The position numbers were made by a program, and so were the translations under genes. Shown here in pieces: positions 1 to 64,000 of a stretch of 64,000 nucleotides of DNA. Every line of letters starts with the position of its first letter. Position 1 is the stretch's first letter. A model generated the notes under the pieces. It saw only the letters and a list, made by a program, of their open reading frames with translations, did no database searches and was not told the origin of the DNA. Source of the stretch: Rhynchopus sp. YZ270_cl-10 (lineage: Eukaryota > Euglenozoa > Diplonemea > Diplonemida > Diplonemidae); contig OZ037852.1 in NCBI GenBank assembly GCA_964035575.1, forward strand, positions 124,001 through 188,000, in the 5' to 3' direction.

Positions 1-155
1 ACCGGCATAGGAGGCTCCCTGATCCAGAGGTCGTATATCCATATCAAGGCCGCACCGTAGATCATTCTCTGCACGTATTTGCGGATGCGCTGTGCACTCT
101 CTACACGAAGTTTCTGTATTTTTTGTTTGATAAATTTGTTGTAGTGTAGTTGCAT
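1..155 (-). CDS. Partial N-terminus of an unidentified basic protein (runs off the left edge)
   Basis: From the ATG at 155-153 the minus strand is open to the window edge (51 codons). The peptide is rich in Lys/Arg/Gln, with a stretch SAQRIRKYVQRMIYG that loosely resembles an IQ-type helix, followed by a Trp/Ile-rich segment. Strand and position fit the minus-strand gene series of this window. I do not recognise a family; it could be a chance open stretch. The upstream 100 nt are A/T-rich with no clear acceptor AG close to the ATG, unlike the other genes here. Confidence 0.35.
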   Translation of the reverse strand, partial: MQLHYNKFIKQKIQKLRVESAQRIRKYVQRMIYGAALIWIYDLWIREPPMP

Positions 156-1007
156 CGGTTGTTGCCACAGTTGTGCAATCTCCCTTTTCTTTTTTGTGTG
201 TTTGGTCCAAATTGGAGCAAACCCGTAAAGTAAAATTAGGGTGTGTGGGTAGGGGGCACGTTGCTGTGGGTTAACATACATCAGATTGTGCGACGGTCTC
301 CTGCTCCTCGTCGCTACTACTCTTCCATCTGCACTGGTGTGGTGCTCTGTGCCGCCGTGCTGCTGAGACTGCAAAGCGCAACATTATCGTACAATTGTTT
401 CAAAGAAAGAAAAGGGGGAAAGTGCCCCGGTTCTGTTGTGTTGTGTTGCGCGAAAATCAAGAGGCAGGAGGGGGTGGTGGTGAGATTCGTTATTCATAGA
501 AAATGCAAAATTCTCTTTCTTCAAGGAAAACCGGGTGGGTTAGCAAAAGGGTTTACAAAAAAACCAGGTCAGAGACGGATAACAAGAATTATTTTTTATT
601 GACAGCGGTCCACGGACTGCTTCCACACAAAGTAGAATTGTCGTCTTGACTCCGAAGAGAAACAGAGTGATCGGGAGGGGGTGGAGGTACTTTGTGGATT
701 GCCGTAAACGAATGGCAAAAAAGATTCATGTGTCAGAGTGTAAAATATAACCCCCCTTCCCACCCGCTGTGCGAGAGCAAAGCTACTTTTGCGGATCAGC
801 CTACAGCGAGCCTTATGGTTACTTCTCAGGATCAATCGCGGCTTGAATTTCGCCGCAAATTAGGTGAGAGCTGTCCTCAATATTGCCACAGTGCCGAGAC
901 CAACATGCGAAGGCATTTACCCGTAATTGATGTCCTACCACATCTGCACCCTCACAACTTCAAAGGCAAAGAGGTGCAATCCCTTCCTCCTCGTGCACTG
1001 AGACGAC
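156..1007. other. Intergenic stretch, no gene seen
   Basis: No open frame here resembles a protein. 600-1007 is the 3' flank of the next minus-strand gene. It holds a few A-runs and no recognisable RNA gene. Confidence 0.5.
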
Positions 1008-2096
1008 TCACTCGTCTTTGTCGTGTGTCCAAAAATCTTCGCGCTTTGCATCTATCCCAGTCTGTGAGCGTGCCACGCCTCGCACGGCCCCGCCTCTTCG
1101 CTGAGGGAACACCTTTGCGCACATTGCAGCGAAGGCGGCGTAGTCGTCAGGGATGCTGTCGGCGGCTGCACCCGAGAGCAAGGCAGCCGCGTCTGCAGCG
1201 CTGCTGTCGCGCATGCTCCATACAGCTCGCAGCGTGGCCTCTGCAAGGGAGACGGGACACATGTCAAGGTTGCAGCACGCTACACAGAGCGGCGCTGCGT
1301 TGAGGAAGTACGCAGGGTAGTCGGAGCAGGCACCCGCCATGGACCCTGCCACACAGAGGTAGCGGCATGTGTAGCGCGACAGGTCTGCACAGACGGCGGC
1401 ATCGCAGGGGGGGCAGTGCTGCAGACACGGGTCCGCCCCGACCAGGAAGCTTCCGCAGGTGAGCACCTTCTGCACTGAGGGCGAGAGCGGCGTTGGACAG
1501 TTGCAGGAGCACGACTGTGGGACAAGCAGGCGCGCGTTGTCGCAGTCGCAGCCCTCCGCACAGATGCCGCTGTGGCACTCCGAGAAGTGCTCGCACACCT
1601 CGCCAAAGAGACGTGTTGCAGGTGCAGCTGCGTGCTGCATGATACGTGGGTACGCCGCAGTTGGCGCAGGTGTCCGTCTGTCGTCCCTCTCCGTGGCTGC
1701 GTTGCGTACACGTGTCGCGTGCACAGAGTCCGCCACGCACCTGTCCCCCACGTTGATTGTTGCGCAGCAGCACCTCGCCACCGGCCACTGCCCGTTCCAC
1801 GGGCCGTTCGGGTTATCCACTTCACCACGATCGGAGCAGGGACACACACAGCTGCCCACCTCCGCACTGCAGCTGTACCCGCACATACCGGAGGCACACT
1901 CACTATGTGCACTGCAAGGCATGCCCCACCGCTTGTGTGTGGCGGTAGTGGTGGCCGTGTGGCGGTGGCATTGCCCCACGCAAGGAAACGGCCACTCCGG
2001 ACGCCTCTGTGCCTGGCCTTCGTTAGGGAGGGAGAGCACAGACGGCTGCGGCCAGCTCCCCAAGACCGGGCCCAGCCATATGCAGGCAATGAGCAT
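1008..2096 (-). CDS. Secreted cysteine-rich protein
   Basis: 362 residues from the ATG at 2096. The N-terminus (MLIACIWLGPVLGSW) is a short hydrophobic signal peptide. Two related Cys blocks follow, about residues 60-90 and 170-205, each with a G-x-x-C-x4-E-C-x-S-G-x-C pattern and a C-x-C-x-C tail, then further CxxC pairs. There is no C-terminal hydrophobic segment, so it is probably secreted or lumenal; it ends HDKDE, which is not a standard KDEL signal. An AG acceptor lies 18 nt before the ATG (CAG at 2115-2117). A two-codon upstream ORF (ATG TGA) overlaps the start as ATGTGATG. Between the two blocks the chosen frame has no Cys for about 45 residues while another frame is Cys-rich, so two small introns or compensating indels are possible. 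Family unknown. Confidence 0.6.
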   Translation of the reverse strand: MLIACIWLGPVLGSWPQPSVLSLPNEGQAQRRPEWPFPCVGQCHRHTATTTATHKRWGMPCSAHSECASGMCGYSCSAEVGSCVCPCSDRGEVDNPNGPWNGQWPVARCCCATINVGDRCVADSVHATRVRNAATERDDRRTPAPTAAYPRIMQHAAAPATRLFGEVCEHFSECHSGICAEGCDCDNARLLVPQSCSCNCPTPLSPSVQKVLTCGSFLVGADPCLQHCPPCDAAVCADLSRYTCRYLCVAGSMAGACSDYPAYFLNAAPLCVACCNLDMCPVSLAEATLRAVWSMRDSSAADAAALLSGAAADSIPDDYAAFAAMCAKVFPQRRGGAVRGVARSQTGIDAKREDFWTHDKDE

Positions 2097-2469
2097 CACA
2101 TTAGGTTGTGTGTTCTGTTGGTGGGAGGGTGTGTCGAGGGAACACTACTGACGTATACTGCGGACCGAAGCGGTCACACATTGCCAAGGCTTGTGTCACG
2201 ATAATGCAGGCACTCAGGTGTCGCTGAAAAAACCCCCCCTTTGAAAGCGCTGATAATTTTAACAGAACACACCCATCTCGTTATTTTGCGGTATATGTGT
2301 CTGAAGTGCAGGCATGTGAATACCTCACTCCTTATTGACTGGCAAGACCTGCCTATCCCCTCCCCTCCTCCCTTACCCCTTCCTGTAGACCTGTGTACAC
2401 CTTGTTGCCACTTTGTTGCCTGCAAGAGACCAAGATGCTAATATTGTTCGGCCTTTTGCCACCACGCCT
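2097..2469. other. Intergenic, 5' flank of the Cys-rich gene and 3' flank of the next
   Basis: Contains a pyrimidine-rich acceptor (CAG at 2115-2117) just upstream of the gene ending at 1008. A C/T-rich run lies at 2355-2390. No gene seen. Confidence 0.5.
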
Positions 2470-3153
2470 TTACCCTAGCAACACAAGGGCAGCCACGGAG
2501 AGAGTGAGCAGCACTGAGGGGAGGGAGGGCAGGCTGGCAGGGGAGAGCGCACTGCCGACGATGACAGAGCCACGTCCGTTGACGCCTGTGAGGGCGACCA
2601 TGTCCGCACGGCCTGGGAAGTCCTGCAGCATGTCGATGAGGTCGCGTTCGTTGTTCCCGTTGAAGGCGGTGTCCTGTGGGATGCTGATGATGACGGCCAC
2701 CTTCCCAGAGAGCTCCGGTACGAAGGTGAACCATTCTGCGGGGAGGTAGCTCAGGTACTGTCTGAAGTGCGCGCCAAACACCTCCAACGAGTATGAGTCT
2801 GCAAAGCTGTATTGCACCTCAAAGCTGATCGGAATCACAAGCTTGTTTTGGATGCACCAGTCGCGGTTGCACCCGAAGGCATCCGCAGTGTGGTCGCAGT
2901 ACTGCTTCAGGTCGCACAGATTGAATCCCATTGTGCACCCGAGGACGGCGTGCAGGCAGCCGCACACACCTTTCTCGTACACCTTCGTGTCGGGGTCCGT
3001 TGTGTGGCGTGTCACGCAGGTCTGGTACCACTGGTTCTGCGCACACTGCACCAGCAGTGCGGGGCTTGTCGTGCAAAACACCTGCGGGACCAGCTGCGCA
3101 TCGCTGTGCACAAACACAGCAACACAGCACAGCACTGCTGGCCACCGCGCCAT
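2470..3153 (-). CDS. Small secreted Cys-rich protein, probably GPI- or tail-anchored
   Basis: 227 residues from the ATG at 3153. MARWPAVLCCVAVFVHSDAQ is a good signal peptide with cleavage near SDAQ. Residues about 25-105 carry ten or more Cys (CTT, CAQ, CVT, CGC, CTM, CDL, CDH, CNR, CIQ). A mixed alpha/beta region with no Cys follows (about 105-200). The last 20 residues are hydrophobic (SVLLTLSVAALVLLG) after a small-residue stretch, as in GPI-anchor signals. The start is chosen because of the signal peptide and because an AG acceptor (CAG at 3164-3166) lies only 10 nt before it; the open frame extends further upstream but across that acceptor. A TIR element sits about 80 nt upstream. Function unknown; a surface or secreted protein is inferred. 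Confidence 0.65.
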   Translation of the reverse strand: MARWPAVLCCVAVFVHSDAQLVPQVFCTTSPALLVQCAQNQWYQTCVTRHTTDPDTKVYEKGVCGCLHAVLGCTMGFNLCDLKQYCDHTADAFGCNRDWCIQNKLVIPISFEVQYSFADSYSLEVFGAHFRQYLSYLPAEWFTFVPELSGKVAVIISIPQDTAFNGNNERDLIDMLQDFPGRADMVALTGVNGRGSVIVGSALSPASLPSLPSVLLTLSVAALVLLG

Positions 3154-3234
3154 GGTTTTACTTCTGTAGTGATGAGTGGTGTGTTTGATAACGGATTTTA
3201 GATAGTGGGTAACACCTGAACGGAGCCCACTAGT

Positions 3235-3649
3235 CATACTTGGCCCCCCATATGGGGAAACCCCAAAATATGGGGGAAAAAATATGGGGGGAATATGGGG
3301 GAAATATGCAGGAAATATGCAGGAAATATGGGGGGAATATGGGGGATATGGGGGAATATGGGGCCCTATCTCTACCCACCCCCCCTGCCCCCCCCTACCC
3401 CCCTACCCTCCCCCACCCCCCCTACCCCCCCACCCCCCCTATAGGGGGGGTGGGGGGGTAGGGGGGGTAGGGGGGTAGGGTGGGGGGTAATGGGTATACG
3501 TATAGGGGGATATCCCCCATATTTCCTGCATATTTCCAGCATATTTCCCCCATATAAAAATATGGGGGGTAAAACCCCCCATATTTCCCCCCATATTTCC
3601 CCATATTCCCCCATATTTTAGGGCCCCCCCATATGGGGGGCCAAGTATG
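3235..3649. mobile_element. Small non-autonomous TIR/fold-back element with palindromic repeats
   Basis: Ends are inverted copies starting CATACTTGGCCCCCCATATG, flanked by a 6-bp ACTAGT on each side (3229-3234, 3650-3655), which looks like a target duplication. The interior is almost wholly short ATATGGGG/CCCCATAT-type repeats in opposite orientation in the two halves, with a G/C homopolymer centre. It has no coding capacity. Family not assigned. Confidence 0.65.
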
Positions 3650-3655
3650 ACTAGT

Positions 3656-4082
3656 GGTGAGTGTGGTACTCTGTCTCCTTTCCAACTACCTGTCCGTAGC
3701 CCAACCAAGCGCACCAACAGAGAAAAGGTTGCAAACTGCTGAGTCAAAAACATGCGCACCGCCCGGACTGCAAAATGACAAAATGGAAGTGAAATAAAGG
3801 GTGTTAGGGAGCGACTCAGGCGAGGGGGTTCTTTTGGGTAAATAAAAAAAAAGCGAGCAGTGTGTGTAACTGTTTTTCGGTACCGTGTGGTGTTTTATTG
3901 TTAGTTGGTATTTATTATTCCCCTCCCTTTTGTGGCAGGAATGAGGCATGGACAAAGAAAGGACCACACTCCTCCCTGCGATAATCTAAATGAGTGAGTG
4001 ATTACCATTTCGTTCCCCCCACCGTCCGCTGCAACGGCACAACAATAAAAGGGGGTTTTTTTAAGGATGGTTGCTGCCAAAA
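3656..4082. other. Intergenic, no gene seen
   Basis: A/T-rich sequence with several A-runs. No protein-like frame and no structured RNA seen. Confidence 0.45.
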
Positions 4083-4193
4083 AAGAGTAGTTGAGACGTG
4101 CTAAAATGCAGCTCAGTCGAGCTCATGCAAAGGGTGGGACGAGTGGTCCGTACCGTAAGAGAACGGAGGCGGTTCACAACCGCTCGGCGACCC
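4083..4193 (+). repeat. tRNA-related small repeat (SINE-like or pol III RNA), copy 1
   Basis: About 105 nt shared with copies at 22853-22952 (+) and 46805-46925 (-). Conserved parts are a D-arm/A-box-like hairpin GCTCAGTCGAGC, a middle hairpin closing CCGT...ACGG, and a T-arm/B-box-like hairpin GGCGGTTCACAACCGC whose loop TTCACAA resembles a T-loop. This spacing suggests a tRNA-derived pol III unit. I see no cloverleaf with a proper acceptor stem, so it is not a normal tRNA. Confidence 0.5.
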
Positions 4194-4543
4194 TTTTAAA
4201 AAATAGAAGCAACTTGACAGATGAATGCCTCTCGTGCACACACACACATACACATTATATAAAGCACGGCAAAAGTGTTCGGAATAGGCTAGTGAAGTAT
4301 ACACAAAATGAAGCAACCATCAGAAAACCACCTCTGCATAGGTTTGTATTGTACAAAAAATAAAGAAATAGAAGAGAAAGACGTCGTACATATTTGACAT
4401 AAAAAGTGTCACTGTTGTCGTCCCTCACCCCTGCAGCTGTTGTATGCGTTGACGCTTCCACACTCTTTGCTCAGATGATCCTAAGCCTGCGTTTACCATG
4501 TAAAAACGACACCGAGGCTGGAGCTGTCTGCACCCTTTTTTCC

Positions 4544-5689
4544 TCATTGCATTGCTTCCTCCTTCCTACGGAGGGTCAACCTTACAGGTGTCTCCTCCAG
4601 CGACGCAGTGGCGATGGCTGCTGCGAACCCGTCCACAGTTGCCACCTCTGTGCACCCAACTGCAAGTATCACACAGCTCTGGAGTCCTGCAGCTGCAAAC
4701 ACACTGCCCCCTGTTGCCTCCTGCACGTCGACACGCACGCCGACCTCGACACCATGCAGTTCTTCGCATGCCACACCAAGCGCAGACAGGATGCTCTCTG
4801 CGACGTTCTCAAGAGGCTCTAGCTGCATGTAGTAGTACGTCGCCTGCAGTGTCCCTGCACGATGCTGTGGCGACGCAGCTGACGTGGTAAGCACCGCAGC
4901 CGTCACCTCCGCCATGACCTGCAAGAACATCACCGCGTGCCGCACCTGAAACGCCTCTGCAGCGTGCGCCAGCTCCTCCGACGCTGTGTCCAGCATGAAC
5001 ACCATCTCGAGCGTCGCCAGCAACGGCAGTCCTGGATCGGTGTGCGCAGTGCACTCTGGAGCACTCTCTACAAGCTCTGCTGTTGCAGTTGCGAAGGGCA
5101 GCGCGGTGTCCTCCCAGCTGTCCCCTAGGTGTGCGCGGAGGGCGTGCAGGCGGTGCCTGGCCTCAGCTGCGTCTGCAGTGGACAGCACGCCTGATATGTC
5201 TGTGCACCGTTCTTGCTCGGAGCCACAGAAGGACGCAATGAGGGCGACGGTGTGCAGGTCAGTCGTCGTTGTCGTTGTGGTAGTGCTGCCAGCCCTTCCC
5301 CCCGTCAGCAACGCCGGCACTGTGCACTGTGGGTGTGTAGCAGTGTGCTCGGCGGTGAGGTGGCGTGCACGCTGCAGCAACGCAGCGGCCGTCACGTCTG
5401 TAGGCTCGGTTGTGGGCAGAGTGGGGATGGGCGTTGTGCCACGCGGTGTCGTGCTCAGCTGTTTTGTGTCGCGTTTTTTCAAACAGAGAGGGAAGGCATA
5501 CCACTTTGTGCACTGCAACGGCAATCTCAAAGGCAGGTACTGTGGTCTCGGTTTTGAACTCAAAGATCTGTGTGAGTGGTGGTGTATGCTTGTAGTATTT
5601 GTCTTCCATACCGGAACCACTGGGGGCACAATGCGCGGAAGGACCATGCCCGACTCGAAGAGCAGCTCAGCCTCCAGCTGCTCCCACAT
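4544..5689 (-). CDS. PDZ-like C-terminal domain protein (three exons)
   Basis: Exons 5612-5689, 5502-5567 and 4544-5458 are joined across two introns of 44 nt (5568-5611, GTATGG...CACACAG) and 43 nt (5459-5501, GTATGC...AAAACAG), both phase 0, giving 352 residues. The splicing is chosen because exons 1 and 2 read as ordinary protein in different frames while the intron translations are low-complexity. The C-terminal 60 residues look like a PDZ fold: a VGVRV strand, a GGSVFAAAGLQ-type turn, a VILAVG strand and a final VRLTLRRK strand. The middle is helical and Ala/Glu-rich. An AG acceptor lies 3 nt before the ATG. It starts only 49 nt after the giant gene's stop, and exon 1 is phase-compatible with that gene's last donor, so it could instead be an alternative 3' end of the giant gene. 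Confidence 0.55.
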   Translation of the reverse strand: MWEQLEAELLFESGMVLPRIVPPVVPVWKTNTTSIHHHSHRSLSSKPRPQYLPLRLPLQCTKWYAFPLCLKKRDTKQLSTTPRGTTPIPTLPTTEPTDVTAAALLQRARHLTAEHTATHPQCTVPALLTGGRAGSTTTTTTTTDLHTVALIASFCGSEQERCTDISGVLSTADAAEARHRLHALRAHLGDSWEDTALPFATATAELVESAPECTAHTDPGLPLLATLEMVFMLDTASEELAHAAEAFQVRHAVMFLQVMAEVTAAVLTTSAASPQHRAGTLQATYYYMQLEPLENVAESILSALGVACEELHGVEVGVRVDVQEATGGSVFAAAGLQSCVILAVGCTEVATVDGFAAAIATASLEETPVRLTLRRKEEAMQ

Positions 5690-5738
5690 GACCTGCAGGG
5701 TGTGTAAGGTGGGGTTGCGTTATTAAGAAACTTCTGCA

Positions 5739-8700
5739 CTAGCCATTTTCCGCGGGGGCATCGCGGATGGTCAGGCCGAACACAATTGATTGAAGTATGT
5801 TTCTCAGCTCCACCTGGAGCTTTTGCTGGGCCCAGTGGTGCAATCCTTATAATTTTGATGTGGTCATATCATGCGCTGCTGCTGTGCATAGGGCATACCT
5901 CGGCACGGTCTGTGATGCTCGCCCTGCACACCTCATCCACACTGCTGATGTCCGAGACGAGAAGGTCTTTCGCACTGCGTGGGTCAAGCACGTCCCATGT
6001 CACCGCTTTCAGTTGGCAGACGCCCTCAGACGCAACAAAGCTGTCCCGACTGGTGTTGTACTGTTGGGAAGTGTTGGTGATAAAAAAACGTATTTGGCGA
6101 ACGTCATCATGGATGGGTACATACCTTGTCTGTCAGCGACGCCACGGCAGCGACGATGAGGTTCTTGTGGAAGGCATCTGTATTGGGCAGACGCACCCAG
6201 AAGCCTAGTGTGCCGGAGACGTCATCCGCACTGCCCTTGCTCTTGCCACCACCGTCACCTTCGTCCTCTTCCATGTAGACGTTGATGCCGCCCTCTTGGC
6301 ACTCAAAGTCGATGGGGCCTACGTTCGTCATGAAGCTGTTCCAGAGACGCTTTACACGTTTCAGTGTCTCGGCCGCCTGCTCTGCTGCGGCAGGTGCGTG
6401 GCGCTGGAGAAGGGGCATCACAGCCTCGTAGGTGGAGGCAGCACCACCAGCCCCGACTGCGGGCACGACGTTGCTGAGGTGCCGGTGTACGGTGTCTGCG
6501 AAGCTCATGACGGAGAGGAGGAGAGGGCCCAGGAGGGAGGACTTGTGTCTGTCCTGTGTGGCCATGCGCAGGACAGGAAGCTGTGCAGTGCGCTGCTCGA
6601 TCATGCGCCGCACTGCAGAGGTGCGTGGCAGGAGGCGCTGTGGTGAGAGCTTCACACGTCCCTTGTGCGCAGCAATCAGCTTCAGTGTGTAGCACGAGTC
6701 GTTCTCGATGTGGCTAAGAGTGTTGCGCTCGTCGACAGTGTGACGCCGCCACACCTTCTCAACCTCCATCTCGACAAGGATCGCCTGCTCGCGCGAGGTG
6801 CTGACAGGACGAAGCAGGTCCCCAAGCACGTCCTCGCGATGACCCTGTGAGATATGCTCCAGCAGCAGTGCGTACATCCGCTGCGCCTCGTCCACGTTGA
6901 GCCCCGTATGCGACCCCATGTGGTAGTGGTACGCCACACTCCGCTCCGTCAGCTGCTGTGTGCAGAAGTGTGTGTCGCTCAGCCCTGCGTGGTAGCCAAA
7001 GCGGCGTTCGTGCAGTGTCGGCGACAGCACCCACTCCCACATCGTCTCGAAGGAGTCGGGGAACAGCAGCAGCTGCATCGCAAGGGCACCGAACTCCACA
7101 CCCCACAGCAGGTAGCACGACCCTGTGCTCATCACCGGCTGGCCACGTGCGTAGGACGTGATGTTGCCAGACTCGTCCAGCTGTGTTACGCAGTCGATCT
7201 TGTAGGCCCCGCCACGCACCAGAGCAGCACCCGTCTTGTCCCCGGGGAGGAAGTGCCCCTTCTGCCTGTCGACGTCGAGGTAGAGACTCCCTAGCAGCGT
7301 GTCCGGCTCTGCGCACGCCAGGCACATCCCTGCACAGACGATCTCGACCCACTCGCTGTTCTCAAAGCCACCACGCAGCATGCGCACGATGCCGAGACTG
7401 GCCGTGTCGGCGTCGAGCACTGCCGCACTGTCCAATGCCAGGTGCAACACACGCGACTGCTTCTCAGACAGCTCCAAGGAGTCAAGCAAGACGTCGTCGT
7501 GGCTGAGCTCTGCTGCAAACGTGTGTGCAGTGCTCTCCCCTAGGAAGCCTTTGAACGCAGCGTAGAAGAGCAGCAGACGCACGTCTGCAAGCTGTCTGTT
7601 CGCTGCCAACGTGTCGACACGCTTGCGCACCAGCAGCACTGCAGCCTCTGGCGACTTCGCGTTGTCAGAATGCCGCAACACAGACAGGATCGACTGGAAG
7701 GGCTCATGCAGGGGCGATGCAAGGTCGTGGCTGAAGCTTAGGTCTCCATGGCGTATCTTCAGTGCCGCAGCGTTGTTGCATTTGTGCCTGACGGACTCAC
7801 CACAGATGCGCACCAGGGGTTGTGTCGTATCGACACCTTCGACCTGGTTTTGCAGATGCTCCAAGAGCGCCTTGAGGCCCATCCCTTCGGAGACGCCTAA
7901 GCCTGTTTCGCAGACCTCCAGGAAGAGCATCTGGTTCGCCTCCTTGTCTGCGTCAGGGGGGTGGTGGATCAGGTGCCTGTCTGCGTCCGTGCCTTTCTCT
8001 GGGCACACGAAGGCCTCTGGTTCGAAGAGGTCGTGTGCCGCATAGCGTACAGCCTCCTCGCCACGGAGGTCTGTTGTGAGGCCGTGTGCGATGAGCATGT
8101 CTACACAGGAGGGTTCACGTAGTTGAGGCTGCCACGCAGCTCTGCTCACTTCTGCAGATCGCGACAACGACACCGCCAGACTGCAAATGAACGCTGTCCG
8201 CAGTGCCTTCATCGCCGCAGATATAAACATCTCATGCACAGAACCTGCAGTGCCCGCCACCCCCGCAGATTGCTCCTTCAACGAGATGTACAGCATCGCC
8301 AACGTCACAGTGTGTGTCGTGTCCGTCAACAGCTCTGCGTCCTTCCCCATCAGCAGGTCTGCCAGAGCATCGTGCAGGCCGCACACCCAGTGGCGTCCTT
8401 TGGAGCGTGAGGGACGGCGTGGTGAGCGTGCCTTGCTTGCGGTGTCGGGGGTGTCAGGGTCCTCGAGGGAGGCAGCCTCCTGGAGAACGCTGAAGAGAGT
8501 TGCGATGGGCGAAGTGGGTGATGTGCACGACGTGGGTGCAGCACTGCACGCATATGACGCAAGAGAACAGAACTGCGCAGCAGACTCAGCTGCACCCCCT
8601 CCAGGCGCCCCCAGCACGGCAACAAAGACGCGCGCCGCAACAGTCCTGCTGACAGACTCGGACACACCCAACGCCTGCACAGCCGCCTTCATCAAGGCAG

Positions 8701-11700
8701 TCCTCGACGCGCCAGACGGCATCGCTACCAGCCCCACCGCCACGGCAGGCGACCCACCATCCGCCATCCATTCCCCACAAACGAACTCTGAGAGAAACGT
8801 CTCCCACCCTTCGTCAAGCTCCGCAGCACCACACCCCCACAGGCGGAAGAGCAGCCCCGCAGCTGCCTGCAAGAAGCTCTTCCACGGTGCGGCACCCCAC
8901 GGCAGCGTCGTGGCAATGCGCAGCAGACGCAGTGCCAGCGTACCTAGCTGCGCCTCACGCCTGAGCACAGAGGAGGCTGCGTGCTGCACCTTCTCCTCCG
9001 TATCGCCTATGTCGCCACTCCGCGCACCTTCCCCAGCCGCAAGCAGCACCCACGTTGGGCACAACACTGTCCGCACATACTCTACCACTGCATCAACGTC
9101 GCTCTCGACCGACACCCCACCCTTAAATGGGTTCGTCACATCAACCGTTTCAACTGGAGAAAGAAGGTGAACACTGGCTAAAGGGAGAAGACTGAGAATG
9201 AGCCTGCTGGTCAGATCCTTGGTGCAAAGTGTGAATGCAATGATGTTAAGACAGTTTTGAAGGTTAATTGAGAGTGCGTCAGCAAGATGGGTTAGAACGC
9301 GCGCGATGACGTCGACGAACGCTGCTGTGATAGCAGGGTGTGGGTGGAAGGCGGCCTGCCGGCGCACACATTCACGCAGAAGCAGTGCATGCACCTCACC
9401 ACACTGCAGCACCTCTGCAGCACGCACCGCTGCGGCCAACGAACCCACCACACCGACACCCTTCAACCGCTCCACCACCTTCGCCACCTGCCCCCGCAGC
9501 ACACCCAACGCAACATTCCCACCCTCCACATCCACACCCGCTTCGACTCTCTCCACCACAGACGCCACCCCCGCAAGGTACGGCTGCAGGGATGGGAGGA
9601 TCAGCGGCGGGAGCACGGGGTCGACACTTTGCATGGAACGCATCTGCGCAAAGGAGACGCCCCGGTAGAGGTGCGTGAGGTGCGTTTCTAGGAGCGTCTC
9701 CGTGAAGGCCGCCACCCCTGGGGTGGTGGGCGCAGTGAGCGTGGAGGCACTGCGGTGGGCAAGGAGGAGCTGCACCACGACACGGAGGGCGTTCACCTTC
9801 ACCTCCTCCTCTGCAGAGAGCAGCGCGCGGGGCAGACCTGTACCGTGGTCCTGCGGGGCCAGCTCCTGCACGATGTCCCACCTCTCTGCCACTCCTGCAC
9901 TGCGTTCACGTAGTACCAACATCAACGCCCGCCTCACAACAGCACAACACCGCATCTGCAACACCCGCAGCACCTCGTCCACCACACACCCCACAAACAC
10001 CTTCGCATCGACAAGCCCTCTGCACACATCCTCCAAACCCCCGACCACATCGTCGCGACGCAGGTCCCCCCACTCCCCTTCTCCATTCGGCGCCACCCCT
10101 ACCTGCCGCTTTGCGCTGACAACCCTGGACACCGCAGCCTCGACGAACGGGACCACATCCACCCATTCGATCTCACTGTGGTAGGTGCACGCTGTGGTGG
10201 TGCCGTGCACGGTGTGGAGGTTGTTCGCTGCTATGGAGGGGTGTGCGTAGCGGGATAGGTTGAGGCCTAGGGGTGCTGCGGTGCAGTCAATGGTGAATGG
10301 TTCCCAGGAAGTACCAAAGAGCGGTGTGGTGTGCGCAGTGCACGCAACAAGCAGGAGCGACGACGCACGGAACACATCAAAGCTCTGCAACACTTCGTGC
10401 GCCTCCAATCGCCGTATAAACTCCCACTCCGCACCAGGCACAACACACTTCAGCACCACCGCAAGAGGTGCCTCAGCAACACACGTCCAATCCCCACTAA
10501 ACGACAGCGTCTCGCCCTCCACAACAATCATCCGCACCCCCGCAGCCGTCAAAGCCTCTTGCGCCCCCTCACGCGAAGGGGTGTATATCAAGGACCGTCC
10601 ACCGCAGCTGCCCCGCCATTTAAAGAACCCAAAGCAGTCCCATTGGTCCATGCAGTGTAGATATGCGTGGAGAATGCCTGGTGCTATCTGCAGGAGGGCG
10701 TCCTGCTTTGCAAGTATGGCGGCAGGGTTGGCGACCTGAAGCAAACGCAGGCACAGACGTCGGAAGTATGTGCAGTCGGGGTGCTCTTCATTGAAGAAGC
10801 CTGAGCAGCGCAGCACCACATCCCTCTCGACACGTTCATCTAGCGGCAGGGCTGCTGCCTCTCGCAGAACAAACCCTGTCTGCTCCCCGACCACCATAGT
10901 CCCGACAAGCGACGCCACTGTTTCAGCATGATTCTCGCTTGCGACGCCTTTCCCCGATGGGTCAAGCGTCTGTACCAAAGAGGCTATGCGGGAGTGCAGT
11001 GCTTCGAGCGTCGTTCTCGCGTCAGGTTGCAGCCGTGCTGTGATGTGGTTGAGGAGGTCAGAGGGGCGGACAATGATCGCCTCGACGCGGCTGAGGATGG
11101 AGCCTGGTGTGTGTGCCAAGGAGGCTAATGGGATGTGCACGAAGGTGCCCTTCTGCGCTGCTGTGCTGGGTGTCAGGGTCACAGCGACGTTGCCACACTG
11201 CGGCACCGAGGTGCACGATAAGGGGGACGACGACAGCGTGACGGCATCCCCAGCCCATGCACCGCACACAAGCTCCACCACACCAGGCACTGCCTCCACA
11301 ACACACGTAGGACGTAGACGATTCTCCGCCAATGAGTTCCACAGCACCTCCATCACCTCCTCTGTCCCAGCCATGTGCTCCCCAGCACCGCTGAAGTTTC
11401 GCGACACAACACTGTTTACGGCTTCTGGTGCCCAGCGCTGTGCCTGCAGCTCCGTGACAGCTGTGTACAGACTGCGTAGCGTTGCTGGTGGTGACACTGC
11501 CACGTCGCCTTGGGCGGCGCGGAACGTTGTGCAGAGCGTGTCGATGGGTGCTGAGGGTGCGGCACAGCTGCACAGTGCGTGGCAGACCTGCTTTAGTTCG
11601 TCTGCAGACGGCATGTCGGTGCTGCACATGAGGCAACGGTCAGTCAGGTTCGCATCCAGCACAGAGGTGTCCTCTGCGATCAGAACGAACGGTCCAGACA

Positions 11701-14700
11701 CGTCTGAGGAAGCATCTTCGCAGAAGCGCTGCAGCTCCCACCGAAGTTGCTCGCAGTGTGGACGTGCCGCCTGCACCTCAATGACTATGGGCGTGACTGT
11801 GCCCGGCACAACACTCTCCCTGCGACACGCCTGCACAAAGCTGTCTAGACGTCTGTCCGCACCTACCTTATCCCCAGGCAGCTTCGTCAGCACAAACGGC
11901 AGCACCCCCGGCACTGAGGTAAACTGCGCCCAATGTGCCGAGCGTGGCTCTCTTTGCAGGTTGTCTAACAGCATTTCGACAGCCGTCGACTTCGAGGCAC
12001 CTGGGGGGCCGGTGAGGACGAGAGGTATGTTCGTCTCCCACGACACCAAACACATGAAGGCTGCACACTTCAGTCCCTGCGTGACGTGCACATCATCGGG
12101 GGTGAGGAACGCTGTTGGCGTGATCGTGGCATCGACAGCGCCTGTGAGGCAAGGTTTGAAGGGCGCGGGGAGCGCCTGCGCGAATGTCTTCCTTCCAGTG
12201 GTGGTGTCGACACCAAAGTAGAGCACCACACCGATGGCGATGAGGAGGGCGTCGTGCACGCAGGAGAAGCCTTCGTCGTCCTCGTCGACAGCAGAGCCCA
12301 GCGCCGTCGACATGAAGTACACCTCAGACCCGACCACACTCAGCAGCTTTCTGCAGAAGTAGTCGACCACCGTCAAGATGCGCCGCACTGTCCGTATGGA
12401 GCACACCCGCAGCGTCAGGGCACGGTAGCTCCCCGTTGCACGCAGGAGCACCTCCCGCAGGTAGGACACCCTATGGCCCATGAGACCCATCGCGCGCACA
12501 GATTGGTTAGAGCGGAGCAGCTCGGAGACCATTTCGATGTTTTCGTTTGTTGCGCTGATTTCATTAAAGCGTACGGCAGCCTCGTGCTCGGCGCCTATGA
12601 TGCCTATGTGCATGCCTGCTGGCACCTCTGCCTTGCACAACTGCGCGACACTTGTCGGCATCGTTTTGTCAACCTTAATCGCCAACGCGCTGGGACCAGG
12701 CTTCTGCGACAACGCAGCCTTCAACGCCCTCCCAAACTCCCCCTCCTCCACCACATGCTGCAAAGGGAACACACAGAACGGCTTCCTCTGCGCACGCTTC
12801 AACGCCTCCAACGTCACTGCCACCATATCCTTCACTGCAACACGTGGCGCCAGAAGATGGTCATTCATTTCACAGACACCCAGGTCCAGCAGCGTCTTCT
12901 GGACCTGCAACAGGAAGACCTGCCCGAGGCCCAATGCATCACACATTGCGTGACGTTGCTGCAGCCACGACGATACTGCATCTGCGAGAGGGTCGCTGTT
13001 GAGTGCGGAGGACACTTCGGTCCAGATGGGGTCGTGTTGGTGCTGCTTGGCAAAGGCGTGGAGGATGCGTTCTGCGATGCGTACTGCCTCTGTGCAGAGA
13101 CAACCACGTCCTGCGCGGAAGAGGGCTTCGAAGCAGGCACGCAGGGCCGCAAGCAGTGCGGTGGGGGAGAGCGGCTGGGCGCACAGAGTCTCCTCTACCC
13201 TAGCCATGCGTGCACTCAGCACACCCCCGTAGAAGCAGAAGAACGACGACGTCGTGTTGTGCGACAGCAACGGCACGACAAACCCCACCACCCCCTCGGC
13301 CACTGCAGACAGTGGCTGGGTCCTGCTCTCTCTCTGCAAAATCGCGAGGCACCGAAGGATCTGCTCAAACGGCTTTTCCCGATACGCAGTCAACAGCCCC
13401 GCCTCTACATCCGACTCACCCGAAGGGCACAAATGCCGAAAGCTTTCCCCCCTCCGAAACCTATCGACCACCACCAATCGGGCATCCCCTGCACTCCCCA
13501 CCGCCGCCGCTGCCAGCAACGCTGATGCTACCTCAAGGGTAAGCGTCTTGCCGGAACCAGGTGCACCTTGCAGGGAAGAGGTCCCTGTAAACTCTAGGTC
13601 GTCTTTGACACGAATGAGAAGCGCTAGACGGGAAGGCGTCAACGTAAACCCAAGAGACGACAGACACGACGCCACGACATCCGCTCTCACGCCCATCTCA
13701 TCTGCACAAACCTCCACCAGGGAGGTCGGCGGCAGGTCCGTCAGGAGCGCGCATATCAGCGAGGTGTCACTCTCCCAGGAGCAGGTCCTGTCCTCGGCGC
13801 GCATATTCGCAACGTTCTCTGCACGCTCTTCGGCAGCACCACGTATCGCCGCTGCGACAAGAAGGGGTAAATGAAGCACAATCTCCCCAACACCGTGTCC
13901 ACTAGAGTTCTCTGACGGGTTCAATAGCACCCTTTGTACGACGCCTTTTGTTGCAACGATGCGGAGCTCTGCAGGCTCGCCCACTGCGTAGAAGCAGGAC
14001 TCAAACGCAAGGCACGCTGCGACCACTGCACGTTGCGGCAACGTAGCCTCTGTGGGCAGCTCCACACCACCGGTGTACTGCTTGACACGCTGTGCCAGGT
14101 ACAGCGCAGCACGGTGGCGCCGCACCATCGAGACCTCCGCCGCAGCAGGATCCTCTTCGTTGAGCATCGCAGTGCACAGTGCCACCCCCGCCAGCCGTGT
14201 CGCAAGGTCCTCATCATCATCAGGGAACACCTCCGGCAAGCTTTCCCTCAGAAACTTAAAGCCCTCCGTCGCCCCGTCCACAACAGAGGGTGCAAAGCTG
14301 AGCAGATGACCTTGCTCAGCGAGACCAGGGCAAGAGAGGAGGGTGAGCGGGCTGCCTGAGGTGGTGCGCCAGTGGTGGGTAGCGGTGTTGTGGAGTTCTA
14401 CGAAGAGAGACCAGGTGCGTGAGGGTTGGAGCGTGGCGACCGAGCAGTGGGAGCGGATGCAGCCAAAGAAGATGAGGCCGTCGAGCACAGCGTTGACTGT
14501 GTTGGGGTCTGCGTCGTGGTCCACATCCACCACGACACTACCCCCGCCACTTACCCCTGCACGCCACAAACCGTTCTGCGCGCTTTCAACCAACTCCTCC
14601 AGCGCACTCCCCGAATGGATGTGCACCTTCACCACCATCCCCCCCGCGACACGCCGCTCAATGCTGTACGACTTCCCCGACTGCGGCCCACCCATGAAGT

Positions 14701-17700
14701 ACACTATGCTCGCAAAACGCGACTTCGAAATCAGCACCTCTGATATGGTCTTCCTCCACGTCACACCACAGGCAGCTGCGTCGAGCACCGGAACACCTTC
14801 GCGTACACGGCCTGACGTTGCCACGGCATAGAGTCCACAGACGGATGCGTTTTTGAGGGCGTGGAGGACGGCATGGAGGGGGTCGTGTTGGAGAAGGTCG
14901 TAGGCCATGATGACGGAGAGGCGCCTGGCTGTGGTGCAGGATGTGATGAAGACGTTGACCTCTGCGAGCGATGTGGTCGCTGTGCAGCGGAGGTACGCAT
15001 CGCTGCAGAGAGGCTCTGTGCCGTCGCTGCCTGCAAGCAGCGAGAGGCACAGCAGCGTGCGGTCTGCAGCGGACAGCCTGCTCGCGTCCATGCACGGCTC
15101 CTTCAGGGTGCGGTTCTCAAAGCGTGCCGCCGTCTGCAACGCCGTGCGCGGCGACATCGCAAACACCTTCTCCTTCGTCGTCTCCGCAAGGAACGCCTGC
15201 AGCACCTCGCCACGACGTTTCCCTACCTCACTCAAAGTAAGCGACGTCCTGTCTGCGCAGTCCCAGGACAGCAACGTAGGGTCCAATGCAGACGACGCCG
15301 TCTCCAAAGCGGCACGTAGAGTCGCGCTTTCAACGGCAACGTCGGTGTCGTGCAGGATGCTGTGCCAGCACGCAAGCTCCAGTGGGGTGAGGCAGTGCAC
15401 CGTGCCGGCATTGCTCAGCTCCGGTGGAAGCCCCGGGAGTGTTCGTGCTGCGGGGCCTGAGGTTGCGGCTGCGCTGGGGGAGAAGCGGGCTGTGTAGGGT
15501 TGTGTCGCACCTTCGCCTTCGCCTTCACGTTGCGCACGCACCGCAAAGCTGTGCTCCAAGGTCCACCCGTCAGTAGCACTTCCAGTGTACCATGTGCACA
15601 CCTCATCAGGGCGGAAGCACACAGCACCGCCACTGCAGCTCTCGCCACAGAGGCGTTCGGAGAGGGTAAAGGCAACGTCGTCGTCGTCGCCCTTAAGAGC
15701 CCATCGGTGCAGGTGTGGGAGGAAGGTGAGTGACTTCTCTCCACAGACGTAGCGGTCGTCTTCCTGGCGGTACGTTTCGTGGCCGTGTGGTGTGCTCGCG
15801 AGAAGGGTTGTTGCTGTGCTGAGGGGGCGGACGGCCCACCCAACTCCCTGCGAGGAGTCTGCAGGGAGCCATGCCTGGGCGACACCGGCAGGGCTGAAGA
15901 GCACCCACGCAGCGCCGCCTAGGCCACGCACGTTGCAGATGGAAAAGCCGGCGGCGTTGGTGTACGTTGGAAGGTCTCTTTCGTACACACCACTGTTCGT
16001 CTCTGCTCCACGCACATGAACACGCTCCACAGCAGGGGCCGCTTCGCAGGCTACCGGCGTAAGCGTGAAGGTGACGTCACCACGCTTGGTGCCTGCGTAC
16101 GGCACTAAGGGGAGCATTTCTGTGAACGATATGTCTTCCGCGTAGTTCGGGATTTGCGATGTGTGGAGCACGCGGCTGCCGTTGCGGTACACTTCTATGA
16201 TGGGCGGCTCTCTGTTGGAGAGACGGACAAGGAAGGTGAAGACGTGCGTGAGGGCGCGCTTCTGGCTGCTCGACAGCTTCGTGCCCTGGTGCACGGGGCT
16301 CTCACTGCGCAGGTCGTACACAGCGCCGTCAGGGCGCACCACAAAACCGAACACAGAAGACCCTGTGAACACGCGTTTGTCCAGGAACACACCTGGCGCT
16401 GCCAGCCCAACGTAGACGCCGTCCGTGCAAGGAGTGCCCGTCTCAATTGTGATCGAGAAGCTGTGCAGCCCTGGCCCCTCCATCCACCCATGCCCAGTAG
16501 CAGCCACGTATCGCCCCGCACTGCTGTGCCCTTTCAAGCTGATGGTGCTTGGCTTCGCCGGGGACACCTCCCACCCAACGCTCTTGATGCGTGCCTCGTT
16601 CCATGTGGTGTGAGAGGTGCGCCGTGCAGTAGGAAACCCTGTCCCACCCGGGATGATGGTCGCGACGCAGAGGGGCGAGGTGAGGTGCACGCATGGCGTG
16701 GGGCGCGCGAGGTCTGCCACGTGCAGGATCGCGTCGGGCGTGCTGCTGACGGTGTTGATGTGGCAGAGGACAGCACCCTTTTGCTTGTTGTAGGCGAAGG
16801 TGACGGTATCTCCTAGGGCCAGAGGCGGGCCTCGTGCGTACACTGCACCTTCGTGGTCCAGGAGCAGGCCTGAGTTGCAATACCACACATGGTGCGGCCC
16901 ACAGCAGACACCGACACGGAAGGGGACGTCCTCCTGCTTGGAGCCGTAGGATGGACGGATGTGGATGCGCCATGTGTGCGCGTCCCCTGCACCGCACACA
17001 GCGATCACCGCCTCTTCGTCATGCCGTGTGTGCTGCACAGAGCGTTGGTCAGGTGACAGGTACGCATCCTCCACACTTCCACAGGGGAACGCACTCCACC
17101 GCCACGGCGACAGCACACCAAGCTCCACACTGCCCTCCGCACTGCGTGTGAGGAGAAGCGTCTCAAGCTTTGCCTTGAGCTCGACGGCACTCCCCTCTGC
17201 ACCGTCCACGGACACAAGCTGCATGCCCGACTCAATGCCAAGGGCAGCCCATATCGTGTATTTGTTCGCAGCCTTGAAGAGCAGCGCTGTGTCGACGATG
17301 TGCAGCTTTGGTGCGTCGTTCACCTCAGAGAGCTTCACGCAGACTGTGGTGGTGGTGTCGTGCGCCTGCTGCGATTCGTGCAGTGCGCCTGAGTGGGGCG
17401 CATCCAGCAGCGGGAGGTTGCGTGCCGTGCGCTCCGGGCAGCGCTGCACAGTGCACCGCCCTGCACGCCAGTCACCCTGCGGTCCTTTCGCAAGCCAGCT
17501 CCCTGCCGCCACTGGCGACACACCGTTCTGCCTGCCTTGGCTCACTGCAGACACCTCACCACCCGCATCGACCACAACCCAACGCTGCATCATGGGAAGC
17601 ACCACCTCACTGCCACCACGCTTCTTATAACTCCACAGGGCACGGCGGTAGCTACCACAAGCGGAGGCACATTCACGCAACCCACTGAGATTCACTTCGT

Positions 17701-20700
17701 CAGGGTACTCCGATATCTCAAAGGCGGCGTCACCAAGGTTGCACAGCGACAACACCGACCCTTCTGACCCACAATGCGCATCCTGTGACAGGCGGAACTG
17801 CGCCAGCGATGCTAGATGAAGGTCAGCTGTGCCACCAAGAAGGGGCATGTCTTGTACAGGTGGCATCCCGACACCACGTTGTGTCAGCTCTGCTGCCTGC
17901 AGCGCTGACGACAGCAACAGAGCCTGGGTCTGCGGCGCCACGCATAGGGTAGGGAGGGCCGCCTTCGCCTCCTGCAGCAGCGCCACCACCTCTGCTGCCT
18001 CGGCACCGTCAGCCACAACGTTGACAGCCGCCCCCACCAGCGCAGGGTGGCCAAAACTCTTCAGATCCAACAACGCATCAATAAGCTCCCCTTGCACACC
18101 GCCCCGCAGCCGCAACGTCAGAACGTCACCCTCCAACACTGGCACCTCCTGCTTGCAGGGGAACTGCAGGACCTGGGTCGACACCCTCTTTGGCACCCCC
18201 GAGGACGTTGCCTCACGCATGGCTTCGAGCAACGCTGCTGATACGTCTACAGCACTCAGCTGCGACAACGATGTTGTGTCAACCTTTGTGTCTCGAAGCT
18301 GCTGCCAAAACTCTTTGCACGAAAGCGTCTCCTCTTCACCCAAAGCCGACGCACGAAGAAAGATCAGCAACAACGGAAGCGCGTTGAGAAGCTTCTGAAC
18401 ACGACGGTGCCGAACATCACGAGAGGCTGCAATCGCATCGACAAAGAGCGGGTCCGACAGCGTCTGCCTATGCGTCTGGATAAGGTGCAGTGCGGCAACA
18501 TTCTGTGTAATAAGAGCGATACAGTGGGTCACCTTGCTTGGCATCGTGGTGCCGGAGGTATCTTCCTTTAGGGTCTTCAACGCAGCCGCAGCATTCTGCA
18601 GTGTCGTAGCGTGCAGGGCTTCTTCACCAAATCTATGTGGAAAGGAGGATGTAAACTCCTTCGCCAAACAGAACCCCTCCCCCTCCGAGGCAGACGTCGC
18701 TACAGGAAGCCTTCGAAACCCTTCCAGCCCCTTCACAAAAACGCACAACGGCACACCAGCCTGCTGTAAGGCTTCTATCACCGCCTCCTCCACACCGCAT
18801 CCCCTCAAAGCTACAGCCTCTACAGCAAAATCCCCAACACAGCAGAGAGTCCCACCAAGCACCTCCGCAAAGCGTTTGTCCAGCGCAAGACGTTCTCCAA
18901 GACTCGCACAGATCTCATCTACTTGAGGAATGAATTCTGCGAGAGACACCTTTGTGGGAACGGCGTTGACGTAGATGCCACGGAGGAGGGTACTGGAGAG
19001 CGCGTCTTTGTGGAATAAAGGGCGTTCTCCTTCTGTGTCACGACTACGCCAACCAAGAAGCGAGGCTCGCATGGTAGATAGAGTCCTCTGCAACTCTATG
19101 AGGGGTATGCTCGAGGCAGCGCTGCACGGTACATTACTTTGCAACAACGCTTCCGGGTCGCAGTCAGCGCACTCCGCTATCGCTGTCACCTCGGAGACAA
19201 ACGCCTTGGGCACCTCCACACCCCACGCTGCAAGCAATGTGAACACCTCGCAGAGATACTGCGCCTCTTCATAGGCTTCCTTCAAAGATGCGAGAAGCGC
19301 TTCTGAGGTTGCGTCTTCCGCAGCGGAGAGGCCTAACTGCGTGAGGGCAGTTTTGTGTGCTGCAACCCAGACAAGAAAGACCAAGGAGTACCGCCCAGAC
19401 TCCACCAATGATGCGGACACAGCGACTGCAGAAGAGGACGCAGAGGTCAAACTGTTGTACGCTGACAAGCACTGTGGGTCAGAGTCGCTTAGTATTGAGA
19501 TGTGCATTTTGGAGACGACGTTGACATCGATGGGGGCGACTTCGAGGAGTTGTGAACGGAGTGTCAGATATGTCTCGAGAATGCGTGAAGCGAGCTCGGG
19601 GGCACGGTCTTCGCCGCTGATGCCGATGGGTGTGCATGCCCATGCATCGATTCTTGCGAGAAGCTGGCCCCAGCTTCCGCATGGTCCAGACAGAGCGTCG
19701 CAGGACAACACCGAAGAGAGGGCGGCAGTCGCAACGGAGATGAGCGTTTCTTGCAGGTATGGGGTGGCGGTGCGCTCTTGGGAGATGGAGGCCAGGTAGA
19801 TGGACAGATCCTCGAGGGAGGGGGTGCCGAGGAAGTAGAGCGGGCCCTCGCCGTCCAGGCCTTCGATGTACGCAGCAGCGTCCCAGTCGTCGACAGAGGC
19901 GTGCAACGAGGTCTGCAGGGCAGCGAGAATGGCAACACCCTTCTCCCGCTGCGTCGTGCGCCACACCCGGTCGCATGCCGCAAGCACCACCTTGCAAGCG
20001 TGCGCCTCGCGTTCGTGCCCTGAGTCGTCAATGCGGGTCAGCTGCCAGGAGGCGGGGATCACCGCGAGTTCTGCTTCGTCTGAGATGTAGGAGAGTGTAA
20101 TATCGATTCTGTCCTCAAGACAGGCTTGGAAGACACGGCGGTCCTTCGAGAGGAAGAGCGTGGTGTAGGCGGAGGGGACGAACCCGAGGGAGATGGTCAG
20201 GGTTTTGTCTTCGCCGTCGTCGCTGGTCGAGACGGCACTGTCCGCGACGTAGAAGACTGCGGCCAGCGCAGGGTGTGTCAGGAAGACCACGGCACCGCCG
20301 CAGGTCACTGTGAAGGCATGATAGTAGTCTGCCGTGTGGCCTTGGTGTCTGTGGTCTTGCTGCTGTTGGACCATGCTGAAGAGCGCTTCCTGCTGTCCTC
20401 GGGGCGAGACGTCGAAGCCGCCTATCCAGGAGTACACACCATCGGGCCACCCTGTGTCGCCTATGTGCGTCAGCATCTGCAGCAGCAGCATCGGGTGGTC
20501 TGCAGGGTCCGTAGGGAACACCGCACCCACCGCGTCTGCCACCGCCTCGCACAGCGTGCCTGGCGTCTCCGCACGCCGCTCCTCCCAGGTGAACCAGGAG
20601 CTCTGCAACGCATCGTCACGACGTGGTGACACAGTGTGCAAACACACCTCCCCCACATAGTTGAACGCAGGCAAAGGTGTCGCCGTGTCAAAGGGGTCCA

Positions 20701-22300
20701 GATGTAAGAGACCCAAGGCCTCCGCCTTGGACAACCCAAAACAAGAGAGCAGCACCCCCACCAGGGCACCACAGTCGCACACAGAAAGGGTGTCTGCAGT
20801 AATACTGGTTCGTCGCAGAAACTGTGCCAACACCTCGGGAGACAGTTTTGGAAGAACAACGAGATCGCCGTGGTGTGCAGAGCGCACCCCAGAGGCGACT
20901 GCGTCAGCGAGAAACTCTGGAACCTGGGCGTGGCGGAGCGAGGGCGCACGGTGGAGGGTGTTCTTCTCGAGTGTCGCGTGGGCGCGGGGTGAGCGGAGGA
21001 CAAGGCTTCTGCTGCGGTGGAAGTGCACCACCACGGAGCTGGGTACCGGGTCCACATCCCCCTCTGGCAGGAACAGCCAGAAGACACTGTCGTCACTCAG
21101 CACACAGCAATAGTCCGGCACGACACAGTCTACTGTCGCAGGGTACTCCACGATGTCAGACACACCCTCATCCTCAACGTCACCCCGATACGGCACCAGC
21201 AGGCCATCACGGTACGGCGCACGCCCTGCCACAAACGAGGCCGACACACGATACATTGTTTCCCCTGTGTCAGCGCAGGTCAACCCTGCCATCGCGGTGA
21301 TGGCCAGCGAACCGCTGTCCATATCCCACTGCCCCACCAACGGTGTGAACGGCGACGGCGCTGGTGCAGTGCTGATGCATTCCCCTAGGAGCGCCGCAAG
21401 ATGTGGCATGAGGGCAAGCGATGCGTTCTCTGCTGCACAGATGGCGACCTCACGCAGCTCTGTTGTCGACAGCGGTGCGAGCAGCGGGCTGTGCCTCAAC
21501 AGAAAGGATGTAGACAACGGACCTATCCCTGCGGCCAAAGCGACGATCTCAGAAAGCCTCCTCACATCCTCCCTGGGCGGTGCAAAGGGACCACGTCTGT
21601 CGGACACCTCTTGCCGAACCAATGCACTACCACCACTCAAGGCACGCAGGATGTCCACCCATGAGAGGCGTCTGTGCATCACCGCAGACAGCATCTCGAG
21701 GTGCATGACGTACCGTGCCGCGCCATCCAGCCCGTACGGTGTGTGGTGCAACAACGCATGCTTGAGCGCGGCCACCAGCTCGACCCCGAGGAGCGTCGTC
21801 CCCCGCTCCCCTTCTGAGAGTGCTCGAAGCTGCCGCACATCGTCTTCTGGGAGGAGGTAGGGAAGGCTGCGTGTGGAGGGGCTGACGCAGGAGAGGGTGC
21901 ACCGCCGCAGAAGGGCCTGCGCAACGGCAGACGAGGCGGCACTGCATGCTGCGAACATGGTGTGGAGGTGCTCGGGGGTGGTCAGGGCGCCACGCATATG
22001 CACTTCTACCCCTCCAGAGGCTATGAGGCATGCGGCGTACAGAAGCAGGGATGGTGTCTCGCTCTCGCTGTGCGCAAGGCTCAACGCCAACGACGATACG
22101 TGCGTTGCGGTGCCCGTGAGGCTCGCTGTGGAGGTCGTCGCTTGCTTGTGTCTCTCCCACGCAGAGGCGGAGAAGCCTGCCAAAGCGTTCCATGCAGCAT
22201 GGCAAGTCTCGGGTGCAGAAGACTCCAAGAGCGTCGTGAGCGCCTGGTCGGTGCTGATGCTGGGCACATCGTCTGCACCGGTGGGTTCGGCTCCGATCAT
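5739..22300 (-). CDS. Giant RNF213-like AAA+ protein, no RING seen
   Basis: Exon 1 (6125-22300) is a 16.2 kb open frame. Exons 2 (5899-6060) and 3 (5739-5813) follow introns of 64 nt (GTATGT...AACAG) and 85 nt (GTATGC...CCAG), both phase 0, giving 5470 residues; an in-frame acceptor 12 nt earlier at exon 3 is possible. Residues 1-1650 are mostly helical and unrecognised. A PDZ-like segment lies near 1660-1730, then two SPRY-like beta domains (about 1735-1885 and 1910-2075). Three P-loops follow: GGPQSGKS (about 2536), GAPGSGKT (about 2912) and GPPGASKST (about 3431). The last resembles the GxPGSSKS P-loop of RNF213-type AAA modules; its following Walker B region is weak. No RING Cys/His pattern was seen in the C-terminal 1900 residues, so E3 ligase activity is not supported. 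AG acceptor 35 nt before the ATG; a 3-codon upstream ORF overlaps the start. A dynein-like or unrelated multi-AAA protein is less likely. Confidence 0.55.
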
Positions 22301-22852
22301 GTTGGCATGCGAAAGGGGAGAGGGAAGGGGGGTGTCTGAGGCAGGGTGTGTGAAGTGTTAGCAAAGGGGCACATCTGAGACTGTACGTACGATGCCAGGA
22401 TGAAAGTACCAAGGAAGTACCAGGCGGGCAATATAAGGTGTAAACAAAAGTTGGTTGAATAGTACATTCGGGGAAGGGGACGTGATGCTTTGCCATGGCG
22501 GTTCAAACACAATAGTGTGTGTCAATTTTAGGTAAACAGCGATGAGGACAAAAAGGAAAAAAAAAGGTGAAGTTGATGGTGCAAACATCTCTGGGACGCA
22601 GGCACTGACACTCCGCGGGTTATCGAACCCCGGAGTGTTGTTGCACTTTGGAGTTGCTGACAGGGAAAAAAAATAGTAACACTTCGAAGGAGATCCTATC
22701 CTACGTCTCGTGTTTAGTCACCTTACAAATAGAGGGAAAATTAGACTTGAATACAAATCCTTCTCGTGACAGTACCTTGGCATGACTGGTGCACCGTGGG
22801 TGGCCCAACCATGCGGTCCTACATCCATTTCAAGGTTGGCATCTGATAAAAA
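22301..22852. other. Intergenic, 5' flank of the giant gene
   Basis: Contains the acceptor CAG at 22336-22338. At 22745-22845 there is a copy of a dispersed repeat (core CCAACCATGCGGTCCTACAT) also seen near 29670 and 45980. No gene seen. Confidence 0.45.
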
Positions 22853-22952
22853 AAAGAGCAAAACGTGCTAAAACGCAGCTCAGTCGAGCCCATGCAAAGG
22901 GTGGGACGTGAGTGGTCCGTACCGTAAGAGAACGGAGGCGGTTCACAACCAC
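22853..22952 (+). repeat. tRNA-related small repeat, copy 2
   Basis: Near-identical to 4083-4193 across the three hairpins, with the T-arm end changed to ACCACGC. The downstream 90 nt (to about 23040) also match the flank of copy 3 in inverted order (TCTCTACCTGGCTTCTGAAG ... GCGAAGTGCAATGCGG), so copies 2 and 3 belong to a longer shared unit. Confidence 0.5.
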
Positions 22953-23574
22953 GCAAACCTCTTTATACCCCCAGCGGTCTCTACCTGGCTTCTGAAGGGT
23001 GTCTTCCCTTGCTAACTGCGAAGTGCAATGCGGCCTAAAGGTCATCAACAGGCAGCACATCTCACTCTTGGATGGGCTCCCCCGTGTGCAATAAACTGGA
23101 AAAAAAACATACTGGAATCTGTGTCCCGCTATGGATACATCGATAAGAGGTAACCGGTGACGGGAAAGTGCACTCCGTGTGTCTTCGCTATTGTTGACAA
23201 AAAAAAACGCATCGTTTTTGAAACCCTTGAGGGCTAGGCTAATATCTGAGATGGGTTCTGAAGCTTTTTTTTCGCATACCACTAACAACCCCTACCCTCC
23301 CCAAAAAAAGAAACTGCGCGAGAGAGAAACAACACAAAAATAAAATCGGGAGGTAAATCAGGGAAACATTTCTTCCTTTAATTTTATGCTCTCCTTTTCA
23401 AAAAAAACTCTCCAACTCACGCCCCCCCACCCCCCCTTTTACCACCACCACCATTACCCTGAGCTGACCTGACCCCCTACATCAATTTACTATGCAGGAG
23501 GGTTCGCAAAAAGGTCTCCAAAAACCACAAAATAAAATAAAAAAAAAGCCACAAAAACACACAATGAATTCTGT
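22953..23574. other. Intergenic, no gene seen
   Basis: The first 90 nt belong to the repeat unit shared with 46530-46800. The rest is A-rich, with homopurine runs. An open frame on the minus strand spans the repeat but does not look like protein. Confidence 0.4.
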
Positions 23575-24033
23575 CTAGCACAGGCATGCGTTGATGGTCG
23601 TGAGGAGGTTAGGGTTTTCGAGCGCTGCTGCGATTCTCTCTTTATCGTTGAGTTGTTTGTTGACTTGATCTTCTTGGTCGTGGGTGCCAGGGGAGATTTT
23701 GAGGTCAACTTTGAAGCGAGCTGGGAGGGTACGGAGAAGCTGTACACGCACGCAGAGGCCAATCAACGTTGCAGCGCTGCAGTGCGTCACGGTCGGCGTG
23801 ATCCACACCAACACCTCCTTCCTCGCGGCGTCGAAGTCGACGCCCTTCAGCGACAGCACCTTCAGCTGCTCCAAGCTGTTCGGATGCTCGGGGTCCTTCA
23901 CATTGCGGATCAGGTTGTAGACCTCCAACTGATCAATGCTCTCTGGTGTGTCCTCATCGTCCACGTCGCCAGCCTCTCGCTTGATCTCCTCAACTTCAAA
24001 AATGTGCGGTGCAGGGTTGATCAAATCAGTCAT
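23575..24033 (-). CDS. CIAO2B: CIA2/MIP18-family (FAM96B-like) cytosolic Fe-S assembly protein
   Basis: 152 residues from the ATG at 24033. The family is recognisable along its length: NPAPHIFE at the N-terminus, an acidic DVDDEDTPESIDQLEVYNLI segment, DPEHPNSLEQLKV, then WITPTVTHCSAATLIGLCVR with the conserved Cys, LLRTLPARFKVDLKISPGTH, and VNKQLNDKERIAAALEN. Length matches human CIAO2B (about 160). By family knowledge it belongs to the CIA targeting complex with CIAO1 and MMS19, passing Fe-S clusters to apoproteins in cytosol and nucleus. The start is set by family length and by a strong acceptor (eight T then CCAG) ending 29 nt upstream. The frame is open further upstream but across that acceptor. 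Whole and apparently intact; the B rather than A paralogue is a judgement. Confidence 0.93.
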   Translation of the reverse strand: MTDLINPAPHIFEVEEIKREAGDVDDEDTPESIDQLEVYNLIRNVKDPEHPNSLEQLKVLSLKGVDFDAARKEVLVWITPTVTHCSAATLIGLCVRVQLLRTLPARFKVDLKISPGTHDQEDQVNKQLNDKERIAAALENPNLLTTINACLC

Positions 24034-24873
24034 TTTTTTGTGTATTCTTCTCTTGTTTGTTTCTGGAAAAAAAACGTAGGGAGAGAGAAGGAAGGTGGTA
24101 TTGGAGCAACATTTTTGTTCTGTACACAATAGCACGAGCGGGCAGTATGGGTACGTTTACTGCACATAAAAAACACTTGATCCGAAGTGAGGCGAAGGAA
24201 CATTATTTTTGGGAAAGTACTATGGGGGGGGGAGCAGAACACTTTTGAAAGATGAACTTAAGCGTCTAGTACTCACCTTTAGTCACAACACCTTAAATTA
24301 CAAAAGAAAGCGCAGTACCCGGCAGCAACAGGGAAGGCGTCGTAGGCATGTGCCAACAACGCTCAACCCTCCTGCTCGCGAGAGAAAGTGCAGGAAAAAA
24401 AAAAGGAAATTGAAACACGCAAAAAAACAACAAAATAGTAGGATCGGCAGGTAAGTAAAGTTGTTTCGTTGATTGCACAATCCTCTTGTTGGAGGAATGA
24501 TTGGCGACCGTACCGGTAATACCATTTCTCCTTTAAGGCAAAGCTTCGTAGGAATAAATATTTTAAAAATAGAACATCAAAAGGACAAGAACAGCACGAC
24601 TGCAGCAAATGGCGTCTGCACTGGAAAAAGAGGATAGAAAAGCGGCTTTTCTTTGGAATTATTTTTAAGGAATATTGACTCCATTAATTCGAAGAGCACT
24701 GAAGGAAAAGAACTGACAGGGCCCTCACGGGGTTCCGCACAATGGAACAAAACACCACATTTTTTTGCATAAATCTCACATGCAAAAAGACAACGTTGAA
24801 GATGAATGCTTCGCATATCTGCTACGACTACACCATTCAGTCCACTTTCTTGCGTTCTGTACAACACAACACA
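24034..24873. other. Intergenic with two short dispersed repeats
   Basis: 24425-24475 matches 46085-46140 (AATAGTAGGATCGG and neighbours), and 24555-24700 matches 45795-45930 (GGCGTCTGCACTGGAA, AAGAGCACTGAAGGAAAA), both in the same orientation but in swapped order. They lie upstream of the CIAO2B-like gene here and upstream of the ubiquitin-like/LRR gene there. No gene seen. Confidence 0.5.
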
Positions 24874-26673
24874 TCAGGCGGGCACAGCATCTTCGAACCG
24901 CGCCCTGAAGACGTCCATTGAACTCATAGGTTTTGGGGGTGCACGTACTTTACACGGTTTGTGGACATAAGATGCAGCCCTGAAGTCCTCCATGGCAAGC
25001 AGCTTTGAGGGCACGTAGGGTAGTGTTGCTGGAGTGTCGATGCGCAGACACTTCAACATAAACGCTTTGTTTCCTTTGAGGCGACGTGCTGCATGTTCCA
25101 GTACTGCTGCGACGTTGCCATGGCGCTCGACACACTGCAGCAGAAAAGGCTCGTCATGGTGGAGTGACGCATGCGTGTACTGCAGTGTTGTGCTGTCCAC
25201 AGCGAAGGAACGTTCCGCAAGGGTGCGGTTCGCTTTCAACTCTTCGGACACCAGACGCAGGTGTGCGGCTGTCCACGTCCCGCTTTGCACTGCAGCGAGC
25301 ACAACGTCGATGTCGCCCAACGCGGCTGCAGTCGCATACTCCAAGTGGCGTGCATCCTTTGCCGCAAGCTGTGTCATAAACCATTTGTCACCCCTGACAT
25401 TGGGTTTCGCGTAACGAAGAAATTCCCGCTTCCACGTCCCGCTTCGCACTGCGGCAAATAGAATGTCGATGTCGCCCAACACTGGTCCAGTGAAGATCGC
25501 ATGCTCCAAGTGGCGTGCATCACGTGCCACAAGCTTTCCCATAATACGTTTGTCCCCAGTGACATTAGGTTTTGCGTAACGAAGAAGTTCTCGCTCCCAC
25601 GTCCCGCTTTCCATGGCCTGAAGGAGCACAGAGCGGTCGGACTGCAGGGCTGCAGAGGCGAATTGCAAACAGGACGCATCCTTGCGTGCAAGGGAGAGAA
25701 GGAAGCGACGGTTGCCCTGCAAGGACGGTGTGTAGCGAAGGTGGTGCGGCGTCTTTAGCACCTCTACCTCAAGGATGTGCTGCACCTCAACGTACTCAAG
25801 GTACTGTGGGCGCCATCTGTGGCTTTGCATTGCCGTCTCAAGGATGTCTTTGTTTGCGCGGCAGCATTCTGGTAGCTCAGGGAACAATGCCACGTTCCTC
25901 TTAAGCAAAGCAACCACGACACGGGTGTGCGTCTGCAGTGAGTCGGGCAGCTCTGCCCTGTAGTCGTCATGAGGGTGGTTTAGGATGGCTGCAATCACAA
26001 TATCAGGGTCGTTGCGTAGAGCAACTGAGGCGTGCCGCAGGACACGAGTATCCACGCTCACAGCCATACGCACGCTGGCTTTGTCCGCTTTCATGTCGGC
26101 CGGCCAGTATGGTACACTGCACGCACGTCGCGCAGCAGTCAACCTAAAGTTGCGCGACGCCGTTACCCCCGGGGGGATGTGCGCGAAATAGGGTGCCTGC
26201 CATTTGCCGGAACACAACGCTGAGCTGATGGTGGCTTCGTCGTCGCGGATGTAGTCGGATGCGTGCTGGATGCAGAAAGGGTTCGCGACGAGGACCCTGC
26301 GCATGAAGGTGGTGTTGCCTGCAAGGGGCGAGAGGCGGACTGCAGTGGCGACAGAGCCATCTGTGCGCATGAGGCGTTCGTACACAAACGTCTCGTCACG
26401 CCAGAGGTCCAGTGGTGCGGGCGTCGGGTCCGCAACTGCGAGCCACTTCCTCCGCAGCCCAGCCATGTCGACCTTCACCCGAACCTCCAGCGCACATCCA
26501 TCCACAATCTCTGTCCCTGCACACAGATCCTCCTCGCACAGAGCCTCGCCGTCTAAGATCAGCGCCTCAATGTACACCCCGCTCGCCTTCTCCACTTTGT
26601 GCTTCAGGTGCAGCACAGTGTCGTTCAGAGCGACCTCCACACTGCACGCCGGGTGCACAATGAACACCTCCAT
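24874..26673 (-). CDS. Ubiquitin-like N-terminus + DUF4116 repeat protein
   Basis: 599 residues, single exon from the ATG at 26673. Residues 1-68 look ubiquitin-like (MEVFIVHP, a central helix LKHKVEKASGV, LILDGEAL, a closing ALEVRVKV strand) without a terminal GG. Residues about 130-560 are tandem DUF4116-type helical repeats, with recurring units such as NRRFLLSLARKDASCLQFAS, GDIDVVLAAVQSGTW and KAFMLKCLRID. DUF4116 proteins occur in many protists and some large viruses; the function is unknown and a scaffold role is inferred. Partial paralogues lie at 29711-29937 and 63481-64000, at high identity, so this is an actively duplicating family. A pyrimidine-rich tract precedes the ATG but the nearest AG is further upstream than in the neighbours. 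Confidence 0.85.
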   Translation of the reverse strand: MEVFIVHPACSVEVALNDTVLHLKHKVEKASGVYIEALILDGEALCEEDLCAGTEIVDGCALEVRVKVDMAGLRRKWLAVADPTPAPLDLWRDETFVYERLMRTDGSVATAVRLSPLAGNTTFMRRVLVANPFCIQHASDYIRDDEATISSALCSGKWQAPYFAHIPPGVTASRNFRLTAARRACSVPYWPADMKADKASVRMAVSVDTRVLRHASVALRNDPDIVIAAILNHPHDDYRAELPDSLQTHTRVVVALLKRNVALFPELPECCRANKDILETAMQSHRWRPQYLEYVEVQHILEVEVLKTPHHLRYTPSLQGNRRFLLSLARKDASCLQFASAALQSDRSVLLQAMESGTWERELLRYAKPNVTGDKRIMGKLVARDARHLEHAIFTGPVLGDIDILFAAVRSGTWKREFLRYAKPNVRGDKWFMTQLAAKDARHLEYATAAALGDIDVVLAAVQSGTWTAAHLRLVSEELKANRTLAERSFAVDSTTLQYTHASLHHDEPFLLQCVERHGNVAAVLEHAARRLKGNKAFMLKCLRIDTPATLPYVPSKLLAMEDFRAASYVHKPCKVRAPPKPMSSMDVFRARFEDAVPA

Positions 26674-26971
26674 TGCAAGACAAGGGGAAAGAGAAGGGTG
26701 AGTTGGACAAGTGAAAGTGTCTCTTGGGGTGTCTAATCACAGGTCAAAAAGAGAATCTCAAGAGTGTCGACTGTTCTTCAGGGTGTGACAGAGAGATGCT
26801 AGTGGTAAAGAGAAAGGGAGATGGCCCTGAGGGGTTGGTGGATTTGTGTGGAGGTTTCGTGACAAGAGGGATGGAACAAACAATGGGGAAATGAGGGTAA
26901 ATAGTATCAATCGCACTGCACAGGAAAGGTGCAAAGTCTGCACAAACAAAAGGGAAACCACCACCCTGCCT
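26674..26971. other. Intergenic, no gene seen
   Basis: 5' flank of the DUF4116 gene; C/T-rich on the minus strand near the start codon. Nothing else recognised. Confidence 0.45.
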
Positions 26972-27373
26972 TCACCAGTAGCCGTCAGGAAGCCCGCTAT
27001 GTAGCACAGCAACATAACAAAGAAAAGAGGCGCTTAGCGGCCCTGACGTGGACGCTGCCTCACCACAGGTCATATCCATGAGCGATACCGACACGACAGC
27101 GTCCTCGAGCGTCACCTCCTCCTTCCCGAGGAGAAGACTGTGCGCTTGGGCGAGGCGGATGAGCGACTCCAACATACGGATAGTACGCCTGCTTTGGTTG
27201 AGCTTGCTGCGGTTCTCCCTTTGCCAGTTGAAGTAGCGCTGCAGGAGCGCAGTAGCGGCAGGGGCAATGGGGGGCGGACCTTTTGCATTTCTCGACTTAA
27301 TCATTTCAAGGTACACTCTCATTCTGTCTACCGGCCAGAGCGAATCGTCGTCGGCATCCAACAGCATCACCAT
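26972..27373 (-). pseudogene. MCM8/9-like C-terminal fragment
   Basis: 133 codons from an ATG at 27373. Residues about 10-105 match the end of the MCM AAA+ core and its lid: LWPVDRMRVYLEMIK, LLQRYFNWQRE, then SRRTIRMLESLIRLAQAHSL and EVTLEDAVVSVSLMD, closest in memory to MCM9. MCM8/9 are helicases of recombination repair. A possible relic of the R-F-D strand (MVMLLDADD) sits at the start. Everything upstream (Walker A and B, OB fold) is absent: only 148 nt separate it from the neighbouring gene and nothing MCM-like is there. Hence it is most likely a 5'-truncated gene piece. A last exon of a distant upstream gene is unlikely because other genes intervene. Confidence 0.7.
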
Positions 27374-27521
27374 GCGGAAGAAGGTATTGTCTACCGTAAA
27401 GATGGGTAGAGATTCTCCATATGTAATCCTTAAGGAAACTCAGTCTATAGGAATGAAAATACAACTCCAACGAAGCTGCACACAAGAATGGCGCAACTTA
27501 AGGAGAATGTCCGGCATTGTT

Positions 27522-28988
27522 CTAACGCTCAGTGTCTGCCCCTGCATCAATGAGCACCTGCACCACGTCTGCATGTTTTTGTCGAACAGCATAGTGCAAC
27601 GCAGTGCAGTTCTCGCTGCCTTGCTGATTCAGGTCCACCTCCGGCAAGCTGACAAGATAGCGCACAGTATCGGTGTGTCCTGAATACGCTGCAAGCATAA
27701 GACACGTGTCTCTGCCGGCGTCTGTGGCACGCACATCCGCACCTGCTTCGACCAACATCTTCATTGTTGTGAGTTCTCCTGAAATACTTGTCAAGTGCAG
27801 AGGTGAGCGTCCTCTATTATTCCTTATCTCAATGTCTGCCCCTGCATCAATGAGCACCTGCACCACGTCTGCATGTTTTTGTTGAACAGCAATGTGCAAC
27901 GCAGTGTGGTTGTTGCTATGTTGGTCGCTGCCTTGCTGATTCAGGTACACCTCCGGCAAGCACGCAAGAAAGCGCACAATATAGGTGTATCCATGATACG
28001 CTGCAAAGATAAGACACGTGTTTCCTTCAGCGGTTGTGGCACGCACATCCGCACCTGCTTCGACCAACATCTTCACAGTTGTGAGTTCTCCTGAAATACT
28101 TGCCACGTGCAGAGGCGAGCGTCCATCATCATTCCTTATCTCAATGTCTGCCCCTGCATCAATGAGCACCTGCACCACGTCTGCATATTGAACAGCTAAG
28201 TGCAACGCAGTGTAGTTCCTGCTGCCTTGGTGATTCAGGTCCACCTCCGGCAAGCACGCAAGATAGCGCACAGTATCGGTGTGTCCATTAGACGCTGCAC
28301 TGATAAGACACGTGTTTCTGCCGTCTGTGGAACGCACATCCGCACCTGCTTTGAGCAACATCTTTATTATTGTGAGTTCTCCTGAAAAGCTTGCCAAATG
28401 CAGAGGCGAGTGGCCACCTGCACCCCTTATCTCAGTATCTGCCCCTGCATCGATGAGCACCTGCACCACGTCTGCATGTCTTCCTTCCGCAGCATAATGC
28501 AACGCAGTGTGGTTGTCTCTGCCTTGGTGATTCAGGTCCACCTCCGGCAAACCCACAAGATAGCGCACAGTATCGGTGTGTCCAAGACGCGCTGCAAGGA
28601 TAAGACACGTGCTTCTTCTGTCGTTTGTGGCACGCACATCCGCACCTGCTTCGACCAACATCTTCACAGTTGCGAGTTCTCCATAAATGCTTGCCAAGTG
28701 CAGAGGCGAGGGTCCTGGATCATTCTTTGTCTCAATGTCTGCCCCTGCATCAATGAGCACCTGCACCACGTCTGCATGTTTATGATGCACAGCAATGTAC
28801 AATGCAGTGTAGTTCTTGCTGTCTTTGTGATTCAGGTCCACCTCCGGCAAGCTCACAAGAGAGCGCACAGTATCGGCGTCTCCCTGTTGCGCTGCACGGA
28901 TAAGACACGTGTTTCCTTCCGCGTCTGTGGCACGTACATCCGCACCTGCTTTGAACAACTTCTTCACAGTTGCGACCAACTTCATCAT
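27522..28988 (-). CDS. Ankyrin-repeat protein
   Basis: 488 residues from the ATG at 28988 (MMKLVATVKKLF). About 14 ankyrin repeats of roughly 33 residues fill nearly the whole protein. They alternate two types: GADVRATDAEGNTCLIRAAQ-like and YTALHYAV..KHADVVQVLIDAGAD-like, so the repeating unit is about 68-70 residues, which implies growth by duplication of repeat pairs. There is no signal peptide or membrane segment. An AG acceptor (CAG at 29008-29010 after TTTACATTTG) lies 19 nt before the ATG. The end (GADTER then stop) breaks off in the middle of a repeat, so the C-terminus may be truncated, possibly by whatever brought in the adjacent MCM fragment. Function unknown. Confidence 0.85.
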   Translation of the reverse strand: MMKLVATVKKLFKAGADVRATDAEGNTCLIRAAQQGDADTVRSLVSLPEVDLNHKDSKNYTALYIAVHHKHADVVQVLIDAGADIETKNDPGPSPLHLASIYGELATVKMLVEAGADVRATNDRRSTCLILAARLGHTDTVRYLVGLPEVDLNHQGRDNHTALHYAAEGRHADVVQVLIDAGADTEIRGAGGHSPLHLASFSGELTIIKMLLKAGADVRSTDGRNTCLISAASNGHTDTVRYLACLPEVDLNHQGSRNYTALHLAVQYADVVQVLIDAGADIEIRNDDGRSPLHVASISGELTTVKMLVEAGADVRATTAEGNTCLIFAAYHGYTYIVRFLACLPEVYLNQQGSDQHSNNHTALHIAVQQKHADVVQVLIDAGADIEIRNNRGRSPLHLTSISGELTTMKMLVEAGADVRATDAGRDTCLMLAAYSGHTDTVRYLVSLPEVDLNQQGSENCTALHYAVRQKHADVVQVLIDAGADTER

Positions 28989-29710
28989 TGTTGTGTCGTG
29001 AGTTCTCCTGCAAATGTAAACAAATAAAGGGTGAGAAAGTTGCACCAGATCACACTACGCCCTCACTAATCAGGATTGAACCAAAGGGAAACAACGCTTT
29101 GAGACTACCGTGAGATAAACGGTGACCATCTCCCTGCGAGACAAGAACATAGTACTGCCCCTTCCCCTGCACCCCACCATCAACAACACAACTCAACGAG
29201 ATGCGACGTCCCGTCCCCCTTGACGAGTGTGAAGAGCCCCTCGGACAGTGGTGGCACCTCAACCACTGATGCCACACCCACACCTCCTGCATCAGGCTCT
29301 GTCTGTGGGGTGTTGCCGGCAGACGTGGGGCTAGGTTCATCCCCTAGGTCTCGAATACCACCAGCATGCTGCCCACCTTCTGCTCTAAAGGGTGGTATGC
29401 AGGTTCTACTCAAATGGGGAAAGTTGAGAAAAGAGGGAAATTCAGAAAATAGATGAAGACGCCTCGCTGGGGAGATGAGATGGTGCACATCGTAGGTTGG
29501 TGCAAAACAAAAATACATAAAACGCATCTTTGTGGACAGCAGGCACCACAGAACAGCAGATTCACATCGTGTATCTCAAAAGCAACAAAAACACTGAAAT
29601 TGAATCAGTTCCCACTGTCCCGCCCCTCCAGAAAAAAAGTAGAGTTGAAATACAAAGCCCTCTTGTGACAGTGTACCTTGGTACATGACCGGCTGGACAC
29701 TTAACGGATC
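28989..29710. other. Intergenic with a possible degraded coding stretch
   Basis: On the minus strand between 29050 and 29400 two frames carry protein-like pieces (GLFTLVKGDGTSHLVE in one; GQYYVLVSQGDGHRL in another) that do not join in one frame. They may be the remains of an unrecognised gene. 29640-29700 is a copy of the dispersed repeat around TACCTTGGTACATGACC. Confidence 0.3.
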
Positions 29711-29937
29711 CGTCGGACTGCAGGGGCGCAGAGGCGAATTGCAAACAGGACGCATCCTTGCGTGCAAGGGAGAGAAGGAAGCGACGGTTGCCCTGCAAGG
29801 ACGGTGTGTAGCGAAGGTGGTGCGGCGTCTTTAGCACCTCTACCTCAAGGATGTGCTGCACCTCAACGTACTCAAGGTACTGTGGGCGCCATCTGTGGCT
29901 TTGCACTGCCGTCTCAAGGATGTCTTTGCGAGTGGTC
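29711..29937 (-). pseudogene. DUF4116 gene fragment (duplicate of part of 24874-26673)
   Basis: Almost base-for-base copy of about 25640-25860: the same KDILETA, HRWRPQYLEYVEVQHILEVE and NRRFLLSLARKDASCLQFA segments. It has no start, ends abruptly at both sides, and abuts the LRR-family fragment. High identity implies a recent copy. Confidence 0.8.
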
Positions 29938-30236
29938 GCCGTTGATGAAGGACCTCGGATGCCTGACGCAAGCCATCCCACCCCCGCTTCGGTTGTTCCT
30001 CTGTATCATGACCCAAATCCTCCTGCTTGTCTTGCTTCTGTTTGTCCTGCCCAAAATCCTCCAAATCCTTTTCCTGTCTTTGTTATCTGCACTCCTCCGA
30101 AGTCTCCTCTCCATATACTGCAAGAAGGGCCAGTTGTGTTGTTCAACCCAGAGTCCACGTGCAGGGCAGTTCTTTATGAAATCCTTCCCAACCTTCGCGC
30201 GTCCTTGTGCAAGCCCAACATTTGGCAGGAAAGGGT
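29938..30236 (-). pseudogene. Fragment of an LRR/FG-repeat gene paralogue
   Basis: 30159-30222 matches 31100-31160 (the last LRR: KVGKDFIKNCPA versus KIGMNFLMNCPA), and 29995-30060 contains degraded copies of the 48-bp FG-like repeat. Thus a paralogue of the adjacent LRR gene, cut short and joined directly to a DUF4116 fragment. No intact frame. Confidence 0.6.
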
Positions 30237-30254
30237 AAGATTCTTCCCAAGTGT

Positions 30255-32249
30255 TCACAGTTGAATCCAAAAATGAAGGTCAATATCTTTCGTCGATTCT
30301 TCACACAAATCGCCAAACCCTCCAAATCCCTGTGTTTGTCCTGTCCCAAACCCTTCAAATCCTCCTGCTTGTGTTGCGCCTGTTTGTCCTGCACCAAACC
30401 CTCCAAATCCTCCTGCTTGTGTTGCGCCTGTTTGTCCTGCACCAAACCCTCCAAATCCTCCTGCTTGTGTTGCGCCTGTTTGTCCTGTCCCAAACCCTCC
30501 AAATCCTCCTGCTTGTGTTGTGCCTGTTTGTCCTGCACCAAACCCTCCAAATCCTCCTGCTTGTGTTGCGCCTGTTTGTCCTGCACCAAACCCTCCAAAT
30601 CCTCCTGCTTGTGTTGCGCCTGTTTGTCCTGTCCCAAACCCTCCAAATCCTCCTGCTTGTGTTGCGCCTGTTTGTCCTGCACCAAACCCTCCAAATCCTC
30701 CTGCTTGTGTTGCTCCTGTTTGTCCTGTCCCAAACCCTCCAAATCCTCCTGCTTGTGTTGCGCCTGTTTGTCCTGCACCAAACCCTCCAAATCCTCCTGC
30801 TTGTGTTGCGCCTGTTTGTCCTGTCCCAAACCCTCCAAATCCTCCTGCTTGTGTTGCGCCTGTTTGTCCTGCACCAAACCCTCCAAATCCTCCTGCTTGT
30901 GTTGCTCCTGTTTGTCCTGTCCCAAACCCTCCAAATCCTCCTGCTTGTGTTGCTCCTGTTTGTCCTGCACCAACCCCTCCAAATCCTCCTGCTTGTGTTG
31001 CTCCTGTTTGTCCTGTCCCAAACCCTTCAGATACTCCTGCTTGTGTTGCGCCTGTTTGTCCTGCACCAAACACGGACTCCCTTACTGTGGTGCGGACACG
31101 TGCAGGACAGTTCATTAGGAAATTCATCCCAATCTTCGCATCCTTGCGCAAGCCGAACATATCTAATGCTGTCAACGCTGTGCAGTTGAAGAGAAAGTCG
31201 TCTTGAATGTCGGTGATGTTGCCCAAGTTTGGGAAGACGAGTGTTGTGAGTCTGTAGCAGTCTTGCAGGAAGTAGCGCCCGATAGTTGCGAGACTGTCTG
31301 AACCTGACATGTCTAGCGACGTCAACGATCTGCAATCTGACAGGAAAAAATCATCAATCCGTGTCAGCTTGCTCATTCCCGAGAAGTCTGCTGTTGTCAA
31401 CGCATGGCACACTGCCGTGCAATACTCCTTGATATGTGTGGCTCTGCGGAAGACTGAGAAATCAACTGTTTTCAATGAACGAGAACTGTGAAGAAAGGAT
31501 CTCGCGATCTCTGTGGCGCTGCCAAAAGCTGACAGGTCAACGCTTGCCAGCGAGGTGATTGCAAGAGAGACTTCACCAAAACTCTCGACCCTGTGCAGTG
31601 CTGATACGTCAATCATTTTCAACAAGAAGCAGCCCGTACAAAACTCGATCCCAATTTGCCTCACACTGGTCATCCCTGAGAAGCTAATAGCGGTCAACGA
31701 CCTGCAGTTGAAGAGAAAGCGGTCGTCGATCTTCGTGACACTGCCCAAAACTGACAAATCTATGCTTGCCAACAAAGAGCAGTCCGAGAGGAAGTTGTTC
31801 TCAATGCGCGTGACTCTGTGCCATCCTGATATGTCAATCGTTTCCAACGACTGGCATTTGAGAAGAAAGCTTTGGCCAACCTTTGTCACACTGGTCATCT
31901 CGGATAAGTCAAGTTTTTTTAAACCACTTCCTTCCAGGAACCAGCCCTCTATCATCGTCACACCAGTGAACCCTGACACGTCAAGGCTTGTCAACGATGT
32001 GCAGGCAGACAGACAGTGAGACCCAATGTGGGTAACGTTGCGCAATCCCGACAAGTCAACGGTTTCCACCGACGCACACGCATAGAGAAAGCTGTCTCCA
32101 ATTCGCGTCACGCCAGACACGGCAGAGAGATCAAGTCTCGTGAACGACGGTGCGGGCATGAAGCTATTCGCACCGGCCAAGAAGCTATGCGGTGTTGCAG
32201 TCGCCACCTCCGCCTGCAGAAGCAAAGACGCCACCTCAGGATCCCTCAC
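30255..32249 (-). CDS. BspA-type LRR + FG-like repeat protein, 3' part of a gene split by LINE insertions
   Basis: The frame is open with no ATG near its 5' end; it reads from the insertion site straight into LLLQAEVATATPHSFLAGAN. About 15 LRRs of 23-24 residues follow (pattern FL..C.SL..LDLSG...VT.I), as in BspA/TpLRR proteins of trichomonads and bacteria, ending NFLMNCPARVRTT. A low-complexity tail of about 15 units of 16 residues (GFGGFGTGQTGATQAG) then runs to DLHFWIQL and a TGA at 30255-30257. The 5' part of this gene is at 45189-45464: both sides share the target sequence, and ITAERLVT is followed there by the insertions. LRRs suggest binding; FG-rich tails recall nucleoporins but membership is not claimed. 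Confidence 0.8.
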   Translation of the reverse strand: MRDPEVASLLLQAEVATATPHSFLAGANSFMPAPSFTRLDLSAVSGVTRIGDSFLYACASVETVDLSGLRNVTHIGSHCLSACTSLTSLDVSGFTGVTMIEGWFLEGSGLKKLDLSEMTSVTKVGQSFLLKCQSLETIDISGWHRVTRIENNFLSDCSLLASIDLSVLGSVTKIDDRFLFNCRSLTAISFSGMTSVRQIGIEFCTGCFLLKMIDVSALHRVESFGEVSLAITSLASVDLSAFGSATEIARSFLHSSRSLKTVDFSVFRRATHIKEYCTAVCHALTTADFSGMSKLTRIDDFFLSDCRSLTSLDMSGSDSLATIGRYFLQDCYRLTTLVFPNLGNITDIQDDFLFNCTALTALDMFGLRKDAKIGMNFLMNCPARVRTTVRESVFGAGQTGATQAGVSEGFGTGQTGATQAGGFGGVGAGQTGATQAGGFGGFGTGQTGATQAGGFGGFGAGQTGATQAGGFGGFGTGQTGATQAGGFGGFGAGQTGATQAGGFGGFGTGQTGATQAGGFGGFGAGQTGATQAGGFGGFGTGQTGATQAGGFGGFGAGQTGATQAGGFGGFGAGQTGTTQAGGFGGFGTGQTGATQAGGFGGFGAGQTGATQAGGFGGFGAGQTGATQAGGFEGFGTGQTQGFGGFGDLCEESTKDIDLHFWIQL
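30330..31070 (-). repeat. 48-bp coding minisatellite (16-residue FG-like repeats)
   Basis: About 15 near-perfect 48-bp units encode GFGGFG[T/A]GQTGATQAG. T and A variants mostly alternate, giving a 96-bp higher-order unit. Because 48 is a multiple of 3 and the unit lacks stops in several frames, other frames are also open on both strands; those are shadows. Confidence 0.9.
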
Positions 32250-32268
32250 AGTCACCAACCTCTCGGCT
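32250..32268 (-). repeat. LINE target site, copy 1 (host 3' junction)
   Basis: AGCCGAGAGGTTGGTGACT on the minus strand, encoding AERLVT in the host frame. It is the 3' boundary of LINE copy A with the LRR gene. Confidence 0.9.
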
Positions 32269-32700
32269 GATAAACGTTTTTAAAAATAGGATGGAGCACC
32301 CCGGTCCGAAAAGGAATGCAGCCACCCCTGGCTTCAGGCTCGCGAACCCAGCGTTGATGTAACACAGGGTTTCACGGGCCAAAACCAGAAAAAAAAAATG
32401 AAAAATTGAGGGTTCAACGACTGCGCCAACTGGTCTCATGCGACGTTGAACCAACTTAAAATCTAGAATCTTGTGTCAACTTGTAAAGAAAAGCAATGAA
32501 TATTAAAATTACCGGTTTCAGGCGTGGCGTACACGTCTGCTGCCATCTACGCTGGGATAGCCGTCCGGTTTGAACTTGGGGTTCAACAACAGTGCCAAAT
32601 GGACTTATGCGTCGCTGTGTCAACTGTAAACAATGAAAAACAAGAATGTCGTTGAGGAAGATTGAAATGCATGAAAAACAAGAAGAACAAGGTAAAATAT

Positions 32701-35547
32701 CTACAGAGGGTGCTGTCCTAGCTTGTCCTCTTTCGTTGTCTCGCCCACACTAAGCTTCTCAACGGCCGTGCAGGCGAGCTTTGTGGCGTTCACGTTGTTA
32801 CTGCTGTCGATGTGCACCAACGTGATGCTTCGGGTCGCTCTCAGCTTGTCAAGCTCACCCCGCGCCTCTTTCTGGAGGTGGGCGACTGCCGCGTATGGTC
32901 TGCAGTGCTCGTTCACCTGGTCAACCACGGTTCTACTGGATCCGTAGATGTTCAGTGGTGTGGTGTCTGTGTCGCTCTTCAGGTATTCGAGGCACATCAG
33001 CAGTCCTTCATACTCCGCGACGTTCAGGGTTGTGTCCGCCAGGCGACTGCTGGCTGTCCACCGCACCTCGCCATCTATCTCGAGGCGTGCACCTGCGCCC
33101 GATCCCTGGCAAGTGTTTTTCTTCACCCTCGCCCCCGGCTGCCTCACGTTGCAGTATCCGCCGAAGAAGATGCGAGTGTGTCCGGTGGGTTTCTTTGGTT
33201 TTCGTCGAGCCTGCTTCTGCTGCTTCTGCTCAGCAGCCAAGCGGATGTGCTTCGCAATTCTGTCTGCTCTCTCCTGTTTGCAGTCCTCTTCTTGGGGTGG
33301 GAGCTCTGTGTTCGTCCAGGATTTGTTCCCTTTGCAGAGGGTTGGCAGGGACCGGATCGTCTTGAGCACCTCAGCTGGTTCGGTGAGGATGGGTCGTCTC
33401 GTGATCGCTAGGGTTCCCCACTTGATGCCTAGGTCTAATGGGGCGAACACTTTGCTCTTGGGGTAGATGGTGCCCGAGAAGAGGTACGCGTTTGCTGCCA
33501 CTATCTTTGCCTTAGCCATCCAGTTGCTGAACCAGGTGATTTTGTCGGTGATCATGGAGCTCTCTCGGGAATTGGGTTCCTCTGTGGTGAGCTTTGCTCC
33601 TGTGTGCGCTTCGAAGTCCAGCGCCAGCTCCAGGTGCGAGACGTGCTGTGATTTCCCATTGGACACCGTCGGCCACTTTAGGCTTTCCAGCCACTCCTTG
33701 AGTGCGAGGTATCCTTCCGCTTTGTACGGCCACGCGTCTGGCACCTCGTCAGGAAGTACTCCTATGTAGGTCTCGTATGGGCCTTCTGGTTCCCATGTCC
33801 AGGGAAAATTGTCCATTTGGCTCGTCTTCGTTGTAGTGGTACCGCGTTTTCTCTTGTCCTCCCTCTCTAGGGCGATGTCTGAGTACATGAGAAGCAGCAG
33901 CTCTAGGGCTTCTCTGTTCGGCACTTCCGGAATCATCTGGAAGCCGGCGGGGAGAATGGCGTTGAGGCGCAGGCATTTCGGCCAGCTTTCTCTTACTGCT
34001 GGATCGGACACTCTTGCGTATTTGTGCTGTTCGCGTATGTGTGCGGTGTGGCTGCATTGTTCCCACATGTGTTCAAAGTCCTCCACACCTGTGCCGCAGT
34101 GCTCGCACGTGTCACTGGTGCTCATCTTCATTCTTTTGCGCCTGTCCTGTGTGAGCTCCGCTCCTGCAAGAATGTTCCTCATGTACCCTGCACGCAGTGG
34201 ATCTGTGTTCTTGTAGCTGTTCCACACGGCGTTGATCGTGCGATAATCGATGCCATCTTTAACCCCTTGCATGTCCTCCCTCCTTGTCTCGAGTCTACGG
34301 CAGAAATCGTCCCTGATACCGTCTCGGAGTTGGTGTCGAAGAAGGTCACCCTCGGGTTCGTCGAGGTTCATCTGTGTTGTGTGCGGGGGCAATAGGGTGT
34401 TGTTCTCCCAGCGCCAGTTCATGGATTGGGTGGTGCGGAGGAGGATGTCTACCGGTCCACAGTATTTTACTCTCGACGTCCGCTTCAGGATACGGATCTC
34501 GTCTATTAGGGTTCTAATCTCCTGGTTCTTCCCCATGGTGTAGAGCGCGAGCAGGCGTTGGTACTTGAGGTAAGATGTTGGGTCTGTCCGGTGTAGCGGG
34601 TTCAGCACTCCCCTCACTATTTCACTGCATCTGCTAGGTAGGCCCCTCCAAATCGCCGCCGTCACTGCTTTGGTGAGCCTTCCAGCGGTGGTGGACAGCG
34701 GCTCGTACGTCTCGCAGCCGTAGAGTGCCATGGGCATTATTTTTGTCGCCACCAGTTCGGCTCTGCCTTCAAAGGGGACGTTGAGGTGAGGGATACGTCG
34801 CGCACATGTCTCAGCTTTGCGCACTCGCTTGTCCAGCTTTGTCGCTGCTTCCTTTTTCTTGGCTACGGCCAGTCTGATCACTGCGCCGAGATTGTCCAGT
34901 TCCTTCTTCTCCTGTCTCAGCTGGGTGTCTCCGAGCATGAGCTCCAGCTTTTCGGTCTTGGCTGTCGAGAAGGAGAAACTACTTCCGTACGTGAGGTCGG
35001 TCTTGGTGGCGAAGTCGTGGGACACTGTGAGGCCTTTCCTCAATTGTGCGGTGTTGTTCGAGGTCATGGTGGTGTCGTCCGCGTACAGGCTTGTCCGACA
35101 TCTGGTTTCCGTCCGAACCGCCGCCTCCCACACTGCTAGGAGGGCGTTCAGCAGGATAATGCTCAGCGCACATCCCTGCAGAATGCCATTGTTCGCTTTG
35201 AACTCCTCACCGACCGTACCGTACAGTTTGAACCGCCTCTTCAGGTCCCTGTACATGCTCTTGAGGGGCCGCGTGATCTTCATGTCGATCCCCATTTTCT
35301 CCACAAGACTGAAGGTTATGTCCCACGGTATGGTGTCGAAGCATTTCTTAATGTCCAGAAATACTCCTCGCAGCGTGTTCCCCGACACCATTGCTTTTTC
35401 GACCAGGAGTGCGGTGAGGTAAAAAGCGTCACGTGTTCCGTGCCCAGTCCTGAAGCCGTGCATGGATTCCGGTGCCCATGTCTCTTGCCACACCATTAGG
35501 CTCGTCAACCTTGTCTTTGCCCATAGCCGATATACCGCCGACATCAC
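32701..35547 (-). CDS. LINE copy A ORF2, C-terminal part: reverse transcriptase, zinc knuckle, RNase H-like
   Basis: About 949 codons. RT motifs are clear: GFRTGHGTRDAF, FLDIKKCFDTI, GILQGCALSIILLNAL and LYADDTTM with the YADD catalytic pair. A CCHC-type knuckle (CEHCGTGVEDFEHMWEQC) lies in the thumb/connection region. The last 130 residues have an RNase H fold pattern (AEYEGLLMCLEYL, IYGSSRTVVDQ, NATKLACTAVEKL), but acidic positions usually found in the first strand, in the G-D-S motif and near the end are Gly, Ser and Asn here. The frame is separated from the endonuclease part by the 575-bp deletion, whose length is not a multiple of 3. Confidence 0.9.
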   Translation of the reverse strand: MMSAVYRLWAKTRLTSLMVWQETWAPESMHGFRTGHGTRDAFYLTALLVEKAMVSGNTLRGVFLDIKKCFDTIPWDITFSLVEKMGIDMKITRPLKSMYRDLKRRFKLYGTVGEEFKANNGILQGCALSIILLNALLAVWEAAVRTETRCRTSLYADDTTMTSNNTAQLRKGLTVSHDFATKTDLTYGSSFSFSTAKTEKLELMLGDTQLRQEKKELDNLGAVIRLAVAKKKEAATKLDKRVRKAETCARRIPHLNVPFEGRAELVATKIMPMALYGCETYEPLSTTAGRLTKAVTAAIWRGLPSRCSEIVRGVLNPLHRTDPTSYLKYQRLLALYTMGKNQEIRTLIDEIRILKRTSRVKYCGPVDILLRTTQSMNWRWENNTLLPPHTTQMNLDEPEGDLLRHQLRDGIRDDFCRRLETRREDMQGVKDGIDYRTINAVWNSYKNTDPLRAGYMRNILAGAELTQDRRKRMKMSTSDTCEHCGTGVEDFEHMWEQCSHTAHIREQHKYARVSDPAVRESWPKCLRLNAILPAGFQMIPEVPNREALELLLLMYSDIALEREDKRKRGTTTTKTSQMDNFPWTWEPEGPYETYIGVLPDEVPDAWPYKAEGYLALKEWLESLKWPTVSNGKSQHVSHLELALDFEAHTGAKLTTEEPNSRESSMITDKITWFSNWMAKAKIVAANAYLFSGTIYPKSKVFAPLDLGIKWGTLAITRRPILTEPAEVLKTIRSLPTLCKGNKSWTNTELPPQEEDCKQERADRIAKHIRLAAEQKQQKQARRKPKKPTGHTRIFFGGYCNVRQPGARVKKNTCQGSGAGARLEIDGEVRWTASSRLADTTLNVAEYEGLLMCLEYLKSDTDTTPLNIYGSSRTVVDQVNEHCRPYAAVAHLQKEARGELDKLRATRSITLVHIDSSNNVNATKLACTAVEKLSVGETTKEDKLGQHPL

Positions 35548-35581
35548 GGAAATTGGTCGGTGGTCGAGTGGTTGTGGGTCC

Positions 35582-37168
35582 AGCGTCGAGAATGCTCACC
35601 AGCCCTGCCTTCGCTTTGTCCCACGCCTTGCGTGCGCTGGGTGTGAGGGCTCCTTTGGTGCGTAGAGTGTTGCCGACCTCAGTTAGTCTGCGGATCGTCT
35701 TCCGGATGCGCGTCATCTTGAGGGTCTCTCCTGCGTCGCCTTCGCGAGACTGTCTGCTGCACAGCCAGGTGCGTCGCAGTTTGGGTGGTCGGCCTTTGCG
35801 GAAACATGCTGCTGAGTTGTCGTCTCCCTGCCGTGCCCAGAAGTTGGTCGCATCCTCATTCCATGCTTTCCACTTGTCCTCTACCAATGTGCTTGCGTGC
35901 CATTGTGCTTTGGAACCATCGCAGATCTCTTCAGCCTCCTTTTCAAGGTCTGCCTTCGTTTTCTTCCTGCTCAGTTCATCCTGTTGTAGCATAGGGGGCC
36001 TTTCCTGCTTGAGCACACGCTGCCGGTACGTCATATTTTTAAATGTCGCGTCCAGGGGGATGTGTGAAGGTATTCCGGCCGTCCCCGTTTTGCACCCTGC
36101 CAGCGCAAGCACCGCGATTTGGTTGGCCAGTATGATGTCAATTCGTGAGCACACACTTTTGGCTTCAGACTTTGTGCTCTTACCGATGTGGGTGTGCTCT
36201 GGCTCTTGGTTGGCCCAGCCCGCGGCTCGTTCGGCACAGTCCGTCCATCGTTCTGAGCTGATGGCTAGGGATATTGCTTCGCTTGAGCTGGGTTCTGGGT
36301 GGCTGTTGCAATCCCCGAGGATAATCGCTGGTACGTCCCCTATCTCTGCTTCTGCAAATACATCCGATAGGAAGCTCTCGCGCTCTTGCTTTGCTTGCGG
36401 GGAGTTGCCGACTTTGGCGTATATCACGAATAGGTGTAGAAAATGGTTCCCTGCCCCATGTGCCACCTTTGCGTGCAGGTAACGCTTTGAGTCCCAGAGT
36501 CTCTTTGCTCGTTCAGTATCTCTCCTGACCACACTTGCTGGTATGCCTCGTTTCACCATTAGGCCCACCCCCTTGTGCTCTCCGTAGCTCTGTTGTATTG
36601 CATTTGGAAGTAACTTTACTGGGCACCCCCAGAGACCTGTCCAGCCTTGTTCATACAGCGTTCGGGAAGCTTGGGCCTGTTTCTTCTGTGTGAGCCGGGT
36701 CTCCTGCAGTGCGACTATGTCGTTGTCCCAACTCCACACCTCCTCCTGGTGAGCATTCATTGAGGTGATGTTGGCAGTACGTATGGACAGGTTTGGAGTG
36801 GCCCGGGCAGCGCGGCGTCGCTTTCTCTCCGTCTTGGTACGTTTCCGTGAGCGAGACACTGCGATATTCGTGTCCAGGTTCTCCAGCGTGACACAGCGGT
36901 TGCCTTCTGCCTGCGTCGTTGCAATCAGCGACAGCAGCCCCTCGGTTGCTTTGAGGCGGTCGAAGTGCTCGGGCCTGTACGTGAGCACAACTGGGTTCGA
37001 TGTAGGTGGTCCGCCGACGTGGCTAAACCGTTTCGCTCTGGCATCCAGTACCCAGATGGCCCTGTCGAGTATGCTTGCCGCAGTCTGTAGCTCACGTTCT
37101 CCACCGTACGTTCCTTGCATTCTCATTTTGGCTAGGTGTTGCGTGTAGGTGGGAGGTTCGTTTGCCTC
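35582..37168 (-). CDS. LINE copy A ORF2, N-terminal part: OTU remnant and APE endonuclease
   Basis: Open frame from the 5' truncation point. It starts within the OTU domain (GGERELQTAASILDRAIWVL and the His motif YRPEHFDRLKA are kept), then an APE-type endonuclease with LQETRL, GDCNSHPEP, SRIDIILAN and SHIPLDATF, corresponding to the N, QE, GDxN and SxH active-site blocks. The codon that is a stop in copy B (42014-42016) is Trp here (RLWDSKRYLHAK). The frame ends at the internal deletion. Confidence 0.85.
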
Positions 37169-37187
37169 AGTCACCAACCTCTCGGCT
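37169..37187 (-). repeat. LINE target site, copy 2
   Basis: Same 19-bp AGCCGAGAGGTTGGTGACT, between the 5' end of copy A and the 3' end of copy B. Confidence 0.9.
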
Positions 37188-37645
37188 ATTATAAACGTTT
37201 TTAAAAAAATAGGATGGAGCACCCCGGTCCGAAAAGGAATGCAGCCACCCCTGGCTTCAGGCTCGCGAACCCAGCGTTGATGTAACACAGGGTTTCACGG
37301 GCCAAAAACCAGAAAGAAAAATGAAAAATTGAGGGTTCAACGACTGCGCCAACTGGTCTCATGCGCCGTTGAACCAACTTAAAATCTAGAATCTTGTGTC
37401 AACTTGTAAAGAAAAGCAATGAATATTAAAAATTACCGGTTTCAGGCGTGGCGTACACGTCTGCTGCCATCTACGCTGGGATAGCAGTCCGGCTTGAACT
37501 TGGGGTCCAACAACAGTGCCAAGTGGACTTATGCGTCGCTGTGTCAACTGAAAAACAATGAAAAACAAGAATGTCGTTGAGGAAGATTGAAATGCATGAA
37601 AAAAACAAATGCATGGAAAAAAAACAAGAAGAACAAGGTAAATCT

Positions 37646-40600
37646 CTACAGAGGGTGCTGTCCTAGCTTGTCCTCTTTCGTTGTCTCGCCCACACTAAGC
37701 TTCTCAACGGCCGTGCAGGCGAGCTTTGTGGCGTTCACGTTGTTACTGCTGTCGATGTGCACCAACGTGATGCTTCGGGTCGCTCTCAGCTTGTCAAGCT
37801 CACCCCGCGCCTCTTTCTGGAGGTGGGCGACTGCCGCGTATGGTCTGCAGTGCTCGTTCACCTGGTCAACCACGGTTCTACTGGATCCGTAGATGTTCAG
37901 TGGTGTGGTGTCTGTGACGCTCTTCAGGTATTCGAGGCACATCAGCAGTCCTTCATACTCCGCGACGTTCAGGGGTGTGTCCGCCAGGCGACTACTGGCT
38001 GTCCACCGCACCTCGCCGTCTTTCTCGAGGCGTGCTCCAGCGCCCGATCCCTGGCAAGTGTTTTTCTTCACCCTCGCCCCCGGCTGCCTCACGTTGCAGT
38101 ATCCGCCGAAGAAGATGCGAGTGTGTCCGGTGGGTTTCTTAGGTTTGCGTCGATCCTGCTTCTGCTGCTTCTGCTCAGCAGCCAAACGGATGTGCTTCGC
38201 AATTCTGTTCGCTCTCTCCTGTTTGCAGTCCTCTTCTAGGGGTGGGAGCTCTGTGTTCGTCCAGGATTTGTTTCCGTTGCAGAGGGTTGGCAGGGACCGG
38301 ATCGTCTTGAGCACCTCAGCTGGTTCGGTGAGGATGGGTCGTCTCGTGATCGCTAGTGTTCCCCACTTGATGCCTAGGTCTAATGGGGCGAACACTTTGC
38401 TCCTGGGGTAGATGGTGCCCGAGAAGAGGTACGCGTTTGCTGCCACTATCTTTGCCTTAGCCATCCAGTTGCTGAACCAGGTGATTTTGTCGGTGATCAT
38501 GGAGCTCTCTCGGGAATTGGGTTCCTCTGTGGTGAGCTTTGCTCCTGTGTGCGCTTCGAAGTCCAGCGCCAGCTCCAGGTGCGAGACGTGCTGTGATTTC
38601 CCATTGGACACCGTCGGCCACTTTAGGCTTTCCAGCCACTCCTTGAGTGCGAGGTATCCTTCCGCTTTGTACGGCCACGCGTCTGGCACCTCGTCAGGAA
38701 GTACTCCTATGTAGGTCTCGTATGGGCCTTCTGGTTCCCATGTCCAGGGAAAATTGTCCATTTGGCTCGTCTTCGTTGTAGTGGTACCGCGTTTTCTCTT
38801 GTCCTCCCTCTCTAGGGCGATGTCTGAGTACATGAGAAGCAGCAGCTCTAGGGCTTCTCTGTTCGGCACTTCCGGAATCATCTGGAAGCCGGCGGGGAGA
38901 ATGGCGTTGAGGCGCAGGCATTTCGGCCAGCTTTCTCTTACTGCTGGATCGGACACTCCTGCGTATTTGTGCTGTTCGCGTATGTGTGCGGTGTGGCTGC
39001 ATTGTTCCCACATGTGTTTAAAGTCCTCCACACCTGTGCCGCAGTGCTCGCACGTGTCACTGGTGCTCATCTTCATTCTTTTGCGCCTGTCCTGTGTGAG
39101 CTCCGCTCCTGCAAGAATGTTCCTCATGTACCCTGCACGCAGTGGATCTGTGTTCTTGTAGCTGTTCCACACGGCGTTGATCGTGCGATAATCGATGCCA
39201 TCTTTAACCCCTTGCATGTCCTCCCTTCTTGTCTCGAGTCTACGGCAAAAATCGTCCCTGATACCGTCTCGGAGTTGGTGTCGAAGAAGGTCACCCTCGG
39301 GTTCGTCGAGGTTCATCTGTGTTGTGTGCGGGGGCAGTAGGGTGTTGTTCTCCCAGCGCCAGTTCATGGATTGGGTGGTGCGGAGGAGGATGTCTACCGG
39401 TCCACAGTATTTTACTCTCGACGTCCGCTTCAGGATACGGATCTCGTCTATTAGGGTTCTAATCTCCTGGTTCTTCCCCATGGTGTAGAGCGCGAGCAGG
39501 CGTTGGTACTTGAGGTAGGATGTTGGGTCTGTCCGGTGTAGCGGGTTCAGCACTCCCCTCACTATTTCACTGCATCTGCTAGGTAGGCCCCTCCAAACCG
39601 CCGCCGTCACTGCTTTGGTGAGCCTTCCAGCGGTGGTGGACAGCGGCTCGTACGTCTCGCAGCCGTAGAGTGCCATGGGCATTATTTTTGTCGCCACCAG
39701 TTCGGCTCTGCCTTCAAAGGGGACGTTGAGGTGAGGGATACGTCGCGCACATGTCTCAGCTTTGCGCACTCGCTTGTCCAGCTTTGTCGCTGCTTCCTTT
39801 TTCTTGGCTACGGCCAGTCTGATCACTGCGCCGAGATTGTCCAGTTCCTTCTTCTCCTGTCTCAGCTGGGTGTCTCCGAGCATGAGCTCCAGCTTTTCGG
39901 TCTTGGCTGTCGAGAAGGAGAAACTACTTCCGTACGTGAGGTCAGTCTTGGTGGCGAAGTCGTGGGACACTGTGAGGCCTTTCCTCAATTGTGCGGTGTT
40001 GTTCGAGGTCATGGTGGTGTCGTCCGCGTACAGGCTTGTCCGACATCTGGCTTCCGTCCGAACCGCCGCCTCCCACACTGCTAGGAGGGCGTTCAGCAGG
40101 ATAATGCTCAGCGCACATCCCTGCAGAATGCCATTGTTCGCTTTGAACTCCTCACCGACCGTACCGTATAGTTTGAACCGCCTCTTCAGGTCCCTGTACA
40201 TGCTCTTGAGGGGCCGCGTGATCTTCATGTCGATCCCCATTTTCTCCACAAGACTGAAGGTTATGTCCCACGGTATGGTGTCGAAGCATTTCTTAATGTC
40301 CAGAAATACTCCTCGCAGCGTGTTCCCCGACACCATTGCTTTTTCGACCAGGAGTGCGGTGAGGTAGAAAGCGTCACGTGTTCCGTGCCCAGTCCTGAAG
40401 CCGTGCATGGATTCCGGTGCCCATGTCTCTTGCCACACCATCAGGCTCGTCAACCTTGTCTTTGCCCATAGCCGATATACCGCCGACATCACGGAAATTG
40501 GTCGGTGGTCGAGTGGTTGTGGGTCCTCCACCTTGGCGATCATGCTCACGGTCGCGTGGAGGAGAGCTTCTGGCCATATGCCCGTCTCTTCTACTTGGTT

Positions 40601-43087
40601 GAGGATTGATGCCAGCCTGTCGAAGATCCCCGTTGGGAGAAGCGCAAGTTCTTCTGGGTGCCAGCCGTCTGTGCTGGGGGCCTTCCCCTTCGGCATGCTC
40701 TCGGCCACGGCTTTCAGCATCCTTCCGGTGAGGGGTTCTACGTGCATCGGCCGTTGAGGTATGTGTGTGCCAAACCTTTCCTCGAACGCTTCCCACGTGG
40801 GTGTGTCACTCAGGGTGTTGTGCTTTTGGAGTATGGGAAGCCATGCCTCACGCAACCACGTGTCCATGTCCTCCACATTCGCGGTCTCTTCCGTCCCGCG
40901 CTTCATCGTGTTGCACCGCACTTTGGCTCCGTTGAGGCGCTTGTAGATAAGCCCTGGTGTGGTGTGCCATTGCGTGCGTATCATACGATATCTTTGCGTG
41001 GCCCTGTCCCTCTCCAGGTTCTTTCTGGCAGTTTCGAGTCTCTGGTGCAGGCGCTGTATCAGCTCCAGTGTCGTGCTGGCCTGCGGCTCCTCCTCTGGGG
41101 TAGCGTCGAGAATGCTCACCAGCCCTGCCTTCGCTTTGTCCCACGCCTTGCGTGCGCTGGGTGTGAGGGCTCCTTTGGTGCGTAGAGTGTTGCCGACCTC
41201 TGTTAGTCTGCGGATCGTCTTCCGGATGCGCGTCATCTTGAGGGTCTCTCCTGCGTCGCCTTCGCGAGACTGTCTGCTGCACAGCCAGGTGCGTCGAAGT
41301 TTGGGTGGTCGGCCTTTGCGGAAACATGCTGCTGAGTTGTCGTCTCCCTGCCGTGCCCAGAAGTTGGTCGCATCCTCATTCCATGCTTTCCACTTGTCCT
41401 CTACCAATGTGCTTGCGTGCCATTGTGCTTTGGAACCATCGCAGATCTCTTCAGCCTCCTTTTCCAGGTCTGCCTTCGTTTTCTTCCTGCTCAGGTCATC
41501 CTGTTGTAGCATAGGGGGCCTTTCCTGCTTGAGCACACGCTGCCTGAACGTCATATTCTCAAATGTCGCGTCCAGTGGGATGTGTGAAGGTATTCCGGCC
41601 GTCCCCGTTTTGCACCCTGCCAGCGCAAGCACCGCGATTTTGTTGGCCAGGATGATGTCAATTCGTGAGCACACACTTTTGGCTTCAGTCTTTGTGCTCT
41701 TACCGATGTGGGTGTGCTCTGGCTCTTGGTTGGCCCAGCCCGCGGCTCGTTCGGCACAGTCCGTCCATCGTTCTGAGCTGATGGCTAGGGATATTGCTTC
41801 GCTTGAGCTGGGTTCTGGGTGGCTGTTGCAATCCCCTAGGATAATCGCTGGTACGTCCCCTATCTCTGCTTCTGCAAATACATCCGATAGGAAGCTCTCG
41901 CGCTCTTGCTTTGCTTGCGGGGAGTTGCCGACTTTGGCGTATATCACGAATAGGTGTAGAAAATGGTTCCCTGCCCCATGTGCCACCTTTGCGTGCAGGT
42001 AACGCTTTGAGTCTCAGAGTCTCTTTGCTCGTTCAGTATCTCTCCTGACCACACTTGCTGGTATGCCTCGTTTCACCATTAGGCCCACCCCCTTGTGTTC
42101 TCCGTAGCTCTGTTGTATTGCATTTGGAAGTAACTTTACTGGGCATCCCCAGAGACCTGTCCAGCCTTGTTCATACAGCGTTCGGGAAGCTTGGGCCTGT
42201 TTCTTCTGTGTGAGCCGGGTCTCCTGCAGTGCGACTATGTCGTTGTCCCAACTCCACACCTCCTCCTGGTGGGCATTCATTGAGGTGATGTTGGCAGTAC
42301 GTATGGACAGGTTTGGAGTGGCCCGGGCAGCGCGGCGTCGCTTTCTCTCCGTCTTGGTACGTTTCCGTGAGCGAGACACTGCGATATTCGTGTCCAGGTT
42401 CTCCAGCGTGACACAGCGGTTGCCCTCTGCCTGCGTCGTTGCAATCAGCGACAACAGCCCCTCGGTTGCTTTGAGGCGGTCGAAGTGCTCGGGCCTGTAC
42501 GTGAGCACAACTGGGTTCGATGTAGGTGGTCCGCCGACGTGGCTAAACCGTTTCGCTCTGGCATCCAGTACCCAGATGGCCCTGTCGAGTATGCTTGCCG
42601 CAGTCTGTAGCTCACGTTCTCCACCGTACGTTCCTTGCATTCTCATTTTGGCTAGGTGTTGCGTGTAGGTGGAAGGTTCGTTTGCCTCAGGAGAGTAGCT
42701 GTCAGCATAGAGGTCACTGTCGTCGTTTTGCAGTACGTCCACCACCCGTTGTCGCAGTGAGTTCGTTGTCCACCCCTCGCTCTGCTCAGCTATGGCAGTG
42801 AATAGGCAGTCCCCGTCTGGCGCTACTGCTATCCTTGTAGAGTTGATACTGCGGGCTGTTGCGTCCAACCACTCCTTGTGGTCGGTGATGGCCCTCAGTG
42901 GGTTCACGGGATTGTCGTTGTTTTTGGGGTAGGCGCTCCTACCTATCCCCGGTTCTATGTGCGATTCTAAGTACGTATCTAATCTAGTGGGGGGGGTGAG
43001 GTGGGGGAGTGGAGGGGTTGGGTCTAGAATCAAACGAACAGGAGATCGTTGATCTCGTCCGCAATCGCCTTCGACTCCTTCTTCCAC
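37646..43087 (-). CDS. LINE copy B ORF2: OTU protease, APE endonuclease, RT, zinc knuckle, RNase H-like
   Basis: About 1813 codons in one frame apart from a TGA at 42014-42016 (TGG in copy A). OTU: catalytic block APDGDCLFTAIAEQ near 42800-42840, the GGERELQTAA segment, and His block YRPEHFDRL near 42480. APE endonuclease about 42320-41560 (LQETRL, GDCNSHPEP, SRIDIILAN, SHIPLDATF). RT with FLDIKKCFDTI, GILQGCALSIILLNAL and YADD (near 40025). CCHC knuckle near 39045. RNase H-like end about 38110-37690 with non-acidic residues at key positions. No ATG lies between the end of ORF1 and the OTU Cys (first Met is in KMRMQGTYGG), so expression by frameshift from ORF1 is likely. 42014-43087 is the OTU/endonuclease half. 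Confidence 0.9.
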
Positions 43088-44562
43088 CGCTCCATCTCCT
43101 CCGTCCCCTCCGTCACCTTTCCCGCCCCCTTTCCCATCTTTCCGCCGTCCTTCGACTTGCCCTTTTTGCGCTGGGGGGGGCCCGACCCGAAGATGTCGTC
43201 CATTGTGCTTCCCTTTCCCGCGCCGGACGACTTTGACCCCTTTTGCTTGTTGGGGGTGGTTGGTGGCGACAGTGTCTCGGTCGCGGTTTTCGGCTTTACC
43301 GTCTCGTTGGCCTTCACATCACAGTCCTTCGTGTCCTCCGTGGTGCTTTGTTGTTGTTGGAGCGGAGAGGGTGGGTGAGCCGGTTCCGCGTTGGTGGTAG
43401 GCTGGAGTAGCCTGAGGAGGTGGGCCAGGTGCGCGTCCGTCGCCTCCTGTCGTGCCTCCGCTGCACACTGCCGAGCCACCACCGTCGCCAGCGCCGCGTT
43501 CATCTCCTCCTGAGCTTTGTTGTTACTGACAACTGCAGAGAGGATTTGCTCCCGCTGAGCTTCCGCGTTTGTCGCCAGTTCTTCCGCTCTGGTGGCGTGG
43601 CTGTCCATCTTGGACAGTTGGAGAACTTGACGCTCTAGGAGCGCTTCAATGCCCTTGCCCATTTGTAGAAGAGGGGTGGTGATAGAGGTGAGGTCGGCCG
43701 GTGTTGCGTTGTGGTTCTGATGCTGTTGGGGAAGTTGGTGCTGAACTACGCGCTGCATCCATGCCAGCTCCAGCTTCTGTCCCTGTTCGAACAGCTTTTT
43801 GCCTCTGTCCGCGCCGTACTCTGCTACAAATTCTTGGCTGGTGTATTTTACCTTCCTGTTTCTCTCTGTGGGGTCAGGTACCCGTGTAGGAAGCTGTTGG
43901 TGGGTGTCTGCTGTGGTGGTGACGGTGCTGGTGTCTCTTGCTACTGCAGGGAGGATTGACACCACTAGGCTCTGCCACTTGACGCTGCTGTGCGGTGGCT
44001 GCGTCTCTGCGCGCACCACGAGGGTCTTTTCCCCCGTTCTGCCCTTGCTGAGCAGCGTCACCACCCGCGCCCCCTCCCACTTCATCGCCTTCAGTGCCGC
44101 GATGCAGTCCTGCTTCGTTGCGGGGGGAGGAACCGGCCTGAGGTCGAAGAGCTGGGTGGTGGTGTGCGTTGTGGTGCTGTCGGGTATCTCGAACGTGAAT
44201 GTGGGGGCGTCATCCATCGCCTCCGGGGCACCACCGCTGCTACCTCCCCTTAGCCTACCCAGCTCCCACACGTTGCAGTGCGTCCTGCACATCCGGAGCG
44301 ACTCCTTGTCGCTCATGTCCCTCCCGTTGATGGTAAGGCGGTGCACGTCCCTGCGTCCACCTGTCTTCGCGCGCACTGCCGCCTTCAGGTCAGCCACCGA
44401 GTCCGTGTCGCTGACGTCCACTGTCACTGTCTTTCCAGTCAGCGTTCGCACAAAAATCTGCCTTTTTACCTCTTCATTTTCTTCTTCTTTTTGTTCCGAG
44501 TCTTTGCCGCAGTCCTCTGCGTTGCCCGGGGTCACCTCGTGGAGGTGCTCGGTAAAAACCCC
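43030..44562 (-). CDS. LINE copy B ORF1: ubiquitin fused to a coiled-coil ORF1 protein
   Basis: Open from the target site to the TGA at 43030-43032, in frame with AERLVT of the host gene. After a 33-residue acidic/basic linker comes a 74-residue ubiquitin (44242-44463): RQIFVRTLTGKTVTVDVSDT at its start and GRLRGG at its end, so the diGly is present. SSGGAPEAMDDAP follows, then a folded segment (QLFDLRPVPPP, ALKAMKWEGARVV), a KKLFEQGQKLELAWMQ region and a long coiled coil (LLERQVLQLSKMDSHATRAE ...), then a basic Lys/Gly-rich tail ending NDLLFV. No ATG precedes the ubiquitin; the first Met is inside it. ORF1 proteins of LINEs are usually RNA-binding coiled-coil trimers. Confidence 0.88.
   Translation of the reverse strand, partial: GVFTEHLHEVTPGNAEDCGKDSEQKEEENEEVKRQIFVRTLTGKTVTVDVSDTDSVADLKAAVRAKTGGRRDVHRLTINGRDMSDKESLRMCRTHCNVWELGRLRGGSSGGAPEAMDDAPTFTFEIPDSTTTHTTTQLFDLRPVPPPATKQDCIAALKAMKWEGARVVTLLSKGRTGEKTLVVRAETQPPHSSVKWQSLVVSILPAVARDTSTVTTTADTHQQLPTRVPDPTERNRKVKYTSQEFVAEYGADRGKKLFEQGQKLELAWMQRVVQHQLPQQHQNHNATPADLTSITTPLLQMGKGIEALLERQVLQLSKMDSHATRAEELATNAEAQREQILSAVVSNNKAQEEMNAALATVVARQCAAEARQEATDAHLAHLLRLLQPTTNAEPAHPPSPLQQQQSTTEDTKDCDVKANETVKPKTATETLSPPTTPNKQKGSKSSGAGKGSTMDDIFGSGPPQRKKGKSKDGGKMGKGAGKVTEGTEEMERWKKESKAIADEINDLLFV
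43117..43135 (-). promoter_or_regulatory. Two candidate -1 frameshift heptamers (GGGAAAG) at the ORF1/ORF2 overlap
   Basis: GGGAAAG occurs at 43129-43135 and 43117-43123, each split G GGA AAG in the ORF1 frame, i.e. the X XXY YYZ phase needed for -1 slippage. ORF2 lies in the -1 frame and is already open at this point; ORF1 stops about 90 nt later. The downstream stretch is G-rich. Slippage itself is inferred. Confidence 0.5.
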
Positions 44563-44581
44563 AGTCACCAACCTCTCGGCT
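44563..44581 (-). repeat. LINE target site, copy 3
   Basis: Same 19-bp AGCCGAGAGGTTGGTGACT, between the 5' end of copy B and the 3' end of the short element upstream. Confidence 0.9.
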
Positions 44582-45188
44582 CGATAAACGTTTTTAAAAA
44601 TAGGATGGAACACCCCGTTCCGAAGAGGAATGCAGCCACCCCGAAAAAGTGGGGGTGTGTCGCCAGTCTGCGGTGAGAAACTCCTTCCCTGAGTCAAAAC
44701 TGCCGCTGGTTAGCGCTGGCTAAGGTTCCCTTTTCACCCGGTCACAATCGAGTCTCGCTCCGTCGGCGTTGACTGCACTGCAAAGCCCCTTGGTCCACCG
44801 TCGTAAAAAGACACCACAAAAAGCGTAGGTAGGTGGGGGACCGGCAGGTTACAGACAGAGGCAGTACGGAGCTAAGGTGTCGGCGGTCGCGGGTTGCCGT
44901 GGAGGCCTGCCCCCCGTGGAGGTCTTGGGATCTGGGAGTTTTGTGGAAGTAATCGGCTCAGAGTACCCTGCATTCCATGCACGACTCGAGCTCCTTGTGG
45001 TAGGATATTGGGGTCCCGGGAAGCACCCTTCGCCCCGAGGTCCCACCACCCCAGACAGTTTGTAGGTCTAAAAGCACAACGTACTTGTCCAGGACCTGGC
45101 CGCTCTTGGGTTCTCTCGAAAAAAAGATACTAATCCCGTACGCCCGTGCACCGCAAAAATGTGCTATGGGGGGCGGTCCGCCGTCGGG
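44582..45188 (-). mobile_element. Short (607 bp) element sharing the LINE 3' tail and target site
   Basis: Flanked by the same 19-bp target as the LINEs. Only its last ~60 bp (low-coordinate end, AGGATGGAACACCCCG-type sequence then the TTTTTAAAAACGTTTATCG end) match the LINE; the rest does not. It is either a non-autonomous element mobilised by the LINE or the 5'-truncated end of a related LINE. Its 5' side continues the host frame for about 77 codons (VTPDGGPPPIAHFCGARAYG ...) before a stop at 44958, so the host N-terminus is currently fused to it. Confidence 0.75.
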
Positions 45189-45207
45189 AGTCACCAACCT
45201 CTCGGCT
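45189..45207 (-). repeat. LINE target site, copy 4 (host 5' junction)
   Basis: Same 19-bp AGCCGAGAGGTTGGTGACT, here as part of the host coding sequence ITAERLVT. Confidence 0.9.
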
Positions 45208-45464
45208 GTAATATCTGTCTCACCCAACGCACGAAGTGTCTCCACGGATGCGTACTTCTTTGTTTTATTCAACAAGATTATGTCCCCAGCACTCAGTTCT
45301 GTGATGTCCTCTCCTTCCTCCTTCCCTCCGAAGCCCATGTGGAAGCTGTCTTCGCACAACCCTGTTGTAGTCGCTACCTTCTGCCGCATCGTCTCTGTTG
45401 TGTCGTTCTCACCCACCTCAATCACGAATTTGTTTTCATCAAAATCCTGTACACACACTTCCAT
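45189..45464 (-). CDS. Ubiquitin-like N-terminus of the split LRR gene (5' part)
   Basis: 92 codons from the ATG at 45464 to the insertion point. The peptide looks ubiquitin-like: MEVCVQDFDENKFVIEVGEN, a helix TMRQKVATTTGL, an FHMGFGGKE turn, and DIILLNKTKKYAS, then LRALGETDITAERLVT. It resembles the N-terminus of the DUF4116 gene at 26673 in layout. A C/T-rich tract and acceptor CAG (45486-45488) end 21 nt before the ATG. The reading frame continues after the three insertions at 32249 (VRDPEVASLLLQAEV), so the original gene coded ubiquitin-like + LRR + FG-like tail. As it stands the gene cannot make that protein unless about 13 kb is removed. Confidence 0.75.
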
Positions 45465-46146
45465 TGTTGCACGGAAAGTTTTGCTCTGTTTTGGGGCAGT
45501 GTTGAGGAGGAGGAGGAGAAGGCGCAAGATAGAACAAAATAGTAAGACTTCCTAGTCCACATATTGTTAGCAATGCGGTCTCATTCGGTCTCATAAAGTA
45601 AATGTGTGCAAAAAACCCTCCTGGGTATCGAAGCACAATACATGAGGGGAATAAAAATACCCACAAAATAATAAAGACCCCTTTCATCTTTCGTTTAGGT
45701 ACGCTACTCACGTCGAGAGTTTTTTTTTTTTTTTTGAAAGTGACGAAAACACAAAAATAAAAATGGAAATTTAAAAGTGCAAAATTAATAAAACCGAACA
45801 TCAAATCAAAGGACAAGAATAGCACGCCCGGAGCAAATGGCGTCTGCACTGGAACAAGAGGATAGAAAACGACTCTTTCGTCGGCATTCGTTGTAAGGAA
45901 TATTCACTCATGAGTCGACGAAGAGCACTGAAGGAAAACAAGACGGGTCCGCACAATTGAAATAAGGTGACTTGCAAGACGAACAGTGTACCTTGGTACA
46001 TGACCGCCCAACCATGCAGTCCTACATCCATTTTGTGCTTTACATCTGATATATTCTCATAATCAGACTTCAAGACAATATTATGAAAAGTTAACAACAA
46101 GAAATAGTAGGATCGGTAGGTAAGTAAAGTTGTTTTCGTTGAATAG
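45465..46146. other. 5' flank of the split gene with dispersed repeats
   Basis: Contains the acceptor at 45486-45488. It also has a T-run at 45719-45735 and the repeats shared with 24555-24700 (45795-45930), 22745-22845 (45970-46045) and 24425-24475 (46085-46140). No gene seen. Confidence 0.5.
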
Positions 46147-46642
46147 ATTAGACATGGCTTCATAAATATATTCAATATTTTTTTTCACGTTTTTTTCAAT
46201 ATCAATATATTGATCAATATCACGTAGGAAATTTTCAATATATTGACACTTTTACGGTGTAAATTTCCCATTCAATATTTGCAAATATTGATCAATATAT
46301 TGATCAATATATTGACACTTTCCTTCACACAATGGTCTTGCGCCCCTTGGAAACTGGTTCTGCATCTTCCAACCTCACACAACTCGTGCACCACACATAA
46401 AAACATGCCCGAGTTGAGGCACAAAAAAAATTGCCCCAATTTCCAGGACTGGTAATTGAACTTCGGACCAAAAAATGCAAAAAATATGGAGACTTGTGTG
46501 ATACCAACTATGACAAAATTCCACATGACTTCTCGAGTCCGCATTGCACTTCGCGGTAGCCCCAAGGGAAGACACCCTTCTTCAGAAGCCAGGTAGAGAA
46601 TGCTGCCCCCCACCCTACCCCCTCTACACTGTCCGCGTAGAT

Positions 46643-46697
46643 CCCCCTACTAAGGAGCCATCTGATGCCACAAGGCAAGTCGCTCCTTAGTGGGGGG
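46643..46697. repeat. Perfect-looking hairpin (16-bp stem)
   Basis: CCCCCTACTAAGGAGC and GCTCCTTAGTGGGGGG pair with one mismatch around a 23-nt loop. It lies in the segment that separates copy 3 of the tRNA-related repeat from its shared flank, so it may be a small insertion. Confidence 0.5.
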
Positions 46698-46804
46698 ATG
46701 CGCGTTTACGAACTGAGCCATGATTGCCCTTAGAGTCCCACGGTAACACGTGCAAAATCATAGAGTTTTTTTGGCTGTTAAAAAGGCTGGGGTATAAAGA
46801 GGTC

Positions 46805-46925
46805 GCGTGATTCGTCGAGCGGTTGTGAACCGCCTCCGTTCTCTTACGGTACGGAACACTCACCTCCTACCCTTTGCATGAGCTCGACTGCGTTTTAGCA
46901 CGTTTCAACGACTCTTTTTTCTCGT
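46805..46925 (-). repeat. tRNA-related small repeat, copy 3
   Basis: Minus-strand copy of the element at 4083-4193: same CCGTACCGTAAGAGAACGG and GGCGGTTCACAACCGC hairpins; the first hairpin is partly deleted (CAGTCGAGC). Followed on its strand by CCTCTTTATACCCCAG, shared with copy 2. Confidence 0.5.
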
Positions 46926-48030
46926 TCTGTACCAGAACAACCTCCTCTCCAAGCAGCAAACCCCACCCCTGACCAGGGGAAGCCTCCTGGGCCGATAAGC
47001 GGAACTATTTACTCACTGATCCTCTCATAAAAAAAGACATGTGGATGGATGGATTTTTCAAATGTATGTTCGCAACTCTCATAAAAAAGTAGCGCACCGT
47101 GCGCCTGCGGCGCGGACAAAATTTGGTTTTGCGAATCCTAAATATTTTTTGCTAGCTCGTGTGGTTGATGAGCGAGAACGAAACCAAATCGATCGCAACG
47201 CCTCGTACACTAGCTAAAACACCTGAATGGTCACAGAACACAACGCAGTGCATGGTTTTGTGGGTTGTTTTTGCCCACAGAAGTACCCCTGTGCGGCCTA
47301 GACCTGGTTCTAGCACCCCAGAATCGCGTTTACCAGTACATAGGGGCCCAAAAAACCACCCAAAAAGGCGAAAATCCCGGTTTTTGGTGAAAAACGCCTG
47401 TTTTTGCCCATAGGGTACGAAAATAGGAATTAAAAACAAATCTCTCACAGATCTGATTTGGTGATCCGCATTTTTGAGGCCAATCTTTCCAACGCCGAAA
47501 AAATCTTACACTTTGGTGCATTTTCGGGTGGGTGCACCAGGAGGGTACTGGGAGGGCAGCAACCTTAAAAACCTAAACACAAGTGTTTAGGAATTACGAG
47601 CGGTAGCCCACAGCTCTACCCTATCCATGCTATAGTGTATAATGTGCGATTTATGGCACAATCTTGAAATGTTGCGCACATGGCTTCAACAGAAAAGTTT
47701 GACCCTTTGCCTCTCCACTCTGTGGCTGAAGGGGAGCTGAGAATAAGCCGGGTCCCGGGTACTGTCCCAGGACTAGAACTAGGACGGGTACTGGGCACTG
47801 GGTACAGTCCCAGTCCTAGGGACTGGGAATACCCCTCCACCCTCCCGCGCCCGGGTCCCTGACCCGCTTTCAGGCGTTTTCACAGCGTTTTCGACATATT
47901 GTGCCCAGTCCCACTGAGAATAACCGGGTCCCGGGTCCCCAAGTCTTATTCTCAGCTATGGCCTCCCGTCAAGGAAAAAGCAGGCACTGCAACGTCAATA
48001 TTCAATAATATGATCAATATTTGGGTCAGT

Positions 48031-49299
48031 CCATAAACCACCCCCCCCAAAACGTAACCTGGGGTCCTTATTTTTATTTCATCTGGGTTCTACTGGGACT
48101 TTCTCCCCGATTTTTTTTTTAATGAACTCAGAGTTAAGTTTCTGGGTTCAATAAAAAAAACGACGAGCAAAAAGTCCAATTGGAAATATGATGGATACCC
48201 CCCGAGAGCAAAATAAACCAACGGTAAAAATTGGTACCCTTGGTTTCCTATAGGTTCCTATAGGAAACCTACATTTTCCCATAATTTCCCACACAACTTA
48301 CTTGACAACAGGATGAAAACAAATACAAAAATGGCAAAAGTGAGTAAAACCGTGCAAGGGGCACTGGACTTTGCTAGGGCTCTGGGGGAAACGCAGTTCT
48401 CAGGGGAGAAGACTCGCAAGGAGGTTCTTGCCTACGCGAAGGCACGCAGTTGTTACCGTAGGGGTTTCCGGAAGACGTGTGGTTCAAAGCTTTATGGAAA
48501 GCGAGAGGAATATCCCTCATCCTTCACAGGAAGAACACCACCCGTGGGGGACGCGCGGTCCAACTGTATTTCTGCAGTAACCTGGATGAGTGTGTGGGTG
48601 TGCCATCAGAAGGTACGGAGGGGTGAACAACGCGTATTTACCCCTTACAGCAAGGAGAATGGCAGCGGCGTCGTTGTCCGTGCCTCCAAACACGCGGAAG
48701 GCTTGTGCAAAACGTACCTTCTGATGGCACACCCACACACTCATCCAGGTTACTGCAGAAATACAGTTGGACCGCGCGTCCCCCACGGGTGGTGTTCTTC
48801 CTGTGAAGGATGAGGGATATTCCTCTCGCTTTCCATAAAGCTTTGAACCACACGTCTTCCGGAAACCCCTACGGTAACAACTGCGTGCCTTCGCGTAGGC
48901 AAGAACCTCCTTGCGAGTCTTCTCCCCTGAGAACTGCGTTTCCCCCAGAGCCCTAGCAAAGTCCAGTGCCCCTTGCACGGTTTTACTCACTTTTGCCATT
49001 TTTGTATTTGTTTTCATCCTGTTGTCAAGTAAGTTGTGTGGGAAATTATGGGAAAATGTAGGTTTCCTATAGGAACCTATAGGAAACCAAGGGTACCAAT
49101 TTTTACCGTTGGTTTATTTTGCTCTCGGGGGGTATCCATCATATTTCCAATTGGACTTTTTGCTCGTCGTTTTTTTTATTGAACCCAGAAACTTAACTCT
49201 GAGTTCATTAAAAAAAAAATCGGGGAGAAAGTCCCAGTAGAACCCAGATGAAATAAAAATAAGGACCCCAGGTTACCTTTTGGGGGGGGTGGTTTATGG
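48031..49299. repeat. Near-perfect palindrome, 587-bp arms, 95-bp spacer
   Basis: Arms 48031-48617 and 48713-49299 are inverted copies with almost no differences by eye; the spacer is 48618-48712. Each arm carries the same open frame starting MKTNTKMAKVSKTVQGALDF (from 48313 on plus, from 49017 on minus), rich in Lys/Arg, unrecognised. In each arm it reaches AG|GTACGG, which looks like a splice donor pointing into the spacer. Assembly artefact cannot be excluded, though the unique spacer argues for a real structure. Confidence 0.75.
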
Positions 49300-49437
49300 A
49301 CCGTGCCATTTCAATATTATTGAAATATTGACAGTTTTCAGTCAATATTATTGACACTTTCAATATTCAATCAATAATATTCATCACCAAATCAATATAT
49401 TGACGATATTCAATATATTTATGAAGCCATGATTAGA

Positions 49438-50352
49438 ATATAAAAAAATCGTTTCATATACATTCTTTTTCTCATGAAAAGAAGGTACAGAGGGTGCTAA
49501 AGAAGTAAATAGTATATTTTTTCTGGAAATATAGTACTCATATTTCCTGAGGTACCCCCAATGCTGCTGAGGGAAATCGTCGACCGAAGCAGCATTGGGG
49601 GTACCGAAGGAAATATGGTGCTATATTTCCAGAAAATTCATATTTTCATTTTCGGTAATATTGTCCCGACGCACAAATCCGCTCGTATTCTGTGTGTCAA
49701 AAAGCCCCTGTTATGGTACAGTTGTATCTTGTGTGTCAAAATGTGTATGTTGGTGTGCTGGAAGGAGAGGGGTTCAGATTCATTTATATGATGATATTTA
49801 CCGACGTGGGGGATGGGGGTAGCTGGAACACTTTGTCACTTTGGGACGTTGATCGTTATGTGGATTTAGGGTGTTTTTCAGGGGTATGTTAACCACGTGT
49901 GTGTCTTAGGGACCAAATTTTTCAGTAACGTGAACCAATCGGGTCGCAATGGTTCCTGGGGGCCCGGAGGGCCCCCATGCAGGAAAAATTTCCACCAAGC
50001 CTGGGCAATGCTGGGGGCCCATATGGGGTGCCTATACATGTGTTTTCACGTGTTTTTGGGCACTTTTCAGGATTTTCGAAAAATTTTGCAACACCAAAAT
50101 CGAAAATTTCGGTCTATTTTTCACTCTGCGACATGGTCAAAAAAAATTTTTTTTTTGGCCGAAAAAATTATAATATTTCTATTTCGGATTTTACCCACGA
50201 TTTGTGTACATTCTAATATTTCTGTGCCAAATATTATAATATTACCCGGTACATGCAAAATTGGCTGTAAAGTAGCCGAAAATATAGAACCCATATTTCC
50301 AACGTCGCTGTAGGATTTGTGCAGAGGGACAATATTTCCGAAAATAAAAAAT

Positions 50353-50394
<42 letters not shown>

Positions 50395-50395
50395 A
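49438..50395. other. AT-rich stretch, no gene seen
   Basis: Holds an inverted pair around 49520-49640 (GAAATATAGTAC.../...ATGGTGCTATATTTCC, with GGTACCCCCAATGCTGCT and its inverse), and an A-run at 50347-50390 of more than 40 bases. No protein-like frame. Confidence 0.4.
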
Positions 50396-51561
50396 CTTGG
50401 TGTGGTCACGGTGGCCCAGCGGACCCTTTTGGGGGTACCCCCGGGGGTACCCCCAAAAGGGGTACCCCGCAGGGTAGGGTACCACACAGGGTAGGGTCCG
50501 CGGGGGGTACCCCCTCGCGTGGGCTACCCCAGGGGGTACCCCACAGGGTTGGGTAGGGTCCGCGCGGGGTACCCTTTGGGGGGTTTGGGGTACCCCGAGG
50601 GGTACCCCCCAGGGGTACCCCCCGGGGTACCCCCTGCACACCCGGTGGCTATTGCCTCCCAGGGAAAGGGACTCTCAAAAAATTTTTTTTGCCCTATATA
50701 GGCCTAATTTCGACGATTTGAGGCCATTAAAAGCAAAAATTGGCACTTTTGAGCATCTGTGGGGGTCTAAAACGTGGTTTTGCGCAGCCGATTTTTCGTG
50801 GTTTTTTTACCAAAGACAAGTCGATTTTTGACCAATTTTTCATGAAAAATGTGAAGGAAATCGCTTAGGAACTTAGCTGTGTACGTGTTCTAGCTACTGC
50901 ATACACCGCGGGGTATAACCAAAATGACCGTATTTTGGCTGAAATTTCGACTTGACAATTTTTCCTCGATTTGGTCAATCTGAGGTTTTGTTTGGGGTTT
51001 TTGGGCCATTTTATGACCAACCACGCCCGCATACGTGGGAAATTACGCGCGCAATGACGACGTCACGGCGTGGGGAGCCCTCGTAATTACGAGGGGTGCT
51101 CCCGTGATCCTTTGAGGCCATTAAAAGCAAAATTTGGCACTTTTGAGCATCTGTGGGGGTCTAAAACGTAGTTTCGCGCCCGAAAAGTCGTGATTTTACC
51201 AAAGACGCGTCGATTTTTGACCCAAATTTTTTTTTCTTCTCGCCCAAAATCGGGCGTGGTAGGTCATAAATGGCCCAAAAAATACAAAGCCTCAATGAGC
51301 AAATTGTGAAGAAAAAAAAAATTGGTCGAAGTTTTGGTCATTTTTACCATGTGGCAACAAATAGAATGCAGGTATCAGTATCAGTGGGATTGTTCGTGCA
51401 GTGATGTTCTCGTACCTGGAGAGTAGGCCGAGCGAGTGCTGCAAGGTATGTTTTTAAGCCCCGGTTTTTACACCCCCGCTCCCCCTTTTCGCCTTTGTCC
51501 CGCTCGGATGTAAATCGAAGCATATTTTTATTGTCAAAATTGTCACTTTTACTTTTTTATC

Positions 51562-51924
51562 ATGGCATCTCGTAACCTCTACAACTCTTTTACGTCAGGG
51601 AACCGGATGAGGTGCTACTTCCGGACTGAGGAAGGGCAGTCTTTTACTTTCTTTTTTGCATGGAAGAGGTACGGAGCGGCTTCTTGTTTGTTTGTTTGAT
51701 TTTTTTTGTTGTAGTCTCTACTTTTGCACTCAATTTCTCTCAACAGGTACCCGAACCGACGACCCTTCATCGTGACAGCGAAACAGTGCCGATGGAAGAG
51801 CTGGTGCAATTATTGCAAACCGGGTGGGGACCGCAAAAGTTGGGTTTTTAAACCAATTTTTCCATTAACCCACCCCATAGACCGCCCCAATTATTATGAA
51901 ACTCTTAGTCAGTCACTGCTATAG
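51562..51924 (+). CDS. Small basic protein of unknown family, two exons
   Basis: Exon 1 51562-51668 and exon 2 51747-51924 joined over a 78-nt intron (GTACGG...TCTCAACAG) with a clear pyrimidine tract give 94 residues: MASRNLYNSFTSGNRMRCYF at the start, then AWKRYPNRRPFIVTAKQC and a CRWKSWCNYC motif that could bind zinc. Neither exon is long enough to stand out alone, but together they read as one aromatic- and Arg-rich protein. The donor GTACGGAG is the same as the candidate donor of the 48313 palindrome frame, and differs from the GTATG donors of host genes. It probably belongs to the surrounding element. A chance assembly of frames remains possible. Confidence 0.4.
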
Positions 51925-51999
51925 CCATTAACCCAGGGAGCATAGCTAGTGCAAAAAATTCGACTTCGGGATCCGAAAAGTCTGTCCTCTGCTCTTGCG

Positions 52000-52960
52000 G
52001 AGGACTACAGTAGGCACAAGAAAATATCGCGTTCCCCCAGAAAACCAATTTTTGTCACAGTAATTTTTGCCCAGGGCATGCTCTTGAAGCATGGCGGCTT
52101 GGTGTGAGAAGGGGCAGTGTATTGTTTTGTTCTTTTTGTTCTAGATTTCAACGGTTGTTAGAACGAGTCAAGTGGATGCTTATCTAAACACTGACTTTAG
52201 TACAGACCCGAGAGATCAGATATGACTTTGAGGAAAGAACAAAGCAATGCATCTGTACCCGCACGCCAGGTTGTAGTTACTTCAGAATTTTCTTAAATTT
52301 GCGCGAAAGAGAGCGGGGGCAACTCCTTTGTGTCATGAGTCCGCTGTGCAGCACAAAGCGAGGAACCTTAAAACACTACCTGCGTGGTGGCTGAATTCAC
52401 ATCCCTTAGAATTACCAGAATTCAGCCTTTGTTGAAGTAACGTACATACTTGTATGTGCGTGTCACGCTTCTCCACCCTTAAATGGGTGCACTGCTTCAC
52501 TGCAGCGGGTAAGCCTCTCTCGACTAGTGCGAACTTAAGAATGTTGTGCTGCAACTTACCAAAATCGATTTTCTCACCCCAAACACCCGCAACACCCCAC
52601 CTGCTACTTCGGTAGCCTGTGTTGTTGGGAGTTGGTTCTCATGTTGATCCCCAGTGACTGTCTTGCACTGCTTCTTCTGAGCCCAACGCTGTTTGGCCTG
52701 TCGACGGGGTAATAAATACGAAGACAGGGGGGCGGTGCCAACAATTTTCCGATGATGTAACGTTTATCTGATTGATTTATCGTTTGATATACCTTGTGTG
52801 TCCTTCTTCATGCACACCAAGCAACATATATTGAACGGTATTTTCAAGCGATACTTCGTTATGTCATCGGGGGGCGGACCCCGCGCGGACCCTTGACTCT
52901 GGCACTCTGGCTGTACCTGTGTACCTGTGTACCTGTGTACCCCCAGTGCCAGTCAGGGTC
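52000..52960. other. Interior of the element, no gene seen
   Basis: Mixed-composition sequence without a protein-like frame longer than about 60 codons. Confidence 0.4.
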
Positions 52961-53135
52961 CGCGCGGGGTACCCCATGGGGTACCCCCGGGGGTAGTCTG
53001 GGGGGTACCCCATGGGGTACCCCTCAGATTTGGGGGGTACCCCATGGGGTAGTCTGGGGGGTACCCCATGGGGTACCCCCCGCGGACCCTACCCTAAGGG
53101 TAGGAATGGGCCACCGTGGTCACCCAAACGGATTC

Positions 53136-56100
53136 AGGGTTCCCCCGTGGTTCTCCCGAAGGTGCTCCGCAAATATTAATATTGCCCGAAACAGTTCTAA
53201 AGAAATATATCATCCAAAATCTGCCCAGCCGTATAGAAAAGCCCGATTTGGTCTGGTTTTTTAAGTGATACATTTTTCGCTCAAAAAATTGTCCGACCCC
53301 GGAATTTTTTCAGATTGTCCCGGAAATTCATATAAGCGAGTTTTCGGAGGGAAAAATTGCACCCTCGGTGTCGCAAACACTTGCGGGCGTGCCCGCAAGC
53401 ATCCTCGGAATTATTAGCCATGGGTTTCAAACAGGGCTGTTCCTTATTCTCGTTTTTCCCCCAAAAAATCGCTGGTTTTATTCTCGGGGGGTCCGTAAGT
53501 TTGTGTATTTGTGTGTAAAATTTCCGGCCCTTTTGGGTGAAAAAAAAAAAGGGTGAGGGGAGTTGGGTCCAGTCATAGGGGGTATAGCATATTTTTTGGA
53601 AAATTCTTCAAAAAAGCAAGGATTTTTGCTGAGCACAATGAAATTTTCAGAAAAATCCCAATTTTCGGCCAAATTTGGAGCAAATTAGGCCCACACACCC
53701 CGATTTTGGGTCAAAAACCGATTTCATTTTTGCTCAGGAGTGCCTACGATTCCGCAAACCAGAGGTCCTCTGGATGCATGCATTGATAAACACAACACTG
53801 GAAATTGCAAGGAACAGGTCTGCATGCGTGCTCTCTAGCCACTACAGTCACAGGGTATGCACAAAATGACCGTATTGTGGTTGAATTTTGACTTGCAAAT
53901 GTTTATTCACGAACATGTATTTCTGAGGTTTTTTGGATTCTTTGGGCCATTTTATGACTTCGGGTGCCTACCACGCCCGTTTTTGGGCAATAAAAATTTT
54001 TTTGTCTGGTCAAAAATCGCCTTGTACTTGTGAAAGGAATTGCTAAGGAAATGTGAAATATGCGTGTTTTGGTACACAAAAGTGCGTTTTGGGTGCTTCT
54101 GAAGGGTCAAAACACCAAAATGTTGCGTTTTTTTTGCGTTTTTGGTCTCCCAAGGACCCACTATTTTGGGTGAATTTTTTTTTCACCTTTGCGAAAAAAA
54201 ACTGAAAAATCACGGCTATAAGAACGCTAAGAAAAATCGATATTCATTTTTTGGGCAGAAAAGTGCGTTTTAGGTGCCCACCGATGGTCAAAACATCAAT
54301 TTTTTTTGTGTTTTTGGCATCTTTGGACACCCAAGGACCCATTATCGGGGTGATTTCTTTTTGCCTGAGATTTGCCTTTGCCAAAATCGAAAAAAAAAAA
54401 AAAAATTGTGGCGGAATTTGCTAAGGAAAAGCCGAAATTGTGGGCCCTGTAGTAATGCATAAGGTGCATAATGCATATGGTTTACCCCCAGATCGTCAAA
54501 ACACCCGATTTTTGCGTTTTTTTTGCACTTTTTGGTGCCCAAAAACCCAACTCAGGGGTCGAAATTTTCCCGAAAAAAAAATTTTTTTTTTTTGAGATTT
54601 TTCGATTTTTTGACAAGGCGCTGGCCCATACAAAGTGCACTGGTGGTGCAGAAAATGGCCGGGGAATAAACTCTAGATGCTCAAAACAGCTCAATTCTTG
54701 CTTTTTTTGACTTTTTGGTCCCAGGAGGGTGCCTAGGGTGTAGTGAGCAGGCCTCAAAACACTTGTGAAAAAAAATTGGGAATTTTTTTTTTTTTGAGAT
54801 TTTTCGATTTTTCGACAAGGCGCTGGCCCATACAAAGTGCACTGGTGGTGCAGAAAATGGCTGGGGAATAAACTCTAGATGCTCAAAACAGCTCAATTCT
54901 TGCTTTTTTTGACTTTTTGGTCCCAGGAGGGTGCCTAGGGTGTAGTGAGCAGGCCTCAAAACACTTGTGAAAAAAAATTTTTGGGATTTTTTTTTTTTGA
55001 GATTTTTGAAAAATCGGCCGATTTTGCGACCAATTTTGGCTGGGGAATTTCGACGACCAAAGGGTCCCCCCCTTTGGTTTTTTCCAAAAAATCGGGTATT
55101 TTTTGTGTGTACAATTGTACACCCGGTCTGCCGGTCTTTTTCGAGGGTGGGTAGGACCGGCCCTTATAGCCGGTAATCCTTAAGAGCCGGTCTTTTTACG
55201 GACCCTAAAGACCGGCTATACACACTAATTACGTGTCTGGTCGTTGCCGGTCTATTTACGGATCCCCCCTCGTTTTTTTCCTTTTTCTTTTAAACCCACA
55301 AAGGCAGTTTTTTCCTGCATTTTTGCCAGATTTGATCCAATCCCGTTCTGTGGTGAGATATAAGGAAAAATGGACAAAAATTTAGTGGGACTTAAATTTT
55401 CACAAAATATGAACCCGTACTCGTAAACAAGGGTCATTTTCAGTCTGAAAACCCAACTTGAGATGAAATTGTGCTGTTTTTGACTGGGAACAGGTCGCGC
55501 CGCAGGCGCACGGTACCCAACTTTCTTTTTTATTTTTTCTTTTTTCTTTTTCCTTTTTCTCTGCTTTCTTTTGATTGCGCGAGCCGTTTGCTCTCCACGG
55601 AAAAAACACAAAAATATCCAAAAATCCCGGGACAAAAAACCGACCTTAGCGCAAAGCCTGCCGGAAGCAGCTTTTTATTATACATGGTCAAAACTCGGTC
55701 CCCAACCCAGCTCAAGTTGGGGCCTCCGGCGGAATATGAAAATTCCTCGGTTATCTCATTCAGCACTTCATTGATAGCAATTCGTGCACCAGGCGCGAAT
55801 TGTCAGTAGCCACAATACATTTATAACAAAGAAAGGGCAGTCATGGCACCCAAAGCGAAGCCACGGTACGCAACATTTCAAAAAATTGCGCTTAAAATTG
55901 CACATTTTTACAGCCAAACTATGTAATGGGAAGGCTGGGTTGCAATCCTGCGCCGCTGGCGCACGGTACGCTACTGTTATTATTTCGCCATGATGCATGC
56001 TTCCTCTTCCTTCGGCGTTTGACCAATTGAGTCGCGCTCTGGGTGTGGGTAACCCTTGAGTAAAGACGTGTGTGTTTTCTTTACTGGCTTTGTTGTTTTC

Positions 56101-56147
56101 TGTCAACAGAGCTTCGTTTCGGCGACTGACTACCCCTGGCTGCACTG
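53136..56147. other. AT-rich, repeat-laden stretch without genes
   Basis: Contains a segment (53820-53960) related to 50880-51020 (AAAATGACCGTATT, TTTGGGCCATTTTATGAC). It also has a tandem duplication at 54588-54980, ACCGGC/GCCGGT inverted motifs at 55140-55260, and two copies of a GCGC...GGCGCACGGTAC motif (55500, 55950) that also occurs at 47095. Many A/T homopolymers. No protein family recognised. Confidence 0.45.
54588..54980. repeat. Tandem duplication, unit about 200 bp
   Basis: 54588-54780 and 54790-54980 are near-identical (shared GACAAGGCGCTGGCCCATAC, AACTCTAGATGCTCAAAACA and GGTCCCAGGAGGGTGCCTAG), differing mainly in T-run length and CGG/CTG at one site. Recent slippage or unequal exchange. 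Confidence 0.8.
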
Positions 56148-56954
56148 CACGACGCGGTCCAGGACCAATTTCACTTGTCATGGTGACAAGTGAAATGACA
56201 AGTGAAATGTATGACAAGTGGTCACTTGTCATGACAAGTGACTCACTTGTCATGACAAGTGAACCACTTGTCATGACAAGTGATTTACCTGAGGAATGCC
56301 TGTGAGCTCATGATTTCATTTATTCCTACATGAAATGAAGTAAAAAAATGTAAAATGATGTACTTTTTATCTCTTTCTTTTTTAGCCTGATGTGGGTAGT
56401 GGCGGCTATCTGATGGTTTTCTTTTATTGATTAGGGAGTGGGTTGTGCAGGCAACGTAAGGAAATGGGGTGGGGACTGGGGAACGGTAAAGAAAAGTATG
56501 GTTAAAGTGACGTAAGGACTTTTGCGAAGGGCTCTCACTCACGGACTGACGCTTCATTTTTTAAAAAAATTTGAAATGTAAAAGACAACAAAAGGTGATG
56601 TTTTATTTTTCCTTCCTTCAAAACTTCACACACAACGCTTTTTTGGTTTTTGGGAGACACACAAGGTGCCAGGTTCTATGGTAAGCACGGAACCACCCTG
56701 CACCTGTTTGTCATGTTGTTTCCCGTGCAATACATGGAGAAACGTTTCGCACTCGAAACAAAGCTTTTTTAATAAAAAATGAACGAAGCACAAAAACAAG
56801 CGTGTGTGGAAGAAAAAAGAAAAGGGAAAATATTTTTTCTGATTCACAGTGGTGTTTATGTTTTGGGTACGGGGCGGAGAATAAAATCTGTTCGATAAAA
56901 GAAACGCAAGCTTTTTGTTTTATCTTGTTCATTTTTAAAAGCAAAAATAACTAT

Positions 56955-57122
56955 TTATTCAACGCCTTTTAGCGTGGTTTTTTTTTGCGATAACTTCACG
57001 CATTTTTTTCCCAGGCGAGTGGTAGTTAATTTGCCGAGCGAAGCGAGGCAAATTGAATCCACGAGCCTGGGAAAAAAATAAGTGAAGTATCGCAAAAAAA
57101 TTCGCTAAAAGGCGTTGAATAC
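56955..57122. repeat. Long imperfect hairpin
   Basis: The left arm starts TATTCAACGCCTTTTAGCG and the right arm ends CGCTAAAAGGCGTTGAATA; both arms also share GCGATA-CTTCAC and CCCAGGC/GCCTGGG blocks. The loop contains a smaller hairpin, AATTTGCC...GGCAAATT. Confidence 0.75.
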
Positions 57123-57133
57123 GTAATTTTATT

Positions 57134-58505
57134 TCACGTTAAATAAAGTATACGAAAGGATTTGGCACTTTTAGCGTGACTCATTTATTGTGCAATAACT
57201 AACGAGTATGTGTCCCTCCAGGTAGCTTTCCTTACCCTCCCGCCAGCGCTACCGGGAATCCCACGGACCCCTAGCTAGGATAGCGGGACTCCCGCTGGGG
57301 GGGCTGGCAAACCTGAGGGGGCTGGAGGGAGGCTAAAAAAGGCTGAAGGGTCCCTCCAGACCTGTTACCCTCCTGCGGGGAAACCTGCAAAAACCCGATA
57401 AACTGGGCCTACCCTTATATGTGGGGTGGGATACACGTTTTCGGGGTGTCATAACCATGTGTGAGCCACACAGGGTGGTGCACAGGTGACCCCATGCAGT
57501 ACACGCAACCCACGTTTTGATACACAACAGCATTTTGCGTGTAGCGCATACAGCGTGTAGCCTATTTAGCCCACGCATAGCGTGTAGCGTGTGGTCGGGT
57601 TCTGAAAGCTGCCTCAAAGGTACACAAAGCTACATCCCGACGTCTCCCCACCCTCAGGGTCCCCTCGGGTGCTAGCGGAGGTCGGGAAATGGCTATCGTG
57701 CAAGAGCGAGACATTCAGAAGATCCCCGCCCATCACAGAATATCATGCCAGCCACCGCCTTCCTCACAATGAAGTAAGGGGGTGGTGTGTCCTCCGCCTT
57801 CATAGGTAATGAAGGAGTCGATTTCTTGTTTCGTAAGTGCGGAGTGCCTTGGACTGTCGTGTCGGTAGCCGGTCTGGTTTTGTTTCAAGAGACACACGAG
57901 CCTGCGCAAACTGGTCTTGCAGTTGCACCCCATACTTCCTCGCCAATATGCTGCTCAGCTTACTGAACGCTGTCCATTACGACGACGATTTGTACGTGAG
58001 ATCGTCACGGAGATGCACTATGCACAAAACAAAGTCGGCTTCCGTGGGCTTACCGTTGGGCTTGCCAATGAATTCCTTAAAAAGCGGTCCCATTCACGGA
58101 TGTACGGTGTCGACGATGCCAGTCCTTCAGCAAAACCACTGTAGCGCTCGTCCATCTCTTGTCGGAGGACCGTTTGCGTCTTAGATCCTTCGGCATGTTG
58201 CGTGTGTCAAAAAAAAATGGGAAAAGTGCAAAAAAAAATTCGAAATTTTCAATTTTTAGGCGGGTGGTGGTGCAGGATATACCAAAATTTAGCGTGAAGT
58301 TATCGCCAAAAAAAACCCCTGTTTTGGCGTGAAAAAAACAAAAATAAAATCACGCTCCTAAGGAATTGCAGTGAAAAAAAGTGAAAACGCGTGAAATAAA
58401 GTTCAATTAGCGTGGTTTTTATTTGTGAAAAAAACACGGCGTGAAATTATCATTAAAAAGAATCACGCTAAAAGTGCCAAATCCTTCGTATACTTTATTT
58501 AACTG
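57134..58505. mobile_element. Inner inverted-repeat unit
   Basis: AAATAAAGTATACGAAAGGA at 57143 onward, continuing into GGCACTTTTAGCGTGA, is inverted at about 58465-58502 (about 38 bp, one or two mismatches). It bounds a 1.35-kb unit holding the recombinase-like remains; it may be an element nested in the larger one. Confidence 0.5.
57750..58170 (-). pseudogene. Broken tyrosine-recombinase-like sequence
   Basis: Minus-strand pieces in different frames resemble the N-terminal SAM-like core-binding domain of tyrosine recombinases (a REWDRFLR-type helix, ADFVLCIVHLRDDL, FSKLSSILARKYGVQL) and the start of a catalytic domain (ALTKQEIDSF). The sequence is broken several times and no active-site Arg/His/Tyr set can be named. 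Crypton-type elements carry such enzymes; the assignment is tentative. Confidence 0.35.
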
Positions 58506-58872
58506 TGGAATAAAATCAAAAAATCTTGATGAAGGTCTGACCTGAGGGTAAAAGGTGCTGGGTATGCTACCCTGGGTGCTGAAGGCAGGCACACAACATG
58601 TGTGGAGGGACCTGCAGAGCCCTAGCCAGTGAAGCCAAGGAGGCCCCCCTAGGAAACTAGGGAACGGATTGGAAGAGACCTCGCCGGTAGCCGGGAACCC
58701 TCCCTGGGCTAGTACAATGATGAAACTTCAATCTAAAGTCCACACCCACGTGGCGGCCGCTTTGGCATGCGTCTGTAAGGACAGCCTTGACTGATACTTT
58801 CTGTATTAGCACACGATTGCCTCCCTGAAGGCTACGTAGCTACCTGAGTACAAAAAAAAAAAAAAAAAAAAA

Positions 58873-59037
58873 TCAAAAAATCTGTCGGTGGATAGGTGGT
58901 GCACAGGGTATAGTTTCATATTCAATGAAAAGGAAATCAAGTTGGTCGCACCCGAAGACGCGAGGCAGAACGACGCCTCGGAAGAAGAGGATGACGACGA
59001 AGACGACGAAGGCGACGACGCTGTGACAATTGAATGA
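58873..59037 (+). pseudogene. Possible C-terminal remnant with acidic tail
   Basis: Open frame after an A-run (58853-58872) reading GYSFIFNEKEIKLVAPEDAR then a Glu/Asp run and DDAVTIE before a TGA at 59035-59037. The acidic tail looks like a true protein C-terminus. No start or upstream part was found, so it is a fragment or a last exon. Confidence 0.3.
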
Positions 59038-59451
59038 GAGCAATGCTATCATAATCAAAAAAAAAAAATCGTTTGATGCCTCAAACGGGATGGTTATAAC
59101 CCTGGTAATATGGGTAGGGGGTATTACCAGGGTTAGTGAACCGCATAGTCGTGTCCTTACGTCACTTTAAACAATACTTTTCTTTTTTTTTTTTTTCTTT
59201 TCTTTTCCTTTTTTCCCCCACTCCCCACCCCATTGCCTTACTTTGCTTGCGCAACCCACTCCCTAATCAAAAAATAACAATAAAAAGAATCCAGGGTTAA
59301 CAGGGACCCTAAGGATTCACTTGTCATGACAAGTGAATCACTTGTCATGACAAGTGGTTCACTTGTCATGACAAGTGATTTACATGTCATTTCACTTGTC
59401 ACTTTTATGACATGTCATTTCACTTGTCAGGTGCCTCTGGACCGCGTCGTG

Positions 59452-60003
59452 TGGCTGCACCCTGAGGCTATACCCCCCCGGAGTGGGGTGGGGCAGCCCC
59501 ACCCCAGAAAAGTTAAAACCCGGGGAAAACCAGGCTTAAGCCCGGTAAAAATCTTAGAAAACTTGTTCTCTAAAAACATGTCAGAGTAAGAACTAAGCGC
59601 GGTTTCCACCGGTCGCAAAGAACGACAATGAAACGAAACCCCCTTCAGTTGAGATTGGGGGAGGGAGTTCAGGGATGCCGATGCTTGCAGCACAGCTTGG
59701 GAATAGAAACTCAAGTTACTTAAGAAACGAACAACGTAAGAACTAAACGCGGTTTCCACCAGTCGCAAAGGCTTGTGCAATTTAATGAACCACAAAGTGT
59801 AAACCTTGTGAAGAATAGAATAAAAGGGCTGTGCAGTGTGGAGGACACTCAGGGAGTCACACACCATGGCCCTAAAAACTCCCTGTTCGGGTGTTATCAA
59901 ACATGAGAACCAACTAGAACCAACAATTTTAATGCGGGTACAGAAGTACTGTCTCAATGTCCGTGGATAAAGTAAATTTGAGGCGCGGAGAAAAAGTGTG
60001 GTG
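59452..60003. other. 3' flank of the cyclase-like gene
   Basis: Includes a direct repeat about 143 bp apart (GTAAGAACTAA then CGCGGTTTCCACC at 59587 and 59730). No gene seen. Confidence 0.45.
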
Positions 60004-62633
60004 TCAGTGCATGTCCATAACAACTACGTCGTACTGTTCTGCATTGACCAGACCCTGCAGCCTGCTGTACATCTGTGGTGGGTTGTGTCTTGATACAAAA
60101 CATAAACCACACATACCTTGTCGAGGTCGGAAGGGATCTTGCCGAACTTCTCCTTCGCATCTGCGTACTTGCCATCAATCAGAAGTGTCATCGTCTCGTT
60201 CCAGATGGCGAAGGGTATGTATGATGTGTTCTCAAGCTGGTACATCCACTCCTCCTCAGCCACTTGCTGTTCATCCATGATCTCAAAGACCTGTATGTTC
60301 TTGGAACTGCGTTTCGTAAACAGCAACGCATCAACACACTTCACAGAAAAGTGGACACCAATCTCCCCCTTCACAATAAAGATGTCATAGAGCCCACTGT
60401 AGTCCATCTTCCTGTTGTAACGCTCCAGCGCAATCACCCACGACACCACAGAGGAGGTCACAGTGATCTTCTTCATCCCTGCACACCCCATGTGGCCCAC
60501 ACGTGCATCCCCTGTCGCACACGCAAAGGAGAGAGCAATGTTTTCTTTCTCCAGACACGAGCTCACATGTCTTGCACTCTTCGCGCAGCACTCTTTGTGT
60601 GAACTAGCAATCTTGTACGCGTTGAAGGTCACAAGCATTCTGTCCCCAGAGAACACGTCGCACACACCCTTCTGCAACTGTGCCGACTGCATAAGCATTC
60701 CCACAACCTTGCTGTGCTGTTCGACAACAGTCGCATCATCCTTCGAACCACAGAACACATGCCAGTCCTTCACATTGAAGTACGCAACAGACACGTGCTT
60801 GCGACGCAGGCCTTCTGCAACAGGCGCTATGATATGTTGAGAATCATCACTCTTGGAGGGTGAGAGGTTTGGTGAACTCACCGTTGATTTGGATCGTGTA
60901 CCATCGTCATCTTCAGCGTCTTCCTCATCATCCTTCAGGAGCACTGTCTGTGGCATGTAGTTTCTGTACTCAACCAGGTTGGAGACCATCATCTTGAACG
61001 AGACCTGCATGTTCGCCACTTCGGAAAGACGTGACTTGCTCTCCAAGTCCACACCCTCAAGGTTCATGACAGCCACACACGACATGTCGTGCTGAAGCGA
61101 CAGCAACGGGGAGATGATCATGCGTGTCACGAACACCGACACCGCAAGCAGCACTGCCGCTGCAGACAACGTTGCTGCCAACATCGTCACAAGCGCCTCG
61201 TTCTGCTTGTCCTCTGAGTCCTGGCGTGACTCTTCGTTCTGTGCTTTGATGGATGATGTGGACACGTCGATTTTCGCCATCACAGCACTCCTCGGCACAA
61301 GCAGTGTCACGTACCACGTCAGCGTGACAGGGGACCCCTTCTCCAACAACTTCGTCACAGTCCAGAACTCTGTTCTGGTTGCGTTCGTTGCGTTTGCTTC
61401 GGGAACGTACGTCCATGGGTGAAATGTATCTTTGGACAGCTCCACAGTTTCGGCATAACCACCGTCCAGGGAAAACGCGTACCTCCCGTGCGAGGCAATT
61501 GCAGAAGGAATGCTCCCTCCTTGGATGTCGGAGTGGTTTGTGATGTTGATCAAACGCTGGTTCGGCAACGTTGAGTTGATAGGCGGTGGGTAGTACTGCA
61601 TGTAGGTAGCACCCACCCATCCTGCGTTGAAGGCGATGAGCTCACCCACAGCGCCTGTTCCGTAGTTGTGTTGCACTGTGTAAATCAGCGAACCTTCAGG
61701 AAGGTCTTGTTCTACAAGCATGTCCGTCAACCCTTTACCACTGAAAGCTGTTACAATATAGCCAACACGATGGTTTTGACCAGGGTACAGATCCAGCATC
61801 TCAGGATGCACAGGTGAGTAGGAACACGACAACATAATTTCATCGAAACTCACTCTCACGGGAGCGTACTCAAGAGTGCCTGCCATGTACTGAATGTCTC
61901 CTGTCAGTAGTTCCGTCATCATGTACTGTTCCCCAGAGAAAGCATATGGAATCATGCAGTTTCCCATCCAAATGTCATTCTCATAGTCGCTGGAATAGTT
62001 GCATCCGCGTTGTGTGTTCCACATGTTCCCGTCAGGGCCAGCTTCACCCATTCTGGACATCGGTCCGTGCTGAAACGTGTTTGTGAACATGTCGCGTGAC
62101 TCGAGTACAAGTGCGATTGGTGTGTCATTTCTCTGAATGAATTTGAAAAAAAAAATAGTGCCACCCCATGGGTATGAACGAGCCAGGTCTATAGGGTGGG
62201 GGTATGCAGGTGAAAACGGAAGTGCTTCGTACGCAATGTTAGTCACGCCGTGGTGCAAAGTGTCGTCGAACAATGTTTTGAGCAACGGACGCAGCTGCTT
62301 GTCAATGAATGCTGGCGACGTGCTCACGTTCGGGTGGTGCATCTCGACATATCCCCCCACAACACGGAGTGACATCTCGGGCACCTCAAAGTATTTGTCT
62401 ATCGCCGACTCCACACCTTCCAGCACAGCATGAAGGAAGCGCCCAGACATGGCCTTGATGTCCAGCTCCCCACTGTTCAAACACTGCGACACACCTTCAT
62501 CCCCATTGTCGCGTGCCTTGCGCAGCAGGTCGTTCCACGTCGTGATGGTGATGCTCCCAATCAACGTACCGGTGCAGATGATGAGGAGACACGACAACGC
62601 CAATGTCAGGGACTGGATACCCGCCCCAGGCAT
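60004..62633 (-). CDS. Two-membrane-span receptor with Cache-like ectodomain and degenerate class III cyclase domain
   Basis: Exon 1 60117-62633 and exon 2 60004-60072 over a 44-nt phase-0 intron (60073-60116, GTATGTG...CCACAG) give 861 residues. Residues about 8-32 form a signal anchor/TM (LTLALSCLLIICTGTLIGSI), 35-475 an extracellular Cache-like sensor region, and 480-512 a second TM (MLAATLSAAAVLLAVSVFVT), followed by a HAMP-like linker, an acidic low-complexity segment and a class III cyclase-like domain (about 605-760). In the domain VSVAYFNVKDWHVF replaces the usual F-x-D-I motif (Asp to Asn), though SGDRMLVTFNA keeps the second Asp; catalysis is doubtful. Exon 2 adds MYSRLQGLVNAEQYD. 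AG acceptor 10 nt before the ATG. A LINE fragment is inserted 34 bp upstream. Known in kind from kinetoplastid-like receptor cyclases. Confidence 0.8.
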
Positions 62634-62650
62634 GATGATATGACTGTGTG

Positions 62651-62667
62651 TAAAAATATCTGTGTGT
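62651..62667. repeat. Target-site duplication, left copy
   Basis: TAAAAATATCTGTGTGT, repeated exactly at 63413-63429. Confidence 0.85.
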
Positions 62668-63412
62668 TGGTTGGTTCGAAGGACCCTGCTTGGGCAACAA
62701 CACCCGCTGCCACCCCAACCCTGGAGCTGATCATCCCCGCCACAAGGCTATACCGGCTCAGCCCGGTACCCAACCACACCAGCGCCCTAGCTACACTGGG
62801 GAGTATGAAGTGGGAGTGGGTGGGGAAGTCCCGCCGGCAAGGCGAGGTGGCGGTGTACGCCCCCTCCCCACCCCCACACGTTACCATCACCATCAATGGT
62901 GTGGTGGTGTCGGTGGTGGATGTGGAACCGGAGAAGGAGGCTAGCAGGACAAGAAGCAGAAAGAAGGAACGGCAAGAGCGAGACGAGGCCGTTGCTTCCT
63001 TGCTGGCGACCCTGGGTCTCAAGGACAAGGGAGTGGGAGGAGGGGGCAGGGGGCACACCGCGAAGACGGCAGTGGTCCCCGTCGCACACCTCCACACAGT
63101 AATGAGGGAGATCGCCACGGCTGGCAACACCCCTCAACCTCAACGAATACGCCACCCACAACGGCTGCCCATGTGCCCGCCGCTACTCCTGCGCACGCTG
63201 CTGCCCATGCTCCTGCACAGACAAAACCAGTGTCATCTGCAACTACACCTGTGTCCCCTCCCGCAGAGGAGGAGTGGAATCAGAGAGTGTGTGAGTGGTC
63301 CAGACAGAGGAGGCCATCCGCAGGACCTTCGAGGAAGAGATGGGCGACCGCATCAGCAAGATAGCGACGAAGGGACACAACAACAGCAACAACAACAAAA
63401 AAGGGAGTGAGA
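62668..63412 (+). mobile_element. LINE ORF1 fragment (divergent relative) inserted upstream of the cyclase-like gene
   Basis: 745 bp between exact 17-bp duplications. The plus-strand frame from about 62671 (VGSKDPAWATT ...) includes LYRLSPVP, LGSMKWEWVGKS and SPPPHVTITINGVVVSVVDV, matching in order the LFDLRPVP, LKAMKWEGARVV and QPPHSSVKWQSLVVSILPAV segments of the LINE ORF1 at 43030-44562. So it is a related but different LINE family. A charged region follows (EKEASRTRSRKKERQERDEA). The 3' third shifts frame (HVPAATPAHAAAHAPAQTKP in one frame, EEAIRRTFEEEMGDRISKIA in another), so it is decayed. It ends in a CAACAACAACAAAAAA-like tail. Confidence 0.75.
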
Positions 63413-63429
63413 TAAAAATATCTGTGTGT
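63413..63429. repeat. Target-site duplication, right copy
   Basis: TAAAAATATCTGTGTGT, same as 62651-62667. Confidence 0.85.
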
Positions 63430-63480
63430 GGTGCGGTGTTGTGAGGGACAAATATGCGACACCGATACAGAACACTGTTG

Positions 63481-64000
63481 CTTTAGCACCTCTACCTCAA
63501 GGATGTGCTGCACCTCAACGTACTCAAGGTACTGTGGGCGCCATCTGTGGCTTTGCATTGCCGTCTCAAGGACGTCTTTGTTTGCGCGGCAGCATTCTGG
63601 TAGCTCAGGGAACAATGCCACGTTCCTCTTAAGCAGAGCAACCACGACACGGGTGTGCGTCTTCAGGGAGTCGGGCAGCTCTTCCCTGTAGTCGTCATGA
63701 GGGTGGTTTAGGATGGCTGTAATCACAATGTCAGGGTCGTTGCGTAGAGCAACTGAGGCGTGCCGCAGGACACGAGTATCCACGCTCACAGCCATACGCA
63801 TGCTGGCTTTGTCCGCTTTCATGTCGGCCGGCCAGTATGGTACACTGCACGCACGTCGCGCAGCAGTCAACCTAAAGTTGCGCGACGCCGTTACCCCCGG
63901 GGGGATGTGCGCGAAATAGGGTGCCTGCCATTTGCCGGAACACAACGCTGAGCTGATGGTGGCTTCGTGGTCGCGGATGTAGTCGGATGCGTGCTGGATG
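63481..64000 (-). pseudogene. Second DUF4116 copy, C-terminally truncated, running off the right edge
   Basis: Near-identical to 25753-26275 of the DUF4116 gene (KWQAPYFAHIPPGVTASRNF, CRANKDVLETAMQSHRWRP, EYVEVQHILEVEVLK), with a few substitutions such as I for A in DIVITAILNH. The match stops abruptly at 63481 after EVLK; the frame then reads unrelated residues to a stop near 63280 inside the LINE fragment. The 5' half lies beyond the window, so it may be a truncated but expressed paralogue. Confidence 0.75.

Follow-up and report, generated by a model that had tools for sequence, protein, structure and literature searches.

Several mobile elements recall one part or another of the element described here, among them the L1Tc/ingi LINEs of trypanosomes. 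These carry an HDV-like ribozyme at their 5' end (PMC4035085), the non-LTR elements of T. cruzi contain 2A-like sequences (PMC4981915), and the RHS multigene family holds an insertion hot spot for Ingi and RIME, where genes end up split by one or more elements (PMC7563717). In R2, an HDV-like ribozyme cleaves the co-transcript, either right at the 5' junction or upstream of it (PMC3774820). Other systems touch on the ubiquitin pathway. Utopia and NeSL LINEs encode a Ulp1-like protease, of the ubiquitin-like-protein kind (PMC4640811), and Ginger1 and Helitron DNA transposons have been described with OTU or Ulp1 domains, and the authors propose a role for the ubiquitin pathway in transposition (PMC2836005). 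Finally, deubiquitinases remove the N-terminal ubiquitin of the ribosomal protein fusions Ub-eL40 and Ub-eS31 (PMC8122580).

The present element lies on the minus strand of a 64,000-nucleotide stretch of Rhynchopus sp. YZ270_cl-10 DNA (the window; contig OZ037852.1, positions 124,001 to 188,000), and its features are collected in Table 1. Judged by its sequence it is an APE-type non-LTR retrotransposon (LINE), since it encodes both a reverse transcriptase and an APE endonuclease. It resembles L1Tc/ingi in its HDV-like 5' ribozyme, predicted in this case, in its hot spot in a multigene family (as for Ingi and RIME) and in sharing its genome with 2A LINEs. However, it has ubiquitin and no 2A, it carries an OTU domain and its target is a UBL-LRR gene family. 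A fixed target and an HDV-like ribozyme, again predicted, also recall R2, whereas R2 targets 28S rRNA genes and the ubiquitin-bearing LINE targets protein-coding genes. Utopia and NeSL differ in having Ulp1-like proteases instead of OTU, and in their targets, U2 genes and the spliced leader. Ginger1 and Helitron share the presence of OTU in a mobile element, but they are DNA transposons and, as far as the available part of their description goes, have no ubiquitin moiety (PMC2836005). In Ub-eL40 and Ub-eS31, which are cellular genes, ubiquitin comes first in the protein, whereas the ORF1 ubiquitin sits behind a leader.

Table 1. Features of the LINE, its insertion site and the interrupted host gene (window positions).
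Feature	Position	Strand	Remarks
3' part of host gene, with leucine-rich and FG-type repeats (by eye)	30255..32267	-	in frame past target site
Target-site copy, 3' side	32250..32267	-	host frame resumes there
Second tandem copy of same LINE, same site	32268..37168	-	5'-truncated, internal deletion
Target-site copy between full LINE and second, 5'-truncated copy	37169..37186	-	
ORF2 remainder	37646..42013	-	partial endonuclease (below cut-off), RT, zf-RVT, RVT_3
RNase H-like RVT_3 of ORF2	37718-38071	-	
zf-RVT of ORF2	38984-39178	-	below cut-off
Reverse transcriptase of ORF2	39839-40510	-	RVT_1 E 2.2e-22
ORF2 N-terminal frame, overlapping ORF1 end in another frame	42014..43318	-	OTU cysteine protease domain at 42557-42820
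ORF1 body, 403 codons, stop TGA 43030-43032	43033..44241	-	no Pfam family above cut-off
Ubiquitin domain of ORF1, Gln2-Gly76 by ubiquitin numbering, 73 residues	44242..44460	-	Pfam PF00240 and PDB ubiquitin
Coding leader of ORF1, 34 codons ahead of Gln2, without in-frame ATG	44461..44562	-	
Predicted HDV-like self-cleaving ribozyme at LINE 5' end	44494..44562	-	Rfam RF02682; predicted cut between 44563 and 44562
Target-site copy at LINE 5' junction, GCCGAGAGGTTGGTGACT	44563..44580	-	20-base repeat with 3' side, one base counted on each side
Non-autonomous element, 608 bp, inserted at same site	44581..45188	-	LINE 3' tail in common, 91.8% over 61 bp
5' part of host gene as far as insertion site, with start codon and ubiquitin-like domain	45189..45464	-	PF00240 E 8.1e-4, below cut-off

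Window positions 44242-44463 (minus strand) translate as RQIFVRTLTGKTVTVDVSDTDSVADLKAAVRAKTGGRRDVHRLTINGRDMSDKESLRMCRTHCNVWELGRLRGG, which a sequence-only reading had taken for a whole-length, 74-residue match to ubiquitin ending in LRGG, in one frame with ORF1. The domain, its LRGG end and its frame are borne out. Pfam PF00240 matches ORF1 at E 2.9e-9 (37 bits, cut-off 25.4), the match in the PDB is ubiquitin itself, a sequence common to 378 entries, at 40.1 bits (E 3.1e-9), and ubiquitin and ORF1 form one open frame down to the TGA. The claim of full length has to be trimmed: there are 73 residues against 75 in Gln2-Gly76, a two-residue gap lies toward the later part, and only profile positions 1-57 of 72 are matched. 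Nor does ORF1 begin with ubiquitin, as had been stated, since 34 residues (GVFTEHLHEV...VKR) separate the LINE 5' end at 44562 from Gln2. In an alignment to host ubiquitin, 27 of 72 residues are identical. Read by eye, the same alignment has R at the K48 position, T against K63, and I44, H68 and V70 changed to T, W and L; L8, K11, K27, K33, R42, R72 and L73-R74-G75-G76 are kept. The tail reads GRLRGG-S, so that the predicted cut would lie between the final Gly (44242) and Ser-Ser-Gly-Gly. Because I44, H68 and V70 are altered, recognition by deubiquitinases is not certain. An origin from the UBL of the target gene is unlikely, as the alignment score is 115 to host ubiquitin and 34-53 to four host UBLs.

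The link between ubiquitin and ORF1 is not confined to the window. Of twelve places in the host assembly that match ORF1 beyond the ubiquitin, nine retain its 5' end, whereas the fragments L018-L020 have lost this part entirely. A search of other genome copies had been set beforehand as the test that could refute the fusion, and the fusion withstood it. Ubiquitin is in frame with ORF1 in all nine copies, at eight distinct loci and in three ORF1 lineages, which rejects chance or capture by one copy. LRGG followed by Ser is likewise present in 9/9. Across the three lineages nonsynonymous changes are depleted in the ubiquitin part, with 3 of them to 7 synonymous ones (P 0.004; P 0.024 if transition-only odds are used). 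Synonymous changes are also scarce there (dS 0.098, versus 0.43 in the next 100 codons of the ORF1 body and saturation farther on), and part of the conservation may therefore stem from 5' ends having been exchanged recently. Protein searches with whole ORF1 and with residues 78-477 returned the window's own P0001 alone, among the 8000 candidates sharing most words.

The leader contains no Met in any of the nine copies, so the LINE itself has no in-frame AUG ahead of the ubiquitin. In L017 the leader is 26 residues long, shorter by eight whole codons. Outside the ubiquitin, an in-frame ATG first appears at the ninth codon past LRGG (EA-MDDAPTF), again in 9/9. Most of the leader coincides with the predicted ribozyme, the bases of which are also coding in the ORF1 frame. 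Within a stretch of 401 bases the Rfam match scores 37.2 bits (E 1.8e-5), under the gathering score of 44, and nothing in the window matches at gathering level. The match recurs from the first base of the LINE in all eight copies compared with Rfam, at 36.9-37.8 bits; L011, which does not differ from L010 over the part compared, was left out. A descriptor with helices and core letters, written after the sequence had been seen, fits the LINE 5' end and no other place on either strand of the window; without the core letters it fits 51 places.

Seven of the eight loci share one insertion position, in the linker of the large host UBL-LRR gene family. Both ends could be read at seven loci. The 20-base target-site duplication is exact at five of them (window, C4, C62, C3 and C7) and has one inner mismatch at C5, whereas C96 has only an imperfect repeat, with roughly 3 of 19 bases mismatched by eye. 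At two loci, comprising three copies, the host Met-UBL is continuous in frame with ubiquitin-ORF1: C4, with two identical copies, and C3, where Gln2 becomes fusion residue 130 and 129, respectively. At C62 and C5 a one-base shift separates the frames of UBL and LINE, in the window and at C7 other insertions with stops separate the two, and at C96 the open frame takes in just the UBL end.

What might the ubiquitin be for? On the best explanation it is probably a removable leader, cut after LRGG by deubiquitinases to free ORF1p (SSGG...) from a ribozyme-encoded peptide or a host UBL. The element is a site-specific APE-type LINE with one fixed place in the coding part of the UBL-LRR genes, probably transcribed with the host gene and then released by its own 5' HDV-like ribozyme. 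Because no AUG precedes the ubiquitin, ORF1 translation might begin close to the ribozyme with a codon other than AUG; on transcripts left uncleaved, it might instead use the start codon of the host UBL. Either start would burden the nascent protein with an unwanted N-terminus. Ubiquitin fusions are normally processed by deubiquitinases (PMC8122580). Such host enzymes, perhaps also the element's OTU, would cut after LRGG and leave a single ORF1p starting SSGG. In other words, ubiquitin would here play the role of the 2A peptide in other LINEs. Release of ORF1p from a leader had already been proposed, and it fits the sequence data, but the leader turns out to be AUG-less and to consist of the predicted ribozyme read as protein, plus host UBL at two loci. 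Against the removable leader stand the loci at which the host UBL is out of frame or interrupted; moreover, efficient ribozyme cutting would mean that the host UBL is never part of ORF1p.

An alternative is that the ubiquitin remains a functional part of ORF1p (for solubility, as a docking surface for host proteins that bind ubiquitin, or as a decoy), with LRGG merely inherited. The chain-forming K48 and K63 positions are replaced, which would block extension there, and the depletion of nonsynonymous changes also suits a permanent domain. However, the intact LRGG-Ser of all nine copies and the fast cutting of linear ubiquitin fusions described in model eukaryotes (PMC8122580) argue against it, and it is considered unlikely. 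What if landing in frame is an expression strategy and not an accident? In this scenario, decidedly unlikely, the LINE would borrow the host UBL start codon, with a ubiquitin leader and an ORF2 OTU that cuts it.

Pfam finds the OTU domain in ORF2 at E 2.6e-8 (3.9e-9 with the domain alone, over cut-off), and by eye it has DGDCLF and PEHFDRL, the His aligned with a His of OTU1, making it a putative deubiquitinase. The first in-frame ATG of the ORF2 N-terminal frame falls inside it. In the window a frame break at about 42014 splits the OTU part from the rest of ORF2, which is a single open frame of 1890 aa at C62, and ORF1 and ORF2 share one open frame of 2452 aa at C3. Exo_endo_phos is over cut-off in the C3 copy L015 (E 5.1e-7) and below it in the broken window copy. 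A protein search with ORF2 gave 22 proteins. The best belongs to the same LINE family (99%), others match at 46%, 36% (with OTU, RT and RNase H) and 33%, and one from Diplonema papillatum matches at 34%. OTU also occurs in a second LINE family of the same genome, as a Pfam match in L046 and as read by eye in L048.

Might the OTU cut the element's own ubiquitin, in cis in the fused frame of C3? The profile match, DGDC with its downstream His and the common frame at C3 would allow it. However, OTU occurs in the second LINE family, where L046 has no ubiquitin match, and in other transposons (Ginger1, Helitron; PMC2836005), and therefore need not serve the ORF1 ubiquitin. Host enzymes would also suffice, and such self-sufficiency is very unlikely. 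Finally, translation from the AUG just past the ubiquitin, in 9/9 copies the first in frame outside it, with the ubiquitin part an untranslated relic of capture, is highly improbable given the open frame of leader and ubiquitin in all nine, the depleted nonsynonymous changes and the whole-codon length change in L017.

For the removable leader, the sequence-only reading had drawn a comparison with 2A release, and this is apt because the same genome has 2A LINEs, some of them in the same UBL-LRR gene family. The motif D(V/I)ExNPGP occurs at 16 assembly places and its reversed pattern at none; 0/16 are at a copy of the ubiquitin-LINE family. At L050 the host UBL runs in frame into a 2A-endonuclease. 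One host gene family with both kinds of LINE offers a natural side-by-side comparison. If the removable-leader reading is true, ubiquitin would join 2A peptides and encoded proteases as a means by which a retrotransposon obtains a clean protein from a transcript that is in frame or lacks an AUG, and a mobile element would have recruited ubiquitin itself. It would also make translation of AUG-less, ribozyme-headed LINE RNAs directly testable, as the ubiquitin cut would define the N-terminus whatever the start.

A ubiquitin-headed LINE is not reported among the open-access papers listed on ubiquitin and retrotransposons, judged by titles and abstract starts. The word "ubiquitin" is absent from PMC4640811, PMC12846837, PMC4981915, PMC6338049 and PMC6875170, and in PMC2836005 it is used for proteases. 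New beyond the earlier reading are the predicted coding ribozyme, the AUG-less leader, the target site in a UBL-LRR family with UBL fusions, the OTU in ORF2, the tandem insertions and the 2A LINEs of the same genome. As for the ORF1 coiled coil, a weak test on one hand-picked stretch gave a hydrophobic fraction of 0.68 at a/d positions, which 3.1% of 5000 shuffles reach. The 608-bp non-autonomous element in L016 has 5S rRNA sequence at its head.

The ORF1 frame of the LINE contains a ubiquitin domain. The sequence-only reading had ORF1 begin with this domain. Its presence in the frame is borne out by a Pfam profile search (E 2.9e-9) and by a match to PDB ubiquitin (E 3.1e-9). It also lies near the front of the frame, but not at the very start, because a leader precedes it. 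When aligned to host ubiquitin the domain is identical at 27/72 residues. The terminal R72-L73-R74-G75-G76 is retained, Arg stands at K48, Thr is aligned at both K63 and I44, and the Met1 position is Arg.

Coordinates of the LINE and its ORF1 frame in the window
Feature	Position	Strand	Detail
LINE	44562 to about 37187	minus	
ORF1 frame	TGA stop at 43030	minus	34-residue leader, 73-residue ubiquitin domain ending LRGG, 403-codon body

The same fusion was sought in other copies throughout the host assembly (152 Mb, 126 contigs). Among the 89 scored of 233 candidates, ORF1 matches extend past the ubiquitin at 12 places (L009-L020); the remaining matches include host ubiquitin genes. Three of these places (L018, L019 and L020) are fragments without any 5' part. 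All nine copies that extend to the ORF1 5' end have the ubiquitin in frame, as the reading anticipated. They represent eight distinct loci, because on contig C4 two copies duplicate each other exactly, flanks included. By ORF1, the copies divide into three lineages. The first comprises the window, C4 and C62 copies; the second comprises those on C5, C96, C3 and C7, with 55-57% protein identity to the first; the third is L017 (75% identity over 269 residues). Over the 1455 residues searched, the first two lineages share 99% of their ORF2 residues despite their differing ORF1. The ORF1 types have therefore been exchanged as modules. In the pair L009 and L013 the ORF1 bodies are saturated in divergence, though the ORF2 of both lineages is 99% identical.

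The 5' end of the LINE is a predicted HDV-like ribozyme. Bases 1-69 score 37.2 bits against RF02682 (E 1.8e-5 in a search of 401 bases). This is under the model's gathering score of 44, and a gathering-level ribozyme scan across the whole window gave no match. The same match begins at the first base of the LINE in all seven further copies given (36.9-37.8 bits, E 0.0015-0.0024, 46,931 bases). A descriptor made of P1, P2, P3, P4 and the core letters, composed after the sequence was seen, finds a single place in the window with both strands searched, at 44562, and none in three single-strand shuffles. Once the core letters are dropped, the hits rise to 51 in the window and to 7-9 in each shuffle. 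The bases of the predicted ribozyme are also open in the ORF1 frame (GVFTEHLHEVTPGNAEDCGKDSE), and the leader that precedes the ubiquitin lacks Met in 9/9 copies.

At seven of the eight distinct loci the insertion point is identical within a UBL-LRR gene (a ubiquitin-like domain, then leucine-rich repeats), preceded, for example, by GETDITAERLVT. The copy L017 is a fragment fused into a host frame elsewhere in a UBL. The 20-base flanking repeat is exact at five of the seven loci (window, C4, C62, C3 and C7), has one inner mismatch at C5 and is only imperfect at C96. UBL-LRR genes form a large family: the first look gave 5832 candidates, of which 150 were scored, and judged by their listed ranges all 150 cross the site without a stop. 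The junction is in phase at five of seven loci, with a full host fusion at only two: on C4 (both identical copies) and C3, a host Met-UBL is in frame with the leader and ubiquitin. On C96 the frame is maintained, but only the UBL end lies within it. In the window and on C7 other insertions separate UBL and LINE, with the target repeat still in phase. On C62 and C5 one base is missing at the junction, which is out of frame.

In L017 (1192-3813) the ribozyme, the ubiquitin and about 300 ORF1 residues share one open frame with a host protein that has UBL and LRR parts and a cysteine-rich part, B-box-like by eye. This is possibly a captured LINE head. The same target site also holds a non-autonomous element, at L016 657-1385 (LINE orientation) and window 44581-45188. 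The L016 element has a 5S rRNA head (Rfam 5S, 89.3 bits) and ends in the LINE 3' tail; judged by these parts it is 5S-derived and SINE-like. The window element is without the 5S head.

What might the ubiquitin do? On the simplest reading, host gene transcription would continue into the LINE, the ribozyme would trim the LINE RNA, and ORF1 translation would begin without an AUG or, on uncut RNA, from the host UBL. By either start the ORF1 protein would bear an odd N-terminus, which the ubiquitin would allow to be cut away. The OTU domain of the element itself may contribute to this cut. The available part of one source describes fast processing of linear ubiquitin fusions in the model eukaryotes it covers (PMC8122580). 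It is less likely that the ubiquitin remains attached to the ORF1 protein.

It is also less likely that the ubiquitin part is left untranslated. Across the three lineages it has 3 nonsynonymous and 7 synonymous changes, a nonsynonymous deficit with P 0.004 (74.5% of possible changes being nonsynonymous), or 0.024 at transition-only odds (65.6%). Synonymous divergence between L009 and L013 is 0.098 in the ubiquitin part, rises to 0.43 over the 100 codons that follow and is saturated after them. We take the low value to reflect 5' end exchange or RNA constraint; it weakens the selection argument, though without removing it.

Other LINEs (Dualen/RandI) have OTU domains; a literature search gave no confirmation of these among the papers listed. 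Most parts of the present LINE do have precedents. In the portions available, the sources describe HDV-like ribozymes at LINE 5' ends (PMC4035085, PMC3774820), insertion hot spots within a multigene family (PMC7563717), 2A in LINEs (PMC4981915), Ulp1-like proteases in LINEs (PMC4640811) and OTU in DNA transposons (PMC2836005). The ubiquitin leader is the part for which no precedent was found: the literature search showed no report of one on a LINE among the papers listed, and protein searches (8000 candidates scored per query) returned no second ubiquitin-ORF1 case.

The same genome has a 2A motif at 16 places (reversed control pattern, 0), of which L047, L049, L050, L051 and L052 were read. 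L047 and L052 are two copies of one 2A LINE family, L047 being inside a UBL gene. L049 is another LINE, with 2A ahead of the endonuclease and a long Gln-rich stretch ahead of the 2A; its DVEQNPGP motif, read here only, occurs at twelve identical places on C3, C12, C14, C36, C91 and C100. In L050 (88-2001) a host UBL frame continues into GRGSLLTCGDVEENPGP (2A) and then a LINE endonuclease, and L051 has only a short frame at the 2A place. A second OTU-bearing LINE family (L046, plus L048 by eye) is located behind LRR genes. L046 and L048 are both inserted after the same ...LEGYTQRTQKERI and stop. The L046 protein has no ubiquitin match, and the stretches read of the 2A and second OTU families have no ribozyme match.

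In the window copy, ORF2 overlaps ORF1 in a different frame, has no ATG ahead of its OTU domain and is broken at about 42014; on C3 a single frame of 2452 aa holds both. Its OTU-type cysteine protease, reverse transcriptase and RNase H-like region are all above the Pfam cut-off. Endonuclease and zinc-binding matches fall under it, the endonuclease being above it in the C3 copy. By eye, the RNase H-like domain (37718-38071) reads FFGGYC and YGSS, against FFDGGA and FGDS in a relative (P0004), and may have lost catalytic Asp residues. Elsewhere in the window, a 5397-aa open frame (6107-22300), scanned as two pieces, has only an AAA match slightly above cut-off.
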